NCBI RefSeq assembly: GCF_040703125.1
Contig: NZ_CP160035.1
Location: 1,488,001-1,552,000, forward strand
Length of the DNA stretch: 64,000 nucleotides
Reading direction: 5' to 3'
Source: Flavobacterium ovatum
GTDB taxonomy: Bacteria; Bacteroidota; Bacteroidia; Flavobacteriales; Flavobacteriaceae
In this document: positions 1 to 64,000 of the stretch, one piece after another
Numbering within the stretch: position 1 is the stretch's first letter
How the letters are laid out: each line of letters begins with the position of its first letter
Notes under the pieces: model-generated
The model's database searches: none
Told to the model about the DNA's origin: nothing
The model's input: only the letters and a program-made list of their open reading frames with translations
Program-made: the position numbers and the translations under genes

Positions 1-434
1 TGATTGGTATAATATTCAGAAAGAGTCTTTATAACCGTGCTTCCTGCGGTAATAAAAAGATAAAATAAAATAGGCAAGAATTTCATAAAAAAATGAGGCC
101 TTCTTTTTGGGGTAAAATTTTCTATTGGATGATCTTCAAGATGTATTTCATGAGGGAAGAACGCAAGGCGAATCATCAGAAATAAAACGATAATTGCAAA
201 GAGAATCATCAAATATTCCCATAGTTTTTTTTGTAAAAGAAATCGGGGAACTAGGTAGTAAAAATTGACGTAAAATAAGCTTATTCCTGAAATCCACTGA
301 AAGCAAAAATCACTATTGATATTTGATTTGTTTTCGTAGAACGGAATTAATGCTGCCAGAATAAATAAGCACCAAATAATACTATGGATAAGTATTTTGT
401 TTGAAATAGTATCTTTTATTTGTTCTAGCTTCAT
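1..434 (-). CDS. LytS-type sensor histidine kinase, N-terminal part (cut by window edge)
   Basis: The reverse strand is open from an ATG at 434 to the window edge, about 144 residues. It has at least three hydrophobic segments, with the phrase NFYYLVPRFL after the second, as in the membrane region of Bacteroidota LytS/YehU-like kinases (His_kinase family). The catalytic part lies outside the window, so the call rests on the membrane region and operon position. The ATG follows the stop of the DUF4907 gene directly (TAAATG), so the genes are probably co-translated. A LytTR response regulator would be expected next, beyond the edge. The family is fairly likely; the signal sensed is unknown. Confidence 0.6.
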   Translation of the reverse strand, partial: MKLEQIKDTISNKILIHSIIWCLFILAALIPFYENKSNINSDFCFQWISGISLFYVNFYYLVPRFLLQKKLWEYLMILFAIIVLFLMIRLAFFPHEIHLEDHPIENFTPKRRPHFFMKFLPILFYLFITAGSTVIKTLSEYYTN

Positions 435-800
435 TTATATCTTTATCGACAATAAATTTAAGTCATTTTTGGTTACTGTTGGAGATAAATTGTTGTTCAA
501 TTTTTGCAAAACAAGCTCTCCAACTTTCATTGCGTCCCTTTTTGATTTGAAACTACTGTTGTTTTCTACCGCTGGTATAATGGTTTGTTTAATGATTATT
601 TTATCATTTTGAGTTATCGTATAGCCCCATCCATTTTCAGTTTTTATGGTGCTAACACTCATTCTGGATTTATAATTGCAGGAAACCAAACATAGGTACA
701 TTGCCAAAAAGAAGGCGTATTTTGCTAGTTGTGAATAGCCAAAAGGCTCCTGGTTATTGAACCAGAAGCGCTTTGTGTTTTTATTATTATTAATTGTCAT
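435..800 (-). CDS. DUF4907 family lipoprotein
   Basis: A 121-residue protein whose core (NGWGYTI, then TIIPAVENNSSF and a block ending in LVLQKLNNN) matches my recollection of the DUF4907 family of Bacteroidota. A hydrophobic stretch ends in LCLVSC, a plausible lipobox, but about 25 polar residues precede it. The true start may therefore be internal, for instance a Met about 10 residues before the Cys. As annotated, the start overlaps the end of the Kelch gene by 11 bp. The stop abuts the kinase ATG. Function is unknown. The setting suggests an envelope protein working with the Kelch lipoprotein, the barrel and the LytS kinase. Confidence 0.65.
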   Translation of the reverse strand: MTINNNKNTKRFWFNNQEPFGYSQLAKYAFFLAMYLCLVSCNYKSRMSVSTIKTENGWGYTITQNDKIIIKQTIIPAVENNSSFKSKRDAMKVGELVLQKLNNNLSPTVTKNDLNLLSIKI

Positions 801-1782
801 AATCTGATTGTTCCTCTAATGGTTTGAATTCCCAAGCATCATCAAAATAGGAAGAGCCTGATTTTCCAAGTAAAACAAAACCTCTTTGATTGATGGCAAA
901 ACCAATTGCATCCGTTCTCGCAGATCCTTCTAGAGAAGTTTTATCGTTCCAAAGGTCAGTTGTAGGGTTGTATTCCCAAATGGTTTTCGAATATTCACCA
1001 CATGCAATATAGCCCAAACCATTCATAGAAAAACTCACGGCGTTTGATCTTGTGATTAAGTAAGTGTCATGATCGTCTTCGGAATCGTCTAAGCTTCTTT
1101 TCTTTGTCCATACTTCTGTACTTGGGTCAAATTCCCAAAAATCGGTTTGATAAGCACCGCTGTTAACCCCAGTTCCTAAGTACGCTTTGTCGTTTATGAC
1201 AAATACTGTTGCGTTTCTTCTTTTGTTTCCGCCAAAACCACTTACAAGCATCCACGAGTCAGTTGTTGGGCTGTATTGATAGAAATCTTTTAGATAGTTT
1301 CCGTCGTATCCTGTACCAAAATATGCTTTGTTGCCAACTTGAAATCCTACAGCAGAATAACGAGCAGTTCCACCAAAATCTGATTTTTTTGTCCAGATAT
1401 TTGTCATGGGATCGTATTGGTAAAAATCTTTTAATTTATTAGTTCCGTCATAACCTAGGCCAATATATCCCTTGTTGTCTAATTGAAATCCTGATGCTGC
1501 GCTTCTAGCTGTTCCAATGAAATTTGCCTTTTGTTCCCAGTAATCACCATCAGAGTTGTATGCCCAAAGATCGTTAAGATATTCGTCACCAGTATAGCCG
1601 GTAGTTACAAAGGCAAAACTTCCAATAACAAAACTGGTTGCGCTAGAGCGAGCTGGACCGTCAAAAGAAGATTTTTTTACCCAGTTGCCTAATAATTCTT
1701 CATCGTCGTCAGTGCTACAGCTAACAAATGATATACTGATTAGAAGTGCTGTGAAAATTGAAATTTTTTTATAAATATTCAT
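790..1782 (-). CDS. Kelch-repeat lipoprotein
   Basis: A 330-residue protein with a lipoprotein signal (SISFVSC, then an acidic TDDDEE stretch). It has about six repeats of roughly 48 residues built on 'ARS/R-A-G-F ... GYIGLGYDG ... D-F-Y-Q-Y-D-P-W-T', the Kelch beta-propeller pattern. It probably folds as a six-bladed propeller anchored on the outer or periplasmic face. No catalytic residues can be named, and other Kelch lipoproteins range from NanM-type mutarotases to binding proteins. It lies 14 nt after the barrel gene and overlaps the DUF4907 gene, so it is in the same operon. Confidence 0.85.
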   Translation of the reverse strand: MNIYKKISIFTALLISISFVSCSTDDDEELLGNWVKKSSFDGPARSSATSFVIGSFAFVTTGYTGDEYLNDLWAYNSDGDYWEQKANFIGTARSAASGFQLDNKGYIGLGYDGTNKLKDFYQYDPMTNIWTKKSDFGGTARYSAVGFQVGNKAYFGTGYDGNYLKDFYQYSPTTDSWMLVSGFGGNKRRNATVFVINDKAYLGTGVNSGAYQTDFWEFDPSTEVWTKKRSLDDSEDDHDTYLITRSNAVSFSMNGLGYIACGEYSKTIWEYNPTTDLWNDKTSLEGSARTDAIGFAINQRGFVLLGKSGSSYFDDAWEFKPLEEQSDYDN

Positions 1783-1796
1783 GTTTTTTAGTTGTA

Positions 1797-2645
1797 TTAG
1801 AGTTTGTATTTTATGCCGAATGAAAGGATGTATCCCTTGCTGTTATTTAAGTCGTTTAGTAGATTGTTTTTTTGGTCAATTGCTATGAATTTTTTATTAA
1901 AATCGTATCCACCTTTTAAATTTAAATACCAATTGGAATCTACATTTCGTTCATATTCTAACTGTGTATTTAAATTTGAAAACTCAACTTTTGAAAGAGT
2001 TGTCAATTTGTTTGAAAAAGGTGATTGATCAATGTTATAAGAACTTCCGCTGAATGAGGTTGTATATATAAATTGGTTTCTGGCGTTGTTTGAATATGAA
2101 AAACTTGTGCTAGGGAAACCAGCATCAATAGATAATTTTTGGTTTACTTGGTGGTGAAATGTTATAGTTGGTAAAATTTGAGTTTTGCCAAAAATGGTAT
2201 TTCTTTGAATTCCTAGCTTCAAAAAGTTTTTAGGGTTAAAATGATATTCTATTTCTAATCCTCCTAATAGTATGATGTCTGAAGCTCCGAAATCTTTCTG
2301 AAACCCAGCTGCAGGGTTGAAATTGAAATTTAATTTAGTTTTTGATGAAAACTCATGTTCAATTCCAATATTATATGCGATCCTATTAAATGAATTAAGT
2401 TGTTCCGCATAATTATAATTGGTCATTTTATAATCAATTGAGATGTTCAGTAATTCTACCGAGTTGATTAATGCAGTTTTAGGATTAATGAGTGTCTTGG
2501 CAGATACTTTAATTTTGTTTTCATTTTTATTGAATATACTTGTTGATTGTGTATTTGTATTTGCATCAATATCATAAGTCTGTTGAGCTGATATAAATGA
2601 GGTAGCAATCATAAATAATAGGTTTGTAAATGTGTTTTTTGTCAT
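1797..2645 (-). CDS. Outer-membrane beta-barrel protein (possibly DUF6268)
   Basis: A 282-residue protein with a signal peptide ending in SFISAQQ and alternating polar/aromatic strands throughout. The C-terminus, YILSFGIKYKL, is a typical last barrel strand. It resembles the DUF6268-type barrels found beside Kelch and LytS genes in Flavobacteriia, but I cannot confirm the family by eye. It is the first gene of the operon running to the left window edge. A reverse-strand TATTTTTG (2670 down to 2663) sits about 18 nt before the ATG and could be the -7 box, but no matching TTG is at the usual distance. Confidence 0.65.
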   Translation of the reverse strand: MTKNTFTNLLFMIATSFISAQQTYDIDANTNTQSTSIFNKNENKIKVSAKTLINPKTALINSVELLNISIDYKMTNYNYAEQLNSFNRIAYNIGIEHEFSSKTKLNFNFNPAAGFQKDFGASDIILLGGLEIEYHFNPKNFLKLGIQRNTIFGKTQILPTITFHHQVNQKLSIDAGFPSTSFSYSNNARNQFIYTTSFSGSSYNIDQSPFSNKLTTLSKVEFSNLNTQLEYERNVDSNWYLNLKGGYDFNKKFIAIDQKNNLLNDLNNSKGYILSFGIKYKL

Positions 2646-2874
2646 GAACTCTGTTATTGGTTCAAAAATAGATTTATAATTAATTTTAAAAAAAGAAGAT
2701 ATATGAATGGTCCTTTTTCATAGACAAACACCCCTAAATATCAGTTAAAGGTTTTTGTGAAAGTTGTTGTGATGTTGTAGGTTAAATCAAGTTACTGATA
2801 GATTAAAAATGTATACTCGTATAACTTATTATGTGTCTTCAATCCCTCTCATTTATATTTGTTGAAAAACATTT

Positions 2875-4197
2875 ATGTATAAGCGGTTTCTAATACTAGT
2901 TTTGAGTATTGTGATAGTTTCTTGTGATTCAGATATTGATACAGGTACTTTTGTTGTTGGTTCAGATTATTTAGAAATTAACAACAATGTGATACTAGTG
3001 GATACAATGACTGTTGATGTGTCTACAATTCAGTTGGATTCATTGGTGACTTCTAGTAAGTACCGAATAGCGGTGGGGAGTTATGACGATCCTATTTTTG
3101 GAAAAGTTCAAGCAAATAGTTATTTTCAGTTGTCAGGAAGTACGTACGCTGTTAATGCCAGTAGTTCAGATACCGAAGGGGGGAATTATGTTTTTGATTC
3201 TATAAGGATGGTTATGAAATTAGATAAATATTATTATGGAGATACTACCCAAGTACATTCCTTTAGTATCCATCGACTTCAACAAAAGGTAAAAACTACA
3301 CTAGAGGATGGTACTTTTCATAATGATTCAAATTTAACGTATGACAGTGAGAGCTTAGGTACCGTTTCTTTCAAACCGAAACCGAATAGTCAAGATTCTG
3401 TAAGTGTGGTATTGAGTAATGATTTTGGAAATACACTTTTTCAAAAATTAAAATCCAAAGAGATAACGAATACAGATGAATTTATTGAATATTTTAAGGG
3501 TTTTGTGATTAAGGCGTCAGCAACTAATTCTTCCAATGTTATAGGTTTTAATTTGTCAAGCGAACTAAGACTGTATTATTCTAAATATTTATCCCAAAGC
3601 GAAAGTTCCCTTTTAGTAACATTTGGTATTTATGACGGAGCAAAACAGTTTAATAATTTTTCTTTAGATAAAAAGGGGACTTTAATAGAGAATTTGCCAA
3701 GTTCTACATCCAAATTATCAAGTGTAGTCACAAGTAATAAAGGGTTTGTCCAATCAGGGACGGGTATAGCTTGTCGGGTTGATTTTCCAAATATTAAACA
3801 ATTAAAACGATTGTATGAAAATGGCGTCATCGTAGATGCTCAATTTACGATTAAGCCTGTTAATGGTACTTATTCTAGCAAATATCCTTTGCCTGATTCT
3901 TTACAAGTTTATGTGTGCGACAATTTAAATAGGATAAAAAGGAGTCTTACTTCCTCATCCGGTTCGACCTTGTATGCTGTTTTGAGTAATAAAACAGATG
4001 AGTTTAATGAGAATACGGGTTACAAATTATCATTAAGTTCGTTTTTGCAAAGTGAGTTGGTAAAGCTTTCTGATGCCAAATCGTCATTAGTTTTTGTTTT
4101 GCCTAGTATAGCTAAAGGGGTTAATAGATTAGTGCTAGCAGATCAGAAAAGTAAAGAGAATAAACTTCAATTAAAAATCTATTATATATCTTATTAG
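2875..4197 (+). CDS. DUF4270 domain lipoprotein
   Basis: A 440-residue lipoprotein (signal SIVIVSC). Early in the protein are the DUF4270 hallmarks: GSDYLEINN, 'DTMTVDVST', then 'VGSYDDPIFGKVQAN'. The family is Bacteroidota-specific and secreted or surface-linked, with no established function. A TATATTTG (2854-2861) lies only 13 nt before the ATG and would give a very short leader; no clear TTG partner was found. The stop abuts the ATG of the next gene (TAGATG), so the two form a tight operon. Confidence 0.8.
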   Translation: MYKRFLILVLSIVIVSCDSDIDTGTFVVGSDYLEINNNVILVDTMTVDVSTIQLDSLVTSSKYRIAVGSYDDPIFGKVQANSYFQLSGSTYAVNASSSDTEGGNYVFDSIRMVMKLDKYYYGDTTQVHSFSIHRLQQKVKTTLEDGTFHNDSNLTYDSESLGTVSFKPKPNSQDSVSVVLSNDFGNTLFQKLKSKEITNTDEFIEYFKGFVIKASATNSSNVIGFNLSSELRLYYSKYLSQSESSLLVTFGIYDGAKQFNNFSLDKKGTLIENLPSSTSKLSSVVTSNKGFVQSGTGIACRVDFPNIKQLKRLYENGVIVDAQFTIKPVNGTYSSKYPLPDSLQVYVCDNLNRIKRSLTSSSGSTLYAVLSNKTDEFNENTGYKLSLSSFLQSELVKLSDAKSSLVFVLPSIAKGVNRLVLADQKSKENKLQLKIYYISY

Positions 4198-5433
4198 ATG
4201 AAAATTAAAATAATATTAGTGTCAGTTATGTTGATCATAACTGGTTTTGGTTTTGCGCAAAGTGTTTCTAGTTCTCCTTATTCTTTATTTGGATTAGGTT
4301 CTGAGTATGATGCTGATTTTGGCGGACTACCAGGAATAGGCTCTTCGGGTATTGCTTTGCCTTCGAATAAATTTATAAATAATTTAAATCCTGCTTCTTT
4401 GGGTTTTATGTATCAGAACCATTTTTTATTCGATGTAGGTGGAAAAGCGATTGTTACTAGCTATCAAGATGCGTCCAATAAAGAAACTCGAAATAATGTT
4501 CAGTTTTCTCATCTAGCTTTTGCTTTTCCTATAAGCCAGAAGTCAGCTGTTAGTGTAGCTTTAAAACCATACACTAGTAGTGCTTTTAAAATATCTAATA
4601 TGTCTTTAGGTATTAAAGATAGTAATGAGAACTATTTGTATAGTGCTACTGGAACTGGAGGTTTAAATGATTTTGATGTTTCTTATGGTTATAGAGTTAG
4701 TAATCGTTTTTCATTGGGAGTTAAAGGCTCTGCTCTTTTTGGGAGCTCTTCAGTTGCTGAAAATTATTTGATTCAAAGTACTTTATTATATATAGACAAA
4801 ACGACAAATTATAGTGGTGTTCGTTTAGAAGCAGGTTCTCAGTTTGTAATTGATTCTACGTTCACAATAGGGACAACGTTTAAATCTCCAACCAAAATTA
4901 ATGCATCAAAAGTTGAATCCATTAGTTCGGTTACAAGTTCTAGTACCGTTACAGTAGTTTCAGGACTTTCATTGGATGTGAATGATTATGTGATGCCGCT
5001 AGAAGTAGGCTTTGGTCTTAGTAAAAAAATTAGGAAAAATTATAATTTTTCTATGGATTATCAAAAAAGCTTTTGGTCTAGTGTTAATCAATCAGCTTCT
5101 TATGGTGTGTTTACGAATCAGGATAAGTTAGCACTTGGATTGTCTTTTGATAAAGAAAAAAAAGGGAGATCTTACTTTGATCATATTAAATATTCAACGG
5201 GTTTTAATTATGACACGGGTTATCTAGAAGTTGATAGTAAAAAAATTAAAAATGTTGCTTTTTCTGTGGGTGTTTCTTTGCCAATAGATAATACATTTTC
5301 AATGTTGAATATCTCTTATTCTTATGGACAAAAAGGGAGTGTAACCAGCGGTTTGATTAAAGAAAATTATCACAAGATATCACTAAACTTAAGTTTAGAT
5401 GGTCTTTGGTTTGTGAAGAGGAAAATTGAATAA
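4198..5433 (+). CDS. Outer-membrane beta-barrel protein
   Basis: A 411-residue protein with a signal peptide ending GFGFAQ. The N-terminal phrase 'SSPYSLFGLGSE' and a following 'LNPASLGF' resemble FadL/PorV-like barrels of Bacteroidota. Beta-strand periodicity continues to the end. It may be a transporter or a partner of the lipoprotein encoded directly before it. It is convergent with murI, with a 1-nt gap between the stop codons and no hairpin in between, so transcripts from the two strands probably overlap. Confidence 0.65.
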   Translation: MKIKIILVSVMLIITGFGFAQSVSSSPYSLFGLGSEYDADFGGLPGIGSSGIALPSNKFINNLNPASLGFMYQNHFLFDVGGKAIVTSYQDASNKETRNNVQFSHLAFAFPISQKSAVSVALKPYTSSAFKISNMSLGIKDSNENYLYSATGTGGLNDFDVSYGYRVSNRFSLGVKGSALFGSSSVAENYLIQSTLLYIDKTTNYSGVRLEAGSQFVIDSTFTIGTTFKSPTKINASKVESISSVTSSSTVTVVSGLSLDVNDYVMPLEVGFGLSKKIRKNYNFSMDYQKSFWSSVNQSASYGVFTNQDKLALGLSFDKEKKGRSYFDHIKYSTGFNYDTGYLEVDSKKIKNVAFSVGVSLPIDNTFSMLNISYSYGQKGSVTSGLIKENYHKISLNLSLDGLWFVKRKIE

Positions 5434-5434
5434 A

Positions 5435-6211
5435 CTAAAAATCTTTTTGAATAACATCGTAAGTAGTACCCAATATTTCTTTTAGAACTGCAGGATTTGT
5501 ATTCGTATAAAAAACAGGGTTGTTATTTTTTAAAGATGAAACCCCTACTTTATTGTTCAGTAGATTTTGAGTTTGTCTGGCAACAGCTTGTCCAGAATCA
5601 ATGATATGAATGTGATCTGGAAGTATCTTTTTTATTTGGGGAATAAGATAAGGGTAGTGACTACAACCTAATACCAAGTAGTCAATATCAGCTTGAATCA
5701 TTGGCTGTAAATAAGAGTTTAGCAGTTCTGTCATCTCTGGGGAGTTAATTTTGCCTCCTTCAATTAGTTGTACTAATCCGTGTCCTACTTGTTCCAGTAT
5801 TTTGGTCGTTTGAAATTTATCAGCAGTCTTATTAAACAACTCACTAATTAGTGTGCCTTGAGTTGCTAGGATTCCTATTTTTTGCGTTTTAGAATTTAGG
5901 GCAGCTGGTTTGATTGCTGGTTCAATACCTATGAATGGTACTTTGTATTTTGCACGCAGTTCTTTTATTGCATTTGTTGTGGCGGTATTACAAGCTACAA
6001 CAATGAGCTTACAGTCCATTTGGAGTAAAAAATCAGTGTTTTTTATGCACAAAGCAATGATTTCATTTTTAGTCTTTTGACCGTATGGAGCATTTTTGCT
6101 ATCGGCTAAATAGATAGTTTTTTCGTCAGGTAATAAATGGTAAATTTCTCTCCATATTGAAGTTCCTCCAATTCCAGAATCGAATATGCCTATAGGTTTG
6201 TTATTATCCAT
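5435..6211 (-). CDS. murI: Glutamate racemase
   Basis: This cytoplasmic enzyme makes D-glutamate for peptidoglycan by cofactor-independent racemisation. The 258 residues show 'IGIFDSGIGG' at the N-terminus and both catalytic cysteines, in VVACNTATTNA (about residue 74) and LVLGCSHYPY (about 183). The length is normal. The ATG at 6211 fits the family better than the in-frame TTG one codon upstream. A reverse-strand TAACTTTG (6224 down to 6217) is only 6 nt from the ATG, so the mRNA might be nearly leaderless. A terminator separates it from the Skp genes upstream. Confidence 0.96.
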   Translation of the reverse strand: MDNNKPIGIFDSGIGGTSIWREIYHLLPDEKTIYLADSKNAPYGQKTKNEIIALCIKNTDFLLQMDCKLIVVACNTATTNAIKELRAKYKVPFIGIEPAIKPAALNSKTQKIGILATQGTLISELFNKTADKFQTTKILEQVGHGLVQLIEGGKINSPEMTELLNSYLQPMIQADIDYLVLGCSHYPYLIPQIKKILPDHIHIIDSGQAVARQTQNLLNNKVGVSSLKNNNPVFYTNTNPAVLKEILGTTYDVIQKDF

Positions 6212-6261
6212 CAAAACAAAGTTAAGTGCTCTTTCTTGATTTTCCTAAATAGTTTTATTAA

Positions 6262-6304
6262 AAAAAAAGCGTTCTATTTCAACAGTTGAAATAGAACGCT
6301 TTTT
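6262..6304 (-). terminator. Rho-independent terminator of the bamA-Skp operon
   Basis: A perfect hairpin: AGCGTTCTATTTCA paired with TGAAATAGAACGCT around a short loop, with A runs on the left and T runs on the right. It would work on either strand. It lies just after the last Skp gene and before murI. Confidence 0.88.
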
Positions 6305-6325
6305 ATAGTTTTATAAATTTGATTT

Positions 6326-6826
6326 CTAGAAACCTAAATCTTTTTTTACATCTGCAGTAAGGTTTGGACCATCAGCAAGTAAAAGAGTAGAGCCATCAAG
6401 AATGTATTGAAAACCTTTAGCTTTTCCAACTTTTTGGATAGAAGCTCTTACTTTTTCCATTAAAGGTTTTACGATATCTGATTCTTTTTGTTGTAATTCT
6501 TTTTGAGCATTGTCTCTAAAGTCAACAATTCTTTTTTGCATGTCTTGTACTTCTTTAGAACGATCTCCATTAACAGCGTCAGTTACGGTAGCTGATTCAG
6601 CTTCGTATTTTTTTAATTTTGCTTGGTATTCTTCAACCATTTTTTTATAGTCGGAATCATAAGTACCGCTTAATTTTTCAAGTTGTTTTTGTGCGTCTAA
6701 CATTGCTGGCATTTTAGCCATGATTTCACTAACATCGACGTGAGCTGATTTAGCTTGTGCATTAATAGTTTGATTTGCTCCTAGAATAAAGATTGCAGCA
6801 ATTAATAAAGTTTTAATTTGTTTCAT
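6326..6826 (-). CDS. OmpH/Skp family periplasmic chaperone
   Basis: A 166-residue protein with a signal peptide (TINAQA), 'HVDVSEIMAKMP' and a Lys/Glu/Gln-rich central coiled coil. It ends in 'FQYILDGSTLLLADG', the typical Skp closing strand. Skp holds unfolded outer-membrane proteins on their way to BamA. It is the last gene of the DUF6089-uppS-bamA-OmpH-Skp block, 29 nt after the longer paralogue. The tandem arrangement of two Skp-like genes behind bamA is usual in Flavobacteriia. Confidence 0.93.
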   Translation of the reverse strand: MKQIKTLLIAAIFILGANQTINAQAKSAHVDVSEIMAKMPAMLDAQKQLEKLSGTYDSDYKKMVEEYQAKLKKYEAESATVTDAVNGDRSKEVQDMQKRIVDFRDNAQKELQQKESDIVKPLMEKVRASIQKVGKAKGFQYILDGSTLLLADGPNLTADVKKDLGF

Positions 6827-6855
6827 CGGTTTAAAAATATTAAGTAATTATTTAG

Positions 6856-8058
6856 TTATTGTTTTAATTGTATTTCTCTTGCGTTTTTAATTGAATCCCG
6901 TACTTGAAGTGCTTTTTCTCTTTTTTCTTCAAGCTCTCTTTTACGTTCTTCTAGTAATTTTTTTCTATCTTCTAATGCTTGTGCTCTTGCATCAAGTGGC
7001 TCTCCTTTTTCAATTTCCACTTTTTTGGCGGTAGTGGTACTTACAGGTTTGCTTGTTTCTGTTTTGGTTTCTTCTGTTTTAGTAGAGGCAGAAATCGTGC
7101 CAGTTTTTTGAGCTTCTCTTTCTTCAAGCAGTTTGGCTCTTTTTTCTTCGGCTTCTTTTTTTCTGTTTTCGACAGCTTCTTTACGTTCTGCCAGTATTTT
7201 AGCTCTAGCGTCAGCTTGTTCTTGTTTTTTAGCTTCTATTTCTGCAGCTACATCTTTTCTATCTATTGTAGTTGATCTTTCAGATGCTTCTGCTGTAGTC
7301 CCAGCTTTTTTAGCTTCTCTTTCTTCAATCAGTCGAGCCTTTTTATCTTCAGAGTCTTTTTTCTTTTGTTCAGCAGCAATTTTGCGATCTTCTAATATTT
7401 TTTCTCTTTCAGCTTTTCTAGCATCTAAAGCTTTTTGTCTATCAACTAAATTAGGATTCACATCAACAGCATCTTCTTTTTTCTCTTTTTCTATTTCTGC
7501 TTGAAGTTGTTTTTTAGATAATTGTTCTCTTTTGTTGGAACGATTTATAATTCGCAACACTAAGTCACTAATGTCATATCTTTTTGCAGCGAATATCATT
7601 GTGAAATCAGAAGTTTTGTCAAAAATGAAATCATATTTTTGTTGTTCAGCAACATCTTGTATCGCTGTGAAAACTTGGTCTTGAATTGGTTTAATCAAGT
7701 CTGTCTTTTGAGTAGTCAAATTTCCGTTAGGACCAAAACGTTGTTGTTGTAAATTCAATACTTCAGTTTCAAGAAATTTAATCTCCGTTTCTCGTTCATC
7801 TATCAAACCTTTCGTAAGTAATGCTTTTTCTGCTTTAAGGGCTTCTTTAAGTTTATTTACTTCATTTTTTTTGATTTCAATTTCTTGTTTCCATTTTTGT
7901 GCTTTTTGCTCTAGTTGTGCGTTAGCTTCAATATAGTTAGGAACATTTTGTAAAATATACTCCATATCAATATAACCAATCTTAGTTCCTCTAGTTTGAG
8001 AGTAAGCAGTATTGAAATAGACTAAAATTATAACTAAAACTAAAAAATATTTTCTCAT
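6856..8058 (-). CDS. OmpH/Skp family protein with long charged C-terminal repeat tail
   Basis: A 400-residue protein, more than twice the usual Skp length. Residues 1-175 are a normal Skp domain: signal peptide ending AYSQ, 'IGYIDMEYILQNVP', coiled coil, then 'YDFIFDKTSDFTMIFA'. The rest is a Lys/Glu/Arg-rich helical tail with three similar units of about 35 residues, two of them containing EEREAKKAGT or EEREAQKTGT. A Thr/Ser-rich spacer separates units two and three. The tail probably forms a long single helix or coiled coil in the periplasm. It is encoded 27 nt after bamA. Confidence 0.9.
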   Translation of the reverse strand: MRKYFLVLVIILVYFNTAYSQTRGTKIGYIDMEYILQNVPNYIEANAQLEQKAQKWKQEIEIKKNEVNKLKEALKAEKALLTKGLIDERETEIKFLETEVLNLQQQRFGPNGNLTTQKTDLIKPIQDQVFTAIQDVAEQQKYDFIFDKTSDFTMIFAAKRYDISDLVLRIINRSNKREQLSKKQLQAEIEKEKKEDAVDVNPNLVDRQKALDARKAEREKILEDRKIAAEQKKKDSEDKKARLIEEREAKKAGTTAEASERSTTIDRKDVAAEIEAKKQEQADARAKILAERKEAVENRKKEAEEKRAKLLEEREAQKTGTISASTKTEETKTETSKPVSTTTAKKVEIEKGEPLDARAQALEDRKKLLEERKRELEEKREKALQVRDSIKNAREIQLKQ

Positions 8059-8085
8059 AGCTTAAAAATTAGAAACAATAATTTT

Positions 8086-10773
8086 TTAAAATTGTTGACC
8101 AATGATGAAGTGGGTTTGCCATCCACTTTTATCAGTTTGCCCAGTGGCTGCATCAAAACCATGTCCGAAATCAATTCCTAGTAATCCAAATGCAGGCATG
8201 AATACACGTAATCCAACCCCTGCTGAACGTTTTAAGTCAAATGGATTGTAAGTGTTGAAATTTGCAAATGCATTTCCAGCTTCCATAAATGCCAGGGCAT
8301 AAATTGAGGCGGATGATTTTAATGTGATAGGATATCTTAATTCCATTGAGAACTTATTGTAAACAGTACCTCCAATTTGTTGACCAAAACTAGTACTGGT
8401 TTTGTCCTCAATTATTGGAGTTAATGAATTGTTTTGGTATCCTCTTAATTGTATCGTTTCTCTACCGTCCATAGAATAATTGGCTAATCCATCACCACCT
8501 ACATAAAATCGTTCAAAAGGAATCACACCTCTATCTTGATTGTATGCTCCTAAAAATCCAAATTCAGTTAATGTTCTAAGTACTAATTTACCATAAATTT
8601 TGGTGTACCAATCAGCTTTGAATTTTATTTTGTAATATTCCAACCAATTAAATTTCTTTTGATCCACTTTTGAGACGTCTGCAACTGCATCTTTGTAGTC
8701 AGAAACTCTATTAGGTGTGGGATTTGTAGAAGTTGGCACAGCTTCTACGTAATCTCCGGGGCTTACAATTTCGCCATTAGTACCTGTGTAAGCTGTACCG
8801 CTATAAACGTATTTGTTTTCCTTTTCGTCGCCTAATGTCGCATAATTGATCCCATTCAACAAGGAGTATGGGAGGGAGAATTTACCTGACAAACTAAATT
8901 CTGAACCATAAGTTGGGAATATTGGGTTGACTCCTTTATTATTACGTGTAATTCCAATGGTATAAGATACATTTCTTGATGTTCCATCTCCAAATGTAAA
9001 TAGACCAGTGTTGTAATTATTTAAATCATAATGTTGGTAACTCAAACTTTGTGAAAGAACAAAGAAATCATCTGGTACAGTTAATCTTTTAGCAAGTCCT
9101 ACAGATAAAGTCAAGATGTTAAAACTTTTACTCTTGTCAACACCAGATGAAGAAAGGTAATTTGTTAAGAATTGCTTACTGTAAGATAAGGAAGTGCTGA
9201 ATTGAACTGGTTTCTTTTGTCCGAACCAAGGCTCAGAAAAAGACAGACTATAAGTTTGGAAATAGGTACTTGCTTGTAGTCTAAGGGATACTTTTTGTCC
9301 GTCTCCCATAGGTAATGGTTTATATGCATCTTTATTGCCTAAATTTCTAGCTGAGAAATTGTTAAATGACAACCCTAATGTTCCAATGAAACCACCACCA
9401 CCGTAACCTCCTTGGAGTTCAATTTGGCTAGATCCTTTTTCTACAAGATTATATTCAATGTCTACTGTACCCGCTCCTGCATCTACATTTTTAAATTTAG
9501 GATCTATTGCTTCAGGATCAAAGAATCCTAATTGACCAATCTCACGAATGGTTCTAACTAATAATTCTTTACTGTATTTTTCACCTGGCTTAGTACGTAA
9601 TTCTCTATAAATGACACGGTCATTTGTTTTGTCATTTCCAACCACTGTAATTTTGTTGAAGTAGGCTAGAGGTCCTTCAGTGATTCTTATTTCAAAATCA
9701 ATGCTGTCATTAGCAGTTTTTACTTCTACTGCATTAATACTGGAGAATAAATAACCATTATTCTGGTATAAATTGGTGATATCTTCTCCGTCAGGTTTTG
9801 TCTTGTCTGCAATTCTTTTTTCAAGAAGTACTCCATTATACGTTTCTCCTTTTTTTACGCCTATTAAACGACTTAAAAAGTGGTCTGGATATACTGTGTT
9901 ACCCAAGAATTTGATGTTGCCAAAGTAGTATTTGTTTCCTTCTTCTACATTAATCTTGATAGATAATAAATTTTTCTCTTTGTTGTAAGCAACTGTATCA
10001 GAGATTATTCTTGCGTCTCTATATCCTTTTTCTTTGTAAGATGCAATTACCTTTTCTAAGTCTTCTTTGTATTTTGATTTGATGAATTTAGATGCTTTAA
10101 AGACACGGAATATGTTTTTTTGTTTTGTGTCTTTCATTGCTTTACGCAATGTTTTGTCAGACAACTTAGTATTGCCTATAAAGTCAATTTCGTGGATTTT
10201 TATTTTCTCTCCTTTATCGATAGCTACAACCATGTTAACCTGGTTGATAACTGAAGTGTCAATAACGGTGTTGATATTTACTTTTGTATTGAAATAACCG
10301 TCTTTTTTGTACTTGTTCTCGATGTAGTTTTTGGAAGTTGTAATTAGATTTTCATTAACGACTTTGCCTTGGGTAAGACCATTATCTTTGATTAATGCAT
10401 CTACTTTGTTCTTTTTAATTCCTACAAATTTAACATCATTTAGCTTAGGTAATTCTTTTATGTCTAAGTCTAAATAGATGCTGTCGCCTTCTATTTTATT
10501 TACATAAAATGCAATTTCTTCAAAAAGGCCAAGTTTTCCAAGTTTTTTGATGGCACTACTGATTTCTTCACCAGGAACAGTTATAGTTTGTCCTTTTTCT
10601 AGTCCTGCAAATGTAACGACAGTCTGGTCGTTAAAGCTTATTTTGTTAGTAAGTGAAACTTTTGCAATGATATATTTTTCGCCATTATCAAAATCGGGTC
10701 TTTTTTGAGCTTTGATTTGCGAAAAACTCACCAAAATTAAAAAGATTAATACTGTTTTTATATTTTTGTTCAA
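8086..10773 (-). CDS. bamA: Outer-membrane protein assembly factor BamA (Omp85)
   Basis: The core of the machine that inserts beta-barrels into the outer membrane. Several POTRA repeats ('GLEKGQTI', 'IKIHEIDFIGNTKLSD', 'YFGNIKFLGNTVYP', 'AYFNKITVVGN') are followed by a barrel of about 450 residues ending 'HFIIGQQF', with the terminal Phe. The longer frame to 10908 runs inside uppS. The likely start is TTG at 10773 (GTG at 10776 is the alternative), giving NKNIKTVLIFLIL and a signal peptide ending KAQ, 8-10 nt after the uppS stop. That yields 895-896 residues. Confidence 0.95.
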   Translation of the reverse strand: MNKNIKTVLIFLILVSFSQIKAQKRPDFDNGEKYIIAKVSLTNKISFNDQTVVTFAGLEKGQTITVPGEEISSAIKKLGKLGLFEEIAFYVNKIEGDSIYLDLDIKELPKLNDVKFVGIKKNKVDALIKDNGLTQGKVVNENLITTSKNYIENKYKKDGYFNTKVNINTVIDTSVINQVNMVVAIDKGEKIKIHEIDFIGNTKLSDKTLRKAMKDTKQKNIFRVFKASKFIKSKYKEDLEKVIASYKEKGYRDARIISDTVAYNKEKNLLSIKINVEEGNKYYFGNIKFLGNTVYPDHFLSRLIGVKKGETYNGVLLEKRIADKTKPDGEDITNLYQNNGYLFSSINAVEVKTANDSIDFEIRITEGPLAYFNKITVVGNDKTNDRVIYRELRTKPGEKYSKELLVRTIREIGQLGFFDPEAIDPKFKNVDAGAGTVDIEYNLVEKGSSQIELQGGYGGGGFIGTLGLSFNNFSARNLGNKDAYKPLPMGDGQKVSLRLQASTYFQTYSLSFSEPWFGQKKPVQFSTSLSYSKQFLTNYLSSSGVDKSKSFNILTLSVGLAKRLTVPDDFFVLSQSLSYQHYDLNNYNTGLFTFGDGTSRNVSYTIGITRNNKGVNPIFPTYGSEFSLSGKFSLPYSLLNGINYATLGDEKENKYVYSGTAYTGTNGEIVSPGDYVEAVPTSTNPTPNRVSDYKDAVADVSKVDQKKFNWLEYYKIKFKADWYTKIYGKLVLRTLTEFGFLGAYNQDRGVIPFERFYVGGDGLANYSMDGRETIQLRGYQNNSLTPIIEDKTSTSFGQQIGGTVYNKFSMELRYPITLKSSASIYALAFMEAGNAFANFNTYNPFDLKRSAGVGLRVFMPAFGLLGIDFGHGFDAATGQTDKSGWQTHFIIGQQF

Positions 10774-10783
10774 CACTAAAAAA

Positions 10784-11524
10784 TTATTTAATTTGTTCAC
10801 TTGTTTTTCCAAATCTGCGTTCTCTTTTTTGATAACTAATGATAGCCTCATATAAATCTTGTTCTTTAAAGTCAGGCCATAAAATATCAGTAAAGTATAA
10901 TTCTGCATAGGCTATTTGCCACAACAAAAAATTACTTATCCTATGTTCTCCACTAGTGCGAATTAATAAATCGACATCTGGTAAATTATGCGTGTAAAGA
11001 TGCTCATTTATAATTAAATCGTCAATAGAGTCAATTGAAATTATATTATTTTTAACTTTATCACTGATATTTTTAACCGCATTGACAATCTCTTCTCTGG
11101 CGCCATAACTTAGTGCCAAAGTAAGCGTCATGGTAGTGAAATCTTTTGTTCTTTCTTTTACCGCATTCAGTTCGTTTCGAACAGAAGTTGGAAGTTGGTC
11201 AAAGTTTCCTATGGTGTTTAATCGTATTTTTTTGTCTTCAAGAGTTGATAGTTCTTTCCTTAGTTGTTTAACCAAGATCTTCATTAAGGTGTCAACTTCT
11301 ATTTTTGGTCGATTCCAGTTTTCAGTTGAAAATGCATATAAAGTTAGGTTTTTAATCCCCAACCTATTGCATGTGCGAATGATGTCTTTTACAGATTCGC
11401 TACCTCTTTCGTGTCCCAAAGCTCTTAAAAGGCCTTGTTTTTTGGCCCAACGTCCATTACCATCCATGATGATGGCAATATGTTCAGGTAACCGCTTCGT
11501 ATCTATATTGTCTAGTAAATTCAT
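10784..11524 (-). CDS. uppS: Isoprenyl transferase (undecaprenyl diphosphate synthase)
   Basis: Condenses isopentenyl diphosphate with farnesyl diphosphate to make the C55 lipid carrier for peptidoglycan and O-antigen. The 246 residues carry 'IAIIMDGNGRWAKKQG' with the catalytic Asp, 'LTLYAFSTENWNRP', and the C-terminal 'DLLIRTSGEHRISNFLLWQ' block. The ATG at 11524 gives the standard N-terminus (MNLLDNIDTKRLPEHIA). The upstream extension in the same frame lies within the DUF6089 gene. It starts 2 nt after that gene's stop. Confidence 0.97.
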   Translation of the reverse strand: MNLLDNIDTKRLPEHIAIIMDGNGRWAKKQGLLRALGHERGSESVKDIIRTCNRLGIKNLTLYAFSTENWNRPKIEVDTLMKILVKQLRKELSTLEDKKIRLNTIGNFDQLPTSVRNELNAVKERTKDFTTMTLTLALSYGAREEIVNAVKNISDKVKNNIISIDSIDDLIINEHLYTHNLPDVDLLIRTSGEHRISNFLLWQIAYAELYFTDILWPDFKEQDLYEAIISYQKRERRFGKTSEQIK

Positions 11525-11526
11525 TT

Positions 11527-12210
11527 TTAATCTGCGCAATAGCAAGGTTTTTCGCCAAAGGTATAAGTTAATGTTACACCCGAAAAAACGTACCAATCAT
11601 TATTATTTATATTGCCAAAATTAAGGTGACTTAGGTTTTGGTTTTTAGTTTTGCTTCCGTCTAAATCATCTGCAAACGTATATCTTGCACCTACTTCTAA
11701 TCCTAATATAAAGCTTCGATTCAATTTTGATTTAATTCCTATTGTCATCGGAATAGCAATAGTACCACGTCTTGAATTTGTTTTCTCTTCTCCATTGATA
11801 AAAAACAAACTGCTATACCTCGTATAACTTACTCCGCTATACACATAAGGTGTTGTTTTATTCCCTATTTGATGAAGATTGAAGTCGAAAAAATTAAATT
11901 CAAGGCCTAAAGATACTTCTTTTATATTATTTTCAAAACGATATCCCCTTAGGTTTCTACTGGCTTCCTTTGAATCAAGGTCGTTTGATGTTATGTTTGA
12001 TTGCATATAGGCAATTCTATAACTGTGTCTTGGACTTTTGTTCCATTTGTAAAGTAAGCCTAGGGCTAGTTTATTTGGCGCTATATGGGTTGTTGGCCCA
12101 ATGTCACCAATGTAATTACTACCTCCAAGAAAAACACCCACTTCATGAATCTGCGAATACATGGCAGTACTTAGTATTAAGTATATGAATATGCTTATTT
12201 TTTTCGTCAT
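11527..12210 (-). CDS. DUF6089 family outer-membrane protein
   Basis: A 227-residue protein with a signal peptide ending TAMYSQ, then 'HEVGVFLGGSNYIGDIG' and 'ALGLLYKWN', typical of DUF6089. The later part reads as barrel strands and ends VTLTYTFGEKPCYCAD. The first in-frame Met after the upstream extension, at 12210, gives a proper signal peptide. A clear promoter lies 20 nt upstream. It leads the uppS-bamA-Skp block, so a role in envelope biogenesis is plausible, but the function is unknown. Confidence 0.85.
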   Translation of the reverse strand: MTKKISIFIYLILSTAMYSQIHEVGVFLGGSNYIGDIGPTTHIAPNKLALGLLYKWNKSPRHSYRIAYMQSNITSNDLDSKEASRNLRGYRFENNIKEVSLGLEFNFFDFNLHQIGNKTTPYVYSGVSYTRYSSLFFINGEEKTNSRRGTIAIPMTIGIKSKLNRSFILGLEVGARYTFADDLDGSKTKNQNLSHLNFGNINNNDWYVFSGVTLTYTFGEKPCYCAD

Positions 12211-12229
12211 TTTAATTGAAAATAGCCTG

Positions 12230-12258
12230 CAAATATAATAATTATCGATACTAATCAA
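12230..12258 (-). promoter_or_regulatory. Promoter of the DUF6089-uppS-bamA-Skp operon
   Basis: On the minus strand, TTG (12258 to 12256) is followed after 18 nt by TATATTTG (12237 to 12230). This matches the Bacteroidota sigma-A consensus TTG-N17-23-TAnnTTTG. The predicted transcript start is about 14 nt before the ATG at 12210. Confidence 0.75.
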
Positions 12259-12387
12259 GATTGAATATGATAAATGTCGTTTTTATTTGGCTTTTAGGCG
12301 TTTTTAAATGTTTTCTATCCCGTTATTGATAGAGTAAAAACGAAAAATTGCTTGGATTCGTATAGTTCATTTTGAAAATAGAGGTAC

Positions 12388-13272
12388 TTAATTTCTTTTG
12401 TCTTCTCCCCAAAGTAATTTTGAACGCAATGTTTTTAGAAAAGTTTCCTCAGGTATTTCAATCATATTGATTTGAAATGGAGTCTTTTTTATAGTTAAGA
12501 TTGATTCATTTCCTACTGATGTAATTCGGGAGTCTAAGGAAACCAAATAGTTTTCCTCTCTACCAGATACTTTTAATCTGATTTCAGTATCGTCTGGAAT
12601 AACCAGTGGTCTTGCATTAAGGTTATGTGGGGAGATAGGTGTGATAACTAAGCTGGTGGTGTCAGGAGTTAAAATAGGGCCTCCGCAACTTAAGGAGTAC
12701 CCAGTAGACCCAGTAGGTGTAGAGATGATTAATCCATCTGCCCAATATGAATTTAAATATTCACCATTCAAATAAGTCTCAATAGTAATCATCGAAGTAG
12801 TGTCTTTGCGGCTAACAGATACTTCGTTCATGGCAAAATTAATATCTTCCAAACTTTCGTTTTTAGGAGAGCAAGTCAAACTCAATAAGGTTCTTTTAGA
12901 TAGACTGTGTTTTTTGTCGATTACAATTTGTAAAAATTCACTAATATTCTCTTTTTGTACAGTTGCCAAAAAACCCAACCTTCCAGCATTAACTCCTAGA
13001 ATAGGTACACCTGAATCTCGTACGTAAGTAGCTGCTCTTAAAATGGTTCCGTCGCCACCAATGCTTACTAACATGTGAAAACTGGAGTCGATTTCAGTAT
13101 GTGTAGAGAAGGTTTTGTGTCCTGATGAAATCATTTTTTCAGCTAATAGAATCTTGTAATAATTCGCTTCAATCACTAATTCAATTTCGTTTTTAGAGAA
13201 ATATTCTAAAATTTCCAAAATGATGGGCTCCGTGCTATCTTGATAATATTGACCGTAAAGGGCTATTTTCAT
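12388..13272 (-). CDS. nadK: NAD kinase
   Basis: Phosphorylates NAD to NADP in the cytoplasm. The 294 residues show the signature GGDGT (about residue 70, in 'LVSIGGDGTILRAA'), 'ILGVNAGRLGFLA', 'MNEVSV' and 'ISTPTGSTGYSLSCGGPI'. The length is normal and the ATG at 13272 starts the family's MKIALYGQ. It lies 58 nt after the CBS-domain gene on the same strand. A weak hairpin (12310-12341) lies in the gap before the next operon. Confidence 0.97.
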   Translation of the reverse strand: MKIALYGQYYQDSTEPIILEILEYFSKNEIELVIEANYYKILLAEKMISSGHKTFSTHTEIDSSFHMLVSIGGDGTILRAATYVRDSGVPILGVNAGRLGFLATVQKENISEFLQIVIDKKHSLSKRTLLSLTCSPKNESLEDINFAMNEVSVSRKDTTSMITIETYLNGEYLNSYWADGLIISTPTGSTGYSLSCGGPILTPDTTSLVITPISPHNLNARPLVIPDDTEIRLKVSGREENYLVSLDSRITSVGNESILTIKKTPFQINMIEIPEETFLKTLRSKLLWGEDKRN

Positions 13273-13330
13273 TAGTTCTTTTTATCGTTTAAATGTTTTT
13301 TTTATTTCTCGCTTGCCTATGAAACGATAA

Positions 13331-13987
13331 TTAAATGTTTAGGTATTTATCTAAATAATCAGAACGCTCTTTTAGATTATTGATGTAATTGTCTTCATGG
13401 TGTTCTGATGTAATTTCGTAATTGTATCTTCTGAATGACTGCACAATTTCATTAATTGCGCCAAGGCTAATTTTTAGCGTTATTTCCACGGTACTTATAT
13501 CCGATTCTGAAATGAATAAACCTAATAGTTTTCCATTGTTGCTTTCCACAATTTGAGTGATTTGACTCATAGAATAATCTAAAATACCTTTTTTAATTTT
13601 AATAATCCTTCCAGGTTCTTTTAAAAAAGGTGTCTGGTGGAAAAAAGTCATGATTTCCTCTATTTCATAATAGCCTACATATTTGTTTTCTTCATCAAGA
13701 ACTGGAATTAAATTGCTATGGTTTTTAGCAAATATTTCTAAGACTTCGAGCCAAATAGAGGTTGTTCTAGTAAAGAAAGTTTCGAGAGTGTATTTATAAT
13801 CAATTACTTTTTTATCACCATCAAAGGTCTCAATGTCGTCAGAGGCGATGCTTCCTATGTATATACCTTCTTCTACAACAGGGAAATGTGAGAAATGTAA
13901 TTCCGCAAAAAAGCCCTTAACGGTCTCGATAGTTTCCTGACAGTCAATGGCTTTGTGGTCGTTAGTTATGTAGTCTGTAATTTCCAT
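13331..13987 (-). CDS. CBS domain protein
   Basis: A 218-residue soluble protein. Residues 1-125 look like a CBS pair ('[22 protein letters not shown]', then '[21 protein letters not shown]'). After that comes a region with ACT-like strand/helix spacing ('[18 protein letters not shown]'). CBS pairs bind adenine nucleotides as regulatory modules; the target here is unknown. It is divergent from pdxJ and precedes nadK, a neighbourhood I recall from other Flavobacteriia. Confidence 0.85.
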
Positions 13988-14105
13988 CGTAAATAAATCC
14001 TCAAATTTTATGCAAAATAATCAAAAAAAGGCAAAATCACCTACCTTTTACTTTGTATTTTTGTCCTCATTATTCTTTAATAATACCGAAACAAAAAGTA
14101 TTCCA

Positions 14106-14819
14106 ATGACAAAGTTAAGTGTAAATATTAATAAAATAGCAACTTTACGTAATGCACGTGGTGGGAATGTGCCTGATTTATTAAAAGTAGCGACCGATAT
14201 TCAAAAATTTGGTGGGCAAGGAATCACCATTCACCCGCGTCCTGACGAGCGTCACATTCGTTATCAAGATGCACGTGATTTAAAAACTATCGTTTATACC
14301 GAGTTCAATATCGAGGGAAATCCGCAACATAATTTCATCGATTTAGTCTTAGAATGTAGGCCTGAACAAGTGACTTTAGTGCCTGACGCTATTGGAGCGA
14401 TCACTTCATCTGCAGGTTGGGATACAATAAATAACCAAGCCTATTTGACTGAGATGATTCAAGAGTTTCAACGCAACAATATTCGTACGTCAATTTTTGT
14501 TGACCCGCAACTCGATATTATTGAAGCTGCCAGAAAAACAGGAACAGACCGAATCGAATTATACACCGAGGCTTTTGCGCACCAATACAGTCTAGGTAAT
14601 CAAAACGGAATCGAACCCTATATCAAAGCGGCCGAATTGGCAAACGAATTAGGACTAGGAATCAATGCCGGTCACGATTTAAGTTTAGACAATATTCAGT
14701 TTTTCAAACAAAACATTCCAGGACTATTAGAAGTTTCTATCGGTCACGCATTAATCGCCGAGTCCTTATATTTAGGTCTCGAAAATGTAGTGAACATGTA
14801 TTTGCAAAAATTAAAGTAA
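14106..14819 (+). CDS. pdxJ: Pyridoxine 5'-phosphate synthase
   Basis: Catalyses the last ring-forming step of DXP-dependent vitamin B6 synthesis, from 1-deoxyxylulose 5-phosphate and 3-amino-1-hydroxyacetone phosphate. The 237 residues include '[17 protein letters not shown]', '[13 protein letters not shown]', the conserved '[12 protein letters not shown]', 'ELYTEAFA' and 'GHDLSLDN'. The ATG at 14106 gives the family N-terminus; the 32-codon extension upstream contains low-complexity text and the likely promoter. TATTTTTG at 14056-14063 is a candidate -7 box, with no clear TTG partner. Confidence 0.97.
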
Positions 14820-14828
14820 TAGTTGTTT

Positions 14829-14957
14829 CGCAAAGATGCGCAAAGCTTTCACAGAGAGTCGCTAAGAAAAATAGTAATTGTTTTCGCAAATAAAAAATAA
14901 AAAAGTAGCCTGTTAATCTCTTTGAGTAGCTCTGTGTTTACTTTACGAGACTTTGCG
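14829..14957. repeat. Imperfect inverted repeat, possible MITE- or REP-like element
   Basis: The left arm (14829-14866) starts CGCAAAGATGCGCAAAG and contains CACAGAG. The right arm (14920-14957) in reverse complement starts CGCAAAGTCTCGTAAAG and also contains CACAGAG at the same place. The two 38-nt arms therefore align along their length around a 53-nt AT-rich centre. The element fills the gap between pdxJ and the hydrolase gene. Arms of this type recur between genes in Flavobacterium genomes as I recall them; no coding content is seen. Confidence 0.6.
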
Positions 14958-14982
14958 GAATAATTTTCTAAAATCTAATAAA

Positions 14983-15744
14983 ATGCTATATTCAAAAATA
15001 GAAGGAGAAGGAAAACCCCTTTTAATCCTCCACGGATTTCTAGGAATGTCAGACAACTGGAAAACAATCGGAACACAATTCGGTGCCGCAGGTTTTCAAG
15101 TTCACATGCTCGATATGCGCAACCATGGACGCAGTTTACAATCCGAAGATTTTAGCTATGAAATCATGGCCAAAGATATTTATGAGTATTGCCAAGCCAA
15201 CAGTTTAGAACAAGTTGATGTTATTGGTCACTCAATGGGCGGGAAAACAGCCATGCTTTTTGCTTGTACTTATCCCGAAAAAGTCAACAAACTAATTGTT
15301 GCCGATATTGGGCCAAAATTCTATCCCCAACACCACCAAACCATTTTGGCAGGACTTAATGCTGTTGATTTTTCCAAAAAACCAAGCCGTGCAGAAGTCG
15401 AAGAAATAATTGGCAACTTCATCACCGATTTTGGAACCCGTCAATTCTTGATGAAAAGCTTGTTTTGGGCAGAGCCAGGACAATTGGCTTTCCGTTTTAA
15501 TCTTGCGGTATTTAATGAAAAGATCAGCGAAATTGGCTTAGCCCTTCCTGATGAAGCCGTTTTCAATAAACCAACACTTTTCATTCGTGGTGGTAACTCT
15601 AACTATATTTTGGATTCTGACATTGAAAATATCAACATTCATTTTCCGCAAATGCAGTTAGAAACTATTCCAAACGCAGGACATTGGCTTCATGCCGAAA
15701 ATCCTAAATTGTTTTATGAATTCGCAAGCTCGTTTTTAAGCTAA
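14983..15744 (+). CDS. Alpha/beta fold hydrolase (YbfF-like esterase)
   Basis: A 253-residue cytoplasmic hydrolase. It has 'LLILHGFLGMSDNW' (oxyanion loop), 'MLDMRNHGRS', the nucleophile elbow GHSMGGK (Ser about residue 88), an acidic residue near 'RGGNSNYI', and the closing His in 'NAGHWLHAENP'. This pattern is that of the YbfF/acyl-CoA esterase branch; the substrate cannot be told. The ATG at 14983 gives MLYSKIEGEGKP, better than the extension that starts inside the upstream repeat. Its codons are visibly less AT-rich than its neighbours. Confidence 0.88.
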   Translation: MLYSKIEGEGKPLLILHGFLGMSDNWKTIGTQFGAAGFQVHMLDMRNHGRSLQSEDFSYEIMAKDIYEYCQANSLEQVDVIGHSMGGKTAMLFACTYPEKVNKLIVADIGPKFYPQHHQTILAGLNAVDFSKKPSRAEVEEIIGNFITDFGTRQFLMKSLFWAEPGQLAFRFNLAVFNEKISEIGLALPDEAVFNKPTLFIRGGNSNYILDSDIENINIHFPQMQLETIPNAGHWLHAENPKLFYEFASSFLS

Positions 15745-15861
15745 TTTTGCTCACGACCGCTTTTAACAATTTTAGATTTAAAAAAATCAGTTGTAAAAGT
15801 GAATAAATTACTGTTTTTAGCAATAAGAAAAAGAATTATCTTTGTTAATAAAAATATCAAT

Positions 15862-16203
15862 ATGAAATTAATATTCAGAATGCTTATTACCGCTGTTTTG
15901 GTAGTAATCTTATCACACGTTTTGAAAGGCGTACACATAGCTGGATTTACAACAGCATTAATTGTTGCCTTTGTTTTAAGTTTGTTAAATACGTTTATCA
16001 AACCTCTTATTTTGATTTTCACACTTCCTATTACCATATTGACTTTAGGATTATTTTTATTGGTAATCAACGCCGTAATGATTTTATTTTGTTCTGCCAT
16101 TGTAGGCGGATTTGTAGTAGATGGGTTCCTTGTAGCGCTCTTGTTTAGTGTGATTTTGTCTATTTCTCAATCTATTATGTTTGCGGTTTTAGGCAAAAAC
16201 TAA
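15862..16203 (+). CDS. Phage holin family (Mycobacteriophage D29 Gp11-like) small membrane protein
   Basis: A 113-residue protein with four hydrophobic segments and 'LLNTFIKPLILIFTLPITILTLGLF', the hallmark of the PF04020 family. Despite the family name, these are common bacterial inner-membrane proteins of unknown role, and nothing here suggests a prophage. The ATG at 15862 (MKLIFRML) is preferred over the upstream start. TATCTTTG at 15837-15844 could be its -7 box. Confidence 0.85.
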   Translation: MKLIFRMLITAVLVVILSHVLKGVHIAGFTTALIVAFVLSLLNTFIKPLILIFTLPITILTLGLFLLVINAVMILFCSAIVGGFVVDGFLVALLFSVILSISQSIMFAVLGKN

Positions 16204-16274
16204 GCTTGTTTTAACATAATATTTCGTGTAAAACAAAAAAGTTTTAGTAATTTTGTTTTCAATATTGTTTCTCA

Positions 16275-16649
16275 ATGAAAAAAATACACATATATATTAT
16301 AGTTTTATTAGGTGTCTTCTTGATGCCTAGTAGTGCTATAGCTTGTGGTAATTCTAATTCATCAAAGGAAACTTGTTCCAAAGAAATGACCGCAAAAGCA
16401 ACTGAGAAAAAAAGTTGTTGTGGTACCGATTCTTGTTCTAAAAAAGAAAAGAAAAAAAGCTGTGATGGAAAATGTGGACATTCTATGTGTAGCACTAGCT
16501 CAGTAAATTCAAGTTTGTTTGTAGTTTTTGCATTCGAAAATCATTTAAGTAATTTTATTTTTGCTACCAAAAAGCAAGCGTTTTACACATCAGTTACTTT
16601 TTTATCTGATGGATATTCTTCTTTATGGCTTATTCCTAAAATAAGCTAG
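16275..16649 (+). CDS. Exported Cys-rich small protein of the copper island
   Basis: A 124-residue protein with a signal peptide ending SSAIA just before CGNSNSS. Residues 25-75 hold nine Cys among Lys and Ser (SCCGTDSC, CDGKCGHSMC). The C-terminus (FLSDGYSSLWLIPKIS) shows no known fold. I recall similar proteins beside metal-efflux genes in Flavobacteria, but the family has no name I can give. The Cys clusters would suit periplasmic metal binding. A -7-like TAATTTTG is at 16248-16255. Confidence 0.7.
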   Translation: MKKIHIYIIVLLGVFLMPSSAIACGNSNSSKETCSKEMTAKATEKKSCCGTDSCSKKEKKKSCDGKCGHSMCSTSSVNSSLFVVFAFENHLSNFIFATKKQAFYTSVTFLSDGYSSLWLIPKIS

Positions 16650-16841
16650 ATTTATTCCTTGACAGCCATTAGTGTGTCAATTTTATAGCTTTGCTATTCC
16701 CTTAACAGTTTTTCGAATAAAAATTTCATGTTCCTTCTTAACTAGGTCTCGGATTTATTTGTTGCTGTTAATCAATCAAAATATATTTAAGAATAAATCA
16801 AATCCAAAAAAAGTTTTCTTTGGATGCCAAAATCGTGTAAA

Positions 16842-17183
16842 ATGAAAAAATCATTATTAAAAATAATGGTAGCAATAGTTGTATTGTTATCAACATCAGT
16901 GGGAGCACAAACTAAAAATACTAAAACAGAAAATGTCGTTATAAGCGGAAACTGTGGAATGTGTAAAAAAACTATTGAAAAAGCAGGTAATGTCAAAGAT
17001 ATTGCGGTAGTAGAATGGAATAAAGACACAAAAATAGCAACAGTAACCTATGATGAAACTAAAACCAATAAAGAAGAAATACTAAAACGTATTGCTAAAT
17101 CAGGATATGATACTGCACTATTTAAAGCTAAAAAAGAAGGGTATGACAACCTGCCAAGTTGTTGTCAATATGATAGAGAATAA
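16842..17183 (+). CDS. Periplasmic HMA-domain protein (metallochaperone-like)
   Basis: A 113-residue protein. A signal peptide ending SVGAQ is followed by a heavy-metal-associated fold (beta-alpha-beta-beta-alpha-beta) with the metal loop GNCGMCKKTIEKA, 'VVEWNKDTKIATVTYD' and 'ILKRIAKSGYDT'. The tail (LPSCCQYD) has a second Cys pair. CxxC HMA domains bind Cu(I) or similar soft metals; export suggests transfer to the efflux pump encoded 134 nt downstream. The start at 16842 is chosen because it opens the signal peptide. Confidence 0.88.
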   Translation: MKKSLLKIMVAIVVLLSTSVGAQTKNTKTENVVISGNCGMCKKTIEKAGNVKDIAVVEWNKDTKIATVTYDETKTNKEEILKRIAKSGYDTALFKAKKEGYDNLPSCCQYDRE

Positions 17184-17257
17184 TGAGGCTTTAAGAAATT
17201 TTAATTAATCAGTTCCACCGAAGTAACAATTCTTTGGAGGGATATTTGAAAAATGGA

Positions 17258-17278
17258 AACTAATAGTCTTTATTAGTT
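17258..17278. promoter_or_regulatory. Inverted repeat in the cusA leader
   Basis: AACTAATA, then GTCTT, then TATTAGTT: a perfect 8-bp dyad 40 nt before the cusA ATG. About 40 nt further upstream is an imperfect dyad (CCACCGAAG with CTTTGGAGG, 17217-17242). They may be an operator or a leader hairpin; no regulator can be assigned. Confidence 0.35.
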
Positions 17279-17317
17279 AAATGACCAGTTTTCATCGGTT
17301 ATAAATGTTGTATTGAG

Positions 17318-20300
17318 ATGTTAAATAAAATAATAAAATATTTCTTAGAGAATAGATTAATAACAGTACTAATTCTTATGGTACTGATATTGTGGGGAAT
17401 TGCTACGGCTCCTTTTAGTTGGAAATTACCCTTTTTTCCTTCTGATCCGGTTGCAGTAGATGCAATTCCTGATATTGGCGAAAACCAACAAATTGTTTTT
17501 ACCCAATGGCAAGGTAGGTCACCTCAAGATATCGAGGATCAAATTTCCTACCCATTGACGACCTATTTATTGGGGATTCCTGGTGTAAAATCCATTAGAA
17601 GCAATTCAATATTTGGGTTTTCAAGTATTTATATCATTTTTGATGATGATATAGAATTTTATTGGTCACGTTCTAGAATTCTAGAAAAACTTAATTCTTT
17701 ACCCAATAGTCTACTACCCGAAAATGTAAAACCGTCATTGGGTCCAGATGCAACGGCATTAGGCCAAGTGTATTGGTATACAGTAGAAGGTAGAGATAAA
17801 AATGGTAATCCAACTGGTGGATGGGATTTACAAGAAATTAGAACGGCCCAAGATTTCTATATAAAGTATGGCTTAAATGCTGTGAGAGGTGTCTCTGAAG
17901 TAGCTTCTATTGGAGGATTCGTAAAAGAATATCAAATTGACGTTAACCCTGATGCTTTGAAGGCGTATAATATAAGCTTGATGCAGGTTATGACTGCGGT
18001 GCAAAAATCGAACAAGGATGTTGGCGCTAAAACAATTGAGATCAATCAAGCCGAATATTTGGTTAGAGGTCTTGGTTATGTCAAAAAAGTAGAAGACATA
18101 GAGTTAGCAGTTGTTGCTGTAAAAGATAATGTGCCAATACGCATCAAAGATATTGGTGTAGTTGCATTAGGTCCAGAAACTAGAAGAGGGATTTTAGATA
18201 AAGGAGGAGCAGAAGCTGTTGGGGGAGTGGTTATTGCTCGTTATGGTTCTAATCCACTAGAAGTAATCAATGGTGTAAAGTCTAAGATTAATGAATTAGC
18301 TTCGGGTTTACCCAAAAAAACATTGTCCAATGGGGTTGTGAGCCAATTAACGATTGTTCCTTTTTATGATCGAACAGAATTAATTCAAGAAACAATAGGA
18401 ACATTAGAAACCGCTTTGTCTCATGAAGTACTCATCAGTATCATTGTTGTTTTACTGTTGGTTTTAAATTTAAGAGCTTCTTTGATTATCTCAAGTTTAC
18501 TGCCTGTAGGTGTGCTTATGACTTTTATTGTCATGCGTTATTCTGGCGTAGATGCAAATGTAGTTGCGCTCTCTGGTATCGCTATTGCCATTGGTGTAAT
18601 GGTTGATGTAGGTGTTATTTTTGTAGAAAATATTATCCGACATCTTGAGATGCCAGAAAATCAGGGTGCTAAAGGTGCAAAATTAATGCAAGTGATTTAT
18701 GAAGCAACTACCGAAGTTGTTTCGGCTATTACAACTGCTTTGGCGACTACAATCGTTAGTTTTATACCTGTTTTTGCCATGGAATCTGCCGAAGGGAAAT
18801 TATTTAGACCTCTAGCTTTTACCAAAACGTTTGCTTTGTTGGGAGCTTTTGTTTTAGGTTTAATTGTACTTCCTTCTTTGGCACATTATATTTTTGGAAT
18901 TGATTACGACAAAAAAAGAGTAAAACGTTTTTGGGGTTATGTATTTATTTCGGGTGGAATTCTACTAAGTATTTATTTCGAAATTTGGCTTCCTTTAGCC
19001 TTAACAATTATGGGACTATATGATTTATTCAATCATAAAATCCCTCAGAAATATCAGTCCTATACGAAGCACTTTAACTTGGTAGTAGTCTTATTTATAG
19101 TTTCTTTTTTCTTAACCCAAGAATGGATGCCGTTAGGCCCGCAAATAAGTGTTGTTGGTAATTATCTATTTGTAATTGCTTTGTTAGGTATTATATTATC
19201 TGCTTTATTAGGTATTGTGAAATATTATGAACAACTGCTTCGTTGGTGTTTGGAAAACAAAGGGAAGTTTATGTTACTGCCACTTGTTACTTTGTTTTTT
19301 GGTATTCTAGTATGGATTGGTTTTGATAGTACATTTGGTTTTGTTGCAAAAGGTTTTGATAAAATAGGATGGGATATTAGAAGTTCCAAAGTTTGGTCAG
19401 CACCTTCACATACTTTCCCAGGAATTGGTTCAGAATTTATGCCAACACTTAATGAGGGTAGTTATTTATTGATGCCAACTTCAATGCCGCATGCAGGTAT
19501 AGAACAAAATAGGAAAGTAGTTGGCCAACTTGATATGATTCTAAATCATATTCCAGAGGTAGATATGGCCGTTGGTAAATTAGGTCGCGTAGAAAGTGCT
19601 TTGGATCCAGCACCAATTTCTATGTATGAGAATATTATCAATTACAAACCAGAATATATTTTGGATGCTAAGGGGCATCGAATGCGATTTAAAACAGATA
19701 AAAATAATCGGTTTGTGACTAAATCTGGAGATAGTTTGACTCATGAACAAGCTTTGAAACAAGCCATTTCTATTGAAAACTTAATCCCAGATGAAGACGG
19801 TACTTTCTATAGAAATTGGCGCGATATAATTAAATCTCCAGATGATATTTGGAACGAAATTGTAAAAGCAGCTAAAATACCTGGTGTAACATCAGCTCCA
19901 AAATTGCAGCCTATAGAAACCCGTTTGGTAATGCTTCAAACAGGAATGAGAGCGCCTATGGGAATAAAGGTGTTTGGTCCAGATTTAAAAACGATACAAG
20001 ATTTCGGTTTAGAACTTGAATCTATTATTAAAGATGTACCTTCTGTAAAAAAAGAAGCCGTATTTGCTGATAGAATTGTTGGTAAGCCTTATTTACATTT
20101 AAACATAGATCGTGAGAAAATATCCCGTTATGGTTTAAGTGTAGAAGATATTCAGCAAACAATTGAAACAGCTATTGGAGGGATGAAAATAGCATCAACA
20201 GTAGAAGGAAGGGAGCGTTACCCAATACGGGTACGTTATCCTAGAGAATTAAGAGATAGTCCTGAAGCTTTAGGTAAAATTTTGGTTGCAACACCTACTG

Positions 20301-21142
20301 GAGCACAAATTCCGCTTGGTCAATTAGTAGCATTTGAATATAAAAAAGGTCCACAAGCAATTAAAAGTGAAGATACCTTTTTGGTTGGATTCGTACTATT
20401 CGACAAAAATGATGGTTTTGCAGAAGTGGATGTCGTTAATGATGCTCAAAAAACAATTCAGGCTAAAATCGATTCGGGGGAGTTAAAAGTTCCACAAGGA
20501 ATTAGTTATAAATTCTCGGGGAGTTACGAAAACCAAATTAGAGCAATGAAAAGGCTATCCATTGTAATTCCGATTTGTTTAGTGGTTATCTTTTTGTTGT
20601 TGTTTTTTCAATTCAAAACCATCATAGCGTCGTCAATCCATTTTTCGGGTGTGTTTGTTGCGTTCGCAGGAGGCTTTATCATGCTTTGGTTATACGGACA
20701 AGATTGGTTTCTGAATTTTTCAATTGCAGAAGTTAATATGCGTGATTTATTTCAGGTACACCCCATAAATTTAAGTGTGGCAGTTTGGGTCGGCTTTATC
20801 GCGTTATTTGGTATTGCAACCGATGATGGTGTAATTATGGGATCTTATATCCATCAAGTGTTTGAAGAGAAAAATCCGCAAACGGTTACCGAAGTTCGGG
20901 ATGCAGTTGTCGAAGCTGGAAAAATGAGGGTTAGACCTGCGGTTATGACAGCAGCGACAACGATTATTGCATTGCTTCCTGTGCTAACTTCTACGGGTAA
21001 AGGTTCAGATATTATGATTCCAATGGCTATACCAACATTTGGTGGGATGACAATACAAATCATGACCATGTTTGTTGTGCCTGTATTACAAGCCTATTGG
21101 AGAGAAACGGTAATCAAAAATAAAGAAAAGAGAGATGCGTAA
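17318..21142 (+). CDS. cusA: CusA/CzcA-type heavy-metal efflux RND transporter
   Basis: The inner-membrane proton-driven pump of a tripartite metal exporter, 1,274 residues. It starts with the usual TM1 (LITVLILMVLILWG) and 'IGENQQIVFTQWQGRSPQDIE'. It has the HME-RND TM4 motif 'GVMVDVGVIFVEN' (about residue 425), and 'GIATDDGVIMGSYI' in the second half. It is about 200 residues longer than E. coli CusA. Extra hydrophobic segments lie at about 535-640 and a soluble insert at about 755-850. 'SEFMP' and 'GMRAPMG' supply Met residues like those in CusA. Copper or silver is the likeliest substrate from context. It overlaps the next gene by 8 bp. Confidence 0.93.
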   Translation: MLNKIIKYFLENRLITVLILMVLILWGIATAPFSWKLPFFPSDPVAVDAIPDIGENQQIVFTQWQGRSPQDIEDQISYPLTTYLLGIPGVKSIRSNSIFGFSSIYIIFDDDIEFYWSRSRILEKLNSLPNSLLPENVKPSLGPDATALGQVYWYTVEGRDKNGNPTGGWDLQEIRTAQDFYIKYGLNAVRGVSEVASIGGFVKEYQIDVNPDALKAYNISLMQVMTAVQKSNKDVGAKTIEINQAEYLVRGLGYVKKVEDIELAVVAVKDNVPIRIKDIGVVALGPETRRGILDKGGAEAVGGVVIARYGSNPLEVINGVKSKINELASGLPKKTLSNGVVSQLTIVPFYDRTELIQETIGTLETALSHEVLISIIVVLLLVLNLRASLIISSLLPVGVLMTFIVMRYSGVDANVVALSGIAIAIGVMVDVGVIFVENIIRHLEMPENQGAKGAKLMQVIYEATTEVVSAITTALATTIVSFIPVFAMESAEGKLFRPLAFTKTFALLGAFVLGLIVLPSLAHYIFGIDYDKKRVKRFWGYVFISGGILLSIYFEIWLPLALTIMGLYDLFNHKIPQKYQSYTKHFNLVVVLFIVSFFLTQEWMPLGPQISVVGNYLFVIALLGIILSALLGIVKYYEQLLRWCLENKGKFMLLPLVTLFFGILVWIGFDSTFGFVAKGFDKIGWDIRSSKVWSAPSHTFPGIGSEFMPTLNEGSYLLMPTSMPHAGIEQNRKVVGQLDMILNHIPEVDMAVGKLGRVESALDPAPISMYENIINYKPEYILDAKGHRMRFKTDKNNRFVTKSGDSLTHEQALKQAISIENLIPDEDGTFYRNWRDIIKSPDDIWNEIVKAAKIPGVTSAPKLQPIETRLVMLQTGMRAPMGIKVFGPDLKTIQDFGLELESIIKDVPSVKKEAVFADRIVGKPYLHLNIDREKISRYGLSVEDIQQTIETAIGGMKIASTVEGRERYPIRVRYPRELRDSPEALGKILVATPTGAQIPLGQLVAFEYKKGPQAIKSEDTFLVGFVLFDKNDGFAEVDVVNDAQKTIQAKIDSGELKVPQGISYKFSGSYENQIRAMKRLSIVIPICLVVIFLLLFFQFKTIIASSIHFSGVFVAFAGGFIMLWLYGQDWFLNFSIAEVNMRDLFQVHPINLSVAVWVGFIALFGIATDDGVIMGSYIHQVFEEKNPQTVTEVRDAVVEAGKMRVRPAVMTAATTIIALLPVLTSTGKGSDIMIPMAIPTFGGMTIQIMTMFVVPVLQAYWRETVIKNKEKRDA

Positions 21143-22355
21143 AATACTAATTATAACGGTTTTGTTGTTGGCTTTCAATGCTAGTGGACAATCAATAAAC
21201 GATTACTATACTATTGCGGCCGAAAATAATCCGGAGCTAAAAGCGAAGTATAAAGAGTTTGAAGCCGCATTGCAGCGGATTCCACAAGTGAGTTCATTAG
21301 CAGATCCAAGTCTATCAATGGGGTATTTTATTTCCCCTGTAGAAACCAGGCTTGGGCCGCAAAATTTGCGTTTTTCGCTTTCGCAAATGTTTCCTTGGTT
21401 TGGAACTTTAAAAGCACAGAAAAATGCAGCAACCTTAATGGCAGAAAGCAAATATCAAGCTTTTTTGAATACCAAAAACCAGTTGTTTTATCAAGTTGCT
21501 ACAGTATATTATCCCTTGTATGAGTTGCGAAACCTTATGGAGATTGAGCAAGAGAATATCAAAATTTTAACATCTTATAAAAAAATTGCCAATGCAAAAT
21601 TCCAAAATGGCAATGGGAATTTAGTAGATATACTGCGTGTAGATATTATGTTAAAAGACGCCGAAACTAATTTAGGTATTTTAAACAAAAAAGAGCCGGC
21701 ACTCAAATCATGGCTCAACAGTATTTTGAATCGAAAATATGATGAGGCAATTGTCGTTTCTAGGGAGATTACCGTAAGTGATTTGCCTGTTAATTATCGT
21801 AAGGATGCTATAAGTACTAATCCAATGTTACAAGAATTGGAATTAAAAAAGCAAGCCTCTGAAGCAGGAATTGAGGTGGCAAAAAAACAAGGTTCGCCTA
21901 AACTAGGTCTGGGACTAGATTATGTTTTTGTAGGTACAGGAATGAATAACTCTCCAGATTCGGGTAAAGATGTTATTATGCCCATGGTAACGGTTAGTTT
22001 ACCCATTTTTAGAAAAAAATATAATGCTGCCATTAGTGAAGCTAAATTAATGCAAGAGAGCTATTCGTTCCAAAAAGAAGCAGTCGAGGATAAATTAAAT
22101 GGGACTTACTACAAGTTTGTGTTTGAACTTGAAAAAGAACGTGATTTATTAAAATTATACGAAGAACAAGTAGTCACGCTTTCTAAAAGTTTGAACCTAT
22201 TATTAACTTATTATAGTAATGCAAATAAAGATTTTGAAGAAGTTTTGCGCATGCAACAAGAACTTTTAAAATATCAAAAAATGCAATTGTCAAGTCGTAC
22301 TTCTTACCATATCAAGCTAGCTGAGTTAGATTATTTAACAGCAAAACAATTTTAA
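21135..22355 (+). CDS. TolC-family outer-membrane efflux protein (CusC-like)
   Basis: A 406-residue protein with a signal peptide ending FNASGQ and long amphipathic helices with the repeated TolC/OEP pattern ('NPELKAKYKEFEAAL' and 'NPMLQELELKKQASEAGIEVAKKQGSP' as internal copies). It forms the outer-membrane duct of the efflux system. Its start lies inside the end of cusA, and cusB begins 2 nt after its stop, so the three are translationally coupled. Confidence 0.93.
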   Translation: MRKILIITVLLLAFNASGQSINDYYTIAAENNPELKAKYKEFEAALQRIPQVSSLADPSLSMGYFISPVETRLGPQNLRFSLSQMFPWFGTLKAQKNAATLMAESKYQAFLNTKNQLFYQVATVYYPLYELRNLMEIEQENIKILTSYKKIANAKFQNGNGNLVDILRVDIMLKDAETNLGILNKKEPALKSWLNSILNRKYDEAIVVSREITVSDLPVNYRKDAISTNPMLQELELKKQASEAGIEVAKKQGSPKLGLGLDYVFVGTGMNNSPDSGKDVIMPMVTVSLPIFRKKYNAAISEAKLMQESYSFQKEAVEDKLNGTYYKFVFELEKERDLLKLYEEQVVTLSKSLNLLLTYYSNANKDFEEVLRMQQELLKYQKMQLSSRTSYHIKLAELDYLTAKQF

Positions 22356-22357
22356 TC

Positions 22358-24127
22358 ATGATTATAGATAAAAAAACGAAAATAGTAATACTAATCACTC
22401 TGATTTTTGGGGTTTTACTTGGTGCTTTGCTGTTTGGCGGAGATTCAAAAGAAGAAGAAAAAACAGAAGTCAGTTCAGAAGTAGAGGTTTGGACCTGTTC
22501 GATGCATCCTCAAATTAGACAGCCTGAGGCTGGTGACTGTCCTATTTGTGGAATGGATTTAATTCCGTTAGAGTCAGGTAATGATAGTGCTGATCCAGAT
22601 GCGATCAGCATGTCAGAGTCAGCCATGATTATAGCGGGAATTTCAACTTATAAGGTTGGAAATACAGATGGAATTAAGGAAGTTTCTTTAAACGGTAAAA
22701 TTGAAGTCAATGAAAAAGCTGTTTACAGCCAATCTTCACACATTCCAGGAAGAATCGAAAAAATTCAAGTTTCATTCGTAGGTGAATATGTCAAAAAAGG
22801 ACAAGTAGTTGCTTATGTATATTCCCCTGAATTGGCCAGTGCCCAGCAAGAATTAATTGAAGCTTACAGCGTAAAAGACATTCAGCCACAATTATTTGAA
22901 TCGGTAAAAATTAAATTGAAAAATTGGAAAGTAGCCGATGCGACCATCAAAAATATAATTTCAACGGGAAAAGTTCAAGATAAATTCCCAATCTACGCCG
23001 ATGTTTCGGGTTATATAATTAAAAAAAATGTAGAGCTTGGAGATTATCTCCAAAAAGGACAAACCTTGTATGATGTTGCCGATTTATCCAGGGTATGGGT
23101 GCTTTTTGAAATTTATGAATCGGATTTGGGTTTGGTAAAAAAAGGGAATAAAGTCAACTATACAATCGCTTCTTTTCCTGGAGAAAATTTCTCTGGCACT
23201 ATAGCTTTCATAGATCCTTTTATTAATCCAATGACTAGAATAGCAAAAGCAAGGGTTGAGGTTGCGAATAGTGGATTAAAATTAAAACCAGAAATGTTTG
23301 TTTCGGGTACTGTAAAAACAAAAGTAGATGTGAGTAAGTCAACGTTAAGCGTGCCAAAATCGGCTGTAATGTGGACAGGTAAACGTTCTATTGTATATAT
23401 AAAAAACGAATCTGAAAAAGGAATTAGTTTCAAATTAAGAGAAGTCACTTTAGGTCCGTTATTAGGAAATGATTACATAATTGAAGAAGGTTTGGAAGAG
23501 GGCGAAGAAATAGTCGCCAATGGAACATTCAATGTAGATGCCGCTGCCCAGTTAGCAGGGAAACCTAGTATGATGAATCTTGAGGCTAGTAAAGCAAGTA
23601 CGGAACATAATCATGATAATGCGACTATGACAATGAATGAAAGTGTACAAAAAGTAGCAAAAAATACTAACAGTTCAATTACTACCGACGCAAAAAATGA
23701 TTTACAACCCTTATATAGAAGTTATTTCGAATTAAAAGATGCTTTGACGAAAGATGATTTTAAAACGGCACAAAAGACTTTTCTTGAATTTGAAAATGCG
23801 TTAAATAAAATTAATATGAATGTTTTCAAAGGTGGTGCCCATACTGCATGGATGAATTATCAAACACAATTGAAAAAACATACTCTTCATGCTGCAGATT
23901 CAAAAAATATTAAAGAAATAAGAACTTCTTTCGAGCCAATTTCTAATGTGATGATCGCCATGACAAAGGCTTTTAAACCTTTAAACGAAAGTACATACGT
24001 TCAATTTTGCCCGATGGCAAATAGCGATAAAGGCGCTAATTGGTTAAGTAAAGATGATAAAATAGTAAATCCTTATTTTGGAGTATCAATGTCAAAATGT
24101 GGAGAAGTAAAAGAAACCCTAAAGTAA
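22358..24127 (+). CDS. cusB: CusB-type periplasmic adaptor with metal-binding and DUF3347 domains
   Basis: A 589-residue membrane-fusion protein that links the RND pump to the outer-membrane duct. Order: one TM anchor (about 7-25); a heavy-metal-binding zinc-ribbon-like module (about 45-72, WTCSMHP and CPICGMDL); barrel-sandwich, helical hairpin and beta-barrel domains (about 90-400, e.g. 'VSGYIIKKNVELGDYL'); a His/Met-rich linker; and a C-terminal DUF3347 domain (about 450-589, with CPMANSDKGANWLS and NPYFG). The DUF3347 fusion matches the two free DUF3347 proteins encoded next to it. Cu/Ag is the probable substrate. Confidence 0.93.
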   Translation: MIIDKKTKIVILITLIFGVLLGALLFGGDSKEEEKTEVSSEVEVWTCSMHPQIRQPEAGDCPICGMDLIPLESGNDSADPDAISMSESAMIIAGISTYKVGNTDGIKEVSLNGKIEVNEKAVYSQSSHIPGRIEKIQVSFVGEYVKKGQVVAYVYSPELASAQQELIEAYSVKDIQPQLFESVKIKLKNWKVADATIKNIISTGKVQDKFPIYADVSGYIIKKNVELGDYLQKGQTLYDVADLSRVWVLFEIYESDLGLVKKGNKVNYTIASFPGENFSGTIAFIDPFINPMTRIAKARVEVANSGLKLKPEMFVSGTVKTKVDVSKSTLSVPKSAVMWTGKRSIVYIKNESEKGISFKLREVTLGPLLGNDYIIEEGLEEGEEIVANGTFNVDAAAQLAGKPSMMNLEASKASTEHNHDNATMTMNESVQKVAKNTNSSITTDAKNDLQPLYRSYFELKDALTKDDFKTAQKTFLEFENALNKINMNVFKGGAHTAWMNYQTQLKKHTLHAADSKNIKEIRTSFEPISNVMIAMTKAFKPLNESTYVQFCPMANSDKGANWLSKDDKIVNPYFGVSMSKCGEVKETLK

Positions 24128-24154
24128 TTTAAAAATAAATTAAAATAAAAAATC

Positions 24155-24769
24155 ATGAAAAAAGTAATCGGAATTTTAGTAGTAGCTTTAATAAGCATCA
24201 CCATTTCTTGTAAAAATAATAAAGAGCAAGAGCACGATACCATGGGTAACGAAGAGATGTCCACAGAAATGCATGAGGGACACGATCATTCTGATATGAA
24301 AGACATGGGTCAAAGAAAAATAACTCAAAATACCACTAAAAACACAGCTACTGCTGCAATACTAGATGCTTATTTTGAAATCAAAAATGGTCTAGTTGCT
24401 GATGATAAAGACAAGACAGCAAAAGGTGGTACCGCACTTTTAGCCGCTTTTTCTAAATTTGATATGACTCAGCTTTCTGATGATACTCATAAAGAATACA
24501 TGGAAATTCAAGAAAGCGCAAAAGAACATGCAGAACATATTATAAAGAATCCTATTGATCACCAAAGAGAACATTTTGAGTCATTAAGCACGGATATTAA
24601 TGATATTATAATATTGTTAGGAACTGATAAGGTAATTTATCAGGATTATTGTCCAATGGCAAGTAACAACAAAGGAGCAATGTGGTTGAGTGAGGTAAAA
24701 GACATCAAAAACCCCTATTTTGGTTCAAAAATGCTAAATTGTGGTAGCATCAAAAAGCAAATAAACTAA
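24155..24769 (+). CDS. DUF3347 lipoprotein
   Basis: A 204-residue lipoprotein (SITISC). After it comes a His/Met-rich stretch (MHEGHDHSDMKDMG). The rest is a DUF3347 domain: 'AILDAYFEIKNGLVADDKD', '[17 protein letters not shown]', then YCPMASNNKGAMWLS, NPYFG and the final Met and Cys (KMLNCG). The spaced His, Met and Cys residues suggest copper binding in the periplasm, but the family has no proven function that I know of. It starts 27 nt after cusB; the next ATG follows its stop directly. Confidence 0.85.
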   Translation: MKKVIGILVVALISITISCKNNKEQEHDTMGNEEMSTEMHEGHDHSDMKDMGQRKITQNTTKNTATAAILDAYFEIKNGLVADDKDKTAKGGTALLAAFSKFDMTQLSDDTHKEYMEIQESAKEHAEHIIKNPIDHQREHFESLSTDINDIIILLGTDKVIYQDYCPMASNNKGAMWLSEVKDIKNPYFGSKMLNCGSIKKQIN

Positions 24770-25219
24770 ATGAAAATTTTCAAAATCATTTTATTGGTTT
24801 TATTGATTGTGTTTGTGGGGATTCAATTTATTCCCACAACGCGCAATAAAAATGATAAAGTACCCAAAACAGATTTTATGATAGTGAATAACGTTCCTCA
24901 AGGAATTAATACTGCTATACAAACTTCTTGTTATGATTGCCATAGCAACAATACGCATTACCCTTGGTATAGTAGTATTCAACCCGGAGCTTGGTTTATG
25001 GAAAGCCATATTAAAGATGGTAAAGCAGAATTAAATTTCAATGAATGGGGTGAATTATCAAATCGCAGGAAAAAGAGTAAGTTGAAATCAATAATAAGTC
25101 AAATCGAAGATAACGAAATGCCTTTGAGTTCCTATACCCTTATTCACAGAAATGCTATATTTTCTGAAACTCAAAAACAACGAATAATTCAATACTTAAC
25201 AGCATTAAAAAATAACTAA
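24770..25219 (+). CDS. Haem-binding domain protein (c-type CxxCH)
   Basis: A 149-residue protein with one N-terminal TM or signal segment. It has the haem-attachment motif CYDCH in '[21 protein letters not shown]', followed by '[14 protein letters not shown]', as in the Haem_bd family (PF14376). It would sit in the periplasm, anchored to the inner membrane. Its ATG abuts the stop of the DUF3347 lipoprotein (TAAATG), so it belongs to the efflux operon. A haem protein here might move electrons during copper redox chemistry; this is inference. Confidence 0.85.
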
Positions 25220-25230
25220 ACACAAAAAAA

Positions 25231-25767
25231 ATGAAAAATTTAAAAATAAGTATAGCAGCAATGCTATTGTTAGTATTCAGTTTTACCAGTGCGCAGGAAA
25301 AACATAAAATGGATCACAGTAAAATGAAAATGGACAAAATGAAAGACAGCAAGGCAGAAGCCATACTTTCTGATTTTTTTATGTTAAAAGAAGCTTTAGT
25401 CGCAGATGATTCTAAAAAGGCCGCTCAAGCAGGTTTAAAATTAGAAGCTTCATTAAAGATGTTTGACAAGTCAACTTATACAAAAGGTCAGCAAAAAGAA
25501 TTAGCAGACATCATTGATGATGCAACAGAGCATGCGGAGCATATTGCAAAAAGCCAAATAGATCACCAAAGAGAACACTTCAAAACATTAAGTCAAGATA
25601 TTACTGACATGATGGCAATTACTGGAACAAAAGATGCTCTTTATGAGTTTTTCTGTCCAATGTATGATGGAGGTAGTACTTGGTTGAGTAATAGCAAGGA
25701 AGTTCGTAATCCATACTACGGTAGTCAAATGTTGAAGTGTGGGAAGGTGAAACGCGAAATCAAATAG
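25231..25767 (+). CDS. DUF3347 periplasmic protein
   Basis: A 178-residue protein with a cleavable signal peptide (SFTSAQ), a short Met/His/Lys-rich segment ([14 protein letters not shown]) and one DUF3347 domain. The core is close to the previous DUF3347 protein: '[18 protein letters not shown]', '[17 protein letters not shown]', [19 protein letters not shown] and MLKCG. It is soluble where its neighbour is a lipoprotein, so the two may act as anchored and free copper carriers. It is the last gene of the cusA operon. Confidence 0.87.
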
Positions 25768-26046
25768 ATTAGGAAGGTACAAATCACAGCAATCTTTATA
25801 ATGAGTGTTTTATTTGCTTACAGTTTGTTCTCCCGCCAGAACGTATCTACAATGTCACTGCTCCAAGTGGATGTTTGTAGTATTAAATAATATTGTTCTA
25901 AGGAGTTGTGAACTATTGAAATCTGTAATTATGTTTGTCTTAATGTCCATATTTAGTACAATTTAGGGATGGTTTTTTCCATTTCTTATTGAAAATGAAT
26001 AAAAAGTTAATTAATCTATTTCTAGTCAAATTACACATCATAAAAA
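25768..26046. other. Intergenic gap before the HMA-AraC gene
   Basis: 279 nt with no convincing gene. A stretch around 25793-25890 reads open on the plus strand (MSVLFAYSLFSRQNVST) but matches nothing I know and has no good start context. No clear TAnnTTTG promoter with a TTG partner was found for the regulator downstream. Confidence 0.4.
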
Positions 26047-26607
26047 ATGAAAATCTACATCAAGAACATGGTTTGCAATCGCTGTCTAATGGCAGTTCAG
26101 TCCTTATTAGAAAAGATGAAATTGCCTGTTATTTCGATCAATTTAGGAGAAGTGGTTTTAGGAAAAGAGTTATCTATTGAAGAGAAGGAAACCGTAGAAA
26201 AGAATCTCACTACCCTTGGATTTGAATTACTAAATGATAAAAACAGCCAGTCGATTGAGAAAATTAAGAATCTCATTATTGATTTAGTGCATTATAATGG
26301 CGATAAATTAAAAATCAATTTGTCCGATTATTTGGTGTCTGAGTTGCATCAAGATTATAGTGCTCTGAGTAAACTCTTTTCTGAAATTGAAGGGAAGACA
26401 ATCGAGCATTATTTGATAAGTCAAAAAATAGAAAAAGTGAAAGAGCTATTGGTTTATAATGAATTAACCTTGAGTGAAATTGCAATACAATTGAATTATA
26501 GTAGTGTCGCTCATTTGAGCAATCAGTTCAAGAAAAATACAGGACTTACACCCACACAATTCAAAGTATTGAAGGATAAAAAGAGAAAAGAGATTGACGA
26601 TATGTAA
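26047..26607 (+). CDS. HMA-AraC fusion transcriptional regulator
   Basis: A 186-residue protein joining two modules. Residues 1-70 have the HMA strand/helix pattern with a CxxC-like loop (IKNMVCNRCLMAVQ) and 'NLGEVVLGKELS'. Residues 75-186 are an AraC-type DNA-binding domain ('ALSKLFSEIEGKTIEHYLISQ', 'ELTLSEIAIQLNYSSVAHLSNQFKKNTGLTPTQFK'). There is no membrane segment, so a cytosolic metal-responsive one-component regulator is the natural reading; the Cys pair would bind Cu(I) or a similar ion. It sits between the efflux operon and the HMA/CopA genes. A decayed copy lies at 28529-28901. The domain call is firm, the metal is inference. Confidence 0.82.
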   Translation: MKIYIKNMVCNRCLMAVQSLLEKMKLPVISINLGEVVLGKELSIEEKETVEKNLTTLGFELLNDKNSQSIEKIKNLIIDLVHYNGDKLKINLSDYLVSELHQDYSALSKLFSEIEGKTIEHYLISQKIEKVKELLVYNELTLSEIAIQLNYSSVAHLSNQFKKNTGLTPTQFKVLKDKKRKEIDDM

Positions 26608-26692
26608 TCTTACAACCTTTATCCTTAATTGTGTAACTTCTTAAAGTAGATGTGTTTGTATATTTGAGATACTAATTTAAAAATACAAAAAA

Positions 26693-26968
26693 ATGACACA
26701 CTCTTATAACATTACCGGAATGAGTTGCGATGGTTGTCGTAGCAAGGTTGAAAAAACATTAGATGCTATAGTTGGAATTGATGCCAGAGTTTCTTTAGAC
26801 CCGCCGGTAGCTACTATAACAATGGTAAACCATATTCCTACTGAACAATTACAGGAAGCTTTAACCGCAGCTGGAAATTATGCCATAACTATGGCTAACC
26901 CTTCTAATAAAATACCCCAAACAGAAGGGAAACCAGTAAAAAAATCATGTTGCGGAAACGGAAACTAA
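26693..26968 (+). CDS. CopZ-like HMA-domain protein
   Basis: A 91-residue cytoplasmic protein: 'HSYNITGMSCDGCRSKVEKTL' with the CxxC copper loop, HMA fold to about residue 70, and a tail ending VKKSCCGNGN. It aligns along its whole length with the N-terminus of the CopA ATPase at 28986, including the tail (VKAKSCCSS). It is therefore either a copper chaperone for CopA or a split-off CopA N-terminus. TATATTTG at 26659-26666, 27 nt before the ATG, is a likely -7 box. Confidence 0.88.
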   Translation: MTHSYNITGMSCDGCRSKVEKTLDAIVGIDARVSLDPPVATITMVNHIPTEQLQEALTAAGNYAITMANPSNKIPQTEGKPVKKSCCGNGN

Positions 26969-27089
26969 GACCAAACAACTAAGCTTGGACAAGGAAGAAA
27001 TCTCTCCAATTTTTGGGAGGGGTTTAATTCCGTTTTAACGCACATAGCGTGAAAAATAATGGAATTATGACTTGTTTAAAAGTTTGGTC
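26969..27089 (+). other. Nested inverted-repeat element after the HMA gene (possible structured RNA)
   Basis: Directly after the HMA stop are nested complementary blocks: GACCAAAC (26969-26976) with GTTTGGTC (27082-27089); ACAAG with CTTGT; TAATTCC (27025-27031) with GGAATTA (27061-27067); ACGC with GCGT around ACATA. A side hairpin CTCTC/GGGAG lies on the left arm. Nothing coding is seen. It could be a terminator or attenuator, a small RNA, or a worn mobile element. The rest of the gap to 27294 shows nothing clear. Confidence 0.45.
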
Positions 27090-27294
27090 AAGCTTAAATT
27101 CAAATAGCTTATTAATTGTGCAATTTTTTGAATTTAAATAACTAATCAGTTTAAGGATCAAAAATACTACTGTAACCTATTGTTCCCCTTACTGCATGTT
27201 CATGATGAAGGATATTGCAAACAAGCATTTACCGCTACGAAACCCTAATCGTTCGCATTCGAAATAATGAAATAATCATAAAAATTAAAACACC

Positions 27295-27705
27295 ATGAAA
27301 ATGCTACAAAAATTTTTATTTGCATTTGGATTAATTGGACTATTACATTCCTGTCAATCAACGAATCAGATACTGTCAAAATCAGATAAAAGAGCCGAAA
27401 TTATGACCACTATTGCCAATGACGAAACGATGTCAAAAGAGATGATGGGAATATTGATGAAGAGCAAAAGCGGAAAAATGATGATGATGAAAGAACATCA
27501 TGCCAAAATGATGGAAAAGATGAAAGAAGATCCTGAAATGATGAAAAACATGATGTCAGAAATGATGGAAAAAGCTAACAATGATGATGCAATGATGTCT
27601 GGAATGTGTAAATCTTTGATGGAAAACGAGAAAATGATGAATATGATGGAGAAAATGAAAGAGAAAAAAATAGAAAAAAAAGAAGATCATAAAGAACATC
27701 ATTAA
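27295..27705 (+). CDS. Met-rich small lipoprotein A
   Basis: A 136-residue lipoprotein (signal ending GLLHSC). After a short block, 'KRAEIMTTIANDETMSKEMM', most of the protein is Met/Lys/Glu with many MM pairs and scattered His (KEHHAKMMEKMKED), ending in KKEDHKEHH. Met clusters of this kind bind Cu(I) in periplasmic proteins of other families. It shares the 'TIAND' block with lipoprotein B at 27941. I know no functional assignment. Confidence 0.75.
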   Translation: MKMLQKFLFAFGLIGLLHSCQSTNQILSKSDKRAEIMTTIANDETMSKEMMGILMKSKSGKMMMMKEHHAKMMEKMKEDPEMMKNMMSEMMEKANNDDAMMSGMCKSLMENEKMMNMMEKMKEKKIEKKEDHKEHH

Positions 27706-27730
27706 TATTTAACTCTAATACGAAAAAATT

Positions 27731-27871
27731 ATGAATGATCATGGAATGAACGGTGAAATGCATATGAATGATTACTCTTTCATGGGAGCACATATGTACT
27801 GGTGGGTCGCAATATTGGTTATTATACTACTGTTGGTATTGATTCTGCAACAGTATAGAAAAAGAAGATAA
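27731..27871 (+). CDS. Small Met/His-rich single-pass membrane peptide
   Basis: A 46-residue frame missed by length filters. The N-terminal half is Met/His/Asn-rich (MNDHGMNGEMHMND), then SFMGAHMYWW leads into one TM helix (VAILVIILLLVLIL), ending QQYRKRR. The positive tail places the Met/His end outside the cytoplasm. It lies 25 nt after lipoprotein A and before lipoprotein B. Composition and position make it a credible gene; the function would be copper-related at most by inference. Confidence 0.6.
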   Translation: MNDHGMNGEMHMNDYSFMGAHMYWWVAILVIILLLVLILQQYRKRR

Positions 27872-27940
27872 GTGAAGATTTTCTTAAATCTACAAATTAA
27901 TCTTAAAATGAATAATAATTTTTAATCAAATTCAAACAAT

Positions 27941-28384
27941 ATGAAAACAAATGTAATTATTTTATCACTAATGGTGTTTGTGACTTTAAGTAGTTGTAAT
28001 TCAAAAACAGACCCCAAAGCAATTTTAGAAAACCCTAATTCAAGAAAGGAACTTTTTAGCACTATTGCAAACGACCACGATTTAATGACGGAATTCATGG
28101 TAAACATGCAAGGGAATAAAATGATGATTGGTAATATGATGGGGGGGAACGGAATGCAAATGATGATGAAAGACAGCACAATGTCCGTAAGTTTAATGCA
28201 GGGAATGATGGGTAACCACGTTATGATGCAATCAATGATGACTGAAATGATGAAAGATCCTAAGATGTTGCAGTCGATGATGCAGATGATGCAGCAGGGT
28301 GGAATGATGAGTAAAGAGTGTATGCAGTCTGGTATGAAAATGATGGGTAGCAAAGGAATGGGAATGATGAACGAAAATAAATAA
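27941..28384 (+). CDS. Met-rich small lipoprotein B
   Basis: A 147-residue lipoprotein (VTLSSC). The early block 'SRKELFSTIANDHDLMTEFM' matches lipoprotein A; after it about a third of residues are Met, often in pairs or triplets (GMQMMMKD, SMMQMMQQGGMM), with few His. It looks like a paralogue of A. Likely a periplasmic or outer-membrane copper buffer; not proven. Confidence 0.75.
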   Translation: MKTNVIILSLMVFVTLSSCNSKTDPKAILENPNSRKELFSTIANDHDLMTEFMVNMQGNKMMIGNMMGGNGMQMMMKDSTMSVSLMQGMMGNHVMMQSMMTEMMKDPKMLQSMMQMMQQGGMMSKECMQSGMKMMGSKGMGMMNENK

Positions 28385-28392
28385 ATTAATAA

Positions 28393-28527
28393 CTACTAGC
28401 AGCAGGTGTTTTATATTTATCTGGTTTTGTATTAGGACCTGCCCTAGGAGTTGTTTTTATGAGCTTAAGTTCTATTATTGTAGCGATTAATGCACAACTT
28501 TTAAAAAGAAGTATAAGTAAGAAATAA
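28393..28527 (+). pseudogene. Remnant of a heavy-metal P-type ATPase (C-terminal end only)
   Basis: A 44-codon open stretch ends at the TAA at 28525-28527 and translates to [18 protein letters not shown], then [17 protein letters not shown]. This is the final TM pair of heavy-metal P1B-ATPases: the intact CopA here ends 'IAAGVLYPFFGILLSPM', and '[14 protein letters not shown]' is usual in related pumps. It is preceded by a stop and the rest of the gene is gone. It is not a copy of the intact CopA but of another subtype. Confidence 0.75.
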
Positions 28528-28528
28528 G

Positions 28529-28901
28529 ATGTTATTTTTTAAAGTAAACAATGTAAATTGTAAGTGAAATGTGGATCGTGGATTGAGAAAATCAAGAACA
28601 TCATTATTGATGTAGTTCATTATAATGAATTAACGTTAAATGAAATTGCGATACTACTCAATTTTAATAATGTTACGGATTTAATACCAAACGAATTCAT
28701 AATTGAGTCTACGAGTTACTGGTATAATACCGATAGACTATGCCGATTTATCGGAATAGGATGAAAATAGTATAATGGAATTTGGGCTATATTTCATATA
28801 CAATTGGTATATGCAACCAGTTAAAAACACACATAGGACCTACACCTACAAATTTTAAAATTTTAAAAAATCAGAAGCGCAATCAAATTGATGGTTTGTA
28901 A
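28529..28901 (+). pseudogene. Decayed copy of the HMA-AraC regulator
   Basis: Fragments match the intact regulator at 26047 in order. MLFFKVNNVNC corresponds to the HMA start, followed by a stop. IEKIKNIIIDVVHYN corresponds to IEKIKNLIIDLVHYN, then NELTLNEIAILLNFNNV corresponds to NELTLSEIAIQLNYSSV, with about 45 residues missing between them. After frameshifts, KNTHIGPTPTNFKILKNQKR (28823-28882) matches the intact C-terminus. Stops, shifts and two deletions make it non-functional as an AraC protein. Confidence 0.85.
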
Positions 28902-28985
28902 TAATGATGCAAATCGTATCCATAATTGTGTAATGCCCTAGAAAGAAATAAGTCGGAAATTTGTTTCAGTACTTTAAATAAAAAG

Positions 28986-31526
28986 ATGATGATACATAGC
29001 TATAAAATAACAGGAATGTCTTGCAATGGTTGCAGAACCAAAGTAGAGAAAACGCTCAATGAAATAAACGGAATTGAAGCAACAGTTACTCTTGATCCTC
29101 CACAAGCGATTATCACGATGGAAAAGCATATTACGACAGAAAAAATGCAGGAAGCTTTATCAGCTGTGGGTAAATATTCCATTGAAATGGAAAAAGAGCC
29201 ACATAAGGGAGTAAACGTTGAGGAACCAGTAAAAGCAAAATCATGTTGTAGTTCAGGAGCAGCACACGATCATAAAATGTCAGACTCACATACTGTTGCA
29301 GCCGGCAAATATTATTGCCCTATGTTTTGTGAAGGCGATAAAGTCTATGACAAAGCGGGCGATTGTCCAGTTTGTGGAATGGACTTAGTGCAACAACCTG
29401 TCTTAAATACAAAGCAACAGTATACTTGTCCCATGCATCCCGAAATCATTCAAGATGCTCCTGGTTCTTGCTCAATTTGCGGAATGGATTTGGTACCTAT
29501 GGAACCGTCAGACTCAGAGGAAAATAAAACCTACTTGGAATTGGTTCGAAAAATGAAAATTGCAGTGGCTTTTACATTGCCAATTTTTATCATCGCCATG
29601 GTCGATATGATCCCGAATAATCCTTTGTTAAAACTTTTTAATCATACTACTTGGAACTGGATACAGTTTGGACTTTCCATTCCTGTGGTTTTTTATGCCA
29701 CTTGGATGTTTTTTAAACGTGCTTGGAAATCGGTATTAACATGGAATCTCAATATGTTTACCCTTATCGGTATTGGTGCTGGGGTAGCTTTCCTGTTTAG
29801 TATATTTGGATTGTTTTTTCCAGATGTTTTTCCGGCTGAGTTTAAAACTGAAATGGGTACAGTCCATTTGTATTTTGAAGCAACAACCGTTATCCTAACA
29901 TTAGTATTATTAGGGCAGTTGTTAGAAGCCAAAGCACATAGCAAAACCAGTGGCGCCATCAAAGAATTATTGAAATTAGCACCTACAGAAGCCACTTTGG
30001 TAATTGATGGAAAAGACAAAGTAATTTCGATTCACGATATAAAAAAAGGCGATTTACTCCGAGTAAAACCAGGCGATAAAATTCCGGTAGATGGTAAAAT
30101 TACACAAGGGGAAAGCACCATTGATGAATCTATGATTTCGGGTGAACCCATTCCTGTTGACAAAAAAGTAGCAGATGCAGTTGTGGCTGGAACCATCAAC
30201 GGAACGCAATCTTTTGTGATGGTGGCAGAAAAAATTGGTTCAGAAACTTTGCTTTCGCAAATTGTACAAATGGTGAGTGATGCCAGTCGTTCCCGTGCAC
30301 CAATTCAAAAATTAGCAGATAGAATCGCTAAGTATTTTGTACCTATAGTAGTTGCGGTTGCTGTAATTACATTTTTTGTTTGGGCAAAATTTGGCCCAGA
30401 ACCCAATGCCTTAATCTACGGATTTATCAATGCTGTGGCAGTATTGATTATTGCTTGTCCATGTGCCTTGGGATTGGCAACACCTATGTCAGTGATGGTA
30501 GGAGTGGGGAAAGGAGCACAATCAGGAGTTTTGATAAAAAATGCCGAAGCCTTAGAAAATATGGATAAGGTTGATGTATTAATTACCGATAAAACAGGAA
30601 CGCTTACTGAAGGAAAACCTTCGGTAGAAAAGGTTTTATCGACTCAAAATAACGAGGATGATTTGTTGCAAATGATAGCTTCAGTTAATCAATATAGTGA
30701 ACATCCTTTGGCACAAGCCGTAGTCAATTTTGCGGAAGCGAAAAAAGTAGTTTTATTAGAATCGAATGATTTTGAATCCATCACAGGAAAAGGAGTTGTT
30801 GGAACAGTAAACGGCAAAAAAGTAGCACTGGGGAATAAAAAATTAATGGAGCAATTTGCTTCAATAATCTCAGACGATTTAGAGTCGAAAATCATAGCCG
30901 AACAAAAACTAGGAAAAACGGTCTCTTATATTTCAGTTGATGGTGTTGGCGTTGGTTTTGTGTCCATTTCAGATGCTATAAAAGCAACTAGTAAAGAGGC
31001 GATTGTAGAATTGATGCGTCAAGGAGTTGAAGTAATAATGCTTACAGGCGATAATGAAAATACAGCCAAAGCAGTTGCAGACGAATTGCATTTGACTTCT
31101 TTCGTAGCAAGTTGTTTGCCAGAAGACAAACTGAAAGTGATTAAAAAACTGCAAGCCGAAGGCAAAATTGTAGCCATGGCTGGTGATGGTATAAATGACG
31201 CACCCGCTTTAGCGCAAGCCGATATCGGAATAGCGATGGGGACCGGCACTGATGTAGCGATTGAAAGTGCCAAAATTACTTTGGTAAAAGGCGATTTGCA
31301 AGGAATTGTAAAGTCGAAAAAGTTGAGTCATGCGGTGATGAAAAATATCAATCAAAATTTGTTTTTTGCCTTCTTTTATAATGTACTCGGTATCCCAATT
31401 GCAGCAGGAGTGTTGTATCCGTTTTTTGGGATTTTACTTTCGCCTATGATTGCTGCTTTGGCCATGAGTTTTAGTTCTGTTTCGGTTATAGCAAATGCAT
31501 TGAGATTAAAAAATTTAAAGTTATAA
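28986..31526 (+). CDS. copA: Copper-translocating P-type ATPase
   Basis: An inner-membrane P1B ATPase of 846 residues that would export Cu(I) from the cytoplasm. Order: HMA domain (1-70, GMSCNGC), Cys pair (KAKSCCSS), two heavy-metal-binding modules (about 107-135 YYCPMF...CPVCGMDL, and 145-172 YTCPMHP...CSICGMDL), eight TM helices, 'SGEPIPV', the CPC motif (ACPCALGLA, about 489), DKTGT (about 533), 'SEHPLAQA', MLTGDN and GDGINDAP (about 732). The ATG at 28986 (or the next one) matches the start of the free HMA gene; the upstream extension runs in worn DNA. Its stop is 2 nt before the oxidase gene. Confidence 0.95.
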   Translation: MMIHSYKITGMSCNGCRTKVEKTLNEINGIEATVTLDPPQAIITMEKHITTEKMQEALSAVGKYSIEMEKEPHKGVNVEEPVKAKSCCSSGAAHDHKMSDSHTVAAGKYYCPMFCEGDKVYDKAGDCPVCGMDLVQQPVLNTKQQYTCPMHPEIIQDAPGSCSICGMDLVPMEPSDSEENKTYLELVRKMKIAVAFTLPIFIIAMVDMIPNNPLLKLFNHTTWNWIQFGLSIPVVFYATWMFFKRAWKSVLTWNLNMFTLIGIGAGVAFLFSIFGLFFPDVFPAEFKTEMGTVHLYFEATTVILTLVLLGQLLEAKAHSKTSGAIKELLKLAPTEATLVIDGKDKVISIHDIKKGDLLRVKPGDKIPVDGKITQGESTIDESMISGEPIPVDKKVADAVVAGTINGTQSFVMVAEKIGSETLLSQIVQMVSDASRSRAPIQKLADRIAKYFVPIVVAVAVITFFVWAKFGPEPNALIYGFINAVAVLIIACPCALGLATPMSVMVGVGKGAQSGVLIKNAEALENMDKVDVLITDKTGTLTEGKPSVEKVLSTQNNEDDLLQMIASVNQYSEHPLAQAVVNFAEAKKVVLLESNDFESITGKGVVGTVNGKKVALGNKKLMEQFASIISDDLESKIIAEQKLGKTVSYISVDGVGVGFVSISDAIKATSKEAIVELMRQGVEVIMLTGDNENTAKAVADELHLTSFVASCLPEDKLKVIKKLQAEGKIVAMAGDGINDAPALAQADIGIAMGTGTDVAIESAKITLVKGDLQGIVKSKKLSHAVMKNINQNLFFAFFYNVLGIPIAAGVLYPFFGILLSPMIAALAMSFSSVSVIANALRLKNLKL

Positions 31527-31528
31527 AA

Positions 31529-34168
31529 ATGAAAAAATTAATTGTATTAGTATTCATTCTAAGTATTTATTCCCTTGCAGAAGGACAGGGCGTGAAACAG
31601 ATGAATAGTTCAGAAAAAGTACAGCCAACATCATACACTTGTGTAATGCATCCCGAAATTCATTCTCTCACACCGGGAGAATGTCCAAAATGTGGAATGA
31701 CATTAGTAAAGGAAAAGACCAAAGTTGTCAAGAAATCTGGAGTTAAGAAGAGTGAACCAATGCCCATGAAAAAAACCGACATAAAGGAGGGCAACATGAA
31801 AATGATAAAGGAAGAGGATCATAAAGGGCATGAAGTGAACAGCGTGGACTTGCCAAAAACAAAGACAGAAACCATAAAAAAAGTAGTGAGTAATACACCG
31901 CCAAGGACTGTTCGCTACGACTTGTACGTTCGAGATACCATAGTTGATTTTACGGGTAAACCCAAAAATGCTATTGCTGTAAATGGACAAATTCCAATGC
32001 CAACTTTGACTTTTACCGAAGGTGATATTGCCGAAATCCATGTGTATAATGAATTGAAAGAAGGTACGTCTTTGCACTGGCACGGTTTGTATTTGCCCAA
32101 CAAAGAAGATGGTGTTCCTTTTTTGACTCAAATGCCCATAAAACCAGGAACGGAACACGTGTATCGTTTTCCAATCATTCAATCAGGAACACATTGGTAC
32201 CACAGTCATAGTGGTTTGCAAGAGCAAATAGGGATGTATGGTTCTTTGATTTTAAAGAAAAAAGCAGACGACCCGACCTTTCGTAAAGGCATAGATGATA
32301 TTCCACAAGTTCCAATTATTTTAAGCGAATGGACCGATTATAAACCTGAAAATGTGCATCGAATGTTGCATAATGCATCGGATTGGTTTGCAATCAAAAA
32401 AGGTACTACTCAAAGTTATGCCGAAGCTATAAAAGCAGGGCATTTTAAAACAAAAGTGAACAACGAGTGGAAACGAATGCTAGCAATGGATGTTAGCGAT
32501 GTGTATTATGACAAATTTTTGATTAATGGAAAACCGCAAAGTCAATTATCAGAGTTTAAAGGAGGTGATAAAGTACGATTGCGAATTTCAAATGGGGGAG
32601 CCTCCTCTTATTTTTGGTTGAATTATGCAGGTGGAAAAATTACAGTAGTGGCTAATGACGGTAATGATGTGGAGCCAGTTGAGGTTGATCGTTTGATTAT
32701 TGGCGTTTCTGAAACCTATGACGTGGTGGTTACGATTCCAGAGAACAATACAGCTTACGAGTTTATGGCTACACCTGAAGATAGAACCAAATCAACTTCG
32801 GTTTTTATAGGTCAAGGTGTAAAAAAAGCAGCTGTTCCAATGCCAAAACTAAATTATTTTGCAGGAATGAAAATGATGAATGGCATGATGAACATGGATG
32901 GTTCTATGGATGATATGGGAATGAGTATGAGCATGCAAAAAATGGATATGAATACCGTTATGTATCCGGAAATAACAGGTAGTGCCATGAAAATGGATCA
33001 TTCTAAAATGAATCACGGTGCCATGAAGAAAGAGGGGGCTAAAAAGGATGAAATGAACTCCATGAATAGGGACCATTCAAAAATGAATCATGGAGATGAT
33101 CAAGATCAGAAAATGGATCATTCAAAAATGGACACGAATCCTAAAAAAGCCAAAATAGTAACGTTGAATTATGGCATGCTAAAATCTCCAACAGTAACCA
33201 CTTTGCCAAAAGAGGCGCCAGTTCGCGAACTTCGTTTTGAATTGACAGGAAACATGAACCGTTATGTTTGGAGTATGGATAACAAAGTGCTTTCAGAAAG
33301 TGATAAGATTTTAATAAAGAAAGGCGAAATTGTTCGTATTACATTATATAATAATTCCATGATGCGCCATCCAATGCATCTTCACGGTCATGATTTTAGA
33401 GTATTGAACGGAAAAGGGGACTATGCTCCATTAAAGAACGTTCTAGATATTATGCCAATGGAAACTGATGTAATAGAGTTTGAAGCAAATGCTGATGGCG
33501 ATTGGTTTTTTCATTGTCATATTTTATACCACATGATGGCGGGAATGAATAGAGTATTCAGCTATGAAAATTCAGAACCAAATCCGCTTTTGCCAAATAA
33601 AGAAAAAGCATATAAAAAGTTACAGGCCGAAAGTAATGAACCTCATTTTATGGCAGAAAATGATTTTTCTAGCAATGGAAATGATGGACAAGCAATGCTG
33701 CAAAATGCGCGTTGGAGTTTTGGAACCGAATGGCGTTTGGGGTATCATGATGAACACGGTTACGAGTCAGAAACACATATAGGTAGGTACATCGGAAAAA
33801 ATCAGTGGTTTATGCCTTTTATTGGTTTAGACGCTCGTTACAGGAAATTAGGGCATAACGAAGTGGAAAATAATATTTTTAATCAAACAAGCACTAAAGA
33901 CAAACGGATACAAGCTAGTTTGGGTTTCAATTATACGTTGCCAATGTTGGTAATTTTTCAAGCTGAGGTTTTTCATGACGGAAATATAAGAATGCAATTG
34001 ATGCGTGAGGATATTCCATTAACCAAAAGATTACGAATGGCATTTATGGTCAATACTGATAAAGAATATATGGGCGGACTCAAATATATTATTGGCAAAA
34101 ACTTTGGCGTCACGACACATTATGATAGCGATATGGGAGTTGGATTTGGAGTTAATTTGAATTATTAG
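31529..34168 (+). CDS. Multicopper oxidase, CopA-type, with N-terminal metal-binding and C-terminal CopB-like barrel
   Basis: An 879-residue exported protein (signal ending AEGQ). It has a heavy-metal-binding module (37-62, YTCVMHPE and CPKCGM) and a His/Lys linker. Cupredoxin domains carry the copper ligands HWHG (about 183), HWYHSHSG (about 222), HPMHLHGHDF (about 613) and FHCHILYHMM (about 660). A Met/His-rich insert lies at about 440-540. The last 165 residues (GTEWRLGYHDEHGYESETHIG ... YDSDMGVGFGVNLNY) look like a barrel of the CopB outer-membrane family. It probably oxidises Cu(I) to Cu(II) outside the cytoplasm. It forms one operon with copA. Confidence 0.92.
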   Translation: MKKLIVLVFILSIYSLAEGQGVKQMNSSEKVQPTSYTCVMHPEIHSLTPGECPKCGMTLVKEKTKVVKKSGVKKSEPMPMKKTDIKEGNMKMIKEEDHKGHEVNSVDLPKTKTETIKKVVSNTPPRTVRYDLYVRDTIVDFTGKPKNAIAVNGQIPMPTLTFTEGDIAEIHVYNELKEGTSLHWHGLYLPNKEDGVPFLTQMPIKPGTEHVYRFPIIQSGTHWYHSHSGLQEQIGMYGSLILKKKADDPTFRKGIDDIPQVPIILSEWTDYKPENVHRMLHNASDWFAIKKGTTQSYAEAIKAGHFKTKVNNEWKRMLAMDVSDVYYDKFLINGKPQSQLSEFKGGDKVRLRISNGGASSYFWLNYAGGKITVVANDGNDVEPVEVDRLIIGVSETYDVVVTIPENNTAYEFMATPEDRTKSTSVFIGQGVKKAAVPMPKLNYFAGMKMMNGMMNMDGSMDDMGMSMSMQKMDMNTVMYPEITGSAMKMDHSKMNHGAMKKEGAKKDEMNSMNRDHSKMNHGDDQDQKMDHSKMDTNPKKAKIVTLNYGMLKSPTVTTLPKEAPVRELRFELTGNMNRYVWSMDNKVLSESDKILIKKGEIVRITLYNNSMMRHPMHLHGHDFRVLNGKGDYAPLKNVLDIMPMETDVIEFEANADGDWFFHCHILYHMMAGMNRVFSYENSEPNPLLPNKEKAYKKLQAESNEPHFMAENDFSSNGNDGQAMLQNARWSFGTEWRLGYHDEHGYESETHIGRYIGKNQWFMPFIGLDARYRKLGHNEVENNIFNQTSTKDKRIQASLGFNYTLPMLVIFQAEVFHDGNIRMQLMREDIPLTKRLRMAFMVNTDKEYMGGLKYIIGKNFGVTTHYDSDMGVGFGVNLNY

Positions 34169-34335
34169 ACCACTATTTGTTATATAAGTAGAACTAGTCT
34201 AATTCATGGTTAAGTTGCCTTTTTTAAGTACTACATGATGACTTAAATGGATTGTAGCATGTAAAATGGATTGAATAATTTAGAAGACACTAAGTCTAAC
34301 TAGAAAAGTAGTTGTAGTGCTCGTTTCATTAAATT

Positions 34336-34381
34336 AAAAAAGCCTTTATAGAGAATTGCTATTCTCCATAAAGGCTTTTTA
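34336..34381. terminator. Bidirectional terminator between the oxidase and qNor genes
   Basis: A long hairpin, AAAAAGCCTTTAT-GAGAAT paired with ATTCTC-ATAAAGGCTTTTT around TGCT with one mismatch, and A/T tails on both sides. It serves the plus-strand copA operon and the minus-strand qNor gene. The 167 nt before it hold nothing I recognise. Confidence 0.9.
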
Positions 34382-34402
34382 TTACGAAATAAAAAGAAGT
34401 TG

Positions 34403-36619
34403 TTAATCTTTTCTTTTCAAGTTATAAATGGTTTCACTTACCGTAAACCAACAGAAGTAGAAAATACCCACCGAGAAGATTATATCTCCAACCATTCGCA
34501 TCCACTTTAATGTTTGGATTGTTGGTGAATAAAGTAATTCTGAATCTCTAGCAAAAGAATATCCTTTGGTGATAGAAGTATAGGCTTGAATAATTCCGAT
34601 TGGTAATAAACTAAGAACAACCATGGCGATAAGACCAATATTCAATGCCCAAAAAGCAATTTTTAATTTCTTCTCATTCCAAACTCTATCAGAATAGAAG
34701 CGCAAGCAAATCAAAATGAATCCCATTCCCAACATTCCGTACACTCCAAACAATGCCGTATGTGCATGGACAGCCGTCGTGTTCAATCCTTGTATGTAAT
34801 AGAGAGCAATAGGAGGATTGATGATGAAACCAAATACTCCAGCTCCTAAAAAGTTCCAAAAAGAAACCGCAATAAAGAAGAAGATAGGCCATTTGTATTT
34901 TTGCATCCAAGCCGTACTTTTTAATAAACTCCAGTTTTCTCTAATTTCAAATCCCATTAAAGTAAGTGGAACTACTTCTAGAGCACTAAAGGTGGCGCCA
35001 AGCGCAATTGCTTTTACAGGTGTTCCAGAAAAATACAAATGATGTAAGGTTCCAAGGATTCCTCCAGCTAAAAAGATGGTTGCTGAAGCGACAGAAACTC
35101 TTCCCGCAGTTTTTTCTGAAATGATTTTTAATTGAGAGAAAATGTAAGCGATAACTACCGTTGCAAATACTTCAAAGAAGCCTTCTACCCAAAGATGAAC
35201 CAACCACCATCTCCAATAATTAATTACGGGCAAACTACTGTTTTCTCCATACATTAAACCAGAGAAAAAGAACATTCCAATTGCCATTACAGAAATTAAT
35301 AATATCGTTAGCAATGATTTTGAATTGTCATTTCTACGAATAGCAAGTAGAATGTGTTGACTTACCATAAGTACCCATAAAACGAGTCCTACTCCCAATA
35401 AAATCTGCCAGAAACGGCCTAAATCCATGTATTCATACCCTTGGTGACCAAAGAAAAAGTTGGTAGTTAAATCCAAAAATTGATGAACCCCTAACCATTC
35501 TCCAAACATAGACCCTAGAACGATAATCAATAATGCAATGAATAGAAAATTAATTCCCAAAATATGATACTTCATTTCTTTGCCAGAAATCATTGGCGCC
35601 AAGAATAATCCTGTGGCTAACCAAGTAGCTGCAATCCAAAAAACGGCCAACTGAGTATGCCATGTTCTCGTAATTGAATACGGTAGAAATTGTGAAATCT
35701 CAAAGCCAAAAAAGGCTTGCCCTTCAACGGTATAATGCACGGTTATGATTCCTAATACAACTTGCAGTGCAATTAGAAAACAGATAATAAGAAAGTATTT
35801 TAAAACCGCTTTTTGAGACGGTAATAATTTCAGATTGTCTAAAGGATCTGATTTTGGTTTGGTAACGATATCTCCTTTTTCATGATTAAGAAGGTAGTAA
35901 TACGTCAATATTCCAATGAATAATAACAACAATACAATTGATAAACCAGACCAAATAATAGAACTATCAGTAATGTTGTTGTCTATTAAAGGCTCGTGTG
36001 GCCAGTTCGAAGTATAGGTGTAATCAAGATTTGGTCTATTGGTACTAGCTGCCCAAGAAGTCCAGAATAAAAAGGCATTTAGTTGCGCTAATTTTTTGGT
36101 ATCTGTCAATGCACCTCTCGGAATCGCGTATTCCTCTTTACCCTCCGAGAAAATTTTAGTGTAATGTTCCGTATTACTCTTAATGGCATTCAAACGATCC
36201 GCTGATATAGTGAAGTTTTTTGTACCTTCATCATAGGTATTTGTTTTAATGTCTTTTATTAATCGTGCTTTTAGAGCGGCTTTCTTTTCAACATCAAGTT
36301 GATCATAAGGCATGTTGAATTCTGTTGCCCAATGTTCAAGCATAAAAACGGCCTCTTTGTGTATCCAGTCGGCGGTCCAATCGGGCGCTACGTAGCTACC
36401 GTGTCCCCAAATGGATCCCACTTCCATTCCACCAATAGATTCCCAAACATTCTGACCTATTTGGATGTCTTCTTTAGTGTAAACAACTTCTCCTGTACTT
36501 TGGAGTATTACTTTTTCGGGAATGGGAGGTTGTGTTTGGTAAACTTCTTTACCAACTCCTATGAGGACTATAAATGAGATTGTTACCACACTTATAAATG
36601 CTATCCAGGTTTTTTTCAT
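34403..36619 (-). CDS. norB: Quinol-dependent nitric oxide reductase (qNor, NorZ type)
   Basis: A 738-residue inner-membrane enzyme that reduces NO to N2O with electrons from quinol. The N-terminus has a TM helix, then the qNor-specific periplasmic domain ('YTKEDIQIGQNVWESIGGMEVGSIWGHGSY'). The rest is a haem-copper-oxidase-like bundle of 12 or more helices ('FGHQGYEYMDLGRFWQ', 'WRWWLVHLWVEGFFEVFATV', 'TAVHAHTALFGVYGMLG') with the expected conserved His. No separate NorC is encoded nearby. The ATG at 36619 is chosen; it is 19 nt after the cupin stop. Probably detoxification, as no nitrite reductase is in view. Confidence 0.94.
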   Translation of the reverse strand: MKKTWIAFISVVTISFIVLIGVGKEVYQTQPPIPEKVILQSTGEVVYTKEDIQIGQNVWESIGGMEVGSIWGHGSYVAPDWTADWIHKEAVFMLEHWATEFNMPYDQLDVEKKAALKARLIKDIKTNTYDEGTKNFTISADRLNAIKSNTEHYTKIFSEGKEEYAIPRGALTDTKKLAQLNAFLFWTSWAASTNRPNLDYTYTSNWPHEPLIDNNITDSSIIWSGLSIVLLLLFIGILTYYYLLNHEKGDIVTKPKSDPLDNLKLLPSQKAVLKYFLIICFLIALQVVLGIITVHYTVEGQAFFGFEISQFLPYSITRTWHTQLAVFWIAATWLATGLFLAPMISGKEMKYHILGINFLFIALLIIVLGSMFGEWLGVHQFLDLTTNFFFGHQGYEYMDLGRFWQILLGVGLVLWVLMVSQHILLAIRRNDNSKSLLTILLISVMAIGMFFFSGLMYGENSSLPVINYWRWWLVHLWVEGFFEVFATVVIAYIFSQLKIISEKTAGRVSVASATIFLAGGILGTLHHLYFSGTPVKAIALGATFSALEVVPLTLMGFEIRENWSLLKSTAWMQKYKWPIFFFIAVSFWNFLGAGVFGFIINPPIALYYIQGLNTTAVHAHTALFGVYGMLGMGFILICLRFYSDRVWNEKKLKIAFWALNIGLIAMVVLSLLPIGIIQAYTSITKGYSFARDSELLYSPTIQTLKWMRMVGDIIFSVGIFYFCWFTVSETIYNLKRKD

Positions 36620-36638
36620 TTTTGTTTGTTTTAATTTA

Positions 36639-36974
36639 TTATAGAATTGAATTAATACGTTCAATAGTGTCTTGTTTGTGAATGGTAAGACGAATTATTG
36701 AATCTGTAATGCCTTTTAAATCGTGGGGAACTGAAGCATCCAGCGTGATTATGTCTCCTCTGTTGAGTATTTGATTTTCTCCGTTGATACCAAATTCTAT
36801 CGCGCCATCAAAAACTTCAATTACGATCGGAAATGGAGCCTGATGTTCTTTCATTAGCTGGTCTTTCTTTATTAAAATCCGAACTTCACTTGAGTAAGGA
36901 GTTTTTAATAATGCTTTAACGGCTGGTTTATGGTCGTTAAATTCTAGGTCTTCAGATAGAGAAACTTTTTGCAT
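36639..36974 (-). CDS. Cupin domain protein
   Basis: A 111-residue single-domain cupin ('HQAPFPIVIEVFDGAIEFGINGENQILNRGDIITLDASVPHDL'). His/Glu residues could hold one metal ion. It leads the transcript that continues into the NO reductase, so it may take part in NO sensing or stress response. I recall similar cupins beside norB in Bacteroidota, but the role is not known to me. Confidence 0.82.
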   Translation of the reverse strand: MQKVSLSEDLEFNDHKPAVKALLKTPYSSEVRILIKKDQLMKEHQAPFPIVIEVFDGAIEFGINGENQILNRGDIITLDASVPHDLKGITDSIIRLTIHKQDTIERINSIL

Positions 36975-37078
36975 GAGCTTTTATGTTTAATTTTTATTAA
37001 ATGATAAAAAGGTTTTTTTGTCCTTTTTTAAATATGATTGGGTCGAAAGTATTACTGTTTTTTTATTAATTGAAAATT

Positions 37079-37114
37079 TTAATTAGAACTTCTATTTTTA
37101 ATGATTCTAATTAA
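37079..37114 (-). promoter_or_regulatory. Inverted repeat at the predicted 5' end of the cupin-qNor mRNA
   Basis: TTAATTAGAA (37079-37088) and TTCTAATTAA (37105-37114) are perfect 10-nt arms with a 16-nt spacer. The predicted transcript start is near 37118, so this dyad would be the first hairpin of the mRNA or a second operator half. Confidence 0.5.
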
Positions 37115-37117
37115 ATG

Positions 37118-37173
37118 TTGATGCAAAAGTAGCGTAAATTTAATAAAAGACAACCATGTCTTTTATTAAATTT
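37118..37173 (-). promoter_or_regulatory. Cupin-qNor promoter overlapped by a 17-bp palindrome
   Basis: On the minus strand, TTG (37153 to 37151), then 19 nt, then TACTTTTG (37131 to 37124), a full match to the Bacteroidota promoter pattern. A perfect palindrome spans 37136-37173: arms AAATTTAATAAAAGACA and its complement around ACCA. It covers the TTG and the spacer, the place for a repressor. The regulator is not encoded here; an NsrR-like Rrf2 protein is one guess. The remaining gap to 37366 shows only TAATTTTG (37343-37350), a possible -7 box for the MOSC gene. Confidence 0.7.
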
Positions 37174-37366
37174 GCTTTTATTTTAAGTAGGAATATATAT
37201 TGAATGGTAGTTTACATATCCTGTTATTGGTGAAAGCATTATGATAGAGTTGTTTGTGTTGTTTTACGTTGCTTTTATTTATGAATTCAAAGCTAGGTGC
37301 TTTAAATTTCTAACTTTCGATTACTAATGAAAAAATCTTTGTTAATTTTGAAATAAAATTTAGAAT

Positions 37367-38182
37367 ATGCTTCAACTTTCAGAATTGTGGATTTATCCCA
37401 TAAAATCACTGGCAGGGATATCTTTAAAACAATCTCAAGTAACTGCTCGTGGATTAGAGTTTGATCGACGATGGATGTTGGTTGATGATGAAGGGATTTT
37501 TATTAATCAAAGAAATTATCCCGAATTAGCCTTGTTTCAAATTAAAATAGAAGATGATTTTCTGGTAGTAACTCATCCTAATAATTTAGAATTGAATGTG
37601 AGAATTTTGCTTTCGCAAAAGAATAGCAATTCTAAAACGAATGTTATGGTTTGGGAGGACACTGTTGAAGCCGTTATTATAGAAGAATCCGTTTCAAATT
37701 GGTTTTCGCAAATTTTAGGTTTTTCTGTTCGACTGGTTTATATGCCAGATGAAAGTCAACGAAAAGTAGATCCTGATTTTGCTATTACCTCTGACGATAT
37801 TACGTCTTTCTCAGATGGTTTTCCATTTTTGATTATTGGACAATCATCTTTGGATGATTTGAATAGTAGATTGGTAGATGTAGTTACCATTCAACGATTT
37901 CGACCCAATTTTGTTTTCACAGGAGGAGAAGCTTATGAGGAAGAAAGCTGGAAGGAATTTAGTATTGACAGGCTTTTATTTCAAGGTGTAAAACCCAGTG
38001 GACGTTGTGCGATGATTACCGTAAACCCGGAAAAGGGTGTTTTTTCAGGTAAAGAACCTTTGTTTACTTTGTCTCAATATAAAAAAGCAGGCAATAAAGT
38101 GATTTTTGGTCAAAATGCAATTGCCAAGGAAAATGGATCACTACAAGTTGGAGACACTATAAAGTTGCTGTCTAAAAAATAA
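37367..38182 (+). CDS. MOSC domain protein (YcbX-like)
   Basis: A 271-residue protein with a MOSC N-terminal beta-barrel ('LSELWIYPIKSLAGISL', 'GLEFDRRWMLVDDEGIFINQR') and a MOSC domain holding the conserved Cys in 'PSGRCAMITVNPEKGV'. In related enzymes (mARC, YcbX) that Cys binds molybdenum cofactor and the protein reduces N-hydroxylated compounds. E. coli YcbX has an extra ferredoxin domain that is absent here, so an outside electron donor would be needed. Confidence 0.9.
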   Translation: MLQLSELWIYPIKSLAGISLKQSQVTARGLEFDRRWMLVDDEGIFINQRNYPELALFQIKIEDDFLVVTHPNNLELNVRILLSQKNSNSKTNVMVWEDTVEAVIIEESVSNWFSQILGFSVRLVYMPDESQRKVDPDFAITSDDITSFSDGFPFLIIGQSSLDDLNSRLVDVVTIQRFRPNFVFTGGEAYEEESWKEFSIDRLLFQGVKPSGRCAMITVNPEKGVFSGKEPLFTLSQYKKAGNKVIFGQNAIAKENGSLQVGDTIKLLSKK

Positions 38183-38235
38183 GCAACGCCTCTAGTCTGT
38201 TTTTGAGGAATAAGAAAAGAGGAGTTGCTTTTTTT
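38182..38235 (+). terminator. Terminator after the MOSC gene
   Basis: AGCAACGCCTC (38182-38192) pairs with GAGGAGTTGCT (38219-38229), one mismatch, followed by a T run. It may also stop the response-regulator transcript from the other strand. Confidence 0.7.
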
Positions 38236-38249
38236 GAATTTTATAGAAA

Positions 38250-38642
38250 TTATAATTCTTGTAATATTGCTTTTATTTCGCCAAGGGTGATAGGCTTGAC
38301 TAGGTATTTACCGTTAAGGTTGAATTTCTCTGCATGAATTTTATCTTCAGAATTTACAGAACTGGTTAATATAAAAATGTTAATCTTTGATTCTATTGGA
38401 ATTTTCAGAAACTCTTCTAAAAATTGCCATCCATCCCAAATAGGCATATTAAGGTCTAATAATATAATTTCAGGTAGTTTTTGTGAGGCAGTAATAATAG
38501 CTTTTAATTGATCGTAGGCTTCTTTCCCGTTTTTATAAACCATGATATTCTCCACTAATCCTGAAAGTTCTATATATTTTTTGGTAATAAATAAATGAGT
38601 TGGGTCATCTTCAATAATGCAAACTTGATCAATTTTTTTCAT
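38250..38642 (-). CDS. Single-domain response regulator
   Basis: A 130-residue CheY-like receiver with no output domain. It has acidic residues near the start (IIEDD), the phospho-acceptor Asp in 'IILLDLNMPIWDGWQF' (about residue 62), the switch Thr in 'IFILTSS' and the Lys in 'YLVKPIT'. Its start overlaps the end of the sensor kinase gene by 14 bp, so it is almost surely the kinase's partner. Confidence 0.93.
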   Translation of the reverse strand: MKKIDQVCIIEDDPTHLFITKKYIELSGLVENIMVYKNGKEAYDQLKAIITASQKLPEIILLDLNMPIWDGWQFLEEFLKIPIESKINIFILTSSVNSEDKIHAEKFNLNGKYLVKPITLGEIKAILQEL

Positions 38643-41040
38643 ATTCTAAATATATTTTAAAAGTAGTACCTACGTTTATTTCACTTTCAACTTCAATTTT
38701 ACCATTCATCGCATCAATTTGGTTTTTCGTGATAAATAAACCAATACCTCTTGAGTCAGCATGGTTGTGAAATGTTTTATACATACCAAAAAGCTTTTCG
38801 CCGTGTTTTTCTAAATTAATACCAAGTCCGTTATCAACGAATTTTAATATAATGTAGTCATTTGACTTTTCAGAAATGATTTTCAAATAGCTATCTCTTT
38901 CGGTTGAACTGTATTTTATAGCATTAGTCATGAAATTCATAACAATACTATCCAAATAGGCAGGTATTGCCTTTACCATTGTAGTAGTGTCAACTTCATT
39001 AACAATTGTAATGTTAGCCTTTTTTGCTTGAGTCATTAAACTGTTAATGTTGCTCTCTAGTACAGGGTGCAAATAAGTGGAGATCGATTTTTCTTTGTTA
39101 GATAAATTGATCTGAACTACTTCTGTAAGGTGTTTGATGGTTTCCGTAAGGTTTATAGATGATTTTCTTAAATATTCAAAAATTTCTGTTTGGCTAAAAG
39201 TTGGAAATTCCGACTCGATTAATTCAATTAATGAGGAGATTCCTCCTGAATGTGAACGTAAATTGTGTGAAACAATATAGGCAAAGTTTTTTAATCGATC
39301 ATTTTGAGATTTTGCAATTTCTAGAAGGTCCTGTGTCTCTTTTTCAGATTTTTTAGTTTCAGTAATATCAACAGCTACACCAAGAAACCCTGTAATGTTA
39401 CCTTCGTGTTTGATAGCTGTAATGGATAATAATATAGGGAGAGTAGTGCCGTCTTTTCTTTTGTAGGTCCACTCTTTAGTTTCAGGGATTCCTTTTTTAG
39501 CTTTTGCTACAAATACATCAAGTCCTTCTATTTTTTCTCCTAATTCATTAGATAGTTCTAGAGCGGAGGCTCTTACTTCCTCTTCTATATAAAGGATTTT
39601 AGGATTTTGTTTATTAATAAGTTCCACCGCACTGTAACCTAACATTTGTTCGGCACCTTTGTTGAATAAATTGATCGTTCCCTCTAAGTTTGTTCCTATA
39701 ATTGCCACTTGTGTATTAGCATCTAATATGGCTTGTGTATTTGATAGTATATTCGCTAATTGCAGTTCAGTCTGTTTAAGGGCTGTAATGTCGATAATCT
39801 GTGAGACAAAGTACAAGAGTTTGCCTTCATCATTTTTCACCATAGAAACGGCTAATATTATATATACGATTTGTCCATTCTTATGAAAATAGCGTTTCTC
39901 TAAAGTATAGTTGTCGCGTTTACCCTGAATTAATTCTCTTAATAAAAATAAATCAGAAGCTTTGTCTTCGGGGTGGGTAATGTCTTGAAACGTAAGGTCT
40001 ATGAATTCTTTATCTGAATAGCCTAAAATTTGACAAAGTTTTTTGTTTACTTTTAGCCATCTCCCTTTCTCATCAAGTAATGCCATTCCAATAGCACCAT
40101 GTTCAAAGTTTCCTCTAAAAGCTTCTTCACTTATACGAAGTTGATCTTCGGTGTTTTTACGTTCAGTGATGTCTTGAAAAATACCAATAAGTTTGGTTGC
40201 TTTATCTTTTTCTTCCCATACTCTTCCAGAAGAACGTACCCATTTTAAGTTGTTTTTTGCTGAAATAAAACGGCAAATAACGTCATAAGGCTCTCCTGTT
40301 TTTATCGTTTCTTCAATTGCGTTAAGAATAATGTGTCTATCCTCAGGGTGGTAATAGTTGATTGCTTTGTCTTTGTTAGGATCAAAATCGTCAGAGACTT
40401 CATATATAGCATACACCTCTTCAGTCCATAAGGTTTGTCCTGTTTCTAAATCTAATTCCCAAGCTCCTACATGATTCGTTCTTTGACTTTCTTTAAAGAG
40501 CTCAGTGATTTTTTTTAACTTAGTGTTTTGCTCATCGAGTACTAATGTTTTACGTCTTAAATCAAGTAATTTCATTACTTGATTTGAAAGCATTTTTAGA
40601 GAGTCAATTTGATTTTTAGTAAGTTTCTTAGGTTTGTCGTCAATAATACATAATGTGCCTAAAGGAAATCCATTTTCGTTTACCAATGACATTCCAGCAT
40701 AAAAAATCACTTTAGGTTCACCCGTTACTAAAGGGTTGTCAAAAAATCGCTCGTCTTTGGTAGCGTCTTCAATTAGGAATAATTCGTTTGGAGTATTGAT
40801 GGCATGCCCGCAAAAAGCAAATTCTTTTGGTGTTTCTCTAGCGTTTACACCATGATGCGATAAAAACCATTGTTTGTCTTCGGTGATTAAACTTATTAAA
40901 GAAATTTTAGTGCCACAAATTTCAGCAGCCATATGGGTCAAAAAATCATAATCAGCACTTTCAAGCTCACCAATGATTTTGTATGAATCAAGCTCATGTA
41001 GCCTTTCTGTTTCATTTTTCGGGATGTTAGGCTCTTTCAT
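38629..41040 (-). CDS. GAF/PAS sensor histidine kinase
   Basis: An 803-residue kinase with no membrane helix, hence cytosolic. A GAF domain (about 20-170; 'FCGHAI', 'YAGMSL') is followed by three PAS/PAC modules (about 185-300, 305-425 and 430-565; each ending in 'DITE' or 'DITA'). The phospho-acceptor His is in 'IVSHNLRSHSGG' (about 595), and the ATPase domain has 'NFMTNAIKYSS', 'DNGLGI' and 'SRGIGLFITK'. The 'SHNLRSH' form of the H-box is usual in this Bacteroidota subgroup. The ligand is unknown. Confidence 0.92.
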   Translation of the reverse strand: MKEPNIPKNETERLHELDSYKIIGELESADYDFLTHMAAEICGTKISLISLITEDKQWFLSHHGVNARETPKEFAFCGHAINTPNELFLIEDATKDERFFDNPLVTGEPKVIFYAGMSLVNENGFPLGTLCIIDDKPKKLTKNQIDSLKMLSNQVMKLLDLRRKTLVLDEQNTKLKKITELFKESQRTNHVGAWELDLETGQTLWTEEVYAIYEVSDDFDPNKDKAINYYHPEDRHIILNAIEETIKTGEPYDVICRFISAKNNLKWVRSSGRVWEEKDKATKLIGIFQDITERKNTEDQLRISEEAFRGNFEHGAIGMALLDEKGRWLKVNKKLCQILGYSDKEFIDLTFQDITHPEDKASDLFLLRELIQGKRDNYTLEKRYFHKNGQIVYIILAVSMVKNDEGKLLYFVSQIIDITALKQTELQLANILSNTQAILDANTQVAIIGTNLEGTINLFNKGAEQMLGYSAVELINKQNPKILYIEEEVRASALELSNELGEKIEGLDVFVAKAKKGIPETKEWTYKRKDGTTLPILLSITAIKHEGNITGFLGVAVDITETKKSEKETQDLLEIAKSQNDRLKNFAYIVSHNLRSHSGGISSLIELIESEFPTFSQTEIFEYLRKSSINLTETIKHLTEVVQINLSNKEKSISTYLHPVLESNINSLMTQAKKANITIVNEVDTTTMVKAIPAYLDSIVMNFMTNAIKYSSTERDSYLKIISEKSNDYIILKFVDNGLGINLEKHGEKLFGMYKTFHNHADSRGIGLFITKNQIDAMNGKIEVESEINVGTTFKIYLEYEKN

Positions 41041-41329
41041 AATTTATTGTAGTGGTATTTATGTTATAAAAGTAAGATTATTATTGTGCGAATCAAATTT
41101 TTTTTAAACTTTAAGGTTATTTTAAGTTGCGATTTTGGTATAAGTTTTTTTTTTATGTGAAGAGTGTAAGGTTGAAGAGAAGTGCTTTTATAGTTATCTA
41201 TAAAAATTAAAGGATGTTTTGATGCTTAATTCGTTGTAGAAATATGGGAGCTGAATCCCTCTAGATCAAAATTGAATTGAAGGAAGATTCCTTGAGGTAA
41301 ACTCCTTGAAATTCAATAAATAAAAATGC
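41041..41329. other. Non-coding gap between the kinase and tig
   Basis: No gene, remnant or strong repeat seen. The sequence is AT-rich and contains T and A runs. Promoter elements for tig start right after it. Confidence 0.5.
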
Positions 41330-41366
41330 TTGTTTGGGTTGCAAAAATTTCTTAAATTTGCAACCC
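41330..41366 (+). promoter_or_regulatory. tig promoter with overlapping hairpin
   Basis: TTG (41330-41332), 20 nt, TAAATTTG (41353-41360), about 35 nt before the ATG. GGGTTGCAAA (41336-41345) and TTTGCAACCC (41357-41366) form a perfect 10-bp dyad that takes in the -7 box. Confidence 0.7.
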
Positions 41367-41394
41367 AATTTTATTATGTAAATTAAAGAAGAAG

Positions 41395-42720
41395 ATGGAT
41401 ATTAAAAGAGTAGCAATAGACGCTGTAAGCGAAACGATTGTAATGAATGTGGTACACATGGATTACAAAGGTCAAGTAGCTAAAAGAATCAACGAAAAAA
41501 TGCCTTTGGCGCAAGTAAAAGGATTTAGAAAAGGAGCTGTGCCTAAAGGAGTTGTTGAAAAACAATACGGAAGAGAAATCAAACAAGAAGAAATTAAAAA
41601 AGTTGTTGATTTAGCTCTTGAGCGTTACATTCAATCAGAAAGATTGAATCTTTTAGGAACTCCACTTCCTGTTGTTAATGAAGGATTAGATTGGTCTGCT
41701 GAAGAATTGACTTTTGAATTCGAAATTGGTTTAGTGCCAAACTTCGAATTGGATTTAGAAGCTGAGAACCAAATCGTAAAATATGTAGTTACTGCTGACG
41801 ATAAATTAATTGACGGTCAAGTTGAGCGTATCCAAAAACAATTTGGCACAGCAATTCCACAAGAAGCAGTTACTGAAGGTGTTGATTTGAAAGGTATTTT
41901 TACCAACGAAGCGGAAGGAATAGGAAATACTACAACTATCGCATTGTCTGCTTTCAAAGACAAAGCGACTGCTGATAAATTTATCGGTAAAAAAGTAGGT
42001 GACGTAGTTACTGTTAATACAAAAGACTTGTTCGAAGACGCACATCAATTGATGGATTACTTAAAAGTAGCACACGATAATGTACATGATTTAGCAGTTG
42101 ATGTTGATTTTACTATTGAAGAAATCACTACATCTGAGCCAGCTGAATTGAACCAAGAATTGTTTGATAAATTGTTTGGTGAAGGCACTGTAGCTTCTCT
42201 GGAGGAGTTGAAAGCTAAGATCAAAGAAGATGCTGAATCTCAATTTGCGCAACAAGCAGACCAAAAATTATTAGGTGATGTTACTGAGTTTTTAATTGAA
42301 AGTACAAAATTCGAATTGCCAGCAACTTTCCTTAAAAAATGGTTGCAAACGGTAGGTGAGAAAAAATTATCTCCTGAAGAAGCTGAAGTTGAATATACTC
42401 GTTCTGAAAAAGGATTGCGTTTTCAATTGATCGAAGGTAGAGCAATGTCTCAAACTGACATCAAAGTTTCTTTTGAAGATTTGAAAACTTTTACAACCAA
42501 AAATATCCGTCAACAAATGGCGCAATTTGGTCAAACAAATCCATCTGACGAAGAAGTTCAAGGAATTGTAGCTAGAGTGTTGTCAAACCAAGACGAAGTG
42601 AAAAGACTTTCTGAGCAAGTAGTTGCTGAGAAATTGTTGGAAGTGTTCAAAGAAAAAGCAAAACCAACTATCAAAGAAGTTACTTACGATGAATTTATTG
42701 CTGCGTCTTACGGAGAATAA
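41395..42720 (+). CDS. tig: Trigger factor
   Basis: A ribosome-bound chaperone, 441 residues, normal length. The N-terminal domain has the ribosome-docking signature ('KGFRKGAVPKGVVEKQYG', about residues 41-60), the middle part is a divergent FKBP-like domain, and the C-terminal arms are helical ('KFELPATFLKKWLQ', 'MSQTDIKVSFEDLKTF'). It lies ahead of clpP and clpX, the usual order in many bacteria, but a terminator stands between it and clpP. Confidence 0.95.
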   Translation: MDIKRVAIDAVSETIVMNVVHMDYKGQVAKRINEKMPLAQVKGFRKGAVPKGVVEKQYGREIKQEEIKKVVDLALERYIQSERLNLLGTPLPVVNEGLDWSAEELTFEFEIGLVPNFELDLEAENQIVKYVVTADDKLIDGQVERIQKQFGTAIPQEAVTEGVDLKGIFTNEAEGIGNTTTIALSAFKDKATADKFIGKKVGDVVTVNTKDLFEDAHQLMDYLKVAHDNVHDLAVDVDFTIEEITTSEPAELNQELFDKLFGEGTVASLEELKAKIKEDAESQFAQQADQKLLGDVTEFLIESTKFELPATFLKKWLQTVGEKKLSPEEAEVEYTRSEKGLRFQLIEGRAMSQTDIKVSFEDLKTFTTKNIRQQMAQFGQTNPSDEEVQGIVARVLSNQDEVKRLSEQVVAEKLLEVFKEKAKPTIKEVTYDEFIAASYGE

Positions 42721-42724
42721 TTTG

Positions 42725-42762
42725 AAGTTAGAGGTAAGAAAGTTAGAGGTAAGAAGTTAGAT
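42725..42762. repeat. Short direct repeats (GAAGTTAGAGGTAAG type)
   Basis: Three near-copies of a 14-15 nt unit (GAAGTTAGAGGTAAG, AAAGTTAGAGGTAAG, GAAGTTAGATG) just after the tig stop. The same unit occurs after clpP at 43652-43701. Confidence 0.6.
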
Positions 42763-42862
42763 GTTGAATGTCGATTGATTTGAGAAAATCGTAATAAGCA
42801 CCAACACCTGATAACTTTATAATTTTATTACTAAAACTAAATAATAAAAATTAAGTATATTT

Positions 42863-42902
42863 GAGCGTCAGAAAAATATTTTTTGACGCTCTTTGTTTTT
42901 TA
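42863..42902 (+). terminator. Terminator after tig
   Basis: GAGCGTCA paired with TGACGCTC around an A/T loop, followed by TTTGTTTTTT. A TATATTTG (42856-42863) runs into its left arm and could be a -7 box for clpP, but no TTG partner is seen. Confidence 0.8.
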
Positions 42903-42904
42903 GT

Positions 42905-42968
42905 TTAAGGTTTTATGTTCAAACTAGAACAACCTTAAGCTTTAAACTTTAAACTTTAAACTTTTTTA
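42905..42968. repeat. Hairpin plus CTTTAAA tandem repeat before clpP
   Basis: TTAAGGT (42905-42911) pairs with ACCTTAA (42932-42938), enclosing GTTC/GAAC. It is followed by three tandem CTTTAAA units up to the T run at 42962-42967, just before the clpP ATG. Confidence 0.5.
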
Positions 42969-42972
42969 AAAA

Positions 42973-43647
42973 ATGAATTACGGTAAAGAATTTAAAAAAT
43001 TTGCTACAAAGCACCAAGGCGTAAATGCAATGTATTATGATAAAATCATTGCTGCTATGAATCCTACCAATATGACTCCTTATATTATAGAAGAACGTCA
43101 ATTGAATATTTCTCAATTGGATGTTTTTTCGAGATTAATGATGGATAGAATTATATTTCTAGGTACAGGAATCGATGATCAAATTGCAAATATTGTACAA
43201 GCACAATTATTATTCTTAGAAAGCGCAGATGCTTCAAAAGATATTCAAATTTATTTGAACTCTCCAGGAGGAAGTGTTTATGCAGGTTTAGGGATTTATG
43301 ATACCATGCAGTACATCAAACCAGATGTAGCAACAATCTGTACAGGAATGGCTGCTTCTATGGGAGCGGTATTATTATGTGCTGGTGCAGAAGGAAAACG
43401 TTCTGCTTTGCCACATTCAAGAGTAATGATTCACCAACCATCAGGAGGAGCACAAGGTGTCGCTACTGATATGGAAATCAACTTACGCGAAATGTTGAAA
43501 TTGAAAGATGAATTATATAAAATCATTTCACAACATTCTGGACAAACTTTCGAGAAAGTACACAACGATAGTGAACGTGATTACTGGATGATTGCTGATG
43601 AAGCAAAAGAATACGGAATGATTGATGAAGTGTTGAGAAGAAGTTAA
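42973..43647 (+). CDS. clpP: ATP-dependent Clp protease proteolytic subunit
   Basis: A serine peptidase that forms the proteolytic chamber served by ClpX, 224 residues. Catalytic Ser is in 'GMAASMGAVLL' (about residue 131), His in 'RVMIHQPSGG' (about 155), with 'LNSPGGSVYAGLGIYD' as the substrate-binding strand. An N-terminal stretch of about 30 residues before 'PYIIEERQLNISQLD' is usual in Flavobacteriia. clpX follows 77 nt downstream. Confidence 0.97.
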   Translation: MNYGKEFKKFATKHQGVNAMYYDKIIAAMNPTNMTPYIIEERQLNISQLDVFSRLMMDRIIFLGTGIDDQIANIVQAQLLFLESADASKDIQIYLNSPGGSVYAGLGIYDTMQYIKPDVATICTGMAASMGAVLLCAGAEGKRSALPHSRVMIHQPSGGAQGVATDMEINLREMLKLKDELYKIISQHSGQTFEKVHNDSERDYWMIADEAKEYGMIDEVLRRS

Positions 43648-43651
43648 ATAA

Positions 43652-43716
43652 AAGTTAGAGGTTAGAAGTTAGAGGTACGTATGGTGACCTCTAACTTCTA
43701 ATTTCCAACTTCTAAG
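43652..43716. repeat. Palindromic intergenic repeat between clpP and clpX
   Basis: TTAGAAGTTAGAGGT (43662-43676) and ACCTCTAACTTCTAA (43687-43701) are perfect 15-nt inverted arms with a 10-nt loop, flanked by further AAGTTAGAGG and CCAACTTCTAA units. It is the same family as 42725-42762. There is no T run, so it is more a repeat element than a terminator. Confidence 0.65.
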
Positions 43717-43724
43717 CTTAAAAA

Positions 43725-44957
43725 ATGGCAAAAGAAAAATTAGAATGTTCATTTTGTGGACGAAAGAAGCCCGAAACCAATTTACTAATTGCTGGGATTG
43801 ATGCACACATTTGTGATAAATGTATCGAGCAAGCACACGGAATTGTACTTGAAGAAATAAAATCAGGTAAAGGGACAAATGCAGTGGGAGATTTGATTTT
43901 GCAAAAGCCGAAAGAAATTAGAGCTTTTCTAGATCAATATGTAATTGGACAGGATCAAACCAAAAAAGTAATGTCGGTTGCGGTTTATAATCACTATAAA
44001 CGTTTGATGCAACAGCAACAAGACGATGAGGTAGAGATTGAAAAAAGTAACATCATCATGGTTGGGCAAACGGGAACTGGAAAAACATTGGTTGCAAAAA
44101 CAATTGCAAAAATGTTAGATGTTCCTTTGGCAATCGTTGATGCAACTGTATTGACAGAAGCCGGTTATGTAGGTGAAGATGTTGAGAGTATTTTGACACG
44201 TTTATTGCAAGCTGCAGATTATGATGTTGCCAAAGCAGAACGCGGAATCGTATTTATTGACGAAATCGATAAAATTGCTCGTAAGAGTGATAATCCATCT
44301 ATTACTAGAGATGTTTCTGGTGAAGGGGTGCAACAAGCCTTACTTAAATTATTGGAAGGAACAGTTGTGAACGTACCCCCAAAAGGTGGACGTAAACACC
44401 CAGACCAAAAATTTGTTGAGGTAAATACACAAGATATTTTGTTTATCGCTGGTGGTGCTTTTGACGGAATCGAAAGAATTATTTCGAAACGTTTAAATCG
44501 TCAAGCAGTTGGATATTCGACTTCAAAAAATGAAGACAATATCGATAAAGACAATTTGTTGCAATACATCATTCCAAAAGATATTAAAGATTTTGGATTG
44601 ATTCCAGAAATCATTGGTCGTTTACCAGTATTGACACATATGGATCCGTTGGATAGAGAAACGTTACGTTCTATTTTAACAAAACCAAAAAATGCGTTAA
44701 TCAAGCAGTACCAAAAGTTATTCTTGATGGATGACGTTGAATTTACAATTACCAACGAAGCTTTAGATTTTATAGTTGACAAAGCATTAGAATACAAATT
44801 GGGAGCACGTGGATTGCGTTCTCTTTGTGAAGCTATCTTAACCGATGCGATGTATGAATTGCCAAGTTCAGAAGATAAAATTCTAGAAATTGATGTCGAT
44901 TATGCCAAGGAAACTTTGAATAAAAACTTATTGAAACGATTGGAGATTGCTTCTTAA
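43725..44957 (+). CDS. clpX: ATP-dependent Clp protease ATP-binding subunit ClpX
   Basis: A AAA+ unfoldase that feeds substrates to ClpP, 410 residues. It has an N-terminal C4 zinc-binding domain (CSFCGRK ... HICDKCIEQ), Walker A GQTGTGKT (about residue 112), Walker B '[10 protein letters not shown]', the pore loop '[11 protein letters not shown]', and sensor 2 in '[15 protein letters not shown]'. The ATG at 43725 is 9-10 nt after the preceding repeat region. A strong terminator follows. Confidence 0.98.
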
Positions 44958-44983
44958 GTAGCCTTAAAGTTTTAAATATACTA

Positions 44984-45025
44984 AATAAAGCTCAAAAACA
45001 ACTGTTTTTGAGCTTTATTCGTTTA
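44984..45025 (+). terminator. Terminator after clpX
   Basis: AATAAAGCTCAAAAAC pairs perfectly with GTTTTTGAGCTTTATT around AACT. Confidence 0.85.
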
Positions 45026-45101
45026 CAAAGGTGCTTTAGTAGAGACCATTACTAAAAGTGTGAAGTTGAAAAGAAAATGCCCCCTTTTTTTATAGTCTAA
45101 A

Positions 45102-45137
45102 AAAAAACAGTAGTAAACTATTGCTTACTACTGTTTA
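45102..45137 (-). terminator. Terminator after the T9SS-exported protein gene
   Basis: AAACAGTAGTAA pairs with TTACTACTGTTT around a short loop, with a run of A on the left that becomes the T tail for the minus strand. Confidence 0.8.
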
Positions 45138-45194
45138 ATAATTGTACTCCAATGCGGTATTAATTATGATGTTTTTGAACTATCATTACACTAA

Positions 45195-46034
45195 TTATTT
45201 TTTAATGAATTTAGTAGTGTATTTTTTTTCTTCGGATTCAATATTGATAATGTATGTTCCATTATTTAATGAAGAAACATCAATGTTTTCCATAGAATTT
45301 TTAGAACTTTTTGCTAAAACAGTTTGGCCTAATAAATTATAGATTTTTATTGATTTGATAGTCTCTAATGAATTTATATTTAAAACATTGGTAGCAGGGT
45401 TAGGAAATATCGAAGCGGTTAAAGTATTTTTTTCGTTAATTCCTAAAGTAACCATATTTGCTGAAGCATATGCATTGTCAAATGCGAAGTTATTATTTGG
45501 TGATACAACAACACCAGTAGCATCATTACTTCTGAAAACCAATATTTCTGATATTAAAGCCTTGCTAAATGCAATATTCTCGGGAATAAAATCAGCGAAA
45601 GGAATAGACATGAAATGCCATTGATTATCATTCGTAAATCCATAGCTATTTGAGGCTGGGTTAATGAGTACTTTTGCAGTAACTCCATTTCCTCTCATTC
45701 GAATAAAAAACTGAGTCGCTGAACTTGTTTTTATTGCTATGTTATAATAAGAGTAAGCAGATAAATCTACAGTTACATCAGCGGAATTAGTACTATTTCG
45801 AGGAAAAAATATGCCGTGAAAATAGGTTCCAGCGGCAGTATACGTTAGTAAGTAATTTTTGGTTCCTTCATAAGATGAAGTTGTTGATTCTGAGCCTGAA
45901 AAACCAGCTCCATTGTTAAACCTAAGGCTGTTAACTCCTGCTCCTATAGAAGCATCTTCTGTGTATATAGCATACGTTTGTGCATTTGCTATAAATGCAA
46001 TTAAAAATAGTGTAATTAAGGTAATTTTTTTCAT
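45195..46034 (-). CDS. T9SS-exported protein with carbohydrate-binding-like beta-sandwich
   Basis: A 279-residue protein: signal peptide (FIANAQ), a beta-sandwich of about 170 residues ('AIYTEDASIG', 'VDLSAYSYYNIAIKTSS', 'QWHFMSIPFADFIP'), then a T9SS type A sorting domain ('SIFPNPATNVLNIN' and 'LNNGTYIINIES', ending KFIKK). The sandwich resembles the last third of the lipoprotein at 58904. With no catalytic domain in view it may be a surface glycan-binding protein. It has its own promoter with a PUL-type operator at 46106-46128. Confidence 0.82.
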   Translation of the reverse strand: MKKITLITLFLIAFIANAQTYAIYTEDASIGAGVNSLRFNNGAGFSGSESTTSSYEGTKNYLLTYTAAGTYFHGIFFPRNSTNSADVTVDLSAYSYYNIAIKTSSATQFFIRMRGNGVTAKVLINPASNSYGFTNDNQWHFMSIPFADFIPENIAFSKALISEILVFRSNDATGVVVSPNNNFAFDNAYASANMVTLGINEKNTLTASIFPNPATNVLNINSLETIKSIKIYNLLGQTVLAKSSKNSMENIDVSSLNNGTYIINIESEEKKYTTKFIKK

Positions 46035-46062
46035 GATTAAATTATTTTAGTTATTAATTATG

Positions 46063-46128
46063 TAAAACTACATTCACACAATTGGTTTTCAGGGGCTGTT
46101 TATTCTTTAAAAGGGGGAGAATTGTACA
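46063..46128 (-). promoter_or_regulatory. PUL operator site B and promoter of the T9SS protein gene
   Basis: Reverse strand: TGTACAATT (46128-46120) then CTCCCCC (46119-46113), 42 nt, then TAGTTTTA (46070-46063), one base off TAnnTTTG. It matches site C (TGTACAATT-TTGCCCC) in sequence and spacing. Confidence 0.6.
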
Positions 46129-46139
46129 AGGCATAAAAA

Positions 46140-46173
46140 AAGCAAGAATTTCTTTTTATAGAAATTCTTGCTT
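46140..46173 (-). terminator. Terminator after the GH5 gene
   Basis: AAGCAAGAATTTC (46140-46152) pairs perfectly with GAAATTCTTGCTT (46161-46173); a run of A on the left is the T tail for the minus strand. It ends the susC-susD-GH2-GH5 transcript. Confidence 0.88.
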
Positions 46174-46198
46174 AAAATTATTTAGTAATGCAATAGGG

Positions 46199-47332
46199 TT
46201 ATTGCAACATGTTGGGTACAATGTTGTTTGTGAAACTTGTACCTGCAGTATTTATTAAGGCAAACCATCCACGATCATCCCAAACACTATAAGACATAGA
46301 TTGTGCTATGGTGGTCTTTGCAATTGTACGGTAAAAACCTCTTACAATATCTGTATTTCTTTCTCCTGCATTGCTGCTTCTACCTACTCCAAATTCTCCA
46401 TAATGAATAGGAACATTTAGTTTAACTGATTGTATTTTGACATTTTGGATTCCAGTTTCAATAAACGAAGTCCCAGGAAAGGCAGCATTACTACCTGTCT
46501 CTCCACAAAACGCCCATGGATTATAAGTGTGTACTTGAATGGATATATAATTATCAGTACCTGCTCCTGGTAAACTAGCTTTGTCAGGATAAACGTTGGC
46601 AATATTCAACGCATTCCCTTGACCGTTTAGTCCAACCATTATAATTCTAGTGGTGTTATTTCCGCCAGTTGCTCTTATGGCATCATAACCTATTTTGTTT
46701 ACTTTTCGAGTATAAGCTAATGCCGTTGCATTTGTAGGGTCAGGAAAAGGTCCAGAGCCATCTAATTCTCCCAAATTTCCTTCTGGTTCATTAAGAACTT
46801 CAAAAATTAATTTTTTTGAATGGTCTTTAAAATGGGTTGCAATCCCTGTCCAAAGTGTTTTGAATTTAGTGTCAAAAGCTTCCGAACCATCATAATTGTC
46901 TTTTAGCCAACTTTCGTGATGTGTATTTAGAATCACATACATATTTTGGCTTAGTGCATAATCGATTACTTTTACGAGTTCGATAAAACGTGCATTTTGC
47001 AAGTTGATATTTCCGTTAGCGTCAGCCAGTTTGTCTGTAAATCGGTCCATCCAAGTAGTTGGAATTCGAACATGTTTCATGCCTGCAGTTTTGTACAAAT
47101 CAATTATAGGCTTGACACTTGCGAAAGTAGCCGTGTGTATATTAGTTTCAAAAGTATTTCCTAGATTGAAACCTGGTCCTAGTTCAAGTATTACTTTTTG
47201 AGCTGTTAAGGCATCCGTTGTTTCCGTATTGCCTTTGGATTCTCCATTTACAAATACAGCTTTGTCTTGGTGTGTACATGACAAAGAGCAAGCTATAGCA
47301 AGTACACCAAAAAATTTATAGATATTTTTCAT
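46199..47332 (-). CDS. GH5 family glycoside hydrolase, lipoprotein
   Basis: A 377-residue lipoprotein (signal ending SLSC). The GH5 (beta/alpha)8 barrel shows 'GFNLGNTFE', 'VRIPTTW', 'VILNTHHES', the acid/base Glu in 'FEVLNEPEG' and the nucleophile Glu in 'IHYGEFGVG'. This resembles the cellulase/endoglucanase side of GH5 (GH5_2/GH5_4-like), so a beta-glucan or related chain is likely, but the subfamily cannot be fixed by eye. It is the last gene of the susC operon, 39 nt after GH2. Confidence 0.9.
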   Translation of the reverse strand: MKNIYKFFGVLAIACSLSCTHQDKAVFVNGESKGNTETTDALTAQKVILELGPGFNLGNTFETNIHTATFASVKPIIDLYKTAGMKHVRIPTTWMDRFTDKLADANGNINLQNARFIELVKVIDYALSQNMYVILNTHHESWLKDNYDGSEAFDTKFKTLWTGIATHFKDHSKKLIFEVLNEPEGNLGELDGSGPFPDPTNATALAYTRKVNKIGYDAIRATGGNNTTRIIMVGLNGQGNALNIANVYPDKASLPGAGTDNYISIQVHTYNPWAFCGETGSNAAFPGTSFIETGIQNVKIQSVKLNVPIHYGEFGVGRSSNAGERNTDIVRGFYRTIAKTTIAQSMSYSVWDDRGWFALINTAGTSFTNNIVPNMLQ

Positions 47333-47371
47333 TTTTTCATTTTTTTTAAATTAACAATAGTGCTACTTTGT

Positions 47372-49198
47372 TTAATTCATTTTTTTTGTTTCGTAATATT
47401 TTTGTAAAACATAAAAAGCTTTTTTCTTTATTCCTGTTTCAGAAATAAGCCCTTTTCTATTCCAAAAATTTTGATATATTGGGTTTTGACGTCGTGGGGA
47501 CTTGAAGTCAACAAGAATCCAAGGAGTCATTCCTCTTAGTCCATCAATTTTTTCTAACATTTCCAGTTGTTTGATATAGAACAACTCCTGTAATTCTTCG
47601 CTCCACATGGTATCTTCATCTCCGTGAAAGCCAGCCAGAGCACCTGCACCAAATTCAGAAATAACAACTGGTTTATTGAATTTGATATCAAATGTATATT
47701 TAGGTAATTCTTTAGGCTCAGACCAATACCATCCGCCATATTCATTAAAGCTAGCCAAATCTAATTTGTTACCCAAAACGTCATCAACAGTTACGGTATA
47801 GCCATGGCGTTCCAATTCAAGAGCTGCCGCTACCAAGCGTGTATTGTCAATACTTCTCACTTTGTCTACCAGTTTACCCATGAAAATGTTTCTGTCTTTA
47901 TTGATGGGAGTTTCATTCCCAACTGACCAAATAATGATACTGGCTCTGTTTTTATCTCTTTCAATCGCTACTGCCAATTGATTTTCAGCATTGTCATAGG
48001 TTTCTTGATTTGTCCAAGAGATGGTCCAATAAACGGGTACTTCTGCCCATACTAATAAACCAACTTCATCTGCCAACCTTAGCATTGTTTCATTGTGCGT
48101 GTAATGAGCTAATCTTATGTAATTACAGCCCAATTCTTTTGCCCAATTAAGCATCATTCGCATATCCCCTTCAGAACGGAATCTTCCACCTACAAGCGGG
48201 TTTTCGTCATGGACAGATATTCCTTTTAGAAAGATCGACTTACCATTCAGGAAAATATCTTTGTCAATTGTTTTTATAGTTCTAAAACCAATTTTATCGG
48301 TTACCTTATCTAATTTCGAAGAAACAATAACATTATAAAGTTTTGGAGTTTCTGGAGACCAGTACTGCACTTTTTTTACAGGGAAATTAAATTTAGCATA
48401 CCCGTTCTCATCTACAGTATAAGTAGATTTGATTTTTAGCTCAGGAATTTCTACAACCACAGTCTCATTTTTCGCAGCATTTTTTAATTGAATAAAACCT
48501 TCTATTTGATCTTTATTATCCTTTGCAAGTTGCACTTTGTAATCTTCGATATAAATGCTAGGTGTGGAGATTAATAATACATCTCTAGTTATTCCACCAT
48601 AATTCCACCAATCAGTATTAATGGTTGGGACAGCATCCTTTTTACGAGTATTATCTACCATTACTACGATAAAATTGTCACCGTCTTTTAGTTTTCCTGT
48701 GACATCAAATTGAAACGGAGTAAAACCACCCTTGTGAGTTCCGATTTTTTTTCCATTTAAATAAACGTGTGATTCGTAATTAACAGCAGCAAAATAGATA
48801 AAGTAGTTTTTGTCTTTTTTTGGTGTAACTACAAAGTCTTTCTTATACCATAGTGTTCCTTCATAAAATAAAAGACGCTGGTCTTGAGAGTTCCAATCAC
48901 CAGGCACTTGTAATGATGGCTCAAACTCAAAGTTGTATTCAACTTTTGTTTTCTTATCAGTTGGATTCAAATTTTCATAAAATCCACCTGTACCATCTTT
49001 ACTTTCATCAAATGGTTTCTGTCTGTAATCTAGATAGCCCATTTGATAAGGGTCAATGATGTATTTCCACTGACCGTTTAAACTTAATTTTTCTCTATTG
49101 AATACGTTTTGAATCGTTTTTTGACTATAGGTATTTAATTGAATTACCATAAAAGTCAAACAGACTAAAACCATTTCTTTATAATTCATTTTTGACAT
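47372..49198 (-). CDS. GH2 family glycoside hydrolase (beta-glucuronidase or beta-galactosidase type)
   Basis: A 608-residue exported enzyme (signal ending NTYSQ). It has the GH2 sugar-binding domain ('LSLNGQWKYIIDP', 'YESHVYLNGKKIGTHKGGFTPF'), an Ig-like domain and the catalytic barrel: 'LAHYTHNETMLRLADEVG', acid/base Glu in 'IWSVGNETP' and nucleophile in 'VISEFGAGA'. The N-terminal part and 'WWNYGGITRDV' are closest to beta-glucuronidases as I recall, but beta-galactosidase cannot be ruled out. The start is ATG 49198 or 49189. It follows susD by 65 nt. Confidence 0.9.
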   Translation of the reverse strand: MSKMNYKEMVLVCLTFMVIQLNTYSQKTIQNVFNREKLSLNGQWKYIIDPYQMGYLDYRQKPFDESKDGTGGFYENLNPTDKKTKVEYNFEFEPSLQVPGDWNSQDQRLLFYEGTLWYKKDFVVTPKKDKNYFIYFAAVNYESHVYLNGKKIGTHKGGFTPFQFDVTGKLKDGDNFIVVMVDNTRKKDAVPTINTDWWNYGGITRDVLLISTPSIYIEDYKVQLAKDNKDQIEGFIQLKNAAKNETVVVEIPELKIKSTYTVDENGYAKFNFPVKKVQYWSPETPKLYNVIVSSKLDKVTDKIGFRTIKTIDKDIFLNGKSIFLKGISVHDENPLVGGRFRSEGDMRMMLNWAKELGCNYIRLAHYTHNETMLRLADEVGLLVWAEVPVYWTISWTNQETYDNAENQLAVAIERDKNRASIIIWSVGNETPINKDRNIFMGKLVDKVRSIDNTRLVAAALELERHGYTVTVDDVLGNKLDLASFNEYGGWYWSEPKELPKYTFDIKFNKPVVISEFGAGALAGFHGDEDTMWSEELQELFYIKQLEMLEKIDGLRGMTPWILVDFKSPRRQNPIYQNFWNRKGLISETGIKKKAFYVLQKYYETKKMN

Positions 49199-49263
49199 AG
49201 AATAATGTTGTTTTACAGATAGAAAAATATTCATAATAGATAATTTGTACTACTATGTTTTTC

Positions 49264-50877
49264 TTAATATCCAATATTAAATTGAGATGCATTTGCACCT
49301 ATAATATCAATTTGACTTTGTGGTACTGGACAATTGATATAATGAGACCTCCAAGGAGTTATACTGCTATTAGCATCATTGGCTTCTGCACCAGTGTTAT
49401 CACCATTTCTATAATGAAGCACAATTCTTTCACCAAGAAGTCCTAGTCGTTTTAATAAAAACCAACGGTTATTTTCGAATGCTAATTCTCTAGCTGATTC
49501 ATCTAAATAAGTGTTTAAAGTCCAAGTTGTAAAATCGAAAGCTGATGGTGTGTTTGGATTTAATCCATAACCTCTACGTCTTACTTTGTTTATGTATCCT
49601 AAAGCTGTAACATCTTGTCCCAAATTATGATGTGCTTCAGATGCCAACAAAAGTGTTTCGGCATATCTGTAATAGATGTAGCTTTTATAGCTGTTTTCTG
49701 TCCCTACAAGCTTAGTCTGAAAATCAGCATATTTTTTTAAACTCCAATGGAATCTTCGGTAATTGTCTTCAGGAGCTGTAATAGGTTGCCCAAACCTAGG
49801 GTGTTTAGGATTGTTAACAAGATAAGAGGTATGGTTGTCAGGCCAGTAATATGTTGTAAATCTTTTGTCGTTTGTTTTGTCATAAAGAGACTTTAAGTAA
49901 TTATTAGGGAAGAACCAGCCTAAAGATTGGCCACCATAATTAACATCCAAAATAACTTCGTTTCCAGCAGTTGCATCTGCTCCTGATTGTTTTTCATAAA
50001 GCCTTTGCGTAAAGACACTTCCTAACCAAAAACCACCTCCACCAGCTAAACCATCTCCATCTCCTAGTGATTGATTTTTTTGGTACACAAACAAAGCTTC
50101 ACTATGGTTTACATTTTCTCCAAAAACTTGGTTTAAATCTACTAAATCGTGAGTTGTGTTTGTTATTATTGCATCAAATTGATCAGCAGCTTCTTGCCAA
50201 TCTCCTGTCCACATAGCAGCTTTCCCTCTTATATGTCTTGCTACTCCTTGTCCATAACGGCCTGTTGAAACTTTCCAGTCTAAATTAGCTACAGCAAAGT
50301 CAAGATCAGCATTAATTACTCCAAAAACGGCTTCTTTTGTGGCTGCTTTATACTCAATTGGATCATTGAAATTAGTAGGCGTAGTAGGAACTGTATCTAA
50401 TAAAATGGTTCCATACATGCTTATTAAATCTAAGTATAATTCTCCTCTAATAACTCTGGCTTGTGCAACAAGTTTGTTTTTTGCAGTTTGATCCATTGCA
50501 ACAGCTCTAGAGTTTGTAATAATTGCAGACGCTCTGTCTATTATACGATAAGCATTTACCCATTTATCGCTTGGGAATCGAGAAGGCGTATGTTCGTTTG
50601 CTCCATAAGGAGTAAACCATGTTCTGTGAAGCCCTAAATCAGTAGCGGCAAGAAAAAATACATTAGCCTGTAGGTTCGTATTGTCTCCAGATGGCGCGTT
50701 GTACTGACGCATTCTGTTGTAAAGTGCATTCACCCCAACTTCTAATCCTTCAGGTGAATTGTATATGTAATCAACGGAAACTTTATCTATAACTTCTTCA
50801 TCTAGGAATGACTCACATGATAAGAATGTAAGAGAAACTAAAAGTGTTGATATGATAAAATATTTTATTTTTTTCAT
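49264..50877 (-). CDS. susD: SusD/RagB family glycan-binding lipoprotein
   Basis: A 537-residue lipoprotein (LTFLSC, then ESFLDEE). TPR-like helices ('EGLEVGVNALYNRMR', 'ARVIRGELYLDLISMYG') and the C-terminal 'ESARELAFENNRWFLLKRLG' are typical of SusD. It covers the SusC barrel on the cell surface and delivers oligosaccharides. It lies 43 nt after susC in the same operon; the sugar specificity cannot be read from sequence alone. Confidence 0.95.
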   Translation of the reverse strand: MKKIKYFIISTLLVSLTFLSCESFLDEEVIDKVSVDYIYNSPEGLEVGVNALYNRMRQYNAPSGDNTNLQANVFFLAATDLGLHRTWFTPYGANEHTPSRFPSDKWVNAYRIIDRASAIITNSRAVAMDQTAKNKLVAQARVIRGELYLDLISMYGTILLDTVPTTPTNFNDPIEYKAATKEAVFGVINADLDFAVANLDWKVSTGRYGQGVARHIRGKAAMWTGDWQEAADQFDAIITNTTHDLVDLNQVFGENVNHSEALFVYQKNQSLGDGDGLAGGGGFWLGSVFTQRLYEKQSGADATAGNEVILDVNYGGQSLGWFFPNNYLKSLYDKTNDKRFTTYYWPDNHTSYLVNNPKHPRFGQPITAPEDNYRRFHWSLKKYADFQTKLVGTENSYKSYIYYRYAETLLLASEAHHNLGQDVTALGYINKVRRRGYGLNPNTPSAFDFTTWTLNTYLDESARELAFENNRWFLLKRLGLLGERIVLHYRNGDNTGAEANDANSSITPWRSHYINCPVPQSQIDIIGANASQFNIGY

Positions 50878-50920
50878 AATCTGTTTATTTAATATTTTAC
50901 TTTTTTAAATAATTTTTATA

Positions 50921-53900
50921 TTAAAATCCTAATTTAAGTCCGGTAACAAGTGTCACTGGTTCTGGATAATCACCAGGGTTTTTCTCTGGACTATACGATT
51001 GAAAATCCGTTATAGTTATTAAGTTGCTACCCGTTACATATATTCTTAAATTTGATAATCCTAATTTTGAAGTTATTGTTTTAGGCAAAGAATAACCAAA
51101 AGTTATATTTTGTAATCTAACATAGGAAGCGTCTTGCAAGCCTAAATTAAAAATATTGCTAGGGTCATTTCCTTCTTTAGGTCTAGGGAAGTTTCCTCCA
51201 GGATTTTCTGGTGTCCAATAGTTTTGTTTAATTCCGTTTTTGATTCCTCTTAATGATCCTCCTTCTGTATAACCATATAGAAAAGGATTGTCTCTTGTAA
51301 CACCTTGTACCGTATAAAAATCGGCAGACATATCAAATCCTTTGTATTCCATACCCAAAGAAACGGTTCCGTACCAATCTGGAGCTCTTGAAGTAATTAC
51401 ACGGTCACTATCGTTAATTACATTGTCACCATTTACATCTAGCAATTTAATGTCTCCAGGAACAGCCAATGGTTGTGCTGAATTTATGATATTTTCACCT
51501 TCTTGGAAAATTCCAGTAGGTTGGTATTGGTAAAAAACACCAATAGACTGACCAATAAATCTTCTATTCAATATATCATTATCTTCTATACCGTCTCCAT
51601 TTGCATCTTTACCGTATAAACTAATTATTTTGTTATTGTTTTTAGTAAAAGACAAACCTAGATTCAATTTGAAATCTTTTTTTCTGATAATGTTAGCATT
51701 TACTGTTGCTTCAAATCCTCTATTTTCGATTTCACCAATATTACTCCATCTATTGCTGTATCCAGAAGACAGGTCTAACTGCTCTTGAACTAATAAATCT
51801 TTTGTTCGAGTAACGTAATATTCCAAAGTAGTGGTGATTCGGTCATTAAAAAAGCCAAAATCTACTGCCGAGTTAAATGTTGTTGAAGTTTCCCATCTCA
51901 AATCTGGATTGGGTAAAAATGCTCCTGGTATGTAACCTGATACTTGTGTGCCATTAATTACATAATTATTTTGATTGGCATTACTCTGACTTAGTCCAGG
52001 AGAAATGGCTTCATTACCAACACTTCCGTAACTAAAACGTAATTTTAAATTATTAATTTCATCAATATTACTCATGAAATTTTCTTTGTGTACATTCCAA
52101 CCAATATTTGCAGAAGGGAAAAATGCCCATTTATTATTTTTTCCAAATACTGTTGAGCCATCAACTCTACCGGCAACGGTAAAATAATATTTATTATCAT
52201 AATCATATTCTACTCTTCCAACACCAGATACAATCCCTCTTTTGTATGCTGAAAGCGTTGGTGTGTTTAATAATGCCGATTCAAGTCCGTTTATGCCTAG
52301 TATGTCATTAGGGATTCTGGTAGATGAATTTTGAAAATTATTGTTCGTTGTTTCAGAAACACTTTGAACAGCAGTAAAACCAAAATGATTTACTTCTTTA
52401 AGGTTGAAATTATAGGTAAAGATGTTTTCAATTTGCCACTCTACTTCATCTTGAAATTGTATAGCACCACTACCTTGTCCAGCATTCGCAATTCCAGTAA
52501 TCGATTTTGTAGTATTGTATGATGCTCGTTTGTAATTCCAAGATCTTCTACTAGTATTCAATCTGTATTTGAAGCCTTTAAAGGGAGTAACATCTAAAAA
52601 CACATTTAAGATATCATTTCTGTTTTCGATAAAATTAGTCGTTTGTTCTAGATCTATTAATGGATTTTTATTCTCTGCAAATCCACCAGGTAAAAAGCGC
52701 AACGAACCATCATCATTAAAGGCTTTTCCAAGGGGAGCCGTTGTAATAGAACTAAGGATAACACCGCTCGTATTAGGACTATTTGATTCAGAAAATTGAA
52801 AAGAGGTATTGATTCCTACTTTCATCCAATCATTTATTTTTTGATCGGCATTCAATCTCAATCCTACTTTATTAAAGTCTGAATTTGGGATGACTCCTTT
52901 TGTATTAATATAGTTTACACTGCTGAAAATATTGAAAGTTTCAGTCCCAGAAGAGATATTAAGAGCATGATTTTGAGTTTGTCCTGTTTGTAGCACCAAG
53001 TCTTCCCAATTTACATAATTTCCAGATTGAACACTTTCTAGTTCTAATGCAGAAAATATCTGATCGTCTGGTCTGTAAACTCCTCCGTTGTTGGTTCTGA
53101 AAGCTTCTCTTTTTAGCTGTGCAAATTCTTCACCGCTATAGATGTCAAAATTTCTGTTGATAGTCTGAATTCCAGAGAACCCGTTATAAGAAATTTTTGC
53201 TTTACCATCTTTACCTCTTTTGGTTGTAATCAATATGACACCATTAGCAGCTCGAGCTCCATATATAGATTGAGCAGCAGCATCTTTAAGTACTTCCAAT
53301 GATTCAATGTCATTGGCATTGATGTCATTGATACTTCCAATTCGTACACCATCTGCAATTACAATTGGATCGTTTCCTCCACTTATAGAACGTTGACCTC
53401 TTATTTGAATAGATGATGAACTTCCAGGTGCGCCACTTGCCAATGAAACTTGAACTCCAGCAGCTTTTCCTCTTAGCATTTCTCCAACATCGGAGGTTGC
53501 TACTTTAGTTAAATCTTCTGCTTTTACACGTACTACAGAACTAATAATGTCGCTTTTCTTTTTTACACCATAACCTACAACAACCACTTCTTCTAGTTTG
53601 TTGTCTGAAATTAATGTTGCATTAATAGTGGTTTGGTTACCCACCAAAATGGTTACTGTTTTGGTACCTACATACGAAAAGGTAAGTTTCTGATTTGGTG
53701 TAGTACTAATGGAATATTTTCCGTCAATATCTGTTGAGGTTGCAAAGGTAGTTCCTTCAATAAGAATAGTAGCCCCAGGAAGTGGTAACCCTATATCATC
53801 GATGACCGTTCCTTTTACTGTTTTTGTTTGAGCATTAACTGTTAAAGAGATCATGCTTAATAATACAATAAAGCCTAATCTCCTTTTAAGATTAAATTGC

Positions 53901-53932
53901 TTAAAAGCATTTCTTTGAATATTTATTTTCAT
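50921..53932 (-). CDS. susC: SusC/RagA TonB-linked outer-membrane transporter
   Basis: A 1,003-residue TonB-dependent importer of oligosaccharides. It has a signal peptide (SLTVNAQ), a carboxypeptidase-like regulatory domain ('VKGTVIDDIGLPLPGATI'), the SusC TonB-box region ('LEEVVVVGYGVKKKSD'), a plug with 'RGQRSISGGNDPIVIADGV' and 'NGVILITTKRG', then a 22-strand barrel ending VTGLKLGF. The ATG at 53932 is chosen over the upstream extension. An operator-like site (A) lies 86-110 nt upstream. It heads the PUL operon. Confidence 0.96.
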   Translation of the reverse strand: MKINIQRNAFKQFNLKRRLGFIVLLSMISLTVNAQTKTVKGTVIDDIGLPLPGATILIEGTTFATSTDIDGKYSISTTPNQKLTFSYVGTKTVTILVGNQTTINATLISDNKLEEVVVVGYGVKKKSDIISSVVRVKAEDLTKVATSDVGEMLRGKAAGVQVSLASGAPGSSSSIQIRGQRSISGGNDPIVIADGVRIGSINDINANDIESLEVLKDAAAQSIYGARAANGVILITTKRGKDGKAKISYNGFSGIQTINRNFDIYSGEEFAQLKREAFRTNNGGVYRPDDQIFSALELESVQSGNYVNWEDLVLQTGQTQNHALNISSGTETFNIFSSVNYINTKGVIPNSDFNKVGLRLNADQKINDWMKVGINTSFQFSESNSPNTSGVILSSITTAPLGKAFNDDGSLRFLPGGFAENKNPLIDLEQTTNFIENRNDILNVFLDVTPFKGFKYRLNTSRRSWNYKRASYNTTKSITGIANAGQGSGAIQFQDEVEWQIENIFTYNFNLKEVNHFGFTAVQSVSETTNNNFQNSSTRIPNDILGINGLESALLNTPTLSAYKRGIVSGVGRVEYDYDNKYYFTVAGRVDGSTVFGKNNKWAFFPSANIGWNVHKENFMSNIDEINNLKLRFSYGSVGNEAISPGLSQSNANQNNYVINGTQVSGYIPGAFLPNPDLRWETSTTFNSAVDFGFFNDRITTTLEYYVTRTKDLLVQEQLDLSSGYSNRWSNIGEIENRGFEATVNANIIRKKDFKLNLGLSFTKNNNKIISLYGKDANGDGIEDNDILNRRFIGQSIGVFYQYQPTGIFQEGENIINSAQPLAVPGDIKLLDVNGDNVINDSDRVITSRAPDWYGTVSLGMEYKGFDMSADFYTVQGVTRDNPFLYGYTEGGSLRGIKNGIKQNYWTPENPGGNFPRPKEGNDPSNIFNLGLQDASYVRLQNITFGYSLPKTITSKLGLSNLRIYVTGSNLITITDFQSYSPEKNPGDYPEPVTLVTGLKLGF

Positions 53933-53973
53933 ATTTATAAAAAGGTTAGTTAAAATAATTTGTTTAGTTAATA

Positions 53974-54042
53974 CAAATATCAATTTTAATACAACAAGCG
54001 AAGGGAGGTATACATTCGTTTATAGGGGTGTGAATGTATCTG
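53974..54042 (-). promoter_or_regulatory. PUL operator site A and promoter of susC
   Basis: Reverse strand: GATACATTC then ACACCCC (54040-54025), 43 nt, then GATATTTG (53981-53974), one base off TAnnTTTG. Inverted TACATTC/GAATGTA arms (54011-54017 and 54032-54038) also frame this site. Confidence 0.55.
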
Positions 54043-54144
54043 TAAGATTAATGCCTTTAAAATCAGGGATTTTTGAGAGGAATATAGCTAAGAATGCTTT
54101 TGAGAATTAAAATTTCAAAAACATTCCTAGCCTATTTAAGGGAA

Positions 54145-57100
54145 TTATTCAGTTGGACTGTTTGTGTTTTTATAAACAGAAGGAGATGCTTTGTATACTT
54201 TTTTAAACTCTCTGCTAAAGTGTTTTCTATCACTAAATCCTACTAAGAAGGCAACTTCAGAGATTGGATAAGAAGTGTTTAAAATAATATCTGAGGCTTT
54301 TTTAAGTCTCAAATGCTTGATTAAACTAGCGACAGAATGATTGGTTAGGGTATTCACTTTTTTGTATAAAATAGTTCTACTCATTCCAATTTCATTGACC
54401 AACATATTAACATCTAATTCAGGATTTTCAATATTCTCTTCAATAATTCTCATTAACTTTTTAATAAAAATTTCTTCTGGAGTAGTTAACTTATCTAAGT
54501 CCGAGTCTACAATAAAGTTACCGCTGTATTTAAGCTTTAGAATTTCTTTAGAGGATAAAAGGTTCTGAATACTAAGTTTTAAAATTTGAGTACTAAAGGG
54601 TTTGGATATGTAAGCATCTGCACCAGTCGATAGTCCTTCAATCTTGTTGTCAATCGAAGCTTTTGCAGTTAGTAAGATAACAGGGATATGATTCGTACTT
54701 TCATTTGTTTTAATATAAGCACATAATTCAAGGCCGTCCATTTCGGGCATCATTATATCACTAATAATTAAATCTGGAATTTCTTTTTCCATGAAACTTA
54801 CAGCTTCTTTACCATTTGGAAAATCAATAATATTATATTCTTCGTTTAAAACATTAATAAGAAACGTGCGTACTTCATCATTGTCTTCTACAACAAGGAG
54901 TGTTTTTTTGTTAGTATCGAATTCTTCATTTGAATCTTCTCCTATTGATGTATTATCGGTTTCAATTGTTTTTTTGGTAGTGATAATCGGTTCATTGTTG
55001 GTGCCGTCACTTTTTAGAATTTGATCCTGTGTTAAATGTTTATGACCTAGGAGTAATTCAATTTGGAAAACTGTATTTGTCCATGATTCTGTTTCATTAA
55101 GAATGGTGATTTCTCCTTTGTGAAGTTCAACAATACTTTTGGACAAGGCCAAACCTACACCACTTCCCATATTGTGAGTACCTCGATCATCGACTTGGAA
55201 AAAATTGTTAAAAATATTATCCTTACTCTCCTCAGGAATACCAATTCCGTTATCCTTAATTTTGATAAATACTTTTTTTTCTGCAGCTGTGCCTTCTTCT
55301 ACAGCCAATACAATTTTTCCATTTTTCTTGGTGAATTTAAAGGCGTTTGAAAGCAAATTAAACAATACTTTTTCCATTTGATTTTGGTCAAAGTAAACTG
55401 GGATTTTATGAGAATTAAGCACAAATTTATATTCGATATTTTTTTCAACAGCAAGAACTTTGAAGGATTCAAAAATTTCAAAGCAAAACGAAATGATGTC
55501 TTGCTTTTCACAGTAGATTTTCATGTGACCTTCTTCAGCCTTTCTAAAATCCAATAATTCATTTACTAGTTTTAATAAACGATCTGAGTTTTGCTGTATC
55601 ATTTTTAGTTTGGTTTTGGTTGTTAAATCATTGTTTGTTGCGGTTAATAGTTCTTCGACAGGGCCTTTTATGAGGGTTAAAGGGGTTCTTATTTCATGAG
55701 AGATATTGGTAAAGAAATTCAATTGCATATTGAGAATTTCTTGCTTTCTTTCGTTTTCTACATGTTCTAAAAATAATTCTCTTTTTAGTTTAATTCGGTT
55801 TTGAATAAAACGATATACAGTATAATTAAATAATAGAAATAATATGACGTATAAACTATAGGCCCACCAGGTTTTCCACCAGGGAGGGAGAATAATAATT
55901 TTTAAGGTTTTTACTTTCGGATTCCAGCTACCATCATCGTTGGTCGATTTTACAGATAAATTGTAAGTTCCATGATTTAAGTTTGATAAGTTAATTCTGT
56001 TTTGCGTGCCTGTAAGGTGCCATTGGTCCTTAGTTGATTCATAATCTAATTTATAAGCATAGTTGCTTTTTTTAGGGTTTACAAAATTTAAACTACTGAA
56101 TTCTAGTCCAATATATCCTTGGTCATAATTGATGGTAATTTGAGAAGTTTCAGAAATAGGTTTGTTTAAAATAGTGCTTTCCTGGCCTGATTCAATAATT
56201 TCATTATTGACAATAAGTTTTGTAAAAACAATTGCACTATTATTAGAAGCTTTAATTAAAGACTGAGTATTAAACAACAATAGTCCTTTGGAAGAACCAA
56301 AAGCTAATTTGTTTTCATTAATTTGAATACCGGAATTATAGGAAAACTGCTTAACTGATACACCGTCACTTACAGAGAATCTGGTGATTTCAAAATCAGA
56401 ATCTTTTAAGTTAATCGAATCATTTTTTATTTTTATTTTAAAAAGAAAATCTTCGGAACTCACCCATAGGTTCCCTTCTGCATCCTCGGTTACACTTTTA
56501 ATGGTTGCGTCGGTTAATCCTTTGGCTTTATTTAGGGTTAAGAAAGTGTCATTTGATTCGTTTAAATAATACAATCCATCGTAGTCTGCTCCAATCCATA
56601 ATCTATTCTTAGAGTCTGTAAATAGTGTAGTTAAGCTATTATTGTCAATCGGTTTTTTAGTTTTAGATCTAAAAAGTTTGGATACTTTTTCAAGTTTTTT
56701 ATCAAAATAATTTAAGCCATTTGTAGTTGTTATCCAGATTCCCTCTTTTCTGTTTTCCAAATCCATGATGAAATTATCTGAAAGAGAATTTGGGGAACGA
56801 TTTTTTCTGTAATTTTCTACTTCACCATTTGGAGCTATTTTTTTTAAGCCGTTTCCATTTGTTCCCACCCAAATAGTTCCATTATCCATTATTAATGATG
56901 TTATAGGGCGTTCATCTTCAATAAGTCCGTTGGCGCTAAGTGGAATTTTTTTAAACGTTTTAGAGGTTTTGTTGAACTGAAACAGCCCATTAAATGTTCC
57001 GAATACTAAGGTGTTGCTGTCTTTGTTAATTATAGCAGTAACTAAATTTTTTGTCTTTTTGTCGTCATTGTCAATTTTGTACGATGTAGAAATATTGTTT

Positions 57101-58281
57101 TTTAAATCTAGATAATTTAGTCCACCACCATAGGTTCCAACCCATAATGCATCATTATTTTCTTTTACAATAGCATGTACTAACGCATTGTTTAATCCAA
57201 ATTGCGGCTTTAATGTTTCTCCTATTTTAGAGAAATTGGTGTTTGATTTGTTATAGAAATTGATTCCTCCAGCAGTTGTTCCAGTCCAAATGCAACCGTT
57301 ATTATCTTTTAAAAAACAATTCAAATCATTGTCACTCAGGCTGAAATTGTTCAATGGATTGTGTTTGTAATTCGTAAAATTATTTTTAATACTATTATAG
57401 ACACTCAGTCCATCTTTTGTAGCAAACCACATAGTACCGTTGTTGAGCTGAACTATATCGTTTATCCAATTGGAGGCAATTGAGTTTGCATTTTTGGAAT
57501 CGTTTTTATACTGAATAATTGCATTCTTTGATTTAGAATACAAAAAAGCTCCCATGGTTTCAGAAGCAAACCATAAGTCTCCTGTTTTGGTTTTAACAAT
57601 TTTCCAGATTTTTGCTTTCAAAAAATCAGGATTATTATAAAATACGTTAGGTAGTTTTTTACTTTTTAAAGTGGTGGGATCAAAGTGTTTTAGACCTTGT
57701 GATGTGCCTGCTAAAAGGCCCCATTCCTTATCGTAAAAAAGTGAAAGTACCCTACTGCTGTTTAATTCAAAATTAGGATTGTCATTTATATTATTTAACT
57801 TATTAGTTTTCAGATTAAGTCTTTTTACGCCACCAAAAGTTCCAACCCAAATCGTTTTATTTTGGTCTTCTGCAAACGAGCTGATGTAGTTTTCCCCTCC
57901 TTTAGCACTTGAAATGTCAATAGTTATGAAATTATTTGAATTTTTATTAAAGAAATTTAATCCATGGTTTGTACCGATCCAAAGATTTTCATTCGAATCT
58001 TCAAAAATCATATTGATATGATTGTTGCTTAGGCTTCCTTTAATTTGTTTGTTTCTAATGTATCTATTAAAACTGTAGCCGTCATATCGAAACAATCCGT
58101 TTTTTGTGCCAATCCAAATAAAACCTTTTTCGCTTTGAAGCATGCTCGAAATCATACTTGGAGAAAAATCCTCATCATAGTTAACTTGGTCAAAATGCAG
58201 TCCAGACTCTTGCGCTGATAGTTTACAAAAGCATAGTAAAGTCAATAAAAAAATAAGCGCTTTTTTTATGGAAAGAATCAT
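54145..58281 (-). CDS. Hybrid two-component system sensor/regulator (HTCS)
   Basis: A 1,378-residue one-protein signalling system of PULs. It has a signal peptide (KLSAQ), about 14 two-component propeller repeats ('GFIWIGTKNGLFRYDGYSF', 'NLWIGTNHGLNFF') forming two periplasmic propellers, a Y_Y_Y domain ('YAYKLDYESTKDQWH', about 745-805) and one TM (about 815). It continues with HisKA ('FFTNISHEIRTPLTLIKG', His about 865), an ATPase domain ('LLSNAFKFTKK', 'GSGVGLALSKSI'), a receiver (Asp in 'LIISDIMMPEMDG') and an AraC DNA-binding domain (about 1275-1375). It would sense an oligosaccharide and switch on the PUL promoters. Confidence 0.96.
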   Translation of the reverse strand: MILSIKKALIFLLTLLCFCKLSAQESGLHFDQVNYDEDFSPSMISSMLQSEKGFIWIGTKNGLFRYDGYSFNRYIRNKQIKGSLSNNHINMIFEDSNENLWIGTNHGLNFFNKNSNNFITIDISSAKGGENYISSFAEDQNKTIWVGTFGGVKRLNLKTNKLNNINDNPNFELNSSRVLSLFYDKEWGLLAGTSQGLKHFDPTTLKSKKLPNVFYNNPDFLKAKIWKIVKTKTGDLWFASETMGAFLYSKSKNAIIQYKNDSKNANSIASNWINDIVQLNNGTMWFATKDGLSVYNSIKNNFTNYKHNPLNNFSLSDNDLNCFLKDNNGCIWTGTTAGGINFYNKSNTNFSKIGETLKPQFGLNNALVHAIVKENNDALWVGTYGGGLNYLDLKNNISTSYKIDNDDKKTKNLVTAIINKDSNTLVFGTFNGLFQFNKTSKTFKKIPLSANGLIEDERPITSLIMDNGTIWVGTNGNGLKKIAPNGEVENYRKNRSPNSLSDNFIMDLENRKEGIWITTTNGLNYFDKKLEKVSKLFRSKTKKPIDNNSLTTLFTDSKNRLWIGADYDGLYYLNESNDTFLTLNKAKGLTDATIKSVTEDAEGNLWVSSEDFLFKIKIKNDSINLKDSDFEITRFSVSDGVSVKQFSYNSGIQINENKLAFGSSKGLLLFNTQSLIKASNNSAIVFTKLIVNNEIIESGQESTILNKPISETSQITINYDQGYIGLEFSSLNFVNPKKSNYAYKLDYESTKDQWHLTGTQNRINLSNLNHGTYNLSVKSTNDDGSWNPKVKTLKIIILPPWWKTWWAYSLYVILFLLFNYTVYRFIQNRIKLKRELFLEHVENERKQEILNMQLNFFTNISHEIRTPLTLIKGPVEELLTATNNDLTTKTKLKMIQQNSDRLLKLVNELLDFRKAEEGHMKIYCEKQDIISFCFEIFESFKVLAVEKNIEYKFVLNSHKIPVYFDQNQMEKVLFNLLSNAFKFTKKNGKIVLAVEEGTAAEKKVFIKIKDNGIGIPEESKDNIFNNFFQVDDRGTHNMGSGVGLALSKSIVELHKGEITILNETESWTNTVFQIELLLGHKHLTQDQILKSDGTNNEPIITTKKTIETDNTSIGEDSNEEFDTNKKTLLVVEDNDEVRTFLINVLNEEYNIIDFPNGKEAVSFMEKEIPDLIISDIMMPEMDGLELCAYIKTNESTNHIPVILLTAKASIDNKIEGLSTGADAYISKPFSTQILKLSIQNLLSSKEILKLKYSGNFIVDSDLDKLTTPEEIFIKKLMRIIEENIENPELDVNMLVNEIGMSRTILYKKVNTLTNHSVASLIKHLRLKKASDIILNTSYPISEVAFLVGFSDRKHFSREFKKVYKASPSVYKNTNSPTE

Positions 58282-58797
58282 ATTGGATTGAGATTTTGAA
58301 GTAAAAGTTACGATAATTATTTTTTAAATTTTAATGGTGAATTTAAAGATTTCTATCCGGTAATTTTATTCCTTATGATGATTAAACAATTATGTAGCAG
58401 AATGTTGTTTTTAATAAGCAAATTTTACCATTTTGAAATTTTAGTTTAATCGAGTTGTTTTTTAATGTTTATCAAAATGCAAATAAAGTAATATGTATTT
58501 GTATTTTAGAAATATGGACTTTTTAATCATTGGTGTGTTTTAAGAACGGAATTGTCTATTGTGATTTATCTCATAATTCGATTGTGTAGGTTAGTTAATA
58601 GTCACAAACTTATCCATATATTATGATATAATAGATGAAAATTGTTTGTAATTAGGGTTCTATATGTGTTTGGTTGTATAAAATGGAATAGCAAAACAAT
58701 ACTATATTTTAAACTCTATGATTTTGATTATTTGATTTTATAGGATGAAAAATTAAGTGTAATAGTTTTAACTTGTTTAAATAGGATTTATTGAATG
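58282..58797. other. Non-coding gap between HTCS and lipoprotein genes
   Basis: About 515 nt of very AT-rich sequence before operator site C. No gene, remnant, terminator or clear HTCS promoter is seen. Confidence 0.5.
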
Positions 58798-58863
58798 TGT
58801 ACAATTTTGCCCCTAAACAGAAATTATCAGATACTTAAAGACTTTACATTATGACTAATTTTG
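58798..58863 (+). promoter_or_regulatory. PUL operator site C and promoter of the CBM6 lipoprotein gene
   Basis: TGTACAATT (58798-58806) then TTGCCCC (58807-58813), 42 nt, then TAATTTTG (58856-58863), a full -7 box. No TTG lies at the usual place, as expected of an activated promoter. Confidence 0.65.
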
Positions 58864-58903
58864 TTAAAATCAAATGACCAATAAATAACTAAAACGTTTA
58901 ATT

Positions 58904-60331
58904 ATGAATTTTAAAAACATTAAAATATCTAAAAGTACCTATTTAATTTTATTTTTCACCTTCTTTTTACTCTCCTGTGAAAGAGAAGTGGAAAGAGAAG
59001 TTGTGCTGTATGATAAAGGGAAAACGGAGGCTACTGCCTCAAAAACTAGTATTGATTTTGGACAATCTGTAGATTTCACAAGTACTTCTTTTAAAGTATT
59101 AACCACAAATTGGACATTTAAAGGAGGGTCTCCAGCTACATCTATCAATCCTAATGTTAAAGTTTCGTATAGTACACCAGGTACATTTGATGCTACCTTA
59201 GTTGTCAAGTACATTGATAATACTGTTGAGACGGTAAAATTTACTATTGTAGTAAAAGGTATTGACGCAGCGTTGCCTTATAGCGGTACTGCAGTTGCAA
59301 TTCCGGGTACATTTGAAGCCGAAAATTATGATAAAGGAGGAGAAGGAGTAGGGTATCATGATAATGAAGTTGCAAATCTAGCCGTCGCCAACGGAAGTAC
59401 TAGATATAGAACGGATGACGGTGTTGATGTCGAAGTAGGTACGCCAACAAAGATTAGCTATACTAATGCGGGAGAATGGGTAAATTATGCAGTGAATGTT
59501 GCCAATGATGGTTTTTATGATTTTGAATTTAAAGTAGCTTCAGGAAATGCTGCCGGAGGAAAATCAATTAAACTGCAATCTGTAAATATAAGTACAGGGC
59601 AAGTTACTGATCTTGGTCAAAGTGGAAATTTTTCATTTACAGGTGGGAACAATGTCTTCGTTAGTAAAAACATAACAGGAATTGCATTGAGCAAAGGTCT
59701 CAATACATTACGATTGTTTTTTACAGGTAGTGATACCAACCTTGATAAGGTAAATGTTATTGTAAGTTTGCCTCCAGCACCTATTGATGGTGTCGGTATT
59801 TATACCGAAAGAGATATTGTAAGTACTAATGCAGGAATTGCTCCACCACCTAATAACGGAAATTTTTCAATTACAACTGTGAGTACCAATACCAATCATG
59901 GAAGCAAAAGTTTATTTTATCATTATGATCCTACAGGAAACGGAAGTCCGCAAACTGGTTTTGCATTGTCACACATGGATTTGACAACCTCACCTTATAA
60001 TGCATCTGCCTACGGTTTCTTAAATATTGCTGTTAAATCTACGACTCCCAAAAATGTAAGGATTCGTTTGAATACAAATGCTGGGAATTTTTGGGTAACT
60101 TTAAAACCAGCGGTACCAGCTTACGGAATGCTTTGGGATGGTGCTTGGCATGAATTAGTGATTCCTTTTTCTGATATATTGTTAAATGGATCAGGTGCTG
60201 GTTTATCAGCTACACCAACTGCACTATCTAGCATAAAGCAATTTACAGTAAGAACGGATGACAGTGATTATACAACTGCACCCGATTCATTTGATTATTA
60301 TATTGATGATATTTATTTCACGAAAAAATAA
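58904..60331 (+). CDS. PKD-CBM6 surface lipoprotein (glycan-binding)
   Basis: A 475-residue lipoprotein (FFLLSC, then EREVERE). Order: a PKD-like domain (about 35-120; 'VDFTSTSFKVLTTNWTFKGGSP'), a CBM6 module (about 130-290; 'IPGTFEAENYDKGGEGVGYHD', 'NAGEWVNYAVNV'), and a third beta-sandwich (about 295-475; 'GIYTERDIVS', 'WDGAWHELVIPFSDIL', ending DDIYFTKK). No catalytic domain is seen, so this is probably a surface glycan-binding protein. CBM6 modules bind beta-glucans, xylans or agar ends. Confidence 0.85.
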   Translation: MNFKNIKISKSTYLILFFTFFLLSCEREVEREVVLYDKGKTEATASKTSIDFGQSVDFTSTSFKVLTTNWTFKGGSPATSINPNVKVSYSTPGTFDATLVVKYIDNTVETVKFTIVVKGIDAALPYSGTAVAIPGTFEAENYDKGGEGVGYHDNEVANLAVANGSTRYRTDDGVDVEVGTPTKISYTNAGEWVNYAVNVANDGFYDFEFKVASGNAAGGKSIKLQSVNISTGQVTDLGQSGNFSFTGGNNVFVSKNITGIALSKGLNTLRLFFTGSDTNLDKVNVIVSLPPAPIDGVGIYTERDIVSTNAGIAPPPNNGNFSITTVSTNTNHGSKSLFYHYDPTGNGSPQTGFALSHMDLTTSPYNASAYGFLNIAVKSTTPKNVRIRLNTNAGNFWVTLKPAVPAYGMLWDGAWHELVIPFSDILLNGSGAGLSATPTALSSIKQFTVRTDDSDYTTAPDSFDYYIDDIYFTKK

Positions 60332-60358
60332 ATAAAAAAATTAGTTAGTTTTTTTTTC

Positions 60359-60392
60359 AAAACCGTGGGGGACTATTTCTTCACGGTTTTTT
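60359..60392 (+). terminator. Terminator or attenuator between the lipoprotein and GH3 genes
   Basis: AAAACCGTG (60359-60367) pairs with CACGGTTTT (60382-60390), followed by TT. GH3 lies 40 nt further on with no operator copy or clear promoter of its own, so partial read-through is likely. Confidence 0.7.
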
Positions 60393-60432
60393 AATAATTA
60401 AAATAATCATAAACACTTCAAATATTATTATA

Positions 60433-62715
60433 ATGAAAAGTAGAAACACTATTATTGGACTGTTTTCACTGTTTGTAGTTGCCAATGCATACGCTCAGCG
60501 AAAACCACATTTGGATAGTAAAAAAACTATTGAGGAGCGCATTACTTTGTTGATGAATGAAATGACAGTCGAAGAAAAAGTTGGACAAATGAATCAGTAC
60601 AACTGGTCCTGGGACGTGACTGGTCCGGCGCCAAAAGGAGGTGTCTCAAAATTAAAATTAGACCATCTACGCCAAGGTTGGGTTGGTTCCTTATTGAGCG
60701 TTCGAGGAGCAAAAGAAGTTCGTGCGGTTCAAAAGATTGCGGTGGAAGAAACACGTTTAGGGATACCATTAATCATCGGGTTTGATGTCATTCATGGGTA
60801 CAAAACGTTGAGTCCAATTCCATTAGCCGAAGCCGCTAGTTGGGATTTAGAGGCCATACGAAAATCGACTGCTATTGCGGCAGCTGAAGCTTCGGCAGCT
60901 GGTATTAACTGGGCGTTTGGTCCAAATGTAGATATTTCTCGTGATCCTCGTTGGGGACGTATTATGGAAGCGGCGGGAGAAGACCCTTATTTAGGAAGCA
61001 AAATCGCCACGGCACGTGTCAAAGGATTTCAAGGTGATAATTTGGCAGAAAATAATACTATTGCAGCTTGTGCCAAACATTTTGCAGCCTACGGTTTTGT
61101 AGAATCTGGACGAGAATACAATACGGTTGATATTAGTAATGCTACACTTTACAATGTTGTTTTACCTCCTTTTAAAGCAGCCAAAGACGCAGGCGTACGA
61201 ACAATGATGAATGCATTTAATTTGCTAAACGGAATTCCAGCCACTAGTAATTCTTTTTTACAAAGGGATATTCTAAAAGGAAAATGGGATTTTGATGGAT
61301 TTGTAGTTTCAGATTGGGCTTCAATAAAAGAGACAGTGACGCATGGTTTTGCAAAAGACGGAAGCGAAGCTGTTCAAAAATCAGTGATGGCGGGTTCTGA
61401 TATGGATATGGAATCGTATTTGTATGTCGCAGAATTGGTAAAGTTGGTCAATGACAAAAAAGTAAAAATCGAGTTGGTGGATGATGCTGTTCGAAGAATT
61501 CTCCGTGTCAAATATGAGCTAGGTTTGTTTGATGATCCGTATAAGTATTGTGATGAAGCAAGGGAGAAAACCACCATTGGAAGTCAATTTAATAATGAGG
61601 GAGTTTTGGATATGGCCAAAAAATCAATTGTATTGCTGAAAAATGAGAATCAGCTTCTTCCTTTAAAAAAATCAGGGCAAAAAATTGCACTTATTGGTGC
61701 TTTGGCAAATGATAAAACGAGTCCGTTGGGAAGTTGGCGAATTGCTTCAAATGATAATACCGCTGTTTCTGTTTTGGAAGGAATGCAAAAATACAAAGGA
61801 AATCAACTGACTTACGACAAAGGGACTGATGTAACAGTTGGTAAAACTACTTTTGTACAGGAATTAGAATTTAATACCACGGATAAAAGCGGATTTGAAG
61901 CAGCCAAAAATGCAGCTCAAAATGCAGATGTTGTGGTAATGGTTTTAGGTGAACATGGTTTTCAAAGTGGAGAAGGAAGAAGTAGAACCAATATCGATTT
62001 GCCTGGGAATCAACAGGAATTGTTAGAAGAAATATTTAAAGTGAATAAAAACATTGTATTGGTTCTTAATAACGGAAGACCATTAACGATCCCTTGGGCA
62101 AGCGAAAATATTCCAACAATTGTAGAAGCTTGGCAATTGGGAACGCAATCTGGTAATGCGATTGCAGAGGTACTTTATGGAGACTACAATCCAAGTGGAA
62201 AATTACCCATTTCGTTCCCTAGAAATGTGGGTCAAATTCCAATTTACTACAACCATTTTGGTACAGGTCGCCCTGTGAATTCTGATACTAATGTATTTTG
62301 GTCTCATTATTCAGATGTAGAAAACACCCCTTTGTATGTTTTTGGTCATGGGTTAAGCTATACTTCCTTTGGGTATTCTAATCTAAAAATTAACAAAGCT
62401 GTTTTTGAAAAAGACGAACCTGTAAAAGTATCTGTAACAGTTACTAATACTGGCAAATATGAAGGAAAAGAGGTTGTACAATTGTATATTAGGGATTTGA
62501 ATGGTAGTTTGGTGAGACCAGTTAAGGAGCTAAAAGGATTTGAATTGGTCAATCTAAAAATAGGAGAAACCAAAATAATCAATTTTACATTGACCAATGC
62601 CGAGTTGGGATTTTTTGACAACAATGGCAATTATTTAGTTGAATCAGGAATGTTTAAAGTATTTGTTGGGACCAATTCTAATGACGTACTGGAAAGTGAG
62701 TTTGAATTGAAATAA
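60433..62715 (+). CDS. GH3 family beta-glucosidase (BglX-like)
   Basis: A 760-residue periplasmic enzyme (signal ending NAYAQ). The GH3 N-domain has 'MTVEEKVGQMNQ', 'GIPLIIGFDVIHGYKT', 'DPRWGRIMEAAGEDPYLG', 'AACAKHFAAYG' and the nucleophile Asp in 'GFVVSDWAS' (about residue 296). It is followed by the C-domain ('GEHGFQSGEGRSRTNIDLP') and an Fn3-like end ('YVFGHGLSYTSFGYSNL'). This order matches BglX-type exo-beta-glucosidases that free glucose from beta-glucan oligosaccharides. Confidence 0.95.
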   Translation: MKSRNTIIGLFSLFVVANAYAQRKPHLDSKKTIEERITLLMNEMTVEEKVGQMNQYNWSWDVTGPAPKGGVSKLKLDHLRQGWVGSLLSVRGAKEVRAVQKIAVEETRLGIPLIIGFDVIHGYKTLSPIPLAEAASWDLEAIRKSTAIAAAEASAAGINWAFGPNVDISRDPRWGRIMEAAGEDPYLGSKIATARVKGFQGDNLAENNTIAACAKHFAAYGFVESGREYNTVDISNATLYNVVLPPFKAAKDAGVRTMMNAFNLLNGIPATSNSFLQRDILKGKWDFDGFVVSDWASIKETVTHGFAKDGSEAVQKSVMAGSDMDMESYLYVAELVKLVNDKKVKIELVDDAVRRILRVKYELGLFDDPYKYCDEAREKTTIGSQFNNEGVLDMAKKSIVLLKNENQLLPLKKSGQKIALIGALANDKTSPLGSWRIASNDNTAVSVLEGMQKYKGNQLTYDKGTDVTVGKTTFVQELEFNTTDKSGFEAAKNAAQNADVVVMVLGEHGFQSGEGRSRTNIDLPGNQQELLEEIFKVNKNIVLVLNNGRPLTIPWASENIPTIVEAWQLGTQSGNAIAEVLYGDYNPSGKLPISFPRNVGQIPIYYNHFGTGRPVNSDTNVFWSHYSDVENTPLYVFGHGLSYTSFGYSNLKINKAVFEKDEPVKVSVTVTNTGKYEGKEVVQLYIRDLNGSLVRPVKELKGFELVNLKIGETKIINFTLTNAELGFFDNNGNYLVESGMFKVFVGTNSNDVLESEFELK

Positions 62716-62735
62716 TTTTTTTTTTTTTGAAAGAG

Positions 62736-62764
62736 GCTGTCTAACTATTTAGGCAGCTTTTTTT
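62736..62764 (+). terminator. Terminator after GH3
   Basis: GCTGTCTAA (62736-62744) pairs with TTAGGCAGC (62749-62757) including one G-T pair, with a T run behind it. Confidence 0.8.
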
Positions 62765-62819
62765 GTGCTTACAATAGTCGGTTTTTGTTTTTTATTTCTA
62801 AATAAAAACTTTTTATAAA

Positions 62820-62883
62820 TACAAATCAACCCTTATATAAGCATGTTTGTGACCTTGAAAATTCAGAGAATTATCAATCTTTG
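62820..62883 (+). promoter_or_regulatory. PUL operator site D and promoter of the agarase-like gene
   Basis: TACAAATCAACCCT (62820-62833), 42 nt, then AATCTTTG (62876-62883), one base off TAnnTTTG. It is a weaker match to the TACA-N6-CCCC pattern, but the spacing equals that at sites B and C. Confidence 0.5.
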
Positions 62884-62920
62884 AATTATCAATAAAATCA
62901 AAATTATAAAACTAATTGTC

Positions 62921-64000
62921 GTGGAAAGTAAATTAAAAATCTCAGGTAAAATCACTTTTTTATTGCTAATCGTTTTTGGTAATACGGTATCGTTCGCTCA
63001 AAACAATTGGAGTACAAAATCTTCTTTGTCTCAAGACGATCAAGGTTTTTATAAAGTGATGGCTAGGCAAAATGCCGACGATACTGTTTGGAAAGAATAC
63101 ACCGCAAAAACTATAGATAAGCTACCGGATTTTAATTATACTAAGGATCCTCAAACAAATCAATACGGTGGCTGGAACGTATTTAATGTTAAGGCGACAG
63201 GTTTTTTTAGAACAGAAAAAATAGACAATCGTTGGTGGATAATTGACCCCAATGGAAATCCATTTATACATAAAGGAGTCGCTGTTTTAAACCCAGGTTC
63301 ATCCGAGGGTCAAAATAAAGCTTTAGAATCAAAGTACGGAAATAAGTCCAATTGGATTTCAAAGGAAACTACTTTTCTAAAAGAGCAAGGTTTTAATGGA
63401 GCTGGTGCTTGGTCAAATGTTGATTTAATTAGAGAGGAGAAAACGCCACTGGTTTATACCGTAATTGTAAGTCCGATGGGAGCATACAAATCACAGCATC
63501 TAAAGAAATTTAATGGGAAGTATGAGAAAGCAGGCTGGCAAGGGTTTCGGTACGATTTGGCGATGGTTTTCGATGCCGAATTTGATGTTTATGTTGAAAA
63601 AGAGATTTCTAAAATTCAAAAATATAAAAATGATAAATTCTTGTTGGGATATTATACAGATAATGAATTACCATGGGTTGATGACGCCTTAGACAGACAT
63701 TTGAATTTTTTAGGTAAAGAAGAAGAAGGGTATAAAGCTGCCAAAAAATGGTTGGAGGCTAGAAAAGGAAAAAACGCTACTGTTGCTGATATTACTGACT
63801 TAGATCGACAAGATTTTACCGGCTTTTACTTTGAAACCTATATGAAAAAAGTAACTAAAGCCATTAAAAAATACGATAACAATCACCTCTATTTAGGGTG
63901 TCGATTTAATCAAGAAAAGGATGAATTAGACAATCCAAAAATATTTGAAGTAGCTGGAAAGTATATGGATGTTATCTCTATTAATCATTATCGAAAATGG
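62921..64000 (+). CDS. Agarase-like (clan GH-A) glycoside hydrolase, N-terminal part (cut by window edge)
   Basis: Open from GTG 62921 to the window end, 360 residues. The signal peptide ends TVSFAQ. The body has 'ATGFFRTEKIDNRWWIIDPNGNPFIHKG', 'FLKEQGFNGAGAWSN' and 'FLLGYYTDNELPW', the last with the Asn-Glu of a clan GH-A acid/base as in GH50-type agarases. The closest label I can give is agarase-like; the real substrate could be a beta-glucan. No ATG exists in frame before the signal, so GTG is used. It has its own operator (site D) and follows the GH3 terminator. The C-terminus lies outside the window. Confidence 0.72.
   Translation, partial: MESKLKISGKITFLLLIVFGNTVSFAQNNWSTKSSLSQDDQGFYKVMARQNADDTVWKEYTAKTIDKLPDFNYTKDPQTNQYGGWNVFNVKATGFFRTEKIDNRWWIIDPNGNPFIHKGVAVLNPGSSEGQNKALESKYGNKSNWISKETTFLKEQGFNGAGAWSNVDLIREEKTPLVYTVIVSPMGAYKSQHLKKFNGKYEKAGWQGFRYDLAMVFDAEFDVYVEKEISKIQKYKNDKFLLGYYTDNELPWVDDALDRHLNFLGKEEEGYKAAKKWLEARKGKNATVADITDLDRQDFTGFYFETYMKKVTKAIKKYDNNHLYLGCRFNQEKDELDNPKIFEVAGKYMDVISINHYRKW

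Follow-up and report, generated by a model that had tools for sequence, protein, structure and literature searches.

HTCSs are a major class of glycan-use regulators in Bacteroides and its relatives, and the HTCS operators in the accessible literature are mostly predictions from Bacteroides. In class II activation by AraC-family proteins, as at araI2 and rhaBAD, two tandem half-sites are used, and the proximal one overlaps the −35/−33 region. For B. thetaiotaomicron, the accessible text of Ravcheev 2013 (PMC3878776) gives direct repeats predicted for 16 of 36 HTCSs, 21 bp on average, and describes the predicted sites as 12–16 bp long with a 5–9-bp spacer; in one example, 16-bp sites are separated by 5 bp. 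On the promoter side, the portions of the sources available to us place the TAnnTTTG box of F. psychrophilum at −12 to −5 (PMC9723704) and mention a −33 motif that was reported for B. fragilis and not found in F. johnsoniae (PMC7366714). In the text of the accessible literature (figures and supplements aside), there is no report of a fixed distance between an HTCS operator and the −7 box, or of the motif described here. Herein, we describe a candidate operator that is complete and traced across species, the fixed geometry of its promoters, and a feedback loop that it predicts.

The locus and its five promoter sites

The window, that is, the whole stretch of 64,000 nucleotides analysed here, comprises bases 1488001–1552000 of a 4.25-Mb single-contig genome. 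The PUL genes on its minus strand are those for the HTCS, SusC, SusD, GH2 and GH5, and the gene for a T9SS-sorted protein lies past a terminator-like hairpin. The plus strand carries the PUL genes for the CBM6 protein, a GH3, an agarase-like protein and a second GH3.

54145..58281, minus strand: HTCS, the proposed regulator (Pfam: Reg_prop propeller, Y_Y_Y, HisKA, HATPase, REC, AraC-type HTH)
50921..53932, minus strand: SusC; the start is taken at the first in-frame ATG downstream of the predicted 5' end, and the listed ORF begins at TTG 53983
49264..50877, minus strand: SusD (Pfam)
47372..49234, minus strand: GH2; best NCBIfam match beta-glucuronidase, below the NCBIfam cut-off
46199..47332, minus strand: GH5, endoglucanase-like
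46140..46173, minus strand: terminator-like hairpin of 14 pairs plus a T run, between the GH5 gene and the T9SS operator
45195..46034, minus strand: T9SS-sorted protein
58904..60331, plus strand: PKD-CBM6 protein, putative lipoprotein (Pfam)
60433..62715, plus strand: GH3, BglX-type, above the NCBIfam cut-off
62921..64000, continuing beyond the window end, plus strand: agarase-like enzyme without a Pfam match; the second GH3 gene is next

The hairpin at 46173–46140 had been overlooked in the preliminary description of this DNA. For the agarase-like enzyme, the closest solved structures are the 5t3b glycoside hydrolase and beta-agarases. The HTCS has the architecture that defines its class, combining in one polypeptide a periplasmic propeller/Y_Y_Y sensor with HisKA, HATPase, REC and AraC-type HTH domains. 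Its sequence shows HEIRTP and DIMMPEMDG, and its REC domain reads NHIP where S/CHIP, a common and not universal motif, is usual.

The preliminary description had claimed four promoter sites with gaps of 42, 42, 43 and 42 nt, counted from a 16-nt block to a −7-like box. All four sequences were present at their positions, and the recomputed gaps were the same, with one perfect box and three boxes with one mismatch. A proximal half-site and a fifth site, located before the HTCS gene, had been overlooked. The elements of the five promoters are as follows.

54025..54040, minus strand: susC operator, distal half GATACATTCACACCCC; top match genome-wide with the relatives-only model (E 2e-10)
54004..54019, minus strand: susC operator, proximal half ACGAATGTATACCTCC; conserved in eight orthologous susC promoters
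53974..53981, minus strand: susC −7-like box GATATTTG; gap 43, 1 mismatch, predicted 5' end about 53969
58798..58813, plus strand: CBM6-lipoprotein operator, distal half TGTACAATTTTGCCCC; at gap 42, the genome's sole composite match without a mismatch
58819..58834, plus strand: CBM6 operator, proximal half position AGAAATTATCAGATAC; weak, without a C block
58856..58863, plus strand: CBM6 −7 box TAATTTTG; gap 42, 0 mismatches
46113..46128, minus strand: T9SS-gene operator, distal half TGTACAATTCTCCCCC
46092..46107, minus strand: T9SS-gene operator, proximal half AAGAATAAACAGCCCC
46063..46070, minus strand: T9SS-gene −7-like box TAGTTTTA; gap 42, 1 mismatch
62818..62833, plus strand: agarase-like gene operator, distal half AATACAAATCAACCCT; genome model E 1e-4
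62839..62854, plus strand: agarase-like gene operator, proximal half AAGCATGTTTGTGACC
62876..62883, plus strand: agarase-like gene −7-like box AATCTTTG; gap 42, 1 mismatch
58655..58670, minus strand: fifth site (new), before the HTCS gene, distal half AACACATATAGAACCC; the whole element spans 58670–58605
58634..58649, minus strand: HTCS operator, proximal half position ACAAACAATTTTCATC; weak
58605..58612, minus strand: HTCS-promoter −7 box TAAGTTTG; perfect, gap 42, leader to the ATG about 320 nt

The TAnnTTTG box is thus exact in two of the five promoters (CBM6 and HTCS) and has one mismatch in the other three. An alternative box candidate, TAAAATTG, is present at gap 36 in the susC promoter.

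Since five promoters of the cluster and those of related species keep the signal at equal distance, the sites are most likely docking points of the HTCS. Judged from sequence, it is probable that all five are operators of the HTCS encoded at 54145–58281. The putative operator consists of two directly repeated sites spaced about 21 bp apart, and the preliminary description had only its distal half. The weaker second half lies 21–23 bp downstream of the distal half and is clearest at susC (ACCTCC) and the T9SS gene (AGCCCC). At the CBM6 and HTCS promoters the proximal halves are weak, and this was counted against the operator reading. The repeat offset was analysed over 14 sites, for which only G154 was retained among the genomes G154, G230 and G190. 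Self-match peaked at an offset of 22, with 92 of 224 positions and a z of 5.0 against shuffles, a value inflated by the kinship of the sites, and the runner-up was an offset of 24 (z 4.2). Matches of the C block were highest at 22–23 (37/56), with 34 at 21.

Conservation and specificity of the repeat

Searching 150 congeneric genomes, our own included, revealed HTCS orthologues of 54–69% identity in eight others, and one further orthologue (55%) was found in another genus of the same family. The HTCS, susC and susD were intact and syntenic in eight relatives' loci, and the HTCS was broken in G246. In all eight intact orthologous loci the operator, with its footprint located by orthology, stands upstream of susC; the repeat precedes susCD at the locus of its presumed regulator and is conserved with the orthologues. 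It also precedes the CBM6, agarase-like and T9SS genes in G265, and the CBM6 gene and a T9SS gene in G049. In six relatives, the CBM6-like, agarase-like and GH2 genes follow susC in the same orientation, and there the site was not found before those genes.

Motif-only matches in the relatives have sensible candidate targets. In G049, a plus-strand site (score 11.3, cut 11; TAGATTTG at 42) precedes GH5, SDR and UxuA genes, and it has a TGTACA palindrome in common with the CBM6 site. In G246, one site (E 9.7e-6) is followed by genes of isomerase-like, GH5 and MFS type, and a second, divergent site by a short gene with an HbpS-like match below the Pfam cut-off and by a gene for an aldo/keto reductase.

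The equal spacing had been claimed to exceed chance. This claim rests on three imperfect boxes, yet it passed both a TTTG-offset test and a scan with a matrix built from relatives. The 16 sites collected first all had a gap of 42 or 43 and a box with at least five of six matches; this collection left out promoters without a site and four weakly similar paralogous SusC matches (30–32% identity; G230, G190, G156 and G163). A TTTG begins 45–47 nt past the block in 24 of 29 sites (five of our own and 24 from nine relatives, with orthologous promoters among them that are not independent), and the stretches scanned around these sites contain six other TTTGs. The chance of a TTTG at any of the three offsets, which were picked post hoc, is 0.030 per site in this intergenic DNA. 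In the remaining 5 of 29 sites the TTTG at 45–47 is missing, and in the HTCS promoters of one clade it lies 1 nt closer.

A matrix scan had been proposed as a check on the sites. With 24 sites from nine relatives and none of our own in the matrix, the five sites took ranks 1–5 of ~128,000 window positions, scoring 39.3, 29.3, 27.0, 22.5 and 22.5 against 12.7 for the next position. A box at 42/43 accompanied all five top positions, and none of the next seven listed had one at 41–43. Because some of the relatives' sites behind this matrix came from a matrix that included our own, separate training was carried out on eight susC promoters. The matrix from these orthologues alone ranked the susC site 1, HTCS 7, agarase-like 12, T9SS 20 and CBM6 44; with the distal half alone, the ranks were 1, 16, 176, 117 and 45, respectively. 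In G265, scanned with a susC-trained matrix lacking G265, the susC, T9SS and CBM6 sites ranked 1–3, and the agarase-like and HTCS sites were not among the top seven. In the scan matrices, G154, G230 and G190 each had a weight of one third, and in a 29-site matrix they were unweighted.

The whole 4.25-Mb genome was then considered. With a model from 12 relatives' sites, by which 150 of 5365 first-look candidates were scored, the three best matches were susC (E 2e-10), the agarase-like gene (1e-4) and CBM6 (0.15). Among the same 150 candidates, the T9SS and HTCS sites were not listed at E <= 10, and matches outside the locus had E values of at least 0.16. The composite pattern with at most one mismatch gave our own sites as three of five matches at gap 42 and one of three at gap 43. 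With at most two mismatches, the pattern matched 29 and 33 times and its reversed controls 40 and 47 times; the weak composite matches are therefore meaningless. The single-half pattern with at most three mismatches gave 381 matches versus 229 in the reversed control, and its best outside match, at 3984507, had no second half-site by eye. No convincing distal regulon member was obtained in our genome with the 12-site model, the composite pattern or the single-half pattern.

A chance resemblance combined with flexible box calling would fit the mismatch in three of the four boxes first described and the chance-level count of the composite pattern with two mismatches. In view of the top-five ranking by the relatives-only matrix, the phylogenetic conservation and the TTTG offsets in 24 of 29 sites, we find this explanation hardly credible.

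The motif was also compared with the distribution of the HTCS. Nine of the 150 congeneric genomes, including our own, have an HTCS orthologue at E <= 1e-230. Under strict filters, the best motif E in these nine ranged from 8e-15 to 9.7e-6, seven of them having been in the training set and our own genome and G246 outside it. In the other 141 genomes, the best motif was 1.8e-4 or worse, or there was no match at E <= 0.05 under the same filters. In the HTH region, MSRT(I/V)LYKKV and DRKHFS are common to nine aligned orthologues, and DRKHF is missing from five aligned paralogues of our own genome, a sixth (L219) being left out because it had no ORF long enough. The best score at the six paralogous HTCS loci was 12.2 (29-site matrix) versus 22.5–39.3 for our own five sites (24-site matrix), so these loci do not share the motif. 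Outside the orthologous loci, G265 carries a C-rich repeat at 1018650 (E 0.0013), with none of ten query proteins found by tblastn within the surrounding 20 kb, and this repeat may belong to another regulator. For genomes without an HTCS orthologue, one of four examined matches (G256) lies just before another susC.

It is conceivable that a different regulator of glycan genes uses the sites, be it of the stand-alone AraC, CRP-like or catabolite type, and that the HTCS has its targets elsewhere or at susC only. The genome does encode more AraC-type proteins, to judge by several short alignments at the HTH end of the query. We nevertheless consider this improbable: across 150 genomes the motif goes with the HTCS orthologue, the HTH residues are conserved along with the motif, the best genome matches cluster in the PUL locus, the layout is a direct repeat, as predicted for HTCSs, and a global regulator would yield many sites elsewhere. 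The regulon first proposed, with the susC operon, the T9SS gene, CBM6-GH3 and the agarase-like gene under the HTCS, stands as the best reading, given the co-occurrence of the motif with HTCS orthologues and the conserved HTH residues.

Proposed mode of action and the site before the HTCS gene

With the box at −12 to −5, the distal half spans about −70 to −55, and a TTTG is found in the −33 zone of one of the 29 sites. As the proximal half occupies the −33 position, the HTCS is probably a class II activator. From the observed sequences, spacing, conservation and co-occurrence, we infer binding, activation, autoregulation, the sign of regulation and the operon extents. An oligosaccharide sensed in the periplasm would cause the HTCS to phosphorylate its receiver domain, and the AraC-type domains, as a dimer with both members facing the same way, would then occupy two half-sites separated by about two turns of the helix. 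The proximal half, at about −49 to −34, would replace the −33 element, fixed ~21 nt before the −7 box, and the bound HTCS would contact RNA polymerase in the manner of class II. Five units would be switched on together: susCD-GH2-GH5, the T9SS protein gene, CBM6-GH3, the agarase-like gene and the HTCS gene, the last by positive autoregulation.

The growth substrate had been taken to be beta-glucans. This assignment is only partly supported: the GH5 endoglucanase and GH3 fit it, but the GH50-like enzyme, the beta-glucuronidase-like GH2 and a relative's UxuA hint at a glucuronate-bearing beta-glycan. Assigning the regulon, with the relative's GH5-SDR-UxuA genes included, helps to infer the glycan, and the operator rule assigns genes to a PUL regulon where gene order fails, as for the separately transcribed T9SS gene.

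A site upstream of the HTCS gene and on its strand is present in our genome and in all eight intact orthologues, the relatives' sites having been found with a matrix that included four of our own (a mild circularity). The HTCS gene itself is probably a regulon target, so that the HTCS would boost its own synthesis. The predicted leader is ~320 nt in our genome versus 41–110 nt in the relatives, and it is the weakest part of the autoregulation claim. The available text on BT1754, an HTCS of B. thetaiotaomicron, reports constitutive expression at a low level (PMC3404733), and autoregulation would therefore depart from the known pattern.

The same operator could also be bound constitutively by the HTCS for repression, or the HTCS-gene site could be a functionless remnant in our genome. 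Our HTCS site scored lowest of the five in the first scans, its proximal half is weak and its leader long, and the REC contact motif deviates (NHIP); HTCSs off consensus might bind DNA unphosphorylated and repress, according to the accessible part of PMC11253607. However, the box is a perfect TAAGTTTG at exactly 42 nt, sites occur in 8/8 intact orthologues, and the location over the −33 zone, with TTTG there in 1/29, fits activation better. We regard repression or a remnant as rather unlikely, and retain the activator reading.

For this Flavobacteriaceae group, the reading would make the HTCS a positively autoregulated class II activator. The regulator and every target operon would be under one rigid composite element (direct repeat, ~21 nt, −7 box), and the response to the polysaccharide would be switch-like, all or none. 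This is a tentative proposal, with the chances for and against it close to balanced. An HTCS of this kind would not be constitutively expressed, unlike the Bacteroides model HTCS.

Other HTCS loci and described systems

To see how general the layout is, we surveyed 59 of 100 listed matches, which were near full-length to the HTCS; partial, own-genome and G049-orthologue matches were left out. Twenty repeat periods were compared in the 3' flanks of these 59 HTCS loci of the family; 21 bp scored best in 14 of the flanks and the next period in 8. The mean z was highest at 21 bp in both flanks (0.85 in 3' and 0.69 in 5'), and in the 5' flanks 21 bp was the single best in only 6/59, with 22 bp best in 7. 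The 21-bp repeat thus seems general among HTCSs. As it has the highest mean repeat score in 5' flanks, HTCS genes of the family may often have an operator in front of them.

The C-block pair at a fixed box distance was rejected as a general HTCS rule, since box offsets had no peak in 68 Bacteroidota loci (294 C-run pairs) or in the 59 Flavobacteriaceae HTCS loci (34 pairs). Single loci do fit it, namely the L214 paralogue, L225 and L038. When the best repeat was sought in the regions upstream of susC (38 regions, from 79 loci), no clear common distance emerged. Taking 21-bp repeats of any sequence, a strict TAnnTTTG was at the expected distance in two of seven, the strict box being too rare. 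The pattern A..TTTG occurred 30–59 nt from the repeat centre 14 times in 34 regions, versus about 3.7 expected from 12 other periods, and TTTG alone was only weakly enriched (19 versus about 13). For a fixed box distance at any 21-bp repeat near HTCSs, these counts are suggestive only.

Compared with the AraC-family class II cases, our regulator is a membrane hybrid kinase, and its promoter is of the Bacteroidota TAnnTTTG type. In B. thetaiotaomicron, BT1754 and BT0366 were found by ChIP-seq to bind DNA directly near their own PULs; BT1754 binds at the 3' region of its HTCS gene, as with the position of our susC operator, and its promoter is reported as low and constitutive, whereas our HTCS gene is preceded by a site (PMC3404733, accessible part). 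With the B. thetaiotaomicron HTCS regulons, as described in the accessible text, our locus shares an AraC-type HTCS adjoining susCD, a direct repeat of ~21 bp and a local regulon of several operons; the bacterium is a different one, and the likeness is one of layout (PMC3878776). The distance to the −7 box and the sites before the HTCS gene are features of our locus that are not in the HTCS operator description in that text (PMC3878776). The HTCS regulon described here is thus ordinary in kind; less ordinary are its nucleotide-exact promoter geometry across species and its predicted feedback loop.

Predicted operators at related loci

In one relative (G049, locus L153), two predicted operators are arranged back to back at about 12575-12696, with a single TGTACA palindrome common to both, and this pair sits between the CBM6 gene and the divergent GH5-SDR-UxuA genes. 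In a second relative, G246, the orthologue of the hybrid two-component sensor (HTCS) gene (L154, G246:C60, 135-4274) is interrupted by internal stops (3 TGA and 6 TAA listed), and two operator-like sites are still present beside it.

At L214, the locus of an HTCS paralogue, ACCCCCGCTTTT recurs on the minus strand with a 23-bp period, about 50-80 bases upstream of the gene starting at 7796. The second C block lies 22 nt upstream of TAATTTAG. This repeat may be the operator of a different HTCS.

Repeated matches in the F. ovatum genome

Operator-pattern matches at G000:C1:1875248-1880594 and 1889585-1893290 are separated by distances that are multiples of 486 and of 285 bases, which suggests long tandemly repeated genes. 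One identical 64-base match was found at five positions of the same contig (66001, 1727172, 1766070, 2487147, and 3383578), perhaps representing copies of a mobile element.

Predicted leader and receiver domain of the HTCS

54145-58281, minus strand: HTCS gene
58281-58605: its predicted leader

The predicted leader, at about 320 nt, is unusually long. The receiver domain of the HTCS carries NHIP at the position of S/CHIP, the form in most HTCSs; according to PMC11253607, the S/CHIP motif is linked to the inhibition of DNA binding.
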